The notes under the pieces were generated by a model, which saw only the letters and a program-made list of their open reading frames with translations, made no database searches and was not told where the DNA came from. The translations under genes and the position numbers were made by a program. 40,520 bases of DNA from the NCBI GenBank assembly GCA_938041325.1, contig CALIAG010000019.1, forward strand, positions 1 through 40,520, given 5' to 3'. Positions 1 through 40,520 of this stretch are shown piece after piece. The DNA is from an uncultured Saprospiraceae bacterium (GTDB lineage: Bacteria > Bacteroidota > Bacteroidia > Chitinophagales > Saprospiraceae). Position 1 is the stretch's first letter, and the number at the start of each line of letters is the position of its first letter.

Positions 1-66
1 TTTTTCATTCCCAATAAATCTAAATTCTAATAAATAAACCCTAACTTTTGTCCAAATACCAAAAAC

Positions 67-1452
67 ATGGAAACAGACCAAAGTTTGATACAGTCGATAG
101 ACGGAATGATAGCCAGTTTTGCCTCATTCGTTTGGGGCTTACCGCTTTTGATATTGTTGGTTGGTGGTGGATTTTATTTATTAATCTTATCTCGTTTTTT
201 GCCATTCCGATATTTGCGACACGCCATAGATGTGTTGCGTGGAAAATTCGATGATCCGAATGATCCAGGAGAAATTTCTCACTTTGAGGCATTGACCACT
301 GCGCTTTCAGCGACCATTGGAATGGGCAATATTGCTGGTGTCGCAGTAGCCATTACAATAGGCGGACCAGGAGCCATTTTTTGGTTATGGATATCAGGTA
401 TCATTGGAATGAGTACGAAATTTTTTACTTCAACGCTTGCCATTCTCTATCGAGGAAAAGACTCTGAAGGAAATATCCAAGGAGGACCAATGTATTTTAT
501 TGAAGAAGGACTGGGAAAAAAGTGGAAACCCTTAGCGATGTTTTTTGCATCTATGGGGTTGATAGGGGCTTTGCCTATTTTTAATGTCAATCAATTGACG
601 CAGGCGATTCGAGATATTTTATTGGTACCGAATAATATACCTGCAGGGAATGGAGCCAATCTGATTATTGGTTTAGTTCTGGCTGCGATTACAACCTTGG
701 TTATTTTGGGAGGCTTGCAGCGCATCAGTAAACTAGCGACCAAACTGGTACCCAGTATGGTGTTACTCTATTTCGTATCTGTGCTTGGACTTTTGTTTTT
801 GCATGCAGAAGAAGTCCCGAAATATTTTGCAATGATTTTCACCGATGCTTTTTCAGCAGAAAACTATAAAGGAGATCCATTGCTTGGTGGAGTAGTAGGG
901 GGATTGATTTTATTGGGGATTAGAAGAGGTGCCTTTTCAAATGAGGCGGGGATTGGTACCGCGCCGATGGCACATGGCGCAGCAAAAACATCAGAACCTG
1001 TACGAGAAGGATTGGTCGCCATGTTAGGACCCGCCATTGATACTTTAATCGTTTGTACTTTAACTGCGCTTGCCATTTTAGTAACAGGCGTTTGGCAAAC
1101 TTCAGGAGACAATGGAGTTTCTTTAACAGCTGCTGCTTTTAGCTCATCGTTTTCAACCTTTGGGAATTACTTATTGCTGGCTTGTATTGCTGTGTTTAGT
1201 ATTTCGTCTTTGTTTTCTTACTCTTATTATGGTTCGAAATGTTTGTCCTATTTGGTTGGTGTAAAAAACAAACACTATTATAATTACTTTTATATCGCGA
1301 GTATCATTATGGGAGCGACTTTCCCGCTTGCTGCAATGATAAATTTGATTGATGGCTTTTATGCATTAATGGCAATTCCTACAATGACGTCTACGATCTT
1401 ACTGGCTCCAAAAGTAATGGAAGCTGCAAAGAAATACTTTGCCAAAGTTTAA
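67..1452 (+). CDS. AGCS family sodium:alanine/amino-acid symporter
   Basis: This is an inner-membrane sodium-coupled symporter for small neutral amino acids such as alanine or glycine (family knowledge; the substrate cannot be read here). The 461-residue length is normal for the family. The family signature is visible around residues 93-115, where GMGNIAGVA is followed by GGPGAIFWLW, and again near residues 285-305 as RRGAFSNEAGIGTAPMAHG. About ten hydrophobic segments span the protein. The first ATG of the frame, at 67, is used; it places a short polar stretch before the first membrane helix. No clear Shine-Dalgarno is present, as usual for Bacteroidota. The amidohydrolase gene follows after 33 bases in the same direction, so co-transcription is possible, perhaps linking uptake to degradation of amino-acid derivatives (inference). 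Confidence 0.93.
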   Translation: METDQSLIQSIDGMIASFASFVWGLPLLILLVGGGFYLLILSRFLPFRYLRHAIDVLRGKFDDPNDPGEISHFEALTTALSATIGMGNIAGVAVAITIGGPGAIFWLWISGIIGMSTKFFTSTLAILYRGKDSEGNIQGGPMYFIEEGLGKKWKPLAMFFASMGLIGALPIFNVNQLTQAIRDILLVPNNIPAGNGANLIIGLVLAAITTLVILGGLQRISKLATKLVPSMVLLYFVSVLGLLFLHAEEVPKYFAMIFTDAFSAENYKGDPLLGGVVGGLILLGIRRGAFSNEAGIGTAPMAHGAAKTSEPVREGLVAMLGPAIDTLIVCTLTALAILVTGVWQTSGDNGVSLTAAAFSSSFSTFGNYLLLACIAVFSISSLFSYSYYGSKCLSYLVGVKNKHYYNYFYIASIIMGATFPLAAMINLIDGFYALMAIPTMTSTILLAPKVMEAAKKYFAKV

Positions 1453-1485
1453 GTCTTAGCGACATTTTACAAAACGAAAAATATT

Positions 1486-3078
1486 ATGAGAGCATTAATT
1501 TACATTTTTACCTTTCTACTATGTAGTCCAATTATTGGTTTTGGTCAGGTTGAAAAAGCACCACCTCGTGCGGAAGGAGAAGGCCCATTCCCTCAGTTAA
1601 TTATTCGAGGAGTTACTTTGATCAATGGAAATGCAGCACCGCCTACAGGTCCTGTTGACATCGTAGTCGAGCAAAACAGAATTACTAGAATAAAAAATGT
1701 TGGCTATCCTGGTGTACCTATCGACTCGACCAATAGACCAAAACTCGAAGAAGGAGGTTATGAATTAGATGCAAATGGAATGTATCTCTTACCTGGATTT
1801 GTGGACATGCATGGGCATATAGGCGGCGTTTCTCAAGGCGCTAACGCAGAGTATGTTTTCAAACTTTGGATGGCGCATGGCATCACAACGATTCGGGAAC
1901 CTTCTTGTGGAAATGGTTTGGATTGGGTTTTGGAACACAAGGAGAAATCGAAAAAAAATGAAATAACTGCTCCAAGGATTGAAGCCTATACCGTATTCGG
2001 ACAAGGAAGCAAAACACGCTTAAGCACGCCGGAAATGGCAAAGAATTGGGTCAAAGAAAATGCGGAAAAAGGTGCGGATGGAATTAAGTTTTTCGGAGCT
2101 CCGCCTGCAATTATGTCTGCAGCTTTGGAGGAAAATAAAAGACTTGGTTTGCGATCCGCTTGCCACCATGCGCAGATGGACGTAGGTCGGTGGAACGTCA
2201 TGCATTCTGCGAAAGCAGGCTTAACTTCTATGGAGCATTGGTATGGATTGCCAGAAGCGCTCTTTGCTGATCGTACCGTCCAAAACTATCCTCCTGATTA
2301 TAATTATAGAAATGAGCAAGATCGTTTTGGAGAAGCAGGTAGACTGTGGGAACAAGCTGCTCCGCCCTATTCAGATCACTGGAATAAAGTCATGGATGAA
2401 TTGTTGGAGCTGGATTTTACTATAGACCCAACCTTCAATATATATGAGGCAAGTAGAGATTTACACCGAACACGGAGATTGGAATGGCATGAAGATTATA
2501 CGATGCCAAAATTATGGTTGTTTTATCAACCCAGCAAAATCTCTCATGGCTCTTATTGGCATGACTGGGGAACCCATCAAGAAGTAAACTGGCGCCGCAA
2601 TTATCATCTATGGATGACTTTTGTAAATGAATATAAAAATAGGGGAGGACGCGTAACTACTGGTTCTGATTCTGGCTTTATTTTTCAACTGTATGGCTTC
2701 GCTTATATCCGTGAATTGGAATTGTTGCAGGAAGCAGGTTTTCATCCTTTGGAGGTTATTCGTTCGGCGACATTGAATGGAGCGGAAGCTTTGGGCTTGG
2801 ATGATGATATAGGAACGGTGGAAGTGGGTAAGTTGGCAGACTTTGTGATCGTAGATGAAAATCCTTTGGCCAATTTAAAAGTGCTTTATGGAACTGGTGC
2901 GATTAAATTAACGGAAGAAAATAAAGTGATTCGAGCAGGAGGTGTAAGTTATACTGTAAAAGATGGGATTGTATTTGATGCTAAAAAACTATTGGCAGAC
3001 GTCAAAAAAATGGTGGATGACGAGAAGGCAGAGACAGGTTTCGAGTTGTTTCAACCTGGAGATAAAATGAAGAAATAG
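1486..3078 (+). CDS. Exported metal-dependent amidohydrolase (imidazolonepropionase-like)
   Basis: This is a member of the amidohydrolase superfamily, metal-dependent hydrolases that cleave C-N bonds in cyclic or peptide amides; the substrate is unknown. A signal peptide (about residues 1-20, ending IIGFGQ) sends it to the periplasm. The metal-binding set is complete: HxH at H109/H111 in GFVDMHGH, a lysine candidate for carbamylation at K201 (GIKFFG), histidines H227/H228 (ACHHAQ) and H251 (MEHWYG), and the catalytic aspartate D395 in TTGSDSGF. The C-terminal part returns to the small beta-sandwich domain (VGKLADFVIVDENPL), typical of this group. The 530-residue length fits secreted Bacteroidota members. 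It lies 33 bases after the symporter and converges, 9 bases apart, on the HAD gene with no terminator between them. Confidence 0.9.
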   Translation: MRALIYIFTFLLCSPIIGFGQVEKAPPRAEGEGPFPQLIIRGVTLINGNAAPPTGPVDIVVEQNRITRIKNVGYPGVPIDSTNRPKLEEGGYELDANGMYLLPGFVDMHGHIGGVSQGANAEYVFKLWMAHGITTIREPSCGNGLDWVLEHKEKSKKNEITAPRIEAYTVFGQGSKTRLSTPEMAKNWVKENAEKGADGIKFFGAPPAIMSAALEENKRLGLRSACHHAQMDVGRWNVMHSAKAGLTSMEHWYGLPEALFADRTVQNYPPDYNYRNEQDRFGEAGRLWEQAAPPYSDHWNKVMDELLELDFTIDPTFNIYEASRDLHRTRRLEWHEDYTMPKLWLFYQPSKISHGSYWHDWGTHQEVNWRRNYHLWMTFVNEYKNRGGRVTTGSDSGFIFQLYGFAYIRELELLQEAGFHPLEVIRSATLNGAEALGLDDDIGTVEVGKLADFVIVDENPLANLKVLYGTGAIKLTEENKVIRAGGVSYTVKDGIVFDAKKLLADVKKMVDDEKAETGFELFQPGDKMKK

Positions 3079-3087
3079 GTATCCTAC

Positions 3088-3645
3088 TCAAGAAATATAG
3101 GGTGCGATACTTTCTTTAAGGCTTTCATTATTTGTGAAAAGGATAGAAGGAATGCCGCAGAGTCTAGCATTGTCTATTTTGTATTGAGAGTCATCAACAA
3201 ACAGAAGGTCTTCAGGTTTTGTTTTCAAATCAGCGATAACCTGTTTGAAAAGAGCTGTGTTTTCTTTTCCCATTTTATAATCATAAGAATAGTATCCTTT
3301 TGTAGACCAAGAGTCGAAATCAAATTTTTTGGAAATGAATTCTATGTTCTCTCTATAGTTGTCGCTCAAGATGAAAATCTCGAAATGCTTTTTCAAAAAA
3401 TCCACTAATTCTGAGTTGAATTCTAAGGTTTCCCATATGGCAATTAGGAATTGATCACCATCAAAATTCTGATTGCTTAGTTCATTGTATTCTTTTATGA
3501 AAACTGGGTAAATATCTTCTCCAATATTCAATTGATGGCCGTGTTTTTCATTTAGTTTAGAAATAATGGACCAATCAATTTGATCATTTGATTTGCCAGT
3601 TGATTGAAATGCCACACCGCCTAAATCCAGTAATATTTTTTTCAT
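3088..3645 (-). CDS. HAD-family hydrolase (HAD-IA-like phosphatase)
   Basis: This is a small cytosolic haloacid-dehalogenase-superfamily hydrolase, probably a phosphatase acting on an unidentified small phosphorylated metabolite. Motif I is near the N-terminus as LLDLGGV with nucleophile D7; the usual second aspartate is G9, as in the common DLGG variants of the IA subgroup. Motif II is FILSDN (S94), a lysine for motif III lies around K124-K127 (KMGKEN), and motif IV is LLFVDDS with D151/D152. A helical cap sits between motifs I and II (residues 15-85), giving a YihX-like layout. The 185-residue length is slightly short but complete. The gene stands alone, convergent with the amidohydrolase gene, and starts downstream of a terminator hairpin at 3671-3719. 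The missing second aspartate lowers certainty that it is a classic phosphatase. Confidence 0.85.
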   Translation of the reverse strand: MKKILLDLGGVAFQSTGKSNDQIDWSIISKLNEKHGHQLNIGEDIYPVFIKEYNELSNQNFDGDQFLIAIWETLEFNSELVDFLKKHFEIFILSDNYRENIEFISKKFDFDSWSTKGYYSYDYKMGKENTALFKQVIADLKTKPEDLLFVDDSQYKIDNARLCGIPSILFTNNESLKESIAPYIS

Positions 3646-3670
3646 GCCGAAAAGATTAATTCGTTTATAA

Positions 3671-3719
3671 TAAAAAAGATTTAATCAAAGCCGTGAAAAT
3701 TCACACTCTGATTAAATCT
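3671..3719 (-). terminator. Intrinsic terminator after the TM2/DUF2752 gene pair
   Basis: AGATTTAATCA at 3677-3687 pairs perfectly with TGATTAAATCT at 3709-3719. The 21-base loop contains its own small hairpin (GTGA/TCAC around 3693-3704). Read on the minus strand the stem is followed by six T (3672-3677). It lies 43 bases past the TM2 gene stop and upstream of the HAD gene, so it should separate the two units. Confidence 0.7.
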
Positions 3720-3762
3720 GGTGTATTTTTTTATAATGAAATTCAACCGTGATCGATCAAAT

Positions 3763-4119
3763 TTAAATCCCTGTTTTTTCAATCAGGCGCTTGGTCCGTT
3801 GCATGATCAGATGATTATAATCCAAAGTTAAATCCTTGTGATTGACCAAATCGATTATGGTACCGATTCCACAAAAGCCCGCAGTCAAAACATAGGCAAT
3901 TCCCCACCCAATTTGGTTGAGCATGAATCGGTGAATTCCCGCTACTGCAAAGAAACCAACCAAGGCCAATAGTACAATTGTAGTACTGTCCTTTCTTCTT
4001 GCATTGTACACTCTTGCAAAAGTTTCTAACTCCGCATCGTCCATTTCTCTTGTAAAGTGTTCTAGCTCTTGTAATTCTTCAAAATCAGATTTAGGAAAAT
4101 AATTCAAAAGGTCATTCAT
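3763..4119 (-). CDS. TM2 domain-containing membrane protein
   Basis: This small membrane protein carries a TM2 domain, a pair of transmembrane helices joined by a short turn; its molecular role in bacteria is not established. Residues 1-45 form a charged, probably helical cytosolic region. From about residue 48 the sequence runs through a first hydrophobic helix (VLLALVGFFAVAG), the conserved turn IHRFMLNQIGWGI, and a second helix ending in GIGTIIDLVN, the typical TM2 ending. A charged tail of about 20 residues follows. The start codon overlaps the stop of the upstream DUF2752 gene by one base (TAATG), so translation is very likely coupled. The two genes form a compact minus-strand unit ended by the hairpin at 3671-3719. 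Confidence 0.85.
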   Translation of the reverse strand: MNDLLNYFPKSDFEELQELEHFTREMDDAELETFARVYNARRKDSTTIVLLALVGFFAVAGIHRFMLNQIGWGIAYVLTAGFCGIGTIIDLVNHKDLTLDYNHLIMQRTKRLIEKTGI

Positions 4120-4430
4120 TATTTAGATGTATTAGTTGATTTAAAAATTTGATAGATTAGAAACAACAAAACTGGTATTCCCAATGGATGCATGGCAAAA
4201 GAAGCTTTAAAATCTAGGCGAAATAAATAACTTATTGAACGCCCCAATCCACAACCCCAACAATTTTCGAATCCAAGATTCTTAAAAAGGCAAATGGTGT
4301 AGTGTTGAGCAGCAGGATTACTTATTGCCAATAAAACCAAAGCTAGCAACCAGATGTACTGTGTTTTCACTTTTGAAAAGACAGTCCGACTTTTTCGGGA
4401 TCTTATTGGTATTCTACCTTCGTTTTGCAT
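4119..4430 (-). CDS. DUF2752 domain-containing membrane protein
   Basis: This 103-residue membrane protein belongs to the DUF2752 family, whose function is unknown. The recognisable core is CLFKNLGFENCWGCGLGRS (residues about 49-67), a cysteine-containing stretch followed by CGxGR, then FKASFAMHPLGIPVLLF, which matches the family pattern of a short polar loop and a second membrane helix starting with HP. A first membrane helix lies at about residues 27-42. The very basic N-terminus (RSRKSR) suggests the N-terminus faces the cytosol. In Bacteroidota these proteins are often encoded beside TM2 proteins, as here, where the stop codon overlaps the TM2 start by one base. The 240 bases upstream hold no other gene. 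Confidence 0.82.
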   Translation of the reverse strand: MQNEGRIPIRSRKSRTVFSKVKTQYIWLLALVLLAISNPAAQHYTICLFKNLGFENCWGCGLGRSISYLFRLDFKASFAMHPLGIPVLLFLIYQIFKSTNTSK

Positions 4431-4670
4431 ACAGTACTAAGTTAGATCTTTATTGAGTTAATAGAATGTTTTATCGATTAACAGAATAAAATTAACGACA
4501 ACCAAGGAGAAGAAGTCAAAAAAGCCCTTTTATCTATAAAAAAGTTAAGGAAATCCAAAGGTCTCTTAACAAAAGATTAAACCTCATTTATTGTTTTTAA
4601 TATTCGTAAGAATGGAATATCTTTCTGTTGTCGAAAGAATTCATTACCTAAAACTAACTACAAAGAAATT

Positions 4671-5174
4671 ATGAAAACAACAGTACAATTACTCTCCGTT
4701 TTTATCTGCATATTTATTTTTACAACTTCTTCTTCTGCTTTTGTGCATGCACCAAAGGTGAATAGTGCTGTTGAACAATCACAGACCATAACAAATAACG
4801 ATCTCGTTGATTTAAGTAGAAAAGAACTCGAGACAAAGATGGGACGGAAACTGAAATTTGGCGAACGAATTGCAATTGGTATCGTCAAAAGAAAGCTAAA
4901 ACAAGAACGTAAACGAGCAGGGAATAATGAACCAGGAGAAGTGAAAATGGATGGTCTTGGGATTGCTGGTTTTGTTTGTGGAGTCGTTGGAATTTTTACT
5001 TTTGGGCTCTTATCTATTTTAGCAATAGTATTCAGTGCAATTGCATTGGGGCGAATAAATAGGGACCCTGAAAGAATAAGAGGAAAGGGCTTGGCAATAG
5101 CAGGATTGGTTTTAGGTGTTTTGTCTGTATTGCTATTGACGACGCTGATCGTAGTAGGCTTATTAATCCTATAA
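4671..5174 (+). CDS. Exported DUF4190 domain-containing membrane protein
   Basis: This 167-residue protein has an N-terminal signal sequence (about residues 1-23, ending SSSAF), a charged central segment, and a DUF4190 domain at the C-terminus. The domain is clear at residues 86-167: GIAGFVCGVVGIFTFGLLSILAIVFSAIALGRI forms the first pair of membrane segments, then RGKGLAIAGLVLGVLSVLLL the second. The central region is very basic (RKLKFGERIAIGIVKRKLKQERKRAG) and could contact phospholipid or nucleic acid (inference). Function is unknown for the family. The gene is monocistronic: divergent from the DUF2752 gene, and followed by a very strong terminator at 5202-5250. Confidence 0.82.
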   Translation: MKTTVQLLSVFICIFIFTTSSSAFVHAPKVNSAVEQSQTITNNDLVDLSRKELETKMGRKLKFGERIAIGIVKRKLKQERKRAGNNEPGEVKMDGLGIAGFVCGVVGIFTFGLLSILAIVFSAIALGRINRDPERIRGKGLAIAGLVLGVLSVLLLTTLIVVGLLIL

Positions 5175-5201
5175 TGATCACACTGTTTTTATCAATGTAA
5201 A

Positions 5202-5250
5202 AAATATAAATCACCCAAACTTTAAATTAAGGTTTGGGTGATTTATATTT
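5202..5250. terminator. Bidirectional intrinsic terminator between convergent genes
   Basis: Perfect 19-base arms at 5202-5220 and 5232-5250 (core TCACCCAAAC / GTTTGGGTGA) flank an 11-base loop. The A/T-rich outer parts of the stem supply the T-run in both directions. The right arm overlaps the stop codon of the minus-strand gene at 5249, so one element ends both convergent transcripts. Confidence 0.88.
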
Positions 5251-5566
5251 AATCTTGTATCTTACGTAAACCTTTCTTCCTTTTCTTTATCAAGCTTCCA
5301 ACTTTAATAACCTTACCTTCATCCTTTGCCGCAACTTCATACAACTCCACTTGCTTGCCCCGATAAGGGAAGTATATCTTTTGACCAACAGCTAAGCTTA
5401 CTCCACTATTGGAAAAGGGAGAAAGATTGGGGTTCATCACACCTGGTATAATTAAAGGAATAGATTTCATACCTGTATTCTTCAGGGTTAAATTAACAGC
5501 ATTTTGTGCTTGTAAATTTCCAAATACAAAAAAAGAAAAAAGAAGAAAAGCAGTCAAAGTTTTCAT
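5249..5566 (-). CDS. Small secreted protein of unknown function
   Basis: I do not recognise the family. The 105-residue product has a clear signal peptide (residues 1-20, FSFFVFGNLQAQ, cleavage after the alanine before Q) and a predicted mature part of about 85 residues. The mature region starts with a beta-rich stretch (AVNLTLKNTGMKSIPLIIPGVMNPNLSPF) and ends with a basic tail (KVGSLIKKRKKGLRKIQD). Phrases such as LTLKNTGMKSIPL and VGQKIYFPYRGKQVELYEV recall small Bacteroidota secreted beta-sandwich proteins, but this is only a likeness. There is no lipobox cysteine and no T9SS sorting domain, so it is probably a soluble periplasmic protein. Its stop codon lies in the terminator stem shared with the convergent DUF4190 gene. 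Confidence 0.72.
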   Translation of the reverse strand: MKTLTAFLLFSFFVFGNLQAQNAVNLTLKNTGMKSIPLIIPGVMNPNLSPFSNSGVSLAVGQKIYFPYRGKQVELYEVAAKDEGKVIKVGSLIKKRKKGLRKIQD

Positions 5567-5664
5567 AATTAGATTTAATTTTGGTCATTTATAAATCATA
5601 TTTACGAATTAAACAGCTGTTTGGATTTTTGGTTTAAAAAATATTAAATTGACGATTCAAATTA

Positions 5665-5672
5665 TAACTTTG
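5665..5672 (+). promoter_or_regulatory. Possible Bacteroidota -7 box (TAACTTTG)
   Basis: TAACTTTG exactly matches the Bacteroidota -7 consensus TAnnTTTG and lies 47 bases before the ATG at 5720. The matching upstream TTG (5649-5651) is only 13 bases away, closer than the usual 19 or so, so the promoter call is tentative. Confidence 0.4.
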
Positions 5673-5719
5673 TCTATGGATGTAATCCTCTCATTTTTGC
5701 CATCATTAATATAAATAAA

Positions 5720-6148
5720 ATGTACTTTCAATTGAAATCATTTATTTTACTTGCAATATTATTGTCTTCCTGTACAACTGAAGAAGGAATAATTTCAAAG
5801 GAGAAATTGGTCGGTACGTGGGAAACCTGGAACGCAGGAACAAGCGAGGATGATTGGAGAGCCTTAGAAAAAATGGATCAAGATCCTAAAAATTATTATA
5901 CCGAAACCTATAATGCCGATGGAAGTATGATCATAAGAAATAGACATGAAGGGAAACCCATTGTCGTTCATGGGACTTGGAAAATAGGAAGAGGGGATAA
6001 GGTCAAAATCAAATATGAAATGAATGGCAATTCTTATGATTTGATACACACAGTGGTTGGATATCGAGATTCGATTCTTTACGTGGAAGATCTTGCCGAA
6101 GGACATACCAAATTGATGTTGCGCGGTATTTTGAAAAGAGTGAATTAA
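5720..6148 (+). CDS. Lipoprotein, lipocalin-like beta-barrel
   Basis: This is a small lipoprotein of 142 residues. The lipobox LLSSC places the acylated cysteine at residue 18, after a hydrophobic signal. The mature part begins with KLVGTWETW, the opening motif seen in lipocalin-like proteins of Bacteroidota, and continues with alternating short strands (TYNADGSMIIRNR, VVHGTWKIGRGDKVKIKYEMNG, DSILYVEDL), consistent with a small up-and-down beta barrel. The ligand and function are unknown. It is followed after 8 bases by the trypsin-fold protein gene at 6157 in the same direction, so the two are probably co-transcribed from a promoter near 5665. Confidence 0.8.
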   Translation: MYFQLKSFILLAILLSSCTTEEGIISKEKLVGTWETWNAGTSEDDWRALEKMDQDPKNYYTETYNADGSMIIRNRHEGKPIVVHGTWKIGRGDKVKIKYEMNGNSYDLIHTVVGYRDSILYVEDLAEGHTKLMLRGILKRVN

Positions 6149-6156
6149 TTTCTTTT

Positions 6157-7125
6157 ATGAATCTTCACAAACACAAAAAACGTCAGCAGGAAATTAAAGA
6201 AGTTTTAGAACGCTACAAACAGCAGATTCTGGACATCCAAAATGTTGTAGATATCGGAGTAGGATTTAGTTTGAAAAATAGAAAGTTAACGGATGAGTTG
6301 GCCATTATTATAGAAGTAAGGAAAAAGGAAAAGGAAGAGGAATTGGATGGGGAAGCTTTATTGCCTAAAAGCATAGAGGGCATCCGTGTAGATGTAATCG
6401 GTTCTCCAGTACCTGAGGATTTTTATGATAGAGGAGAAGTGATTCATCCGCTCATTGAAAAAACTTCAGTTTCAAGGAATATTAAATTTGCCAACTTGAT
6501 TGGAGGAATAAGAATAAGGAATTCCAGGCATAAAAATCTAGGAGGAACCTTAGGCGCTGTTTTTTATGACAAGCATACAGGTAAACCGTTCGGAATCTCA
6601 AGCCGGCATGTTTTGGTTGATGATGAAAGTTTTAGCTTTCGGAGATCATTTAAAGTTATTCAACCCAATTTGGTTTGGAGAAAAGAATACGAAATAGGAA
6701 CAGTAAAGACTGGCATACCATCGGAACTAGATTGCGTTCGTTTTGAAATCGATTCTCAAAGACCTGTTAATAAGGAAGATAGTGTATTGGGAATTAAAGG
6801 AAGGATCACTGGTATTGAGCAGGAAATTGTATTGGGGGCGAAGGTGATGAAATCTGGAGCAAGAACAGGTGTGACCTATGGGATTATAGTTTGCGAATCT
6901 ATTTGCAGAAAACGGTTTGTGATTTATCCGGACGATGATTATAAATTGGTTGACAATGAATTGTCATTGGGCGGAGATTCAGGAGCAATATGGTTGTTGA
7001 ACGACGGAAGTATGCGAGCGGTAGGTTTACACATACTAGGAAACAAAAGCCGCCATTATGATTCTGAATTGGCTGTTGCTCTGAACTTCGAAACGGTGAT
7101 GGATTATCTTAGTTTGGTGGTTTGA
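6157..7125 (+). CDS. Trypsin-fold serine protease-like protein (NAL1-like), cytosolic
   Basis: This 322-residue protein has no signal peptide or membrane segment. The C-terminal two thirds look like a trypsin-fold protease: H151 in GISSRHVLV, D192 in SELDCVRF and S275 in LSLGGDSGAIW supply a plausible His-Asp-Ser triad in the right order and spacing. The sequence KSGARTGVTYGII between D192 and S275 is typical of the NAL1-like/intracellular group, not of DegP-type proteases. The N-terminal 100 residues (a basic helix, then VVDIGVGFSLKNRKLTDELAIIIEV) match the small domain that usually precedes this protease domain. Whether it cleaves proteins is not known from sequence. It lies 8 bases after a lipoprotein gene, probably in one operon, and its 3' side runs into the repeat array at 7130-7557, whose hairpins may end the transcript. 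Confidence 0.8.
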   Translation: MNLHKHKKRQQEIKEVLERYKQQILDIQNVVDIGVGFSLKNRKLTDELAIIIEVRKKEKEEELDGEALLPKSIEGIRVDVIGSPVPEDFYDRGEVIHPLIEKTSVSRNIKFANLIGGIRIRNSRHKNLGGTLGAVFYDKHTGKPFGISSRHVLVDDESFSFRRSFKVIQPNLVWRKEYEIGTVKTGIPSELDCVRFEIDSQRPVNKEDSVLGIKGRITGIEQEIVLGAKVMKSGARTGVTYGIIVCESICRKRFVIYPDDDYKLVDNELSLGGDSGAIWLLNDGSMRAVGLHILGNKSRHYDSELAVALNFETVMDYLSLVV

Positions 7126-7129
7126 TTTT

Positions 7130-7557
7130 CGCTAGACAAAGAAACGGCATTAAAGGTTAACCTCGGATAAATGGATTTTAGGACAGATTAACGTGGAGGA
7201 GGGTTGACCGCGAATTCAGGTAATTAAAGGTCGAACGCATGTGTTTTTTCTGCCGCTATTTTTTGTCTCCCGACAAAGAAACGTTTTTTATTATCACGGA
7301 TGCAAGGATGAAAAAAGGGATAAACAGAAAAAGGGTTGACCACGAATTTAGGTAATTTAAGGTCGAACGACCGTTTTACTTGCCGCTAGTTTTTGTATCC
7401 AGAGAAAGAAACGTTTTTTTGAACACATTTATAGGATGATTGAGATAATCAAGATACGTCCTATCGTAAAATCTTGCTAATCATTTTTATCTTAAAAATC
7501 CTGTTTAGACAAAAACGAATGCCGCTAGTTTTTGTCTCCCGACAAAGAAACGTTTTT
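7130..7557. repeat. Array of four spaced copies of a ~38-base hairpin repeat
   Basis: Three near-complete copies lie at 7251-7288, 7381-7418 and 7520-7557, with a remnant lacking the hairpin at 7130-7146. Each begins TGCCGCTA and ends AAAGAAACGTTTTT. The centre forms a stem TTTGTC-TCCC-GACAAA in copies one and three; copy two has three changes and a weaker stem. Copies one and three differ at one of 38 positions. Spacing is 124, 130 and 139 bases. The hairpin followed by a T-run resembles a terminator on the plus strand and could end the transcript of the gene at 6157. Between copies lie degenerate stretches such as ACGAATTTAGGTAATT, CACGGATGCAAGGATG and ATCTTAAAAATCCTG. Confidence 0.8.
7201..7369. 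repeat. Two copies of a 37-base motif preceding the hairpin repeat
   Basis: The motif at 7201-7237 and 7333-7369 starts GGGTTGACC and ends GGTCGAACG. The two copies agree at 34 of 37 positions. Each lies about 12-14 bases before a hairpin copy (7251 and 7381), so motif and hairpin together form a compound unit of about 88 bases repeated roughly every 130 bases. The third hairpin copy lacks the motif. Confidence 0.75.
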
Positions 7558-7560
7558 CAA

Positions 7561-7600
7561 AAAAAAAACAAAAAAAAGAAGGCCTTCATTGAAGACCTTC
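7561..7600 (-). terminator. Intrinsic terminator of the Asp-box protein gene
   Basis: On the minus strand GAAGGTCTTC and GAAGGCCTTC (7578-7600) form a 10-bp stem with one G-U pair and a 3-base AAT loop, followed by a T-rich run covering 7561-7577. It starts 22 bases past the stop codon at 7623. The plus-strand side also ends in T5 (7601-7605), so it may work both ways. Confidence 0.88.
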
Positions 7601-7622
7601 TTTTTCAAAATTATAATTTTTC

Positions 7623-10600
7623 TTAATCATCCGCTTTCAGAATAATCGCATCCACCGCTTTCCGTTTAATCAATTCGTTCAACTCCTTTATGTTCTTTTC
7701 TTTAATTTTTTTAAAAGCAGCTAACTGTACATCAATCTTTTCAGTCAGTTCTTTCTTGACGGCGACCGATTGAACAGTAGGAGCATAAGAACCTGTGCGA
7801 ATCAATGAATTCAAATGCGCCAATTTGTTTGTTAATTTAATTGGGAAATTCAAAGGATCCTGTCTACTCTTGTTTTTGGTTTGGTACAACGTTTTTTCGA
7901 TATCTGTCATCAAAGAATCAATCACCGTAATGGCATCAACAATTTCATCATCGTCTTTCTTTTTCTTTTTGTAATCCATGATTTGTGTTCGGATATCACG
8001 AATCTCAATGATGGCTTCATGTGATTCAGTAACCTTTGCATTGACAGATTGTATAAAATCAAATTGAGCTTGAATGTCCGCAATGGAACTTGAAATTCGC
8101 TTATCTATTGTAACCTCAAAATTCTCAGAAACTTTTTCACCATTGTGATTCAATTCTACTTTGTATGTACCCGGCACTGCTCTTGGACCACTTAACGAAC
8201 CCCACCAGAAAATCATTCCATCGAATTTTTTAGCATTAGGATAAGCCATATTCCAATCAAATCGGTTGGCGCCTTCTTCTAACTTTAGTTTGTCTGCTTT
8301 TTCTTTCGCATGATTGGAATACTTTTTTATCAACTCACCAGATTGGTCCATAAAACTCAATGAAACCGTATCTTTTTCTTCCAGTTTATCAATATAATAA
8401 TGCACCATCACACCACCTGGATGATTTTTGCCAACAGTCTTTGATTCTTTTTTGGATTGGCCACCTGGCATTCGGTAAGTTGGTTTGGGTTGAAACAAGT
8501 GGATCTTATTTCCATTTACCTTTTCATTCATCTGATGAAGTACGGTAAGATCATCAATGAGCCACAAACTCCGGCCTTGTGTTGCTGCGATAAGGTTGTC
8601 CTCTTTCACTGCTAAATCGGTAATAGGAACAATTGGCAAATTCAATTGGAAAGGACTCCATTTTTCACCATCATTAAATGAAATGTACATCCCTGCTTCC
8701 GTACCAGCATAGAGCAATCCTTTTCGTTTTGGATCCATTCTTACCACTCGCGTAAAATGTTCATTATCGATTCCATTGACGATTTTTGTCCAGCTTTTTC
8801 CAAAATCAGTTGTTTTATAAATGTAAGGTTTGAAATCTCCAGTTTTATAAAGCGTTGCAGCTACATAACAAGTTCCTTCGTCCCAACTGCTTGGCTCTAT
8901 GCTGTTGATCATATTCCATTCCGGCATGTTTTTAGGCGTAACATTTTGCCAAGTCTTTCCATCATCCTGCGTCAAGTGAAGCAATCCATCATCAGAACCC
9001 ACCCACATGACACCTGCTTTCATTGGGGATTCAGCTGCTGCGAAAATAGTACAGTAATATTCCACACTTGTATTGTCTTGTGTGATCGGACCACCCGAAG
9101 AACCTAGCTTTGATGGATCGTTTCGAGTAAGATCATCACTTAGCACTTCCCAACTATGTCCTTCATCTGTTGAACGATGAACATGCTGCGAGAAAGTGTA
9201 TAAGTTTTTAGGATTGTGTTGAGAAACAATGATTGGGAAATTCCATTGAAAACGATATTTCATTGCTTCAGCACCTGCACCCATAGGATTATCTGGCCAA
9301 ACATTAATGGCTCGGACTTCCCCTGTTTTATGGTTTTTTCTAGTCAAAAAACCATCATAACTTCCACCATATACGATGTCTGGATTATTCGGGTCAACAG
9401 CGATATGTGCTGATTCGCCACCTGCTGTACTTTCCCAATCATCTTCGGTAATACTGTATCCATCAGATCGATGCGCAATTCTAATTGTAGAGTTATCTTG
9501 CTGAGCAGCATAGATTCTGTATGGGAAATGATTGTCAGTGGTTACTCTGTAAAATTGTGCGGTAGGTTGATTGTGGTAAGTCGACCAAGTAATGCCACCG
9601 TCGTAGCTAACTTGTGCACCACCATCATCCGCCATTACCATCCGCTTAGGATCCTCGGGAGCAATCCACAAATCATGGTGATCACCATGCGGAGCGTTGG
9701 CTGATTTAAACGTTTTACCACCATCCTTAGATTTGTGGTAGGAAACGTTGACAACGTAAACAACATCTGCATCCTTGGTATCTGCATAGATCCTTGAATA
9801 GTACCAAGCTCTTTGTCTTAAGCTTCTATCGCTATTGGTCAATGTCCAAGTTTCCCCACCATCATCTGATCTATAAACTCCACCTTTTTCATTTTCAATA
9901 ATTGCCCAAACACGATCCCGTTTAGCTTTGGAAACAGTAACTCCAGATATTCCCCAAACACCTTTTGGCAAACCTTTGTTTTCACTGATATTGGTCCAAG
10001 TGTCGCCACCGTCTGTACTTTTCCAAAGAGCAGATCCTTCACCACCACTTGAAAGGCTGTACGGAGTTCTTTGTACTTTCCAAGTACTTGCATAAATGAT
10101 TCTTGGGTTATTAGGATCAAGGCAAATATCAACTGCTCCAGCCATGTCATTTACGAAAAGTACTTTTTTCCAAGTGTCTCCACCATCAATACTTTTATAT
10201 ATTCCTCTTTCATTACTGCCTTTATAAATATTACCTAAAACCGCTGCATAAACCACATTAAAATCAGTAGGATGAATGGCTATCCTTGGAATATGTCTAG
10301 ACAATTCAAGTCCTTTGGAAGTCCAAGTTTTTCCTGCATCTTCAGATTTCCACAATCCATATCCCGAAGATACATTCCCTCTTAGGGTCACCTCTCCTCC
10401 GCCAACGTAGATGACATTATTATCGGACGGACTCACAGAGATTGCTCCAATAGAACCGCCAAAAAATCCATCTGAGATATTGCCCCATGTACGTCCCCCG
10501 TCCTCTGTTTTCCAAACACCTCCACCGGTTGCACCAAAATAAAATAAATTAGGTTCACCAGGCACACCTGTTGCTGCAGCAGAACGTCCGCCACGGAAAG

Positions 10601-10712
10601 GTCCAATGTTTCTCCATTCTAAAGAAGAGTAATATTTTTCTGGAAGTTCTTGTGCTTGCAAGTCGAAAGTCACTACAATCAATAGTAGGAGTATTAGTTT
10701 TAGGTTTCTCAT
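7623..10712 (-). CDS. Large secreted Asp-box (BNR/VPS10-like) beta-propeller protein
   Basis: This 1029-residue exported protein has a signal peptide (about residues 1-20, LIVVTFDLQAQ). Residues 25-740 contain eleven Asp-box hairpins of the S/T-x-D-x-G-x-x-W type, such as TEDGGRTW, SIDGGDTW, STDGGDTW, SDDGGETW, TQDDGKTW and TTDFGKSW, which form propeller blades like those of sortilin/VPS10 domains and some glycoside hydrolases. Homologues are often annotated as glycosyl hydrolases, but I see no catalytic signature, so protein or carbohydrate binding is equally likely. Residues from about 745 onward hold a beta-sandwich-like region (VPGTYKVELNHNGEKVSENFEVTIDKR) and a C-terminal helical bundle rich in K and E. 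No T9SS sorting domain is present. It follows a lipoprotein gene by 26 bases and is ended by the hairpin at 7561-7600. Confidence 0.88.
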   Translation of the reverse strand: MRNLKLILLLLIVVTFDLQAQELPEKYYSSLEWRNIGPFRGGRSAAATGVPGEPNLFYFGATGGGVWKTEDGGRTWGNISDGFFGGSIGAISVSPSDNNVIYVGGGEVTLRGNVSSGYGLWKSEDAGKTWTSKGLELSRHIPRIAIHPTDFNVVYAAVLGNIYKGSNERGIYKSIDGGDTWKKVLFVNDMAGAVDICLDPNNPRIIYASTWKVQRTPYSLSSGGEGSALWKSTDGGDTWTNISENKGLPKGVWGISGVTVSKAKRDRVWAIIENEKGGVYRSDDGGETWTLTNSDRSLRQRAWYYSRIYADTKDADVVYVVNVSYHKSKDGGKTFKSANAPHGDHHDLWIAPEDPKRMVMADDGGAQVSYDGGITWSTYHNQPTAQFYRVTTDNHFPYRIYAAQQDNSTIRIAHRSDGYSITEDDWESTAGGESAHIAVDPNNPDIVYGGSYDGFLTRKNHKTGEVRAINVWPDNPMGAGAEAMKYRFQWNFPIIVSQHNPKNLYTFSQHVHRSTDEGHSWEVLSDDLTRNDPSKLGSSGGPITQDNTSVEYYCTIFAAAESPMKAGVMWVGSDDGLLHLTQDDGKTWQNVTPKNMPEWNMINSIEPSSWDEGTCYVAATLYKTGDFKPYIYKTTDFGKSWTKIVNGIDNEHFTRVVRMDPKRKGLLYAGTEAGMYISFNDGEKWSPFQLNLPIVPITDLAVKEDNLIAATQGRSLWLIDDLTVLHQMNEKVNGNKIHLFQPKPTYRMPGGQSKKESKTVGKNHPGGVMVHYYIDKLEEKDTVSLSFMDQSGELIKKYSNHAKEKADKLKLEEGANRFDWNMAYPNAKKFDGMIFWWGSLSGPRAVPGTYKVELNHNGEKVSENFEVTIDKRISSSIADIQAQFDFIQSVNAKVTESHEAIIEIRDIRTQIMDYKKKKKDDDEIVDAITVIDSLMTDIEKTLYQTKNKSRQDPLNFPIKLTNKLAHLNSLIRTGSYAPTVQSVAVKKELTEKIDVQLAAFKKIKEKNIKELNELIKRKAVDAIILKADD

Positions 10713-10738
10713 TTGGTATTCGTTTTTGTAAACTTAAT

Positions 10739-11218
10739 TTATAAGAGTTCTAAGTCGATAAGAAGTGAGGTATTGTCTGAGCAAAATCCATCGAGTTCCA
10801 TATTGTCCTCAAATGAACCAATGAATAGATCAAAGAAAATAATTTCATTATCACAAAAAAATGGATTGCTTTGATCAAAGCGAATACTTAGGTCTCCATT
10901 GGATTCAATATTCCAGGATCCTGTAAAAAGAACGAAGGTATTGTCCGGAAGGGTAATCTCCCAATCCAATTCAAGGTTGTCATAAAAGTTAAAAATGACA
11001 TTGTTTATTTCGCCAGAGCTGATTAAGTTAATTCCATTTTCATTAAAAGTTGTGGCTATCCAAGGTCCGATAACTGTGTTTTCGAGCGCAATCAGCTCCG
11101 CATCACTTAGTGTAACGGAATCGATATTCGTAAGACAGGAAGAAAAGGTCAGCACGATTACAGTACAGACAGATAGGAAAAACACACCAATAGTTGATTT
11201 GATTTGTAGTTTCATCAT
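10739..11218 (-). CDS. Lipoprotein with lipocalin-like strand pattern
   Basis: This 159-residue lipoprotein has a long hydrophobic signal and a lipobox LTFSSC with the cysteine near residue 28. The mature part has a short linker (NIDSVTLSDAELIALENTVIG), then alternating strands (GPWIATTFNENG, NVIFNFYDNLELDWEITLP, FVLFTGSWNIESNGDLSIRF), a pattern seen in small lipocalin-like proteins. It is unusually acidic, and three cysteines remain after the lipobox. No named family is recognised. The first two codons are both ATG (11216 and 11213), so the start is uncertain by one residue. The Asp-box gene begins 26 bases downstream, suggesting a two-gene operon in which the lipoprotein may partner the propeller at the outer membrane (inference). 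Confidence 0.75.
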   Translation of the reverse strand: MMKLQIKSTIGVFFLSVCTVIVLTFSSCLTNIDSVTLSDAELIALENTVIGPWIATTFNENGINLISSGEINNVIFNFYDNLELDWEITLPDNTFVLFTGSWNIESNGDLSIRFDQSNPFFCDNEIIFFDLFIGSFEDNMELDGFCSDNTSLLIDLELL

Positions 11219-11357
11219 AGATTCTTAAAGCACTAATTTAAACATTATAGCGAAAAAGAAGGTGTTTTAACGATACCTTTTAATGATATGTGTTACAATG
11301 TTCTTTTTATGCTTTTTCTTTTTAAATTTAAGATAGTAATCTTAGAAGTTATTCAAT

Positions 11358-11391
11358 ATTGGATTACAAATAGTTCATCTAACTATTTTTG
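11358..11391 (+). promoter_or_regulatory. Bacteroidota-type promoter for the gene at 11423
   Basis: TATTTTTG at 11384-11391 matches the -7 consensus TAnnTTTG. ATTG at 11358-11361 could be the -33 element, with a spacer of 22 bases, at the long end of the normal range. The predicted start of transcription lies about 25 bases before the ATG. Confidence 0.5.
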
Positions 11392-11422
11392 ACTAACTTC
11401 TTTATGTGCAAAGAACCAATAT

Positions 11423-12121
11423 ATGATTTCATACACACAACTATCCAATACTGAATTGCTGGAAAAAGCAAAGTACCAATCTCAATTGACCTTTGAGGCG
11501 CAGTATCGTTTAAAAGAGGAGATTCTCAAAAGGGATATCAGCTTGGCGTCGGGACAAATGGATTTTTTGACAGAGACTTTAGATGTTAGTTTTGAAAAAA
11601 TAAAAAACTATAAATATTTATCTTCTATTGGATTGAAGTTAAATGAGACTGGAAATAATGATTTCGTGATTCGAAGATCTTTTGGTGGATTAATAATGGA
11701 TTTTTTGGCGATTGTCTTTGGAATGTTAATCGTTGTAGGCAGTGTTTTTATGGTCGTGTCTACTTATTTGAAAAGTGGAACACCTGAAGGTATTTCTGCA
11801 TTCGATTTAGGAATGGCTGGACTATTTTTTGTTTTGGTAATAGTGGGAATCCAATTGTTTTTTAGAGGATTGAACAGGCTGATAGATCATTTAGGTTTTA
11901 GGTTTGAAAAGAGGGGAGAGGAGTTTGTTTTTAGACAGAGAAAACACATTCGATTGACGAAAGATATTTTTAGAAGGGAGGATATTGAAATAAACTCAAG
12001 CGCCAATTCAATAGAATTATCTGCCAATGGGCAAAGTATAATAAAAGTTCAAAATCCTAACATCAAGCAACGTTTTACCTTGAAAGCGATTCTTGAACGT
12101 TTAAAAGAAAACGAAAGTTGA
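11423..12121 (+). CDS. Two-helix membrane protein of unknown function
   Basis: I do not recognise this family. The 232-residue protein has an N-terminal soluble helical part (about residues 1-90; LSNTELLEKAKYQSQLTFEAQYRLKEEILKR looks like a small helical unit). Two membrane helices follow, at about residues 93-114 (LIMDFLAIVFGMLIVVGSVFMVV) and 128-149 (LGMAGLFFVLVIVGIQLFF). The C-terminal cytosolic domain of about 80 residues alternates strands and helix (FRFEKRGEEFVFRQRKHIRL, IEINSSANSIELSANGQSIIKVQ), a layout similar to small membrane proteins with a PH-like tail (weak resemblance). It stands alone, with a promoter-like sequence at 11358-11391 and its stop codon inside the terminator stem at 12112-12148. 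Confidence 0.72.
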   Translation: MISYTQLSNTELLEKAKYQSQLTFEAQYRLKEEILKRDISLASGQMDFLTETLDVSFEKIKNYKYLSSIGLKLNETGNNDFVIRRSFGGLIMDFLAIVFGMLIVVGSVFMVVSTYLKSGTPEGISAFDLGMAGLFFVLVIVGIQLFFRGLNRLIDHLGFRFEKRGEEFVFRQRKHIRLTKDIFRREDIEINSSANSIELSANGQSIIKVQNPNIKQRFTLKAILERLKENES

Positions 12122-12148
12122 AACTACTATTAGCAATTTCAACTTTCG
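12112..12148. terminator. Bidirectional terminator between convergent genes
   Basis: Perfect 12-base arms CGAAAGTTGAAA (12112-12123) and TTTCAACTTTCG (12137-12148) with a 13-base loop. The TGA stop of the plus-strand gene (12119-12121) is inside the left arm. T-rich sequence follows on both strands, so it can also end the M20 amidohydrolase transcript coming from the other side. Confidence 0.8.
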
Positions 12149-12169
12149 ATGTTTGTTTATAAATAACCT

Positions 12170-13627
12170 TTACTTATTGATTCTATAATCAAGCGGTGGT
12201 TTTCGATCCCCCAGCAATGATTTGTATTCAAAGTTTGCTCCTCTAGATCGATCCAATTCTATTTTAGCTTTTTCTATAACTGCTGGATTATTGAATAGGT
12301 CCATTGCAGTCATGGTAATCGTTTTCGCAGCATTCACCATTCCTTTTTTACCTATTGACATCCCACCAGCTGCAACTGCTTGCCAAGAATGAGCAGAAGT
12401 TCCAGTCACCCAAGTTGCTGTTCTTAAACCCGTAGTAGGAACGACCCAACTTACATCACCAACATCTGTTGAACCTCCCGTTCCTTTTCTCGTAATTTTG
12501 AAAGGATTCACTCGTTCCGCCAATTCAATCGCGACATTGTCTCCGTATTCAAAAGTTGCCGCAATCTTTTTGGCAAATTCCTTTTCTTCTTCATCGTACA
12601 TAACACCTCCCACTTCACTCAAATTCGCATGCATCAATCTGCCTAAGGTTTCGTTTGGCAAAACATTGAACAAACCATGTATGACTTCGTATTCCATTTT
12701 TGTTTCTGTTCCAAGCGCAGCTCCTTCAGCAGCCTTTACCACCCATTCGAAATTCTCAACGACCTGAGACATTTCTGGATGTCGAACATAATAATAAACT
12801 TCCGCAAACTCTGGTACAACATTAGGTGCTTCTCCTCCAGAAGTAATCACGTAATGAATGCGCGACTCTTGGGGTATGTGCTCTCTCATTAGGTTGACCA
12901 TATGATTCATAGCTTCTACACCGTCCAGAGCGGATCTTCCATTGTAAGGAGAAGCAGAAGCATGTGAAGCGATTCCATAAAATCTGAATTTTCCAGACTT
13001 ATTCGCCAAGGAAGAAGCAGCATCTGCTGAGTTGGAACTAGATGGATGCCAATGCAATACCGCGTCCACATCGTCGAACTTTCCACCTCTTACGAAATAA
13101 ACTTTTCCAGCACCGCCTTCTTCAGCAGGTGTCCCATAAAATCGGATGGTTCCTTTTACATTATTGGTTTGCATCCATTCTTTCACATTGATCGCTGCGG
13201 CTGCAGATGCAGCTCCGAATAAATGATGGCCGCAAGCATGGCCTGCATTCACTTCTTCCCGTTTTTCACGATAAGGAACGGCAGCTTGAGAAACGCCTGG
13301 CAAGGCATCGAACTCACCCAATATTCCAATTACAGGTTTTCCTGATCCATAGCTGGCAATAAATCCAGTTGGAATTCCAACAACACCTTTCTCTATCTGA
13401 AAACCATTCTGTTTCAATTCTTCTTGCAAAATTGCAGAACTCTTTTCTTCTAAATAGCCTACTTCAGCTAAATCCCAGATTTGTTTGGCGATCCCAAAAT
13501 AATGATCTCCTTTCTGATCAATTTTTTGAATCATCATTTCTTTGTCTTTAGCAATAGATACTTTCTGGGCAAACATTAAAGGTAAACAAAGAGTAACCGT
13601 AAAAAAGAAGCAGATTAATTTTCTCAT
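12170..13627 (-). CDS. Exported M20 family amidohydrolase (M20D, AbgB-like)
   Basis: This 485-residue hydrolase belongs to the M20 metallopeptidase/amidohydrolase group, subfamily D, whose members remove an acyl or aminobenzoyl group from amino acids (AbgB cleaves p-aminobenzoyl-glutamate). A signal peptide (residues 1-20, LCLPLMFAQ) sends it to the periplasm. The metal site is intact: GHACGHHLFGAA with C132, H134 and H135, TPAEEGGAGK with E169/E170, and LHWHP with H192/H194. A dimerisation domain (GIASHASASPYNGRSALDGVEAMNHM) sits in the middle and the C-terminal GTGGSTDVGDVSWVVPT is a family signature of the AbgB branch. The substrate in the periplasm is unknown. The gene is monocistronic, with the hairpin at 12112-12148 as terminator. 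Confidence 0.9.
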   Translation of the reverse strand: MRKLICFFFTVTLCLPLMFAQKVSIAKDKEMMIQKIDQKGDHYFGIAKQIWDLAEVGYLEEKSSAILQEELKQNGFQIEKGVVGIPTGFIASYGSGKPVIGILGEFDALPGVSQAAVPYREKREEVNAGHACGHHLFGAASAAAAINVKEWMQTNNVKGTIRFYGTPAEEGGAGKVYFVRGGKFDDVDAVLHWHPSSSNSADAASSLANKSGKFRFYGIASHASASPYNGRSALDGVEAMNHMVNLMREHIPQESRIHYVITSGGEAPNVVPEFAEVYYYVRHPEMSQVVENFEWVVKAAEGAALGTETKMEYEVIHGLFNVLPNETLGRLMHANLSEVGGVMYDEEEKEFAKKIAATFEYGDNVAIELAERVNPFKITRKGTGGSTDVGDVSWVVPTTGLRTATWVTGTSAHSWQAVAAGGMSIGKKGMVNAAKTITMTAMDLFNNPAVIEKAKIELDRSRGANFEYKSLLGDRKPPLDYRINK

Positions 13628-13764
13628 AAGAAAGGTTTTTAAAAAGTAAAATATTTATCGAAAGATAAGGAAATGTTTACTAATCTTAGATAAAAAATAC
13701 ACTGTGCTGTTATTACAATCAATAATCAGCCTGCTGAACGCCAAACCCATTTGTAATCAACAAG

Positions 13765-13793
13765 AAAAGCTGCTCTCTTAAGGGAAAGCAGCT
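13765..13793 (-). terminator. Probable terminator of the padR-M23 operon
   Basis: AGCTGCT (13768-13774) and AGCAGCT (13787-13793) pair; after one mismatch three more pairs extend the stem. On the minus strand it is followed by TTTTCTTG. It lies 24 bases after the M23 gene stop. The T-run is short, so termination may be partial. Confidence 0.6.
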
Positions 13794-13816
13794 AATCGAA
13801 AAGATGGAATATATCT

Positions 13817-14527
13817 TTAAGGAGTTAAATAATCTCTTGGGTTAATTTTTTTGCCTTGTTTTTTAACTTCATAATGCAAATGAGGAGAAAGGCTTGCACC
13901 ACTATTTCCAACCTTAGCAATTAATTGACCTGCTTTGATTTCCTCACCTTCTTGAATTAAAATCTCAGATAAATGGGCATACAGACTTTCGAAATGATCA
14001 TCATGTTTTATAACAATCATGTGACCGTAACCGGTTGATTTGGATTGAATTTCTGTTACAACTCCATTTCCTGTTGCATAAACGGGAGTTCCCAAAGGTA
14101 CTTTAAAATCAATACCTTCATGAAATTGGTTTTGTGCTTTGAGCTTATTGAAAGTCATCCCAAACTCAGCGGTAATTTTGGCATTGCCTTTTAAAGGAGA
14201 TGAGTTTGGAGGATCTATAGGAAAAGCAAAAATATAGGTAACAGTAAATAATAAAACGGATAATGTCAGCAAAGATAATCTTTTCATAAGTTGCTTTTTT
14301 TGATTTAGTAAATGTAAAGTTTGTACTTGAAGCTTTTCGATTCCATCTTTTCCAAAAGCATTTAATACTTCTTTTATAGCAACTTGAAACGCAGTGCCAT
14401 CATCCATTTTTGATTCTACTGCACAACAAACATGATCTAAGAGATCTTCTAATAAAGGGGGATAGCTTAGTCCATTTTCCTTCAACAAATTTTCTATATA
14501 ATCAACTTGCTCGTCGCTTAATCCCAT
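13817..14527 (-). CDS. Membrane-anchored M23 peptidase with a cytosolic helical prefix domain
   Basis: This 236-residue protein joins three parts. Residues 1-80 are a helical domain (VDYIENLLKENGLSYPPLLEDLLDHVCCAVESKMDDGTAFQVAIKEV shortened: key residues DHVC and VE), like the prefix domain in PadR-linked permeases of Bacteroidota. Residues 84-102 form one membrane helix. Residues 115-236 are an M23 domain, a zinc endopeptidase fold that normally cuts peptidoglycan cross-links: HEGID (H136, D140), YAHL (H185) and HLHYE (H216, H218) keep the zinc and catalytic residues, so it should be active. The helix orients the M23 part to the periplasm. Its start overlaps the padR stop by one base (TAATG), so the two are translationally coupled and probably controlled by the operators at 14878-14927. 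Confidence 0.88.
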   Translation of the reverse strand: MGLSDEQVDYIENLLKENGLSYPPLLEDLLDHVCCAVESKMDDGTAFQVAIKEVLNAFGKDGIEKLQVQTLHLLNQKKQLMKRLSLLTLSVLLFTVTYIFAFPIDPPNSSPLKGNAKITAEFGMTFNKLKAQNQFHEGIDFKVPLGTPVYATGNGVVTEIQSKSTGYGHMIVIKHDDHFESLYAHLSEILIQEGEEIKAGQLIAKVGNSGASLSPHLHYEVKKQGKKINPRDYLTP

Positions 14528-14868
14528 TAGATTGATTGATTGATACTCGGGTTTAAAATCAATTTCATCGTTTGAATGAAGTTGTTGAACTCTTCTATTT
14601 TTAGACCAAACTCCTTTTTACCAGTACGAGTGAGTTTGTAATATTTCCGAACTCGTTTGCCTATATTTACTTTTTCTATCTTGAGTAAACCTTCAGATTC
14701 CATTTTGTGAAGCATAGGATACAGAGCACCTTCTGTTAGCATTAATTCTCCATCAGAAAGCTCTTTTACTTTCTGGCATATTTCATAACCATACATCTTG
14801 CCCTGGTCAGACAACAGTTTGAGTACAATGGTTTTGATGGTGCCTTTAAACAGTTCTTTTGCTATCAT
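14527..14868 (-). CDS. PadR family transcriptional regulator
   Basis: This 113-residue cytosolic protein has the PadR winged-helix fold: IVLKLLSDQGKMYGYEICQKV forms helices one and two, LTEGALYPMLHKMESEGLL the recognition helix, and KRVRKYYKLTRTGKKEF the wing, followed by a C-terminal dimerisation helix. Proteins of this size are the small PadR type, usually repressors that sense a compound or an envelope stress and control a neighbouring gene. The stop overlaps the M23 peptidase start by one base, so this regulator very likely controls its own operon. Two palindromes of the same sequence type sit 10-60 bases before its start codon, the expected place for autorepression. The inducer is unknown. 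Confidence 0.92.
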   Translation of the reverse strand: MIAKELFKGTIKTIVLKLLSDQGKMYGYEICQKVKELSDGELMLTEGALYPMLHKMESEGLLKIEKVNIGKRVRKYYKLTRTGKKEFGLKIEEFNNFIQTMKLILNPSINQSI

Positions 14869-14877
14869 AGCCTAAAT

Positions 14878-14898
14878 ATACCTAAGAAATTTAGGTAT
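14878..14898. promoter_or_regulatory. Probable PadR operator 1
   Basis: ATACCTAA-N5-TTAGGTAT, a perfect palindrome with 8-base arms, centred 20 bases upstream of the padR start codon. It shares ACCTAA-GAAA(T/G)-TTAGGT with operator 2, centred 29 bases further upstream, which would place two dimers on nearly the same face of the helix (about three turns). Confidence 0.75.
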
Positions 14899-14906
14899 TC
14901 AAAATA

Positions 14907-14927
14907 TTACCTAAGAAAGTTAGGTAA
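14907..14927. promoter_or_regulatory. Probable PadR operator 2
   Basis: TTACCTAA-N5-TTAGGTAA, a perfect 8-base-arm palindrome. A -7-like TATTTTG (minus strand, 14900-14906) lies between the two operators, so bound PadR should block the promoter of its own operon. Confidence 0.75.
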
Positions 14928-14945
14928 TTGAAATGATTTTCTGCT

Positions 14946-15599
14946 TTAAGCCATTACGGGAGGATTGGCTAAATTTTTAAAAGCATGATAAAAGAAGTAG
15001 AAACACCAAGTGACGATTCCTAAAAACTTAGTTCCATCTTCGAATAAATAAACGAAGCCTGATTGAACAAAAAAGACATCTGTACCAATAGACAATGCGA
15101 AAAGACCGCAAGCTAGATAAATCAAAAGGAAATCAGTTTTAAAAAATATCACTTTTCGGAAAAAGAAAAGAAATCCAAGAATGGTCCCAATGTACGCTGC
15201 ATAAACAACTTCTTCAGGAAGACCGAGCAAAACAGGAAACCATCTTTCATGAATTAAAAACAAATCATCCAGTAATAAGACTGTTGTAACTATTCCTGCG
15301 AAGAGGAAGAAGGACGTAAAAGCAGATTTCTTTTTCCTTTTCGAAAGGACGAAATAGGTAAAGAAACAAATGGCCACTGTAGCAGACCAAATGATAACGC
15401 CAAGATTGGACAAAAAACCGGTCATTGGATGTCCACCATTGGTGACAACGGGATCCTGTGTGAACTTTTTAACAGGAATATCTGCCTGATAACTAATGAT
15501 GCCAATAATGGTAAGAATAAGAAGAGGCAAGAGGTATACCTGAATTAGAGATGGAATCAGTTGCTTCAACTGAGACCAAATACTTTGGGGGAAAAGCAT
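14946..15599 (-). CDS. Polytopic membrane protein with conserved acidic/histidine motif
   Basis: I do not recognise a named family. The 217-residue protein has about six membrane helices, at roughly residues 18-36, 65-86, 92-110, 128-148, 155-174 and 190-206. Charged residues sit within or at the ends of helices: LLLDDLFLIHERW (DD and HE) near residue 107, LPEEVVYAAY near 127, and EDGTKFLGIVTW near 187. Such a pattern of D, H and E inside the membrane resembles membrane-embedded metal hydrolases of the ceramidase (CREST) type, but the exact signature motifs of that superfamily are not evident. The gene is followed by the padR operon on the same strand, the stop lying just upstream of the operators. 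An inverted repeat at 15603-15678 lies immediately upstream of its start. Confidence 0.7.
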   Translation of the reverse strand: MLFPQSIWSQLKQLIPSLIQVYLLPLLILTIIGIISYQADIPVKKFTQDPVVTNGGHPMTGFLSNLGVIIWSATVAICFFTYFVLSKRKKKSAFTSFFLFAGIVTTVLLLDDLFLIHERWFPVLLGLPEEVVYAAYIGTILGFLFFFRKVIFFKTDFLLIYLACGLFALSIGTDVFFVQSGFVYLFEDGTKFLGIVTWCFYFFYHAFKNLANPPVMA

Positions 15600-15602
15600 A
15601 GG

Positions 15603-15678
15603 TTTGTTTTTTAGGGTAAAAAATAGTTTGACTTTAAAAGCCTCCTAAATTTAATTAATTTTTACCTAAAAAAACAAA
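15603..15678. repeat. Imperfect inverted repeat between minus-strand genes
   Basis: Arms 15603-15623 (TTTGTTTTTTAGGG) and 15658-15678 (ACCTAAAAAAACAAA) match at 18 of 21 positions with a spacer of about 34 bases. It lies 39 bases past the alpha/beta hydrolase stop and 4 bases before the start codon of the membrane protein gene. It may terminate the upstream three-gene transcript or act as a control site; the right arm contains TTACCTAA, a half-site identical to that of the padR operators. Confidence 0.6.
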
Positions 15679-15716
15679 TAAATACAAAGAGTATAGAATA
15701 AGAAACGCAGTGAGAC

Positions 15717-16502
15717 CTATTTAAACAACTTACGTATTTCTCTTACCATGGTATCATCAAAAATAATTCTACGGTGATTTTTTCCTTTGGCTAAATACAT
15801 GTCGGTTCGGTCTGGGTGGACTTTGGAAAGGGTTTTTGAAAATTCAACATTAATCACATCATCCGCTGTACCATGGAAAAGCTTAATGGGACAATTGACT
15901 TTGCTGAATTTTTCAAGATTATTCAATTTGTATTTTAATAGGAAACCCGGGATGAAAGGGAAGAATTGATTTTTCACATCCGTCATACTAGTAAACGGGG
16001 CGACTAATGCTAAATGTCCCGGCTTATTATTAGCCGCTAGGTAAGTTGCGAATCCTGTTCCCAATGAATAGCCCATGATGATAATCTGATCTTCTCGATA
16101 AGATTGTTTGAGGTAGTCATATGCTTTTTGAACATCATCGTACAATTGTTTTTCAGAGTTTATTTTACCTCCCGTTTTTCCATAACCTCTGTACTCCGGT
16201 ATGAAAATATCGTAGCCTGCGTTTTTCAAATCTCTGGTTTGGTATTGTGCAAAACGGATGCTGCCCCTATTGCTGTGCATATATAAAAGCACGCCTTTCG
16301 AATTGGATTGTTTTAAATGCAAGCAATTCATACTCAAACCATCACTAAGTGGGATTTCTACTTCTGTGCCTTCTCCATAGGTATGGCTTTCCGGTAAAAA
16401 TTCTGGATTGAATAAGACGCGTTCCTGATTGAAGTAAAGCAGCAAACACATGCAAACATATAAGAAAAGAACAAAAGAAAGGATGTACTTTAACCAACGC
16501 AT
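15717..16502 (-). CDS. Membrane-anchored alpha/beta hydrolase
   Basis: This 261-residue protein carries an uncleaved N-terminal membrane anchor (residues 5-24, ILSFVLFLYVCMCLLLYF) and an alpha/beta hydrolase domain of the S33/BAAT-like FrsA group. The nucleophile elbow is GYSLGTG with S146, the acid is D214 or D215 in HGTADDVINV, and the histidine is H243 in KGKNHRRI; a probable oxyanion loop is MHSNRGS near residue 76. It should be a periplasm-facing esterase or peptidase-like hydrolase of unknown substrate. The start codon directly abuts the stop of the substrate-binding-like gene (TAG-ATG, no spacer), so the two are translationally coupled. It is the last gene of a three-gene minus-strand cluster. 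Confidence 0.87.
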   Translation of the reverse strand: MRWLKYILSFVLFLYVCMCLLLYFNQERVLFNPEFLPESHTYGEGTEVEIPLSDGLSMNCLHLKQSNSKGVLLYMHSNRGSIRFAQYQTRDLKNAGYDIFIPEYRGYGKTGGKINSEKQLYDDVQKAYDYLKQSYREDQIIIMGYSLGTGFATYLAANNKPGHLALVAPFTSMTDVKNQFFPFIPGFLLKYKLNNLEKFSKVNCPIKLFHGTADDVINVEFSKTLSKVHPDRTDMYLAKGKNHRRIIFDDTMVREIRKLFK

Positions 16503-17381
16503 CTAAGTCAATTTATCATTATCCCGTTTCCAAATAAGGTCAGGAATGAATTCATCTTTTCCGACGATCCCTGCTAGTTTCAAATGGTAAATTATACTTT
16601 TTATCATCTTATCGCTGACCCAGCCATGCATCGCCCATCCTGTATTGTGATACCAACGCTCTACATCTGTGATCTTTTGCTTATATCGTTCAGAAACCAT
16701 TGCAATTGCATTTTCATTTTGCATGAATTGATCGCAAGAATCATGAATGGTGCGCAACATCCGAATTATATTTTCGGGCTGTTCTTTTAATACTTTATCT
16801 GTCGCTGCAATAACAAAACAAGGCCAAGGAGTTAAGTATTCCCCTAATCTCTTAAGCTGTTTTGAATCCACATAGGGTTTAGTTGTAAATTTTTCCCAAT
16901 AGAAAATATCTGATTCTCCTTTGGCAAGAGAATCCAAAGCACCTTCCAAATTTTTAATGATTACAAACTGATCTTCAGTTAAAGTATGGCCTTTACTGTT
17001 TGCATCTACAATAGCCATTAGATGGGATCCGGATCCAAACCGGCTAATCGCATATTTTTTATCAAAAATAGCTTTGTAGTTTTCTATTGGATTATTGTTA
17101 GAAGAATGCACCCCCCAATTTAATGGCGTAGTGATGTATTGGCTTATTATCTTGCTTGGATTGCCTTTGACAATGTCTTTGATAATTCCTTCCGTTAAAA
17201 GAATGCATGCATCGACTTCATCGTTGCGCAAAGCTTTCGTCATTTGCCCTGTTCCTCCTTTGAATGTGGTCCATTCTACCTTAATTCCTCTGCTTTCAAA
17301 TTTCTTTTCCTCAATGGCAAGGTGAACAGGAAGGTTGAAATGCTCTGGCACTCCACCTAACCTAATGGTGTTATTCTGCAT
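16503..17381 (-). CDS. Substrate-binding-protein-like (NMT1/SsuA type) protein without signal peptide
   Basis: This 292-residue protein resembles periplasmic binding proteins of the NMT1/THI5/SsuA group, which bind small organic ligands for ABC importers. The opening IRLGGVPEHFNLPVHLAIEEKKFESRGIKVEW and then KGGTGQMTKALRNDEVDACILLTEG are characteristic. Two-lobe order is preserved, with the second lobe near residues 95-190. Unlike classical importer components, it begins MQNNTIRLGG with no signal peptide and no lipobox, so it should stay in the cytosol. No ABC permease or ATPase gene lies in the window. In some bacteria such signal-less homologues are enzymes or cytosolic ligand sensors; the role here is unknown. 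It is followed without a gap by the alpha/beta hydrolase gene and preceded at 26 bases by a TPR lipoprotein. Confidence 0.8.
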   Translation of the reverse strand: MQNNTIRLGGVPEHFNLPVHLAIEEKKFESRGIKVEWTTFKGGTGQMTKALRNDEVDACILLTEGIIKDIVKGNPSKIISQYITTPLNWGVHSSNNNPIENYKAIFDKKYAISRFGSGSHLMAIVDANSKGHTLTEDQFVIIKNLEGALDSLAKGESDIFYWEKFTTKPYVDSKQLKRLGEYLTPWPCFVIAATDKVLKEQPENIIRMLRTIHDSCDQFMQNENAIAMVSERYKQKITDVERWYHNTGWAMHGWVSDKMIKSIIYHLKLAGIVGKDEFIPDLIWKRDNDKLT

Positions 17382-17407
17382 GCGTAGATTGTATGTCTTT
17401 TAAAAAC

Positions 17408-18277
17408 TTACTTCTTTCTCTTGTTTTCGAAAGCCTGTATTATCTCATCATCGGACTTACCTAAATTATCTAATAAAAACTGGGTATCATCCGCAAACTC
17501 GTCTTTAGGGTATTTTGTTAAAAATTCTTCGTAGTATTTCTTTGCTTCGTCTTTGTTGTTCATGCTGTCATCCAAGGTAAAACCTTTGAAAAACAATGCT
17601 TGTGGCGCTCTATCACTATCTGGAAACTTATCCATCACCCAATCATAAATGGTCAAAGCCCTAGAAAATTGATTGGTATTTCTGGCCATTTCTCCAGCCT
17701 TGATTAAGTATTCCGCACTTTGTTCATCACTTGGAATTACACCTGCATACATTTCACACATATTGATGTAGTCGTTTGCGACATCTTTATTAATCCGTTT
17801 ACTGGTAGGATCAACAAGGCGATCAATAAGACCTTGTAGTAGGCTACTTGATTCAGTTTTGAAGGTTGCTTCATCACCGATTGCTCCCATGAAAGAAACA
17901 AAGTTTTCTCCACTCGGATCCGAACTGGCTAATTTAGTTCGATATATTGAAGCCAATTTTAAAATGTTCTCCGTTCTACTATTAGACCCTCCAAATTCTT
18001 TCAAAGATTTGGTTAACAATCCAGCAGCTTCTGGAAACTTGTTCATCTTCATATACAAATCAGCAGCTTTGCTTAAGTTACCGGCTTTTGTGTTTGCATC
18101 TTCACTTTCCGATTGACTGGAAGAGACGTAAGCATCGATAAGCTTTTGCATACTAGCCGGACTCGAAGAATCAGCCACAGCCTGCTCTAATTTTTCAATA
18201 TTTCCACTAGAATCCGTATTGCAGGAAGGAAAAAAGATTACACAAAGTATCAATAAACTTAGAAAATGAAATTTCAT
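17408..18277 (-). CDS. TPR-containing lipoprotein
   Basis: This lipoprotein is 289 residues from the ATG at 18277, which I prefer to an upstream in-frame ATG at 18352: it places a standard signal (MKFHFLSLLILCVIFFPSC) at the N-terminus with the acylated cysteine at residue 19. The C-terminal half contains TPR units, clearest at SRALTIYDWVMDKFPDSDRAPQ and then DEAKKYYEEFLTKYPKDEFADD, where the pattern of BamD/YbgF-type TPRs (pairs ending YPxxE/S with an A at the turn) is plain. Residues 35-150 hold three more divergent helix pairs (ADLYMKMNKFPEAAGLL). Likely an outer-membrane-associated scaffold of unknown partners. It is the first gene of a cluster whose next members are the binding-protein-like and hydrolase genes. 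Confidence 0.85.
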   Translation of the reverse strand: MKFHFLSLLILCVIFFPSCNTDSSGNIEKLEQAVADSSSPASMQKLIDAYVSSSQSESEDANTKAGNLSKAADLYMKMNKFPEAAGLLTKSLKEFGGSNSRTENILKLASIYRTKLASSDPSGENFVSFMGAIGDEATFKTESSSLLQGLIDRLVDPTSKRINKDVANDYINMCEMYAGVIPSDEQSAEYLIKAGEMARNTNQFSRALTIYDWVMDKFPDSDRAPQALFFKGFTLDDSMNNKDEAKKYYEEFLTKYPKDEFADDTQFLLDNLGKSDDEIIQAFENKRKK

Positions 18278-18509
18278 GTTACAAATGGTTTTATATTCGT
18301 CTAAAAAGTAATTTATGTTCGTTCTGTTTTTAATGGACTTTATGCTTACCAATTAGGATAAAGTCTAATCAAGATCTATAATTAGAAATTGATTTGAAGC
18401 GTTTGAATAGTTCAGATTAAATATATTATAAATACGAACTATTGTTTTACTAAATAAAGTAATTTTAGTCTAAACGAGTTTAAAACTAAAAAAGATAAAT
18501 ATACGATTT

Positions 18510-19805
18510 ATGAACCGATTTCTCCCATTACTTTTTCTTCTTCTGTTAGTTATTTCTTGTGGTCAGAGAAGCAGCCAAGGGTTTATTTCCTCCTTGACAT
18601 TGGAAACTCAGCCTAAAACGGTAATGGGAAGTACAAACTCTTGCAATGATAAGCTTTCTTATATTCCTGATGAAAGGTACCCCGATCATACTCCAATGAA
18701 ATGGATAAAAGTTAATTTTCACATTATGCATCCTGAAGCCGGAGGAAATAATTTTGACAAAAGATCGGCCAAGGTATTTATGAATGAAGTATTGCATTGC
18801 GCCAATGAAAAGCTAAGTCGCAATAAACAAATGAATTTGCCAGTAGGGAATACCAATCCAGCCTTACCAATTCAATATCGTTACAAGATTTGGCCCCGAA
18901 AATACATAGCTGGAGATGATGGGATTTACCACCATTATGATGATGAACTGTATTACATTTTAAGCAAAGGAAAAGTTCGTAACAATTACAGCCGCAAGGT
19001 TTTTGAAAAATACGGGATTCAAAAAGATACGGTCATGAATATCTTTGTTATGGGAATTCATGTAGACAGTTTAAAATCTAAAACGTATAAACCGTCCTCC
19101 AATGGAATTGCATTGGGTACCTGGCTCAAAGTAGCGAAATGGCATTATAATGCACAGGATACGATAATCAAAGATGGGAAAATTAAAGTGCCTAAAGGTA
19201 GGTGGTATGCTCAGGCGCTGCTCAATCATGAAGTCGGACATAATGTAGGACTAAGACATACCTGGCGAGGCAATGACGGTTGTGATGATACACCGAATAA
19301 TGCGAATTGTTGGAATGAAAAAAGTGGTGGGAAATGTAGGGAAGAATGGTCCAATAATATCATGGATTACAATTCAAGAGCCGGAGCTTGGTCTCCTTGT
19401 CAGATCGGTACAGCTCATTACAAAATGTCCAAGAAAAAAGATAAGCTAAGGGGCTTGTTGATTAAAACCTGGTGCCGTTACGATAAGGAAAAATCCATTC
19501 ACATTTATGATGACGTGGTCTGGCCAGGTGCAAAGGATCTGGAAGGAGATATCATTATTGAAAATGGAGGATCACTCACGATTCAATGCCGGGTTTCTCT
19601 TCCTAAAGGAGCAAGAATAGCTGTAGCAGAAAAAGGTCGGTTGATATTAGACGGCGCTCATCTTGAAAATGATTGTGGTCAAAAATGGAAAGGGATAGAA
19701 ACCTGGTCCAAAGGAGCCAACAAAGGGTTGGTTATTGCTCAAAACGATCCAGTAATTGAACATGCTGAAAATTCAATTCAGATGGTCAATAAAGCGATTC
19801 CGTAG
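18510..19805 (+). CDS. Metzincin-type zinc metalloprotease lipoprotein (M43-like)
   Basis: This 431-residue lipoprotein has a lipobox LVISC (C17). The zinc site is HEVGHNVGLRH (H240, E241, H244, H250; consensus HExxHxxGxxH) and the Met-turn is NIMDY (M285), which define a metzincin. The spacing of CDDTPNNANCW and the Met-turn resemble pappalysin-type (M43) peptidases of Bacteroidota. The catalytic region spans about residues 60-310. Residues 335-431 (GDIIIENGGSLTIQCRVSLPKGARIAVAEKGRLILDG in part) are a short beta-strand-rich region of the kind that starts a right-handed beta-helix; here it stops after a few turns, with no T9SS domain, and may attach it to surface material. It probably cleaves proteins at the cell surface or in the periplasm. 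No operon partner is evident. Confidence 0.85.
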   Translation: MNRFLPLLFLLLLVISCGQRSSQGFISSLTLETQPKTVMGSTNSCNDKLSYIPDERYPDHTPMKWIKVNFHIMHPEAGGNNFDKRSAKVFMNEVLHCANEKLSRNKQMNLPVGNTNPALPIQYRYKIWPRKYIAGDDGIYHHYDDELYYILSKGKVRNNYSRKVFEKYGIQKDTVMNIFVMGIHVDSLKSKTYKPSSNGIALGTWLKVAKWHYNAQDTIIKDGKIKVPKGRWYAQALLNHEVGHNVGLRHTWRGNDGCDDTPNNANCWNEKSGGKCREEWSNNIMDYNSRAGAWSPCQIGTAHYKMSKKKDKLRGLLIKTWCRYDKEKSIHIYDDVVWPGAKDLEGDIIIENGGSLTIQCRVSLPKGARIAVAEKGRLILDGAHLENDCGQKWKGIETWSKGANKGLVIAQNDPVIEHAENSIQMVNKAIP

Positions 19806-19867
19806 CTTTTTATAAGACTTTTCTTATTCATTTTAAACCAATCCATTCTTTTAATGTTTACCATTTT

Positions 19868-21226
19868 ATGCAAGGAGAAAACAAACAAAAAATCAATATT
19901 TTCTGGCACAGAAGAGATTTAAGACTAGAGGACAATGCCGGCCTTTATCATGCTTTAAAGTCAGAGTTTCCTGTACTTCCATTATTTATCTTTGATTCCG
20001 AAATTCTGGATAAATTGGAAGATAAAAATGATGCTAGATTAACTTTCATCCATCAGGAACTGCAAAGGATTCAGGAAGAGTTGAAAGAGAAAGGCTCAAG
20101 TATTTTAATTAAAATAGGTCAACCTAAAAAAGTTTGGAAAAAGCTTGTAAAAGAATTTGATGTCAACACCGTTTTTACCAACAGGGATTACGAACCTTAT
20201 GCCCTCCAAAGAGATCATTCCATTAAAGAAATATTGGAAAAATCCAAAATAGAATTCAAGGATTATAAAGACAATGTTATATTTGAACACAAGGAAGTTA
20301 CAAAAGATGATGGCTTGCCTTACACGGTGTTTACTCCTTATAGTCGAAAGTGGAAAGCGAAGTTGGAAACAAAAGTTGAAAAAGTAGGCAGAGGCAATTT
20401 GTCTTATTATTTTAAATCCTATCCTAACGAAAAATACCAGAGCAATTACTACAAAACAGCTCCATTGGCCTTGCCTTCTTTATCAGAAATTGGTTTTGAA
20501 AAATCGGATTTAAGTTTCCCATCCAAAGAAGTCAAACGAAGTTTAATAAAATCTTATACTGAAAACAGAAATTTTCCAGCTATCGACGGAACGTCTAGAT
20601 TGGGCATACATTTCCGATTCGGAACAATAAGTATTCGAGAGAAGGCAAGAAAAAGTGCACTGCTTAATGAAACGTTTCTGAATGAATTAATTTGGCGAGA
20701 CTTCTACTCTATGATATTGTCGAATTTTCCGCATGTGATTGGCAATCCATTTCGTGCAAAGTATGATTTTATCAATTGGAGAAGTGATGAAAAAGATTTC
20801 CAGGCTTGGTGTGAAGGACGGACGGGGTATCCGATGGTAGACGCAGGGATGCGAGAATTGAATAATACAGGACATATGCACAACCGAGTAAGAATGGTGG
20901 TGGCTAGCTTTTTGACGAAACATCTTTTAATAGATTGGAGATTGGGAGAAGCTTATTTTGCCAGAAAATTATTGGACTTTGATTTAGCATCTAATAATGG
21001 AGGTTGGCAATGGGCAGCAGGTTGTGGAACGGATGCAGCACCTTACTTTCGTATTTTTAACCCAGAATCGCAACTCAAGAAGTTCGACAAGGATTGCGTT
21101 TATGTAAAGAAATGGGTTCCTGAATTTGGTACAGAGGATTATGCAAAACCTATAGTAGACCATAAGATGGCTCGGGAGCGTTGCCTAGCGACTTATAAAG
21201 AAGGTTTAGACAGAGCTGCTAAATAA
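19868..21226 (+). CDS. phrB: Deoxyribodipyrimidine photolyase (class I CPD type)
   Basis: This 452-residue flavoprotein repairs UV-induced cyclobutane pyrimidine dimers using blue light. The N-terminal Rossmann-like antenna domain starts with INIFWHRRDLRLEDN. The FAD domain has TSRLGIHFRFGT, ELIWRDFY (E273 and W276, contacting the dimer in the E. coli enzyme), EGRTGYPMVDAGMREL, and NNGGWQWAAG. The electron-relay tryptophans of E. coli PhrB (W306, W359, W382) correspond to W304, W357 and W380, all present, as is N376 near the flavin. The E. coli substrate-contact W338 is H336 here (NTGHMHNR). The photolyase is on the plus strand, 62 bases after the metzincin gene, and ends at a strong terminator shared with the convergent gene at 21346. 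The antenna pigment cannot be read from sequence alone. Confidence 0.95.
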   Translation: MQGENKQKINIFWHRRDLRLEDNAGLYHALKSEFPVLPLFIFDSEILDKLEDKNDARLTFIHQELQRIQEELKEKGSSILIKIGQPKKVWKKLVKEFDVNTVFTNRDYEPYALQRDHSIKEILEKSKIEFKDYKDNVIFEHKEVTKDDGLPYTVFTPYSRKWKAKLETKVEKVGRGNLSYYFKSYPNEKYQSNYYKTAPLALPSLSEIGFEKSDLSFPSKEVKRSLIKSYTENRNFPAIDGTSRLGIHFRFGTISIREKARKSALLNETFLNELIWRDFYSMILSNFPHVIGNPFRAKYDFINWRSDEKDFQAWCEGRTGYPMVDAGMRELNNTGHMHNRVRMVVASFLTKHLLIDWRLGEAYFARKLLDFDLASNNGGWQWAAGCGTDAAPYFRIFNPESQLKKFDKDCVYVKKWVPEFGTEDYAKPIVDHKMARERCLATYKEGLDRAAK

Positions 21227-21265
21227 TCAGAACGAATAATGTTAAGTCAATAATTCAAAGCAATA

Positions 21266-21299
21266 AAAAAGCCTCATTCTTTACAGAACGAGGCTTTTT
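21266..21299. terminator. Bidirectional intrinsic terminator after the photolyase gene
   Basis: Arms AAAAAGCCTCATTCT (21266-21280) and AGAACGAGGCTTTTT (21285-21299) pair except for one A-C mismatch, with a TTAC loop, and the T-run is on both sides. It sits between the photolyase stop and the convergent gene at 21346. Confidence 0.87.
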
Positions 21300-21345
21300 A
21301 ACTCTCTCAATATAACTATTAAAAATCTCAAATAAATTCTTCTAT

Positions 21346-21876
21346 TTAGAATTTAAAGCATTTCTTTTTATTCTTCTTTTTGCGTTTGCTTTTCTTAAAA
21401 CGCTTCTTGTTTCCCATCCCTTGATAGCCTGAGTATACAGGATAATTTCCACCTTTGCGACTACCGCTAAAGGAAGTAGCGCTCGAAGTTGTCCTTGCAG
21501 CAGCAGGAACTATTTCTTGTGGTACTTCTGCATTGCCAGCAGCTGCCACAGCAGGTGCTTCTTCAATCTGCTCTTGAACTTGAATAGGAGTTTCAGGAAT
21601 ACTTTCGTCTGCCAACTTAATGATTTCAGGAGTAGGTTGTTCTGGAATACTCTGTACGGGCTTATCTGCTTCAGTTGTGATCCTGATTACAGTCCCCATA
21701 CTTACATAGTCCATATCAAAATTGGCGGATAGAATTTCTTGATCTGATGCGCCGTCCTTTTTGACAACAACGGTGGTTTCAGAGAATTTCTCGTCTTGGT
21801 ATTGTCTCTTTACTTGCGCATTGGACAATTGGATAAGCCATAGGCTCATAGCCAGAACTAAGCTTAATTTTTTCAT
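21346..21876 (-). CDS. Small secreted protein with acidic/proline centre and very basic tail
   Basis: I do not recognise a family. The 176-residue product has a signal peptide (residues 1-20, WLIQLSNAQ). The mature part falls in three zones: a short beta-like region (ETTVVVKKDGASDQEIL), an acidic, proline-rich, low-complexity centre (about residues 70-130), and a tail rich in glycine and tyrosine (SGSRKGGNYPVYSGYQGMG) that ends in an extreme run of lysine and arginine (KRFKKSKRKKKNKKK) with one cysteine. The basic tail could bind DNA, polysaccharide or the cell surface, and the acidic centre could interact with it. No sorting domain is present. It is 794 bases from the next gene and not in an operon. 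Confidence 0.72.
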   Translation of the reverse strand: MKKLSLVLAMSLWLIQLSNAQVKRQYQDEKFSETTVVVKKDGASDQEILSANFDMDYVSMGTVIRITTEADKPVQSIPEQPTPEIIKLADESIPETPIQVQEQIEEAPAVAAAGNAEVPQEIVPAAARTTSSATSFSGSRKGGNYPVYSGYQGMGNKKRFKKSKRKKKNKKKCFKF

Positions 21877-22672
21877 TAGGATTACAATTACAATATGTTC
21901 AAAAATCGGTGCCTGTTGGCTTTGTTTTTCCCCCTATTTTTCAAGGAGTTGGATATGTTCTTTTGTATTAAACTTTAATATAATTTATAACATGAATTGT
22001 TCCAAAAACGTTCCATGACATATATTAGTTGCCATTAAGACGTTTAATTTTGAAATCAGTAACAAACTAAATCAATACGTTTTAAAAGAGATGATTGGTG
22101 TGTATAGCTAAAACAAGAATTGGAAAAGGCTCTATTTTTTCATTTTCTCATTTTGTAATTTATTGATTGTCAATTTTTTAGACAATGTTTAATCACATAT
22201 AAGTACTATACAAAATTATCCCTTTCTATACTTAATATCAAGCGAAGACACGTAATAAACAACTAAACAGGCGCTTTTAATAAGAAATTAATGTTAGTTA
22301 AATTTTTAATTTATTTTTTTATGAAATATATAAGAGCTTAGTAGTGATTGTTTAAGCCAGATATATGAGGATTTTGCTGAATAAATAGACCGTTTAGGTT
22401 AAGCTTCCAGAACTTAACGTTTTTAACACTATTTGTGAAAAAAATGAATTCAAAGCTGTCACTAGAATAACCTTTCAGGTTTTTCTAATAATGAAGAGTA
22501 GATCTTTGATGGAGAAATTTGATTGTTTTAAAGCTCAGAAATGGCTTTAAAGCTTTCTTTGAGGGAAGCAACATTTTACCAAAAAGAGTAGGGGAGAAAG
22601 GTCCTAGATACAAAAAAAGCAGGTTGGCCAAGACCAACCTGCTTTTAGGTATCAAATTATTTTATTAGAATC
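21877..22672. other. Gene-free 0.8 kb stretch, AT-rich
   Basis: No credible coding region exists here; reading frames on both strands are short. It holds the promoter region of the gene ending at 21876, a terminator at 22611-22646, and an 8-bp inverted repeat TTTAAAGC (22527-22534) with GCTTTAAA (22544-22551). Nothing resembling a structural RNA was recognised. Confidence 0.6.
22611..22646 (-). terminator. Intrinsic terminator of the giant type A surface protein gene
   Basis: AAAAGCAGGTTGG (22615-22627) pairs perfectly with CCAACCTGCTTTT (22634-22646), with a 6-base loop. On the minus strand the T-run follows directly. It ends 26 bases after the stop codon. Confidence 0.9.
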
Positions 22673-25600
22673 TTATTTGTGCTTAGAGATCTTAATGGTT
22701 TCTGTAGTCTTCGCAGAATCGTTGTAGTTGATTCTGATAAAGTATAGTCCAGAAGATAAAGCACTAAAGTCAGCATCTAAGGTTTGCTCTCCAGCAGCTA
22801 CTTGATAAACTCCAACAACTTTACCATCAGCACTTAAAATTTGTACTGTAGCATCCGCTGTTACTTCTTGTCCAATTAGAATTTGAAGTGAGTTAGTAAC
22901 TGGGTTAGGATAGGCAGAAAGTTGATCGTCTCCTTTAGTGACCATTACTTCAGCAACTTCAGAGAATACAATTTCACCATCCAAACCAACTCTTTTGAGT
23001 CTGTAGTAGTTCATTCCTTTTTCAGGATTGTTATGCATGTATTGGTAAGTATTGCTTACCGCATTTCCATTTCCTGCTAACATTGACAATTCTTCAAAAT
23101 TCTCCCCATCAGTTGAGAAGTAAATGAAATAATTGTAAACATCTGTTTCAGCATCAGTTGCCCAATCCAAACGAACCAACGTTTCATTGATCATTGTCGC
23201 TCCGAATCCCATTGCAAAGTTTGCTGCAGGACAGAAGGCATCATCAACACAAACTTTAATGATGTTAGATTCAACAATATAATCAGAACATCCAGCTCTT
23301 CTAGCACATCTGATGAAGTATGTAGTCTCACTCAAAATACCTGGTTGGTAATCTTCGAAGTTAGAATTTGCAATTGGTGTCCATGAAGTATTGAATACTG
23401 GTTGATCAGAAAACATCCATAAGTATTCGATTGGTCCACTTCCTCCTGATGCAGGAAGAACGCTTCTCAATAATCCAGTAGCATCACCAGGACACAATTC
23501 ATCATCTCCACCTTCGATTTCTACTAAACCACCATCCGTTGCATCATCGCAAATTGGGTGGATACCAGCATCAATCGTTAGGTCATCATCTTGACCCTCA
23601 GTAATGATTATAATATCAGTCTTACCATCACTATTTACATCGCTATCAATTGCATCTCCACCATTGTCTTGCTGTGTAAATGTCCAGTCAGCAGGCAATT
23701 GACTAAAGGCAACATAATAAACACCAGGATCAACACATTCTAAAAGGTAGAATCCATTTTCATCAGTGGTGGTCATCATAATCATATTGTCATCAGCATT
23801 ACAAGCTACATTATCTAGACCTCTGTCAAATAAAGTAACCTTTACGTTTGCAACACCTTCTTCATCATCATCTTGTCTTCCGTCTTGATCAAGGTCATAC
23901 CAAACATAGTTTCCAATGTTGATACAAGTATGGAATCCTGCGTCAATTGTTGGGTCATATTCTCCAGGTCCTAATGTTACCATTTGAGACATTCCCATAT
24001 CGCCAGCATCACTATCAAGTGCATCGTCACCTCCTAAGTTTGATCCAGTTGGTGTATAACCAGTTGGTGTATCAAAAGTAACTTTATAAGTACCAGGAAG
24101 TAAACCGTCAAACATGTACATTCCAGTAGCATCGGTGAACAACATTCTCATTATATCAAGACCATCAACTGTAGTACCAGTCAATGTCACTTTTACACCT
24201 TCTATGCCAGATTCACCTGGATCTTGAACACCATTCTTATTGGTATCTTCCCAAACATAGTTTCCTAATTTAGCAGGATCTTCTAATGTTACAGAAGCTT
24301 CACAGCTACATCCAACTTCGTCCGTAATGACTACATCGTATGTTCCAGCACTTAAGCCATCAATGCTTTGAGTACTTGCTCCGTTGCTCCAGTTATAAGT
24401 AAGTGCACCAGTTGCACCGATTGCACTTGCAGAAGCACTACCATCAGAACCATTTAATACGCTGATGTCTGTTCCTTCATTATAACTAGAAGTTACAGCA
24501 GCACTACAAGAAGCTAATCCTGAATTGACAGTTACTGTTGTAGGACTTGCCGTACCAGTACATCCTGCAGCATTTGTTACCGTTACACCGATTGTATAAG
24601 TGCCAGGCATCATCATCGTATAAGTAGGAGTGCTAGAAGTTGCATCATCAAATGAACCTCCAGAAGCGGTCCAGCTATATGTTGCACCTGAAATAGAAGT
24701 AGCAGATAAATCTACAGAACCTCCTCCACAAATACTTGCGAAATCAGGAGTGATTGACACAGTAGGGGAGCCAGAAATAGTTACCGTTGAAGAAGCAGTT
24801 GCAGTACAATCACCTTCAGCAGTTACAGTAACACCGATAGTATAAGTACCAGGCGTCATCATTGTATAAGTTGGTGTTGCACTTGATGCATCATCAAATG
24901 AACCTGCAGAAGAAGTCCAAGCGTAAGTCAAAACAGGTCCAGAAACATTTGCAGTTAAAGCAACTGAAGAACCAACACATGCTTGAGCACCATCAGGGTC
25001 GATGGAAACTGTAGGACAATCTACAGGGCAAAGAGACGGATCTCTAACTACTTCGATAGAGTTACTTAGATCAAAACAACCTGTTAAGTTTCCAGCATTT
25101 TGACCAGCTTCAGCACCAGCAATATCATCATATCCAACTCTCCAAATCAAGCAAGTACCAGCAGGCGCTCCAGTAATATTGAAGCTTGAGTTAGTTGTAA
25201 CTTCTAGGATTGTTAAATCAGCAGTTGTTAAAACATATGCGAAGTTACCAGTAGAAGAACCACCAGTTACATTTACATTAATAATATGAGTGTTACCATC
25301 TGTAGAACAGAAGGTAGTTGGGTCGTTTGTAGAAATAACTCCTGGATCAGGAGCATCACAACAAAGCGAAGGATCTCTAACAACTTCAATTGGATCACTC
25401 AAATCAAAGCAACCTGATAAGTTACCAGCATTTTCACCAACAACAGCACCAGAGATATCAGAATATCCAACTCTCCAAATTAAACAAGTTCCAGCAGGTG
25501 CTCCAGTAATATCAAAACTTGAATTAGGAGTCACCTCTAAGATTGTTAAATCAGAAGTTGTTAATACGTATGCGAAGTTACCAGTAGAAGAACCACCAGT

Positions 25601-27382
25601 AGCTGTTACATTAATAATATGCTGTTGTCCATCCGTTGAACAAAAAGTAGTAGGATCGTTTGTAGAAATCACCCCTGGATCAGGAGCATTACAACAAAGC
25701 GAAGGATCTCTTACAACTTCAATTGGATCACTTAAATCAAAACATCCAGATAAGTTGCCAGCATTTAAACCAGCTTCAGCACCTGAAATATCAGAATACC
25801 CAACTCTCCAAATCAAGCAAGTTCCAGCAGGAGCTCCAGTAATATCGAAAGTAGAGCTAGCTGTAACTTCTAAGATGGTTAAATCTGCTGTAGTCAAAAC
25901 AAATGCAAAATTACCAGTAGAAGAACCACCAGTTACATCTACATTAATAATATGAGCATTGCCATCTGTAGAACAGAAAGTAGTAGGATCGTTTGTAGAA
26001 ATTACTCCTGGATCAGGAGCATCACAACAAAGTGCAGGATTTCTAGTCACTGCGATTGGATCAGAAAGAGCAAAACATCCTCCAAGTCCAGTTGCAGAAG
26101 CTCCAACACTTGCACCTGTCAATGAACCATCATGAGCAACTCTCCAAATCAAGCAAATGCCTGCAGGAGCACCAGTAAGGTCAAAAGAAGGTGTAGTACT
26201 TATATTTAAAATATTAAGAGCATCATCCGTTAAGACATATGCAAATTGTGCATTTGCATCCGCTCCAGTTGTTGTTACATTAATAATGTGTGAGTTACCA
26301 TCAGTTGAACAAAATTCAACAGGATCGTTAGTTGAAATACTACCAGGATTTGGTGCATTAGAACCATCAATGGTAACCATCTCTGTTGCTTCACAACCGT
26401 TAGAATCTGTAACCACTACAGTATATACTCCAGCAGCAAGACCTACTGGGTCAGCAGTTGTTTGCATCGCAGGATCATTCCAAAGGAAAGTATAAGGAGG
26501 AACACCTGTCATTACACTTACATGAGCAGTACCGTTACTTTCTCCACAAACCGATGGAGTAGAAGATAACATTATCCAAATTCCTTCAGGTGACAATTCT
26601 ACAGTTTGTGTAGCAGTCGCTTGACATCCGTTGGCATCGGTTACTGTAACTCCAATTGTACCTGCGCTTAGTCCAGTTGCTATATCAGTAGTTTGTCCGC
26701 CATCCCATAAATAGGTATAAGGCGCAACTCCACCAGAAGCAACCACTGTAGCTGTAGCATCGTTACTACCTCCACAAGTTTCGTAACTTGAAGTTGTAAA
26801 TAAGGAAAGCCCAGAAGCATTGGGAATTGTAACTGTTGTCTCAGCACTACAACCTAATGCGTCAGTGACCGTTACTCCGTAAGGTCCGGAAGCAAGACCA
26901 ACAGCATCATCAGATGTTTGTCCGTCAGACCATAAATAAGAATAAGGCTCTGTTCCAAGCATCGCACTAACGTGTGCAGTTCCTGATGCAGATCCCGAGC
27001 ATGCAGCTGTAAAAGAAGTCATAATCCAAACTCCTTCAGGATGCAAGCTAATAGCACCAGACGCAGTTGCAGTACAACCAGCATCATCTGTGACGATTAC
27101 TGAATAATCACCGACATCAAGACCTGACGCAATAGCAGTTGTTTGTCCATCACTCCAGACATAAGAATATCCAGGTGAACCATTAAAACCAATCGCTTCT
27201 AAAACACCATTACTACTCACTTCGCAAGTTGTGTAGGAGGGTTGAGAAACAACTATAACTCCCAAATTGGAAGTAGAGCAATCTTGTGCATTCAAGCCGA
27301 AACTTGAAAGCAGAAATAAGCCTGATAAACAGAAGGCTTTCAATAATAAAAACGTGTGTTGTGTAAGAGTTTGTTTTTCCAT
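22673..27382 (-). CDS. Giant T9SS type A surface protein (SprB-like, PKD, SdrD-B-like, 111-residue repeats)
   Basis: This 1569-residue exported protein is a probable cell-surface adhesin secreted by the type IX system. In order: signal peptide (1-33, FGLNAQ); four SprB-like repeats of the type YxVTDxxGCxAT (about 35-340); four 111-residue units (about 340-785) with the pattern NDPxxFCSTDG...APAGTCLIWRVGY...GCFDLSDPIEVVRDPSLCC, the last three nearly identical at the DNA level (333-bp period); two PKD/Ig-like domains (about 790-955, WTSSAGSFDDASS); another SprB-like repeat (about 975-1030); two SdrD-B-like domains (about 1039 and 1154, GNYVWEDTNKNGVQDPGE); and an FN3-like stretch. The C-terminus from LSAYPNPVTN (about 1487) to KISKHK is a type A T9SS sorting domain. 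The acidic NGVQDPG repeats suggest calcium binding. Confidence 0.93.
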   Translation of the reverse strand: MEKQTLTQHTFLLLKAFCLSGLFLLSSFGLNAQDCSTSNLGVIVVSQPSYTTCEVSSNGVLEAIGFNGSPGYSYVWSDGQTTAIASGLDVGDYSVIVTDDAGCTATASGAISLHPEGVWIMTSFTAACSGSASGTAHVSAMLGTEPYSYLWSDGQTSDDAVGLASGPYGVTVTDALGCSAETTVTIPNASGLSLFTTSSYETCGGSNDATATVVASGGVAPYTYLWDGGQTTDIATGLSAGTIGVTVTDANGCQATATQTVELSPEGIWIMLSSTPSVCGESNGTAHVSVMTGVPPYTFLWNDPAMQTTADPVGLAAGVYTVVVTDSNGCEATEMVTIDGSNAPNPGSISTNDPVEFCSTDGNSHIINVTTTGADANAQFAYVLTDDALNILNISTTPSFDLTGAPAGICLIWRVAHDGSLTGASVGASATGLGGCFALSDPIAVTRNPALCCDAPDPGVISTNDPTTFCSTDGNAHIINVDVTGGSSTGNFAFVLTTADLTILEVTASSTFDITGAPAGTCLIWRVGYSDISGAEAGLNAGNLSGCFDLSDPIEVVRDPSLCCNAPDPGVISTNDPTTFCSTDGQQHIINVTATGGSSTGNFAYVLTTSDLTILEVTPNSSFDITGAPAGTCLIWRVGYSDISGAVVGENAGNLSGCFDLSDPIEVVRDPSLCCDAPDPGVISTNDPTTFCSTDGNTHIINVNVTGGSSTGNFAYVLTTADLTILEVTTNSSFNITGAPAGTCLIWRVGYDDIAGAEAGQNAGNLTGCFDLSNSIEVVRDPSLCPVDCPTVSIDPDGAQACVGSSVALTANVSGPVLTYAWTSSAGSFDDASSATPTYTMMTPGTYTIGVTVTAEGDCTATASSTVTISGSPTVSITPDFASICGGGSVDLSATSISGATYSWTASGGSFDDATSSTPTYTMMMPGTYTIGVTVTNAAGCTGTASPTTVTVNSGLASCSAAVTSSYNEGTDISVLNGSDGSASASAIGATGALTYNWSNGASTQSIDGLSAGTYDVVITDEVGCSCEASVTLEDPAKLGNYVWEDTNKNGVQDPGESGIEGVKVTLTGTTVDGLDIMRMLFTDATGMYMFDGLLPGTYKVTFDTPTGYTPTGSNLGGDDALDSDAGDMGMSQMVTLGPGEYDPTIDAGFHTCINIGNYVWYDLDQDGRQDDDEEGVANVKVTLFDRGLDNVACNADDNMIMMTTTDENGFYLLECVDPGVYYVAFSQLPADWTFTQQDNGGDAIDSDVNSDGKTDIIIITEGQDDDLTIDAGIHPICDDATDGGLVEIEGGDDELCPGDATGLLRSVLPASGGSGPIEYLWMFSDQPVFNTSWTPIANSNFEDYQPGILSETTYFIRCARRAGCSDYIVESNIIKVCVDDAFCPAANFAMGFGATMINETLVRLDWATDAETDVYNYFIYFSTDGENFEELSMLAGNGNAVSNTYQYMHNNPEKGMNYYRLKRVGLDGEIVFSEVAEVMVTKGDDQLSAYPNPVTNSLQILIGQEVTADATVQILSADGKVVGVYQVAAGEQTLDADFSALSSGLYFIRINYNDSAKTTETIKISKHK
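25020..26365 (-). repeat. Four tandem 333-336 bp in-frame repeats in the giant surface gene
   Basis: Unit boundaries fall at equivalent GGGTCG/GGATCG positions 25320, 25653, 25986 and 26322, i.e. 333, 333 and 336 bases. The three copies nearest the 3' end differ mostly at synonymous positions and short stretches such as DAPDPGVISTNDP; the most N-terminal copy is clearly diverged. Each encodes a 111-residue unit with conserved cysteine pairs (FC, LCC, CF). Confidence 0.85.
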
Positions 27383-27841
27383 GAAACTATAGTTTTAATA
27401 ATTGGAAAATTATTAAATAACTGATCAAGTCAGCATTATTCTTATTTTCAATTTTGACGGTTTTCGGAATGTAAAGCTACTCCTTTGTGAAAACGGAGTA
27501 TTAATTATTTGAATTTTTGGTATTACAAGCTATACTATTCCCTAGGGGGGAACTTAACTTGTTAATTTTGCTTTACTATTGTGGAAGTAGATTTTGGATA
27601 GACTCCTTAAATAGAATTATTACCATAAAAGTACATAAAAGAAATAGTTTTCTCAAGTCTCAAAGTCTCTTTTATGACTTTGTGATGAATAATACCAGAT
27701 TTAGGTTAATTTTTTAATTATTAATTAACTGATGTGTTGGATTTTTTTGAGCTTTATTGAAGGTTTTTTGCTTCAAATAACCTTTCAAAAGTTTATTGTT
27801 AGAGGTCTATATCAAAGTAGGTTTATATGTGTAAATATCTG
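27383..27841. other. Gene-free stretch between the giant surface gene and coaE
   Basis: About 460 bases with no supported gene; the only longer frame, on the plus strand (27517-27717), has no homology, start context or composition suggesting a gene. It contains the promoter region of the minus-strand giant gene and the 3' side of coaE. A perfect 7-bp stem CAAAGTC/GACTTTG (27661-27682) is present but lacks a following T-run. Confidence 0.6.
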
Positions 27842-28432
27842 TTAAACAGTTATTAATGTATTGTGAATTTTGTTTATTTGTTTGATCAAACTGTTTTCGT
27901 GATCGTTGTAAATAATGAAATCACTCAATTTCACTTTATCCTCATCATTCCATTGTTTATTTATTCTTGATTGTACTTGTTCCCTGGAGCTTTTATCTCT
28001 AGCCATGACCCTTTCTATGCGCAATTCCAATGGAGAAACTACCGTGATAATTTTGTCTAATGTCGCAAAGTTGCCACTTTCAAATAAGAGTGCTGCTTCC
28101 TTAATGGTGTAAGGGGATTTTGAATGATCCAGTTGCCATAATTCGCCATCTTTCTTTACAGCGGGATGAACGATTTCATTGAGTGCCTTTAATTTTGACT
28201 GATCTTGAAAAGCTACCGCTCCAATATATTTACGATTTAAATTACCGTCTCCGAAATAAGCTTCTTTTCCAAAGACCTTTTTTATTTCTTGGATTACTTC
28301 TACATTATTGACCATCAGTAGTTTAGCTCTGTCATCAGCGTAGTAAATGGGAATTCCGTAAGTTTCGAAAATCTTACAAACAGTGGTTTTACCACTACCA
28401 ATTCCCCCTGTGATCCCTATTTTTAGTCCCAT
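27842..28432 (-). CDS. coaE: Dephospho-CoA kinase
   Basis: This cytosolic enzyme performs the last step of coenzyme A synthesis, phosphorylating the 3'-hydroxyl of dephospho-CoA with ATP. The 196-residue length is right for CoaE. The Walker A motif is GGIGSGKTT (residues 9-17). IPIYYADDRAKLLM holds the conserved ADD acidic residues of the substrate pocket, the middle part has LNEIVHPAVK (the HP motif) and the lid region VVSPLELRIERVMARDKSSREQVQSRINKQW matches the family well. It is divergent from the PorP/SprF-like gene, 134 bases apart, and has no recognisable terminator. It is a housekeeping gene that marks where the secretion cluster begins. Confidence 0.95.
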   Translation of the reverse strand: MGLKIGITGGIGSGKTTVCKIFETYGIPIYYADDRAKLLMVNNVEVIQEIKKVFGKEAYFGDGNLNRKYIGAVAFQDQSKLKALNEIVHPAVKKDGELWQLDHSKSPYTIKEAALLFESGNFATLDKIITVVSPLELRIERVMARDKSSREQVQSRINKQWNDEDKVKLSDFIIYNDHENSLIKQINKIHNTLITV

Positions 28433-28566
28433 TTTAACAAGTATTAGTCAGATTTGAATTTGAATTTTAGAACATGGCAAGTACAATTTCGTAAATTTAG
28501 TCAAGAATGTCAGAATAGCACATTCAAACGCTTAGGTATTCTTTTTTTATTCACTAAAAAACAAGG

Positions 28567-29622
28567 ATGGAAATCCGTAGGAGTTCAAAAAATCTACTCT
28601 TGAGTATTTTAAACCTTCCTTTTAAAATATTGATTATTAGCTTTTTAAGCATCAGTTGCTTAAAGGGACAAGATCTTCATTTTTCTCAATTCTATCAAAA
28701 TCCTTTGAATTTAAACCCAGCCTTAACTGGTGTTTTTCAAGAAGATCTCAGATTTACTTCAACTTTCCGTCAGCAATGGCAATCGGTTCCAGTCCCTTTT
28801 ACCACTTTCACTGGTTCATTTGATACTAAGCTTTCTATTAAGGAGATATCTAGTGGAGTAATTTCCGCAGGTTTGATTCTAAATGCTGATCAAGCAGGGG
28901 ATTCCCAATTGAGTCAAATTCAAATCGCCGCCGCAGGATCCTATGCACATAAATTGAATAAGCAGAATATGTTGAGTATTGGATTGCAACTTGGTATTTC
29001 TCAAAGAGCCTTCAAAACAGATGATTTGCAGTTTGCGAATCAATTCAATGGTGAGTTTTTTGATCCGAATCAAAATAGTAGAGAGCGTTTTGATAGAACA
29101 AGCTTGATCTATGCTGATTTATCAACAGGGTTTAATTGGCATTTTCAAACAAGCGAAAGAAATTGGTTGGATATAGGAGTAGGTCTTTTTCATTTAAATG
29201 AACCCAATTTTAGTTTTTTAGAAGAGAACGATATTAAGTTGAAGAAAAGATGGGCGTTTAGTGGACAAGGGCTTTTTAAATTAAATGAAGTTTTAGATAT
29301 TTCTGGAATTGCACTATATAATACAAGGCGTTCTGCAAATGAGTTGGTAATAGGCACAGGTATTCGGTACTATTTAAAGAAAGAAGATTTTTCCCTTTTT
29401 GCCATTCAACCCATGCTTTCTTACAGAGTAGGTTTTAATGATGCAATTATTCCAGGTATTTTAGTTTTATATGATTCCTGGAGATTTGGATTAAGTTTCG
29501 ATATAAATGTTTCTGATTTTAAAATTGCTACTGGAGGAAACGGAGGTCCAGAAATTACTGTTCAATATCTTATCAAGAAAGTAAAACCCATAGATGAAAT
29601 CAAGGTTTGTCCTATTTTTTAA
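28567..29622 (+). CDS. PorP/SprF family type IX secretion outer-membrane protein
   Basis: This 351-residue protein belongs to the PorP/SprF family, outer-membrane beta barrels linked to the type IX secretion system and surface attachment of its cargo. The signal peptide spans about residues 1-34 (SFLSISCLKGQ). The family hallmark follows at once: QDLHFSQFYQNPLNLNPALTGVFQEDLRF, then FRQQWQSVPVPFTTFTGSFD. The rest is alternating amphipathic strands. Members encoded beside type B cargo (for example sprF beside sprB in Flavobacterium) are needed for that cargo to be secreted or anchored. The next gene starts inside this one (29-base overlap), so the two are translationally coupled. Functional specificity for the downstream PKD protein is inferred from position. 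Confidence 0.93.
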   Translation: MEIRRSSKNLLLSILNLPFKILIISFLSISCLKGQDLHFSQFYQNPLNLNPALTGVFQEDLRFTSTFRQQWQSVPVPFTTFTGSFDTKLSIKEISSGVISAGLILNADQAGDSQLSQIQIAAAGSYAHKLNKQNMLSIGLQLGISQRAFKTDDLQFANQFNGEFFDPNQNSRERFDRTSLIYADLSTGFNWHFQTSERNWLDIGVGLFHLNEPNFSFLEENDIKLKKRWAFSGQGLFKLNEVLDISGIALYNTRRSANELVIGTGIRYYLKKEDFSLFAIQPMLSYRVGFNDAIIPGILVLYDSWRFGLSFDINVSDFKIATGGNGGPEITVQYLIKKVKPIDEIKVCPIF

Positions 29623-31642
29623 AAGGATTAAAAATACAATCGTGCTGACTTTTAGTTTAGGGCTATTGCTATCTCTCAACCTAAACGCCCAAAGTTCAAA
29701 AGCTTTTTTCAAGGCTGCGGACCAGGCCATTTTGAAAGGAGACAATGTTTATGCCTTTGAGTATTTGAAGAATGGTCTAAACCAGGAACGGGACAACTAT
29801 GTGAGGAAAACGCAATTGGCTGAAATTGCACTGGAAATCAATGCTTTTGATTTTGCGGAAAATATTCTATTGACTCAATTATCAAATAAGAGTACAACGA
29901 ATAAATATCAGCAACATCTCTTGCTGGGGAAAGTGTATGAAGGAAAAGGGGAGTATGAAAAAGCCATCGAAGAATATTCGAAATTATTCGTTCCAAAGAA
30001 TGTCGACTTAAAGAAAAAGGAAGAAGCAAAAAAAAGAACAGATCATTGCAATTGGGCATTAACCAAAGTAAAAGATTCTTTGAATGTTAGTGTATTCCAT
30101 TTTGATAAATCAATCAATTCACCTTACTCAGATTTCGGAGCCCTCCTGCTAAGTGATACGTTGGTTTTTAGCTCTTTCAAGTTTGAAGCTGGGGAAAATT
30201 TAAATAGCCCTTCTGGAAAAACAACAAAGCTGTTATTCAAAAGTCCAGGATCCAGAGCAAAACCTTTTCCCAAAAAAATAAATGATGTAAATCATATCGT
30301 TGCGAATGCAACATTCAATGAAGGCCGTACCAAAATGTATTTCACGAAGTGTAAGTTTGAAGACGGTTTAGGTATACGATGTTCGATTTACTCTTCTACA
30401 AAAGACAAGCGCAAACGTTGGGGGACACCCAAAAGAATGAATGATATAGTGAATGAGAAAGGAGCAACAACGACCCACCCACATTTGTCAATGCATCCTC
30501 AAACAAAACAACCCATTTTAATATTTATATCAGACAGGAAAGGTGGAAAAGGAAAGGAGGACATTTGGTTTGCGAATTTGAATGAACAAGGGGTAGCAAC
30601 TGGTGTTGAAAATCTAAAATATTTAAACACAACGGAAAGTGAAGCAAGTCCATTTTTCGATTTGAAAAATAAAGAAATTTATTTTAGCTCTACCGGAAGA
30701 AAAGGATTGGGGGTTTATGACATTTATTCTTGTAAAAATCCTTTTACGAATCCAAGTGAAATTAAGCACCTTCCTTATCCCATTAATACCAGTTATAATG
30801 ATTTGTATTATACCATAAATACAGATTCAACTTTTGCTTTAATCTCTTCTAATAGGCCCGGCTCTTTTTATCTTGATAAGTCGAATAAGACCTGTTGCAA
30901 TGATATTTTCAAAATCAATTTTAATACTGAAGACGATAAGGTTTTAGTTGAAAAAGAAGAGCCGGATACAACAAGTTTTCCGTTGGTTGTAACAGCAATT
31001 GAAAAGCCTGAAGAACCAGCAGAAAAAGAACAACCTGCAATCATTACAGAAAGGTATGTTCCTAAGAGTTTAGAAGAGTTCTTGCCTTTGACGCTGTACT
31101 TTGACAATGATCAACCAGATCCACGTACTCGAAAATCCAGTACTGAGAAAGACTATTCAACAACCTACTTGAAGTACATTTCAAAAAAGGAAGAGTACAA
31201 GATTAATTTTTCTGCAAATAGTTCAGAATATGAAAGAGGGCAAAACGATCAAAATTTAGAATCTTTCTTTGAAGACGAAATCAGGCTCGGCTTTGATCGT
31301 TTAAATCTTTTTTCTGAAATGCTATTATTGAAATTAGAAGCAGGCGAACAAATTGAAATATTTTTAAAAGGATATACCAGTCCGCGAGCCAAAAGTGATT
31401 ATAACTTATTCTTGGGTCAGCGAAGAGTCAGTTGTCTGAGAAATCATTTCAGCACTTATCAAAACGGAATATTTTCAACCTATCTAAATAGTGGTTTTTT
31501 GAAAATATCGGAAAGGTCTTTTGGAGAAACTACTGCAAGTCAAAACATTTCAGATGATTTAGAAGACCGTCGTAATTCGGTTTATTCTGTTCCCGCAGCC
31601 AAGGAACGAAGGGTAGAAATCATTGAAATCATCAGAAATTAA
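29594..31642 (+). CDS. TPR/PD40/OmpA-like envelope protein of the T9SS cluster
   Basis: This 682-residue exported protein begins with a signal (to about residue 33, LLLSLNLNAQ). A TPR region (about 35-155; EYEKAIEEYSKLFVPKN) is followed by WD40-like (PD40) propeller stretches at about 180-455 (PHLSMHPQTKQPILIFISDRKGG and EIYFSSTGRKGLGVYDIYSC), and an OmpA-like domain at about 495-682 (LYFDNDQPDPRT, YNLFLGQRRVSCLRNHF, AAKERRVEI). OmpA-like domains bind peptidoglycan non-covalently, which would tie the secretion machinery to the cell wall, as PorE does in Porphyromonas (inference from similar architecture). The start at 29594 overlaps the PorP/SprF-like gene by 29 bases. It lies between that gene and the giant PKD cargo genes. 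Confidence 0.88.
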   Translation: MKSRFVLFFKRIKNTIVLTFSLGLLLSLNLNAQSSKAFFKAADQAILKGDNVYAFEYLKNGLNQERDNYVRKTQLAEIALEINAFDFAENILLTQLSNKSTTNKYQQHLLLGKVYEGKGEYEKAIEEYSKLFVPKNVDLKKKEEAKKRTDHCNWALTKVKDSLNVSVFHFDKSINSPYSDFGALLLSDTLVFSSFKFEAGENLNSPSGKTTKLLFKSPGSRAKPFPKKINDVNHIVANATFNEGRTKMYFTKCKFEDGLGIRCSIYSSTKDKRKRWGTPKRMNDIVNEKGATTTHPHLSMHPQTKQPILIFISDRKGGKGKEDIWFANLNEQGVATGVENLKYLNTTESEASPFFDLKNKEIYFSSTGRKGLGVYDIYSCKNPFTNPSEIKHLPYPINTSYNDLYYTINTDSTFALISSNRPGSFYLDKSNKTCCNDIFKINFNTEDDKVLVEKEEPDTTSFPLVVTAIEKPEEPAEKEQPAIITERYVPKSLEEFLPLTLYFDNDQPDPRTRKSSTEKDYSTTYLKYISKKEEYKINFSANSSEYERGQNDQNLESFFEDEIRLGFDRLNLFSEMLLLKLEAGEQIEIFLKGYTSPRAKSDYNLFLGQRRVSCLRNHFSTYQNGIFSTYLNSGFLKISERSFGETTASQNISDDLEDRRNSVYSVPAAKERRVEIIEIIRN

Positions 31643-31931
31643 TTTTTTATCCACATATATTGATTTCTAACATTTTTTGGAACGAATATTGCATATAATC
31701 GTAATATAATACTCCACACTATTATTCCACACACCTTTTGATGTACTCCCATGTCGTATAACGATCAAACTGCTTTCGTCAGTTCTGATCCTGTTTCAGT
31801 TTTCTAATTATCAATACCGGAAATTAAGTTGCAAATGCTCGTGACTAGAGGGAATTCCTTTGCTAGTTACTAAGCTATAGGCCCATGGTCTTAGGCAATT
31901 ATTTTTCTATGTACAAAAAACAAACTATACT

Positions 31932-34900
31932 ATGACGGGAACGCTTCTACTCCGCTTTAGCATGACTATTTCATGTTGCTTATCCTCTGTTTTTTTAGCA
32001 GCTCAATTGAATGCTGATTTTAATTTTTCAGCCACTGAAGGTTGTGGCTCAGTGCAAGTTTCTTTTTGTGACGAGTCTACTTCTTCCAATAATATTGTTG
32101 CTTGGTCCTGGGATTTAGGTGGAGTAGCTTCCAGTCAAGAATGTCCTGGCAGAATTTTCGGGTCATCAGGTACTCACACCGTTTGTTTAACGGTAACCGA
32201 TGCTCAGGGAAATACTGATACAGAATGCAAAGTTGATTTGATTACAGTTTTTGAAGAACCTACGGCTGACTTTAACTCAGACTTCACTCAGGGTTGTGCA
32301 CCACTTGCTGTTGATTTTTTGGATATGTCCACCGCTCCCCAAGGTTCATTGGTTGAGTGGGAATGGATATTGGAAGGTCCATGTGGGACTGTTGTCTTAA
32401 ATGATATGACAAATTCCAATACCAATTGTATTTTTACAGATCCTGGAAGCTATGATGTTTCCTTGCGTATAATAGATGAAAATGGATGTTCAGATTATAT
32501 TTCAAAACCTGATTATATTACCATCCATCCGGATCCGATTATTTCGTTTACAACCTTAGATACCTTTTCTTGTACTGCACCATTAAGTGCTCAGTTTTTA
32601 AACGAGAATATAGAACTAGGAGTTCTTTACACTTGGGATTTTGGAAATGGAGATACTTATGAAGGACCGATTCCGCCAATTGTTAGTTACAATAGTATTG
32701 GAAATTATGATGTAGAATTGAAAGCAGAAAATACTTCAACTACTTGTGAAGTCAGTGAAATAAAAGAGGATCTTATTCAGATCGCTTATCCTGTTACTTT
32801 TACAGCAGATGCTCAAACCGTTTGTGTTGGAGAAACCTTACGTGTTGAAGATACTTCTGTTGACGCAGCAGACAGCATAAGATGGACCTTTAGCGATGGA
32901 AGTTTTTTTACCTCGAATTCTGTTGACAAGACTTTTGACTTTCCTGGCTGTTATACCTTTACCTTGAATCGCTATATTGACGGCTGTGTTTTTACCGAAG
33001 TTGGAGCCAATTGTATTCTTGTTAATCCGGCTCCAAGTGTTTCATATTCGAATGATAACAATATTGGTTGCACACTTCCACATGTAGTAAATTTTGTAGG
33101 AATGTCCTCAACGGCACAAACTTGGTCCTGGGATTTTGGAGATGGGTCAAGCCCTGAAAATACACAATATCCAGTTCATCAATTCAATCAATATGGTGAT
33201 TTTGAAGTTGAACTGACGGTTACAAATGCTCAAGGATGTTCTAATTCTGAAATTATAAATACCATTGAAGTTAAGGAAGTTGAAGCCCAAATTGATGAAA
33301 TTCAGATTGCAGGATGTTTGCCGCTTGACGCTAATTTTACAGAAAATTCTTATTCCGTCACACCAATCAATACTTGGAATTGGGAGGTCGTAACAGATCA
33401 AGGGGCTTATCAATCGAATACGGATACTGGAATGTTTAGCATTCCGGATACAGGCGTTTGGGATTTAATACTCACTGTTTCAAATACTTTGGGATGTGTA
33501 GATGTCGATACTTTACAACGAGCAATAGTTGTAGGAACCTTGCCCGAAATAGCATTTGAAGCGGACCCTCGAGAAGAATGCATCGAGACGGATATTAATT
33601 TTACAGACCTATCCAGCAACTATGCAGAGAGTTGGGTTTGGGAATTCGGAGATGGAGATATTGCAACGACTCAAAATGCTACTCATCAATACCAAGACAC
33701 AGGTTACTACGATATCATTTTAACCGCATCCCACAATGGTTGTGAAAACGATACTGTTTACCAAGATTATATTCACATCAAAGAACCGCTTTCGAAATTT
33801 AATATTTCGCTTGATTGTGAACAACCTTATTTGCGTTTTTTTAATGATCAATCTATTGGTGCACAAACTGTCTTATGGGATTTCGGAGTCACAGAGTCTA
33901 CTGTCGACACCTCTACCGCTTGGAACCCTACCTTTGTTTATCCCAATACAGGTACATATATTGTAACACAAACCGTTTTTAACAGCAGTACTTCTTGTGA
34001 TCATTCTACAACAAAGACAGTTGTCATTACAGAACCCAATGCGAACTTTGACCTCAATGTATTTAGTGGCTGCGTTCCACTTGAAATCCAAACGGTAGAC
34101 CTATCTGATTTTGCAGTGGAATGGGACTGGACTTCTCCTGGAGGAAGTCTTTCTAATAACCAATTTCCAGAACCGAATATTACTTTTAATTCAGCAGGGG
34201 CTTATACTGATATCGAGTTGATCATCAAAGATTTTAATAACTGTCGAGATACCTTTCTTTTAGTAGACACTATTTTTGTGAATGGAATCACTGTTGATTT
34301 CTCCTTTGATCCTGCATCCGGATGTAATCCATTGCCAGTTAATTTTATAGATTCTTCTTCTAATTTATTTGCAAATAATATTCAATGGGATTGGGACTTT
34401 GGAGATGGAACAGCTAGTGAATCTGGTTTATTTCTTGATCATGCTTTTAACGAACAAGGATTGTTTGATATTACTTTAACCGTTCGAGATGATTGGGGCT
34501 GCTCAGAAACGCTTAGTATACCTGACGCAATAGATGTCGCTCAACCAGTAGCAGATTTTTCTACCTTAGATACTTTAAGTTGTACATCTCATTGTGTGCA
34601 ATTTCAAAACAGCTCAATAGGCAATGATTTAAATTATTATTGGGATTTTGGAGATGGAAATATCTCTATTGATGAAAACCCTGAACATTGTTATCAAACG
34701 GAAGGGCTATATGATGTTTGTCTAACAATCGAAGATAATTATGGTTGTGATAGCACTTTATGTAAATTGAATTACATTGAAATTGCTGACCCTGTAGCAA
34801 ATTTTACGGGGTCACCATTAAGTGCCTCTTGTCCACCTTTGGAAAGTACATTTGTAAATCTATCTCAAAATGCGACTTCTTTCTTCTGGACTTTTGAATC

Positions 34901-37520
34901 GAATACAGATACTTCTTTTTCTGAAAATCCAATTTATATTTATGAAGAACCAGGCTTGTTTTCCGTTAGTCTCGTAGCAGCATCTACAGATTTCTGCAGA
35001 GATACATTGACGATTGACAATTACATTGATATTGATGGGCCTAAAGGAGATTTTTCTTTTGAAATAGATACTTCTTGTACTCCCGTTAAGGTTACTTTTA
35101 AAGCAAGTTCTGCAGAGCCCTATGAATACATTTGGCATTTTGGCAATGGTGAAACTTTGGCTAGAGGAGCGGGCTTATCTTCCGATTCCCTAATTTATTT
35201 TTATGAAACTCCGGGAACGTTTTTAAGTTCTTTGCAATTGATTGATCCATTTGGCTGTAGTCGAATTATAGAAGCGGAACAAACAATTTATATTTCTCAA
35301 TTGATTGCTCAATTCGTGGCTTCGGATACGCTGCTATGCGATGAAAATAATCCAATAATTTTTTCTAACCTCAGCAACTCTACAGACCCAATTTTGTTTT
35401 CAGAATGGCTTTTTGAAGGAGGAGATATTCCGCAAACAAATGATTTGGAACCTTCTATTATTTATAACCTTCCTGGAGAATTCGATGTTCAATTGATTGT
35501 TGCCAACGAATTTTGTATAGACACTTTGAGTAGAAACGATTTTATTAAAGTCGGGTCATTGCCGAATGCAAATTTCCTTAAGTCTGCAGAAGAAGGATGT
35601 GCCCCATTGCAAGTTGATTTTACGGACCTATCAAGTGTACCTAATTCAACAATAGTTTCCTGGGAATGGGATTTCGGGAATGGGCTTTTTTCAAATCTGC
35701 AGAATCCATCTAATACTTATACCTCAGGAGGTGTTTTTCCTATTTCCTTAAAAGTTACTTCAGACATAGGTTGTCAATCTGTTTTTTCTCAAACAATAAC
35801 CGTTAGTGAAATTGCGGAATTGAATTTATCGGATGATCAAACAATCTGTATCGGAGGTGTTGCTAGTCTAAGCGCCGAAATAGTTGGTGATACAAGCGGT
35901 CTGTTTTATAGTTGGTCTCCTGCTACGGATTTGTCTTGCACCCAATGCTTAAATCCAAATGCAAGTCCTTTGGACACAACAACGTATCTATTTACTGTTA
36001 CGAACGCAGATGGGTGTATAACGACCAGTGCTACAAAAGTGAATGTACTGCCTTTTTCAGCACCTGTGATTGAGATATCAAAGGATACATCTATTTGTTA
36101 TGGAAACTTTGCACAATTGAATGTAGTAGGCGGCGCCAATGTTTATGAATATCAATGGGATGAATTAAACTCTGGTTTATCTTGCTATCAGAATTGCAAT
36201 AATCCTTTGGCCAATCCGCTTGAAAATACAACATACCATGTTACCGTTACAAATGAGTATGGTTGTTCATCAAGGGATTCAGTGACCATTGAAGTAATTG
36301 ATGATCGACAAAGTTTTGCAACAGAAGATCAAATTATCTGTGAGGGAAATGAAATACAGTTGAATATTGATTATGGAGAAGATCCGACTTGGTCCAATAC
36401 CACAGGTTTGAGTTGTATCTATTGTCCCAATCCAATAGCAAACCCAACGACTTCGATTCATTATGTAGTGGAAGTAAGAAGTCAAAATAATTGCCTCATT
36501 TCCGATTCAGTATTTATTGAAGTAATAGATGAAAACTCCATTGATGCAGGAGAAGATGTAAAAATATGTGAAGGAGAAACCATTCAATTGGCCGGAAAGG
36601 GGAGTGGGAATGTATCTTGGTTTCCAAGAGAATATTTGGACAACACTATGATACTTACACCCAATGCCAATCCACTCACCACTACACAATATTTCCTTGA
36701 AACAACCTTAGGGCAGTGCGTTTTAAGAGATTCTGTTTGGATAGAGGTAAATACTAAAACAATGGTAGAGGCAGAAGATTTGGAAATTTGTAAAGGAGAC
36801 AGCATAAACTTGTTTTTGGAAGGAGAGTTTGATGTTGTCAATTGGTATGTAAACTCAATTTTTTTAACAGATAATGAAAGCCCTTTTTTAGTCCCGGAAG
36901 AAGATCTTGCGATTTCTGCCATTGCAAAATGGAGGACTTGCATTCCAGATACCGTTTCTTTTTTAATAACAAGTAATGAATTACCACAAGTGGAATTACC
37001 CACTGTTCATGAATTTTTACCTGAACAAGGCATACAAATCGAATTAGATTACGACGAAAGTGAATCCTATGATTTTACTTGGTTTCCAAATGCTGATTTA
37101 GATTGTAATAAATGCCCTCGACCGATTGTTCAAACTGATTCTTCTTTTTTATTGACTTTGATTGTAGAAGATTTACAAACTAAATGTGAAAATGAATTCA
37201 GTAGCTTCATTCAACCGGCTAATCGCTGTCCCGAAAACTTGATTGCCGTCCCAAATGCTTTTAGCCCGAATGAAGATGGTCAGAATGATGAACTAGAGAT
37301 TTTTCCTTCCCCCGCTATCAAAGAATATGTTAGTGATTTCCGTGTTGTTGATAGATGGGGGAATGTGGTTTTTCAAACCAATAATCCTGATCAAAATTGG
37401 TCAGGAAATTATAAATCTAAACCAGCACCTATTGGAATCTATTTATGCGAAGTTCGCTATCTGTGTCCCATTACTGGAAGGTTGGAAAGTGTATTTAGTG
37501 ATGTGCTATTGATTAAATAA
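31932..37520 (+). CDS. Giant PKD-repeat surface protein with T9SS type B (gliding-associated) sorting domain
   Basis: This 1862-residue protein is a probable surface adhesin. A signal peptide covers about residues 1-24 (SCCLSSVFLAAQ). About fifteen PKD-like domains of about 85 residues follow (roughly 27-1295), each with a WxWDFGDG-type core (for example WSWDFGDGS, WDWDFGDGT, YYWDFGDGN, WEWDFGNGL) and conserved GC spacing. Five to six repeats of about 80 residues then follow, opened by SDDQTICIGG, SKDTSICYGN, TEDQIICEGN, GEDVKICEGE and EDLEICKGD. The last 95 residues (AVPNAFSPNEDGQNDELEIFPSP to DVLLIK, with RWGNVVFQT and YLCEVRY) form the type B domain. The ATG at 31932 is preferred, though the one at codon 11 is possible. 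Being next to a PorP/SprF gene, it is the likely partner cargo. Confidence 0.93.
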   Translation: MTGTLLLRFSMTISCCLSSVFLAAQLNADFNFSATEGCGSVQVSFCDESTSSNNIVAWSWDLGGVASSQECPGRIFGSSGTHTVCLTVTDAQGNTDTECKVDLITVFEEPTADFNSDFTQGCAPLAVDFLDMSTAPQGSLVEWEWILEGPCGTVVLNDMTNSNTNCIFTDPGSYDVSLRIIDENGCSDYISKPDYITIHPDPIISFTTLDTFSCTAPLSAQFLNENIELGVLYTWDFGNGDTYEGPIPPIVSYNSIGNYDVELKAENTSTTCEVSEIKEDLIQIAYPVTFTADAQTVCVGETLRVEDTSVDAADSIRWTFSDGSFFTSNSVDKTFDFPGCYTFTLNRYIDGCVFTEVGANCILVNPAPSVSYSNDNNIGCTLPHVVNFVGMSSTAQTWSWDFGDGSSPENTQYPVHQFNQYGDFEVELTVTNAQGCSNSEIINTIEVKEVEAQIDEIQIAGCLPLDANFTENSYSVTPINTWNWEVVTDQGAYQSNTDTGMFSIPDTGVWDLILTVSNTLGCVDVDTLQRAIVVGTLPEIAFEADPREECIETDINFTDLSSNYAESWVWEFGDGDIATTQNATHQYQDTGYYDIILTASHNGCENDTVYQDYIHIKEPLSKFNISLDCEQPYLRFFNDQSIGAQTVLWDFGVTESTVDTSTAWNPTFVYPNTGTYIVTQTVFNSSTSCDHSTTKTVVITEPNANFDLNVFSGCVPLEIQTVDLSDFAVEWDWTSPGGSLSNNQFPEPNITFNSAGAYTDIELIIKDFNNCRDTFLLVDTIFVNGITVDFSFDPASGCNPLPVNFIDSSSNLFANNIQWDWDFGDGTASESGLFLDHAFNEQGLFDITLTVRDDWGCSETLSIPDAIDVAQPVADFSTLDTLSCTSHCVQFQNSSIGNDLNYYWDFGDGNISIDENPEHCYQTEGLYDVCLTIEDNYGCDSTLCKLNYIEIADPVANFTGSPLSASCPPLESTFVNLSQNATSFFWTFESNTDTSFSENPIYIYEEPGLFSVSLVAASTDFCRDTLTIDNYIDIDGPKGDFSFEIDTSCTPVKVTFKASSAEPYEYIWHFGNGETLARGAGLSSDSLIYFYETPGTFLSSLQLIDPFGCSRIIEAEQTIYISQLIAQFVASDTLLCDENNPIIFSNLSNSTDPILFSEWLFEGGDIPQTNDLEPSIIYNLPGEFDVQLIVANEFCIDTLSRNDFIKVGSLPNANFLKSAEEGCAPLQVDFTDLSSVPNSTIVSWEWDFGNGLFSNLQNPSNTYTSGGVFPISLKVTSDIGCQSVFSQTITVSEIAELNLSDDQTICIGGVASLSAEIVGDTSGLFYSWSPATDLSCTQCLNPNASPLDTTTYLFTVTNADGCITTSATKVNVLPFSAPVIEISKDTSICYGNFAQLNVVGGANVYEYQWDELNSGLSCYQNCNNPLANPLENTTYHVTVTNEYGCSSRDSVTIEVIDDRQSFATEDQIICEGNEIQLNIDYGEDPTWSNTTGLSCIYCPNPIANPTTSIHYVVEVRSQNNCLISDSVFIEVIDENSIDAGEDVKICEGETIQLAGKGSGNVSWFPREYLDNTMILTPNANPLTTTQYFLETTLGQCVLRDSVWIEVNTKTMVEAEDLEICKGDSINLFLEGEFDVVNWYVNSIFLTDNESPFLVPEEDLAISAIAKWRTCIPDTVSFLITSNELPQVELPTVHEFLPEQGIQIELDYDESESYDFTWFPNADLDCNKCPRPIVQTDSSFLLTLIVEDLQTKCENEFSSFIQPANRCPENLIAVPNAFSPNEDGQNDELEIFPSPAIKEYVSDFRVVDRWGNVVFQTNNPDQNWSGNYKSKPAPIGIYLCEVRYLCPITGRLESVFSDVLLIK

Positions 37521-37532
37521 TTTCGAATAAGG

Positions 37533-37555
37533 AATTCTTATAATGAGAATTTTTA
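37533..37555 (+). terminator. Weak hairpin terminator after the first giant PKD gene
   Basis: AATTCT (37533-37538) pairs with AGAATT (37546-37551) around a 7-base loop, followed by TTTT. It is 12 bases past the stop codon. The stem is only six pairs, so the call is tentative; read-through into the next PKD gene is possible. Confidence 0.4.
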
Positions 37556-37805
37556 ATGTTAATATGAGAATTTTAAGTTTATTACAGATCAAGTAATAGC
37601 GATTCTGTGACATTAGAAAAATGTAACATTACAATTTTCACTAAATTCTTATCACTTGTTTTACACATGATTACTTCTAGAAATAAGAAACAAAAAAAAA
37701 CGGACCATTTTGCGACATACATAAGTAGCTGAAAATGAATTTACTGCGGCATGCTCTTTGACTTTATATAAGCATTAAGAAAAAGAGAAAAAACCCGTAG
37801 TTAAT

Positions 37806-40520
37806 ATGCTTAATAAATGCCTATTAGCCATTTTGACGTTATCGCTATTTTCAATCTTGGAAATAAATGCGCAAGTAACCGTTGATTTTGATGCTGATGT
37901 TAGAGAAGGTTGTGGATCACTTCAAGTATCCTTTTCTGATCAATCCAGTTCGACTGCAGGAAGTATTACATCCTGGGAGTGGAATCTTGGAGGAGTAAGT
38001 TCAAACCTTGCAGACCCCGGACGAATTTTTGGTTCCGTTGGTTCTTATCAAATCTGTTTGACTGTTACCGATAATCAAGGTAACACGGATACTAAATGTG
38101 AAGAAGATTACATTGTCATTCACGATTTACCAACTCCTGATTTTATCGCAACTGTTAATACTGGCTGTATCCCACACGAAGTAACATTCGAAGATCGATC
38201 GACAAGCACTTCGGATATCGTTGAATGGATATGGGATGTTGGTGGTTCTGCAGGTGTTGTAACCCAAACTGGATCCGCTGAACCAGTTACTTCACTATAT
38301 ACAATTGCAGATGACTATTCTGTGAATCTAATTATAAGAGATGAAAATGGTTGTGAATCCATTCTTTTTGAACCTTCTTATGTTATCGTAAATGGTGAGC
38401 CTATTATTGATGTAGAAGCTACCGAAACCTTCACTTGTAGTTTTCCATTCTCAGCTAATTTTGTAAATAATAATATAGAACCGAATACCGAGTATACTTG
38501 GAATTTTGGTAACGGCAGTATCTTTACTGGTAACACACCTCCTGGAGTTGTCTATGGACAACAAGGAACATATACAGTGACCGTTGTTGGTGCTAATACA
38601 ATCACAGGATGTGCAGATACTTTGGTTTTACCCGATTATATTCATGTCGGCCACCCAATAGATTTTGAAATTGAAGCGAATACAGGTTGTGTAAATACGC
38701 CCCTATCATTTACAAATACATCCGGGGCCACGGCAGATGCCGTAACTTGGGATTTTGGGGATGGAAATACATCCAATGCTGCTAACCCAAATCATTCTTA
38801 TGCTACAGCAGGATGTTACACTGTAAGTCTAGCTATTGAGATCGATGGTTGTACTACTACAAAATATACTAGTAATTGTATTAATGTTTTCGAAAAACCA
38901 ACAGTATCCTATTTATTTGATGAGCCAGCTGGATGTACAATCCCACATGATGTACAGTTTACCGGAACAGGTAATTCAATAGGTGTCATTACAGATTGGG
39001 CATGGAATTTTGGAGATGGAAATACAAGCTCTCTTCAAAACCCTTCGCACACTTATGATAGCTATGGTGATTTTCCAGTGAGACTCACAATTACTGATAG
39101 TAATGGTTGTAGAAAAAAGATTGATGATCAGGAAATTCAGATTCAAGAATTAAGTGCTAGTATTCCTTTTGATTTATTAAACGGGTGTAAACCCTTGGGA
39201 GTGAATCTCCTTGACAATTCAAATTCAGTTTTTCCTTTAACAAGCTGGAATTGGGCTGTTGTTGAAAGTGGAACATCTCCAGCAAATGTTATCCACAGTT
39301 CAACTCAAGAGAATCCTGTTTTCGCAATTCAGGATACGGGGGTTTATGATGTCATTTTAGAAGTCGCAAATGCTGGAGGCTGTGTTGATAAAGACACTTT
39401 TGAGCAAAGAATAGAAGTTGGTATGCCACCTGTTATTTCTTTTGATGCAAACCCAAGAATAAACTGTGTCAATAGTAATACCGACTTCGAAAACAATACT
39501 AGTGATTGGGCGGATGTTTTTATTTGGAGTTTTGGTGATGGGGAAGTAGTAGAAGAATTTGAGCCTATATATGAATATGCAGATACAGGAAAATTCGATG
39601 TAACTTTAATTGCATTGCATAATGGTTGTCCAAATGAATTAATTCAGACTGATTTTATTGAAATTTTGCCACCAATTGCGAAAGGAAGAGTAACCGTTGA
39701 TTGTGAAAATCCTTTTGATCGTGTTTTTGACAATAATTCAATTGGTGCGGATTCTATCTATTGGGATTTCGGAGACAATTCGACCTCTTTAGATTCTACC
39801 ACTTTTAAAGGAGAAACCACATATACATTTCCGGGGACAGGTTCTTACGGAGCCATTTTGATTGCCTACAATGCCGTAACAGGTTGTACGGATACGATTG
39901 AACATGCAATAGAAATTACGGATCCTGAAGCAGCATTTACCATTAATGAAACATTAGGTTGTAATCCATTGACCTTAACGGTAAATAACAATTCTCAGTT
40001 TGGAGATACTTATTTATGGACTGGTACAGGCGCAGAATTTTCAAATAGCGGTGCCGTAGAGCCAGAAATTGTATTTAATGATTCAGGAACTTTTTCTGAT
40101 CTTGTTTTAGAAATTGAAGATGTAAATGGTTGTAGAGATACTTTTTTGTTTGCCGATGATATCTTGGTTAATGGTGTAGACGTAGATGCTACATTCAATG
40201 CGGCTGGAGGGTGCGAACCGTTTAGTGCGCAGTTTAATGATAATTCAACTGATTTATTTGGAAATATAATTTCTTGGGAATGGAATGTTGCTGATGGTTT
40301 ATATACCTCTACAGATCAAAATCCATCTTTTGTTATGGATTCTGTAGGTGCCTTTGATGTCGTTTTAACAGTAACCGACGATATAGGATGTACAGGAACA
40401 ACTACATTTAGTGAAGCAGTATTGGTAACCAAACCAGTTGCTAATTTTGAAGGTGATAGCTTGACCTGTACAGCCGGTCCAGTTCAATTTTTTAATACTT
40501 CAGAAGGAGTAGATTTAGTT
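37806..40520 (+). CDS. Second giant PKD-repeat surface protein, colinear paralogue (3' end outside window)
   Basis: This open frame runs 905 codons to the window edge without a stop and is not otherwise terminated. It starts MLNKCLLAILTLSLFSILEINAQ, a signal peptide ending INAQ, and continues VTVDFDADVREGCGSLQVSFSDQSSS. Ten complete PKD-like domains and the start of an eleventh are visible, in the same order as in the protein at 31932: WEWNLGG, WIWDVGG, YTWNFGNGS, VTWDFGDGN, WAWNFGDGN, the deviant WNWAVV, FIWSFGDGE, IYWDFGDNS, YLWTGTG and WEWNVADG. Shared phrases such as PGRIFGS, NGCRDTFL and GCPNE-type loops support a duplication. The C-terminus is not visible, but a type B sorting domain is expected by analogy. 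It follows the first PKD gene by 285 bases. Confidence 0.93.
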   Translation, partial: MLNKCLLAILTLSLFSILEINAQVTVDFDADVREGCGSLQVSFSDQSSSTAGSITSWEWNLGGVSSNLADPGRIFGSVGSYQICLTVTDNQGNTDTKCEEDYIVIHDLPTPDFIATVNTGCIPHEVTFEDRSTSTSDIVEWIWDVGGSAGVVTQTGSAEPVTSLYTIADDYSVNLIIRDENGCESILFEPSYVIVNGEPIIDVEATETFTCSFPFSANFVNNNIEPNTEYTWNFGNGSIFTGNTPPGVVYGQQGTYTVTVVGANTITGCADTLVLPDYIHVGHPIDFEIEANTGCVNTPLSFTNTSGATADAVTWDFGDGNTSNAANPNHSYATAGCYTVSLAIEIDGCTTTKYTSNCINVFEKPTVSYLFDEPAGCTIPHDVQFTGTGNSIGVITDWAWNFGDGNTSSLQNPSHTYDSYGDFPVRLTITDSNGCRKKIDDQEIQIQELSASIPFDLLNGCKPLGVNLLDNSNSVFPLTSWNWAVVESGTSPANVIHSSTQENPVFAIQDTGVYDVILEVANAGGCVDKDTFEQRIEVGMPPVISFDANPRINCVNSNTDFENNTSDWADVFIWSFGDGEVVEEFEPIYEYADTGKFDVTLIALHNGCPNELIQTDFIEILPPIAKGRVTVDCENPFDRVFDNNSIGADSIYWDFGDNSTSLDSTTFKGETTYTFPGTGSYGAILIAYNAVTGCTDTIEHAIEITDPEAAFTINETLGCNPLTLTVNNNSQFGDTYLWTGTGAEFSNSGAVEPEIVFNDSGTFSDLVLEIEDVNGCRDTFLFADDILVNGVDVDATFNAAGGCEPFSAQFNDNSTDLFGNIISWEWNVADGLYTSTDQNPSFVMDSVGAFDVVLTVTDDIGCTGTTTFSEAVLVTKPVANFEGDSLTCTAGPVQFFNTSEGVDLV

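Follow-up and report, generated by a model that had tools for sequence, protein, structure and literature searches.

Does a locus that encodes a PorP/SprF-type carrier, a PorE-like protein and several giant PKD-repeat proteins, found in an uncultured Saprospiraceae bacterium, serve mobile or static adhesins, and how might these be coupled to the cell? Current proposals distinguish mobile type B adhesins, whose SprF is disulfide-bonded to a moving track with no PorE involved, from static ones, whose PorP acts together with PorE and is tied to the wall. The window analysed here (40,520 nt) is the entire contig CALIAG010000019.1, and the locus is ordered porP, porE-like, PKD1, PKD2, PKD3, with the continuation of PKD2 and the incomplete PKD3 lying on contig C463 (Table 1).

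Table 1. Features of the locus and its upstream neighbour in the window
Feature	Position	Strand	Evidence
coaE, dephospho-CoA kinase	27842..28432	-	NCBIfam TIGR00152, 132 bits
PorP/SprF-family carrier, 351 aa	28567..29622	+	TIGR03519; PF11751
Overlap (29 bases) between the 3' end of porP and the start of porE-like	29594..29622	+	ORF coordinates
PorP C-tail codons, Cys348-Pro-Ile-Phe351	29608..29619	+	Alignment A5, 50 sequences; inside the porP/porE-like overlap
PorE-like protein, 682 aa	29594..31642	+	NF052230, 2.6e-35 over 84-406/648; AF2 mean pLDDT 88.8
Vicinal Cys434-Cys435 at propeller end	30893..30898	+	Alignment of 60 orthologues; covariation with PorP tail
OmpA-like C-terminal domain of PorE-like protein (predicted)	31070..31636	+	Diaminopimelate-ligand positions Ser596, Asn604, Arg611
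PKD1, type B cargo, 1,862 aa	31932..37520	+	Pfam PKD_4, TIGR04131, CHU_C
PKD1 type B sorting domain	37245..37457	+	TIGR04131; PF13585 (CHU_C)
PKD2, first 905 aa of a 1,865-aa type B cargo, open at contig end	37806..40520	+	Joined to C463

Carrier, PorE-like partner and PKD array

The initial annotation had described four genes lying head to tail, the first two overlapping by 29 bases. Both observations are borne out by the coordinates and orientation of the ORFs, and the locus is larger than was then described. The divergent coaE gene upstream adjoins porP in many close relatives as well; it is a marker of the locus and stands outside the mechanism.

The first gene had been assigned to PorP/SprF, and the profile search suggested for it agrees: the product belongs to the family by TIGR03519 (177.2 bits, cut-off 90.55) and matches Pfam PorP_SprF (PF11751) with an E-value of 8e-40. 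Foldseek searches with its AF2 model (pLDDT 86.7) retrieved FadL and the PorV chains from T9SS translocon structures (6h3i_F, 8gl6_F; E 5e-8 to 1e-6), and the protein is predicted to form a FadL/PorV-like outer-membrane barrel; a PDB sequence search using the PorP profile gave nothing useful.

The second gene product has a signal peptide, a TPR region, a PD40/WD40-like propeller, a disordered linker and a putative OmpA-like domain, with no PorE-type CRD. The TPR, propeller and OmpA-like architecture of PorE is indicated by AF2 secondary structure and by weak PD40, TPR and OmpA profile matches in the orthologue set. The match to the PorE profile itself (NF052230) is partial, reaching 121.8 bits against a cut-off of 600 and confined to the positions given in Table 1, which falls short of full-length membership; the likeness to the CHU_0125 OmpA-like family (NF053607) is also a partial profile match (2.8e-27), and the protein, scoring 95 bits where membership requires 620, is not a member. 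Pfam gave no OmpA match in the gene product itself and weak matches in 12 of 17 aligned orthologues (best E 0.0027). In Foldseek the propeller dominates, with no OmpA match among the matches listed, and the OmpA assignment therefore rests on the motif, the weak profile matches and the predicted secondary structure. When the PorE-like profile was run against PDB sequences, the matches listed were TPR proteins only.

PKD1 contains eight Pfam PKD_4 stretches, or about 15-16 PKD units (about 16 by our own profile), together with an Ig-like region, 65 cysteines and a C-terminal CHU_C/type B domain. This last had been read as a gliding-associated sorting domain, correctly so (TIGR04131 37.7 bits, cut-off 35; CHU_C 4e-13). 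An unrelated C-terminus in the second PKD gene would, in the initial annotation, have counted against its reading. That gene is cut by the contig end, its last 141 bases being the first 141 of reverse-complemented C463, and the joined product (1,865 aa, 40% identical to PKD1 over 1,852 aa) ends on C463 in the same kind of C-terminus as PKD1, a type B domain that scores 61.7 bits. Its C-terminus is the genome's best match to that of PKD1, scoring 130 bits where the runner-up scores 61. A third PKD gene, PKD3, starts 554 bases after PKD2 on C463 and is open at 1,209 aa; a search with the last 141 bases of C463 did not recover a following contig. The cargo gene had been called duplicated, and multiple copies are indeed present, but with PKD2 completed and PKD3 recognized they number at least three rather than two. 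Polycystin and MSCRAMM profile matches reflect shared PKD/SdrD_B repeats and not family membership.

The multi-copy array is very unlikely to be an assembly artefact. Although PKD2 is complete only through the contig join and PKD3 is incomplete, the 141-bp overlap is exact and occurs nowhere else in the assembly; moreover, one relative (G016) carries porP, porE-like and three intact PKD genes on a single contig of 204 kb, and two copies occur in other genomes. First-position copies from different genera mostly group together, which points to an old duplication whose copies have been kept distinct.

Cysteine covariation between carrier and partner

The PorP tail has no SprF-type Cys-X-Cys and ends instead in a single Cys348-Pro-Ile-Phe, in which Cys348 and Pro349 are invariant among the orthologues of alignment A5. 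In the vicinal pair of the PorE-like protein, Cys435 is invariant and Cys434 is kept in at least 90% of the 60 orthologues. In 150 of 150 informative neighbouring pairs from the whole class, the PorP tail and the PorE-like protein agree in having or lacking these cysteines (131 both present, 19 both absent; pairs L322 and L347, in which the PorE-like region is cut off, were set aside), counts that are not phylogenetically independent: because presence or absence changes only once on the tree, they amount to one deep split plus two rearrangements, and the 1 to 3 contrasts available to an independent-pairs test put significance out of reach. Tails with CC are paired with xC in the PorE-like protein (four pairs) and tails with CPTC with CxC (two pairs), and on the tree each of the three tail-pattern changes shares its branch with a change in the PorE-like motif. 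A chance estimate of 3e-6 for these coinciding branches was calculated post hoc and treats all branches as equal; we therefore do not use it as proof. Against the coupling, one row (L379) keeps a single tail Cys while the cysteines of its PorE-like protein are arranged differently. Within this genome, the motif occurs in exactly three of 14 PorE-like proteins, namely the three that adjoin a Cys-tail PorP (Fisher p 0.0027).

The best inference from this covariation is that the PorP and PorE-like cysteines are joined by an inter-protein disulfide, a proposal whose chances we regard as about even. More tentatively, a large branch of Bacteroidia PorP-type carriers may be disulfide-joined to PorE-like proteins free of a lipid anchor, the twin Cys lying mostly on the PorE-like side and, in one lineage, on the carrier side; SprF/PorG-GldK would then not be the only disulfide coupling in the periplasm, this being a second. 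A search of open-access full text found no earlier report of covariation between carrier and PorE-like cysteines.

No lipoprotein signal was found in the PorE-like protein of the locus: its first Cys is residue 152, and the signal peptide thus has no lipobox. A lipobox-like motif occurs in three of 131 Cys-type PorE-like proteins versus seven of the 19 others, a contrast that a looser motif weakens (8/131 vs 9/19) and that is suggestive only, since it follows the same branch as the Cys split, depends on the pattern chosen and is not independent.

Known systems and a proposed mechanism

Sets of PorP, PorE and type B cargo have been described in Porphyromonas and Flavobacterium (PMC9143113, PMC12618676), and the cargo order and cargo array seen here are a variant of them. 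The initial annotation had regarded the OmpA-like gene as inserted between exporter and cargo; rather, porP and porE-like form a conserved unit, one known from earlier work on F. johnsoniae and P. gingivalis (PMC9143113, PMC12618676). The two genes are adjacent across many Bacteroidia families and kept side by side in most relatives examined, but the expectation that such clusters hold together extends to the PKD array in one subclade only. Both genes occur, for example, in the culturable relatives Phaeodactylibacter xiamenensis and Lewinella cohaerens. Also in favour of the module, PorP is fused directly to the same OmpA-like domain in family f19. The PorE-PorP-PG1035 system of Porphyromonas gingivalis (PMC9143113) shares the PorP-family barrel, the partner with TPR, propeller and OmpA-like regions, and the type B cargo. 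Its PorE, however, is a lipoprotein that contains a CRD and an OmpA domain able to bind peptidoglycan (PMC9143113), with Asp576, Asn584 and Arg591 as diaminopimelate ligands (PMC7192894), whereas the protein here lacks lipobox and CRD, has Ser for the Asp and carries the covarying cysteines. In F. johnsoniae the same three protein kinds are encoded together in operons such as Fjoh_3952-3951-3950, where the carrier gene directly follows the cargo and carriers are specific for cargo CTDs (PMC12618676); here porP and porE-like precede at least three cargos. SprB-SprF-GldK of F. johnsoniae has in common a giant type B adhesin, a PorP/SprF carrier and Cys in the carrier's periplasmic C-tail, but SprF has CxC, no PorE-like neighbour and GldK as its partner (PMC12635249), while the tail here is C-P-x-F/Y and the proposed partner is the PorE-like protein.

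The locus very probably encodes a type IX secretion module that carries and anchors giant type B adhesins, and we lean slightly towards the following scheme as the best overall explanation. By analogy with known homologues, the PKD proteins would exit via the SprA translocon; their type B C-terminal domains would be received by the PorP/SprF-type carrier, on which the proteins would remain displayed at the cell surface. To this we would add that the single neighbouring PorP probably serves the whole tandem, PKD1-PKD2-PKD3. The initial annotation had likewise proposed one outer-membrane partner for two adhesins, which might provide alternate surfaces or fibres. In the periplasm, the Cys348 tail would form an inter-protein disulfide with Cys435 (or Cys434), the second PorE-like Cys being a possible exchanging partner, much as SprF's twin Cys is with GldK. 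This covalent link could substitute for the absent lipid anchor in keeping the PorE-like protein at the outer membrane, and the OmpA-like domain would no longer bind diaminopimelate canonically. Having both a tail Cys and a PorE-like partner, the latter without the canonical wall-binding Asp and lipid anchor, the module fits neither the mobile nor the static class cleanly, and the cysteine pattern makes the coupling question directly addressable by a non-reducing gel.

Alternative readings

The carrier and the PorE-like protein might instead serve other type B cargos in trans, with the PKD array a mere neighbour that uses a different carrier. Orphan carriers have precedents (PMC12618676), 49 type B domains and about 14 PorPs are encoded in the genome, and nine of 22 genomes chosen for having a PorE-like orthologue lack the PKD family at the threshold used. 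The PKD gene of G078 lies tens of kb away, those of G033 and L194 have their own downstream porP, and the intergenic gaps of 285-554 bp in the present locus, with a strong stem-loop and T-run 3' of PKD2, speak against one operon. The strict Bacteroidota promoter motif was not found in the locus gaps. Against this reading, which we consider unlikely, stand the adjacency kept across several genera of the subclade, the old and distinct tandem copies, and G016, where the 40 kb read contain no further porP. It is also rather doubtful that the tail Cys is linked to the moving-track protein GldK, making the PKD proteins mobile adhesins and leaving the PorE-like Cys pair an unrelated, structural role. 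The SprF C-tail CxC does bond Cys343 of GldK (PMC12635249), the GldK of this genome has Cys286 at the aligned position of the PorK Cys, with the same sequence around it, and a GldJ-like gene lies beside a porP on contig C82. Furthermore, many Cys-tail PorPs elsewhere have no PorE-like neighbour, and the PorP-OmpA fusions of family f19 keep the tail Cys although the propeller is absent; in these proteins the tail Cys must serve another use. Left unexplained, however, would be why the PorE-like motif changes together with the tail and is restricted to proteins adjoining Cys-tail PorPs, and the PorE-linked carriers of F. johnsoniae are proposed to be static (PMC9143113, PMC12618676).

A static peptidoglycan tether of the P. 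gingivalis kind, with no inter-protein disulfide and with cysteines that reflect shared ancestry only, appears improbable, although the same protein kinds occur in the same neighbourhood. Of the diaminopimelate-ligand set, Asn604 and Arg611 are kept, and the Asp is retained in 15 Cys-type PorE-like proteins elsewhere. The missing lipobox and the coincident Cys rearrangements in PorP and its partner speak against such a tether. The peptidoglycan anchoring first suggested for the OmpA-like protein is itself weakened, since 60 of 60 aligned orthologues have Ser at the position where PorE binds diaminopimelate with an Asp.

Cysteines shared by PorP and the PorE-like protein

In SprF, the carrier of the gliding adhesin, a CxC in the C-terminal tail is disulfide-bonded to GldK (PMC12635249). 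In PorP, Cys-Pro at residues 348–349 is invariant among 50 aligned sequences, and in 60 aligned PorE-like proteins Cys435, at the end of the propeller, is invariant and is nearly always preceded by Cys434. The pairing of these tail and motif cysteines was noticed in the data rather than hypothesised in advance. We gathered 152 adjacent porP/porE-like pairs from the organism's own order and other families of the class, two of them uninformative because the region is cut off. Among the 150 informative pairs, mostly found by similarity to the window proteins, with class-level pairs hand-picked from PorP search matches (i.e. a non-random sample), both sets of cysteines were present in 131 and both absent in 19, and no mixed pair occurred. 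Their forms also match: a single tail Cys accompanies CC, a tail CC accompanies xC (four pairs) and a tail CPTC accompanies CxC (two pairs). In the clade of loci L186, L187, L190 and L192, the PorP tail has acquired a second Cys (CCPVF), and Cys434 has been lost from the PorE-like protein.

On the PorE-like tree, presence or absence switches once per protein, on the same branch for both; two more tail changes coincide with motif changes, and in one row the motif changed with the number of tail cysteines unchanged. With so few changes, a formal independent-contrast test had too few contrasts for significance to be attainable. Within this genome the motif occurs in all three PorE-like proteins beside a Cys-tail PorP and in none of the 11 others, which include related proteins (P = 0.0027).

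A disulfide between PorP and the PorE-like protein would be the most economical account of cysteines that appear and rearrange together in both, and the module thereby yields a specific, cheap biochemical prediction. Such a bond might replace a lipid anchor, and the rarity of lipoboxes in Cys-type PorE-like proteins (3/131, vs. 7/19 of the others; 8/131 vs. 9/19 with a looser pattern) would fit this. GldK may instead be the partner of the tail Cys in the window PorP as well. It is the obvious partner for Cys-tail PorPs lacking a PorE-like neighbour, which are common, and for the PorP–OmpA fusions of family f19, which keep the tail Cys and have no propeller to bond; its acceptor Cys is conserved in this genome. 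A GldJ-like gene (376 bits, below the cut-off of 458) makes a gliding track possible in this organism. On contig C82 (L022:1688–4396), a Cys-tail porP lies directly upstream of this GldJ-like gene, a hint of such a track.

The gene cluster and its PKD array

ORF and profile searches found the four head-to-tail genes of the initial annotation as described; its observation is confirmed and extended, and its interpretation partly supported. The 6.3-Mb genome is in 578 contigs, and the window is one entire contig, C19, whose end cuts PKD2, which is hence not a short gene. The final 141 bases of C19 recur exactly at the end of contig C463 and nowhere else in the assembly. Once joined, PKD2 has 1,865 aa, is 40% identical to PKD1 over its length and, as had been expected of the second PKD gene, ends in a type B domain (61.7 bits, profile search). 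PKD3 starts 554 bases further on and is open at the end of C463; a search with the last 141 bases of that contig found no continuation. The proposed duplication of the cargo gene thus holds as to tandem copies, their number being at least three rather than two. An artefact is unlikely, since the order coaE-porP-porE-like-PKD-PKD-PKD recurs on a single 204-kb contig of G016, an unrelated assembly (PKDs of 1,866, 1,866 and 1,859 aa).

Because the genes are adjacent and the C-termini of PKD1 and PKD2 resemble each other, we infer that a single PorP may carry all three PKD proteins. PKD2 is followed by a stem-loop with a T-run, which points to separate transcription of at least PKD3. Across coaE from the module, the gene for the type A protein is a few hundred bases away.

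Genes of the module and other genes of the window
Gene	Coordinates	Strand	Product
sortilin/BNR	7623–10712	−	1,029-aa sortilin/BNR-repeat protein; glycosylhydrolase-like per NCBIfam, under its cut-off
type A	22673–27382	−	1,569-aa protein with SdrD_B, SprB-repeat, PKD and type A T9SS sorting domain
coaE	27842–28432	−	
porP	28567–29622	+	PorP
porE-like	29594–31642	+	PorE-like protein
PKD1	31932–37520	+	giant type B T9SS cargo
PKD2	37806–40520 (open)	+	giant type B T9SS cargo

Known counterparts and distribution in relatives

P. gingivalis has a complex of PorE, PorP and the type B cargo PG1035, and in F. johnsoniae six porP-like genes adjoin porE-like genes (PMC9143113). In the latter species, type B, SprF-like and PorE-like genes share five operons, for which static anchoring was proposed (PMC12618676). 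The porE-like gene is therefore of a known kind and not, as first read, an odd insertion between exporter and cargo. The module differs from these operons and from the P. gingivalis system in gene order, in having three or more giant cargos in an array and in PorE-like anatomy. The AlphaFold2 model (mean pLDDT 88.8) comprises TPR, propeller, disordered linker and OmpA-like domain; unlike P. gingivalis PorE, the protein has neither CRD nor lipobox, and Ser596 replaces Asp576, the diaminopimelate contact. Asn604 and Arg611 are retained, so binding may be altered rather than absent.

The genome holds 49 type B domains (profile search), 14 readable PorE-like proteins and 15 full-scoring PorP/SprF matches, probably representing 14 genes because the ends of C220 (L010) and C378 (L015) seem to share one porP. 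Almost all named relatives whose PorE-like proteins come closest are metagenome assemblies of Saprospiraceae. That such clusters keep their genes together proved true of porP and porE-like, often beside coaE, and of the PKD array in far fewer genomes. A PKD gene adjoins the pair in about a dozen of 80 named loci, mostly the most similar ones; these loci were picked by similarity to the PorE-like protein, and some PKD-bearing ones are clipped at contig or locus edges. At an E-value threshold of 1e-150, the PKD family is unmatched in nine of 22 genomes picked for having a PorE-like orthologue; some others carry the PKD gene away from the pair. In a tree of 22 PKD copies, first-position copies mostly form one group, with fewer position-label changes than any shuffle; the tandem copies thus appear to predate the genera compared, several forks being weak. 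G033 and L194 show the usual cargo–carrier order, the PKD gene beside the pair being followed by its own porP.

PorP and an OmpA-like domain are fused in one frame (574–575 aa) in L287 and L302, both of f19, and in L018:8064–9791. The f19 fusions share a non-canonical GYASP motif; the third, which belongs to this genome (C42), combines a Cys-rich repeat linker with canonical GHTD. Copies of the PorE-like C-terminal domain also occur in longer open frames of 1,374–1,917 aa (G046:C121, G037:C197, G031:C2), one of which holds it twice.
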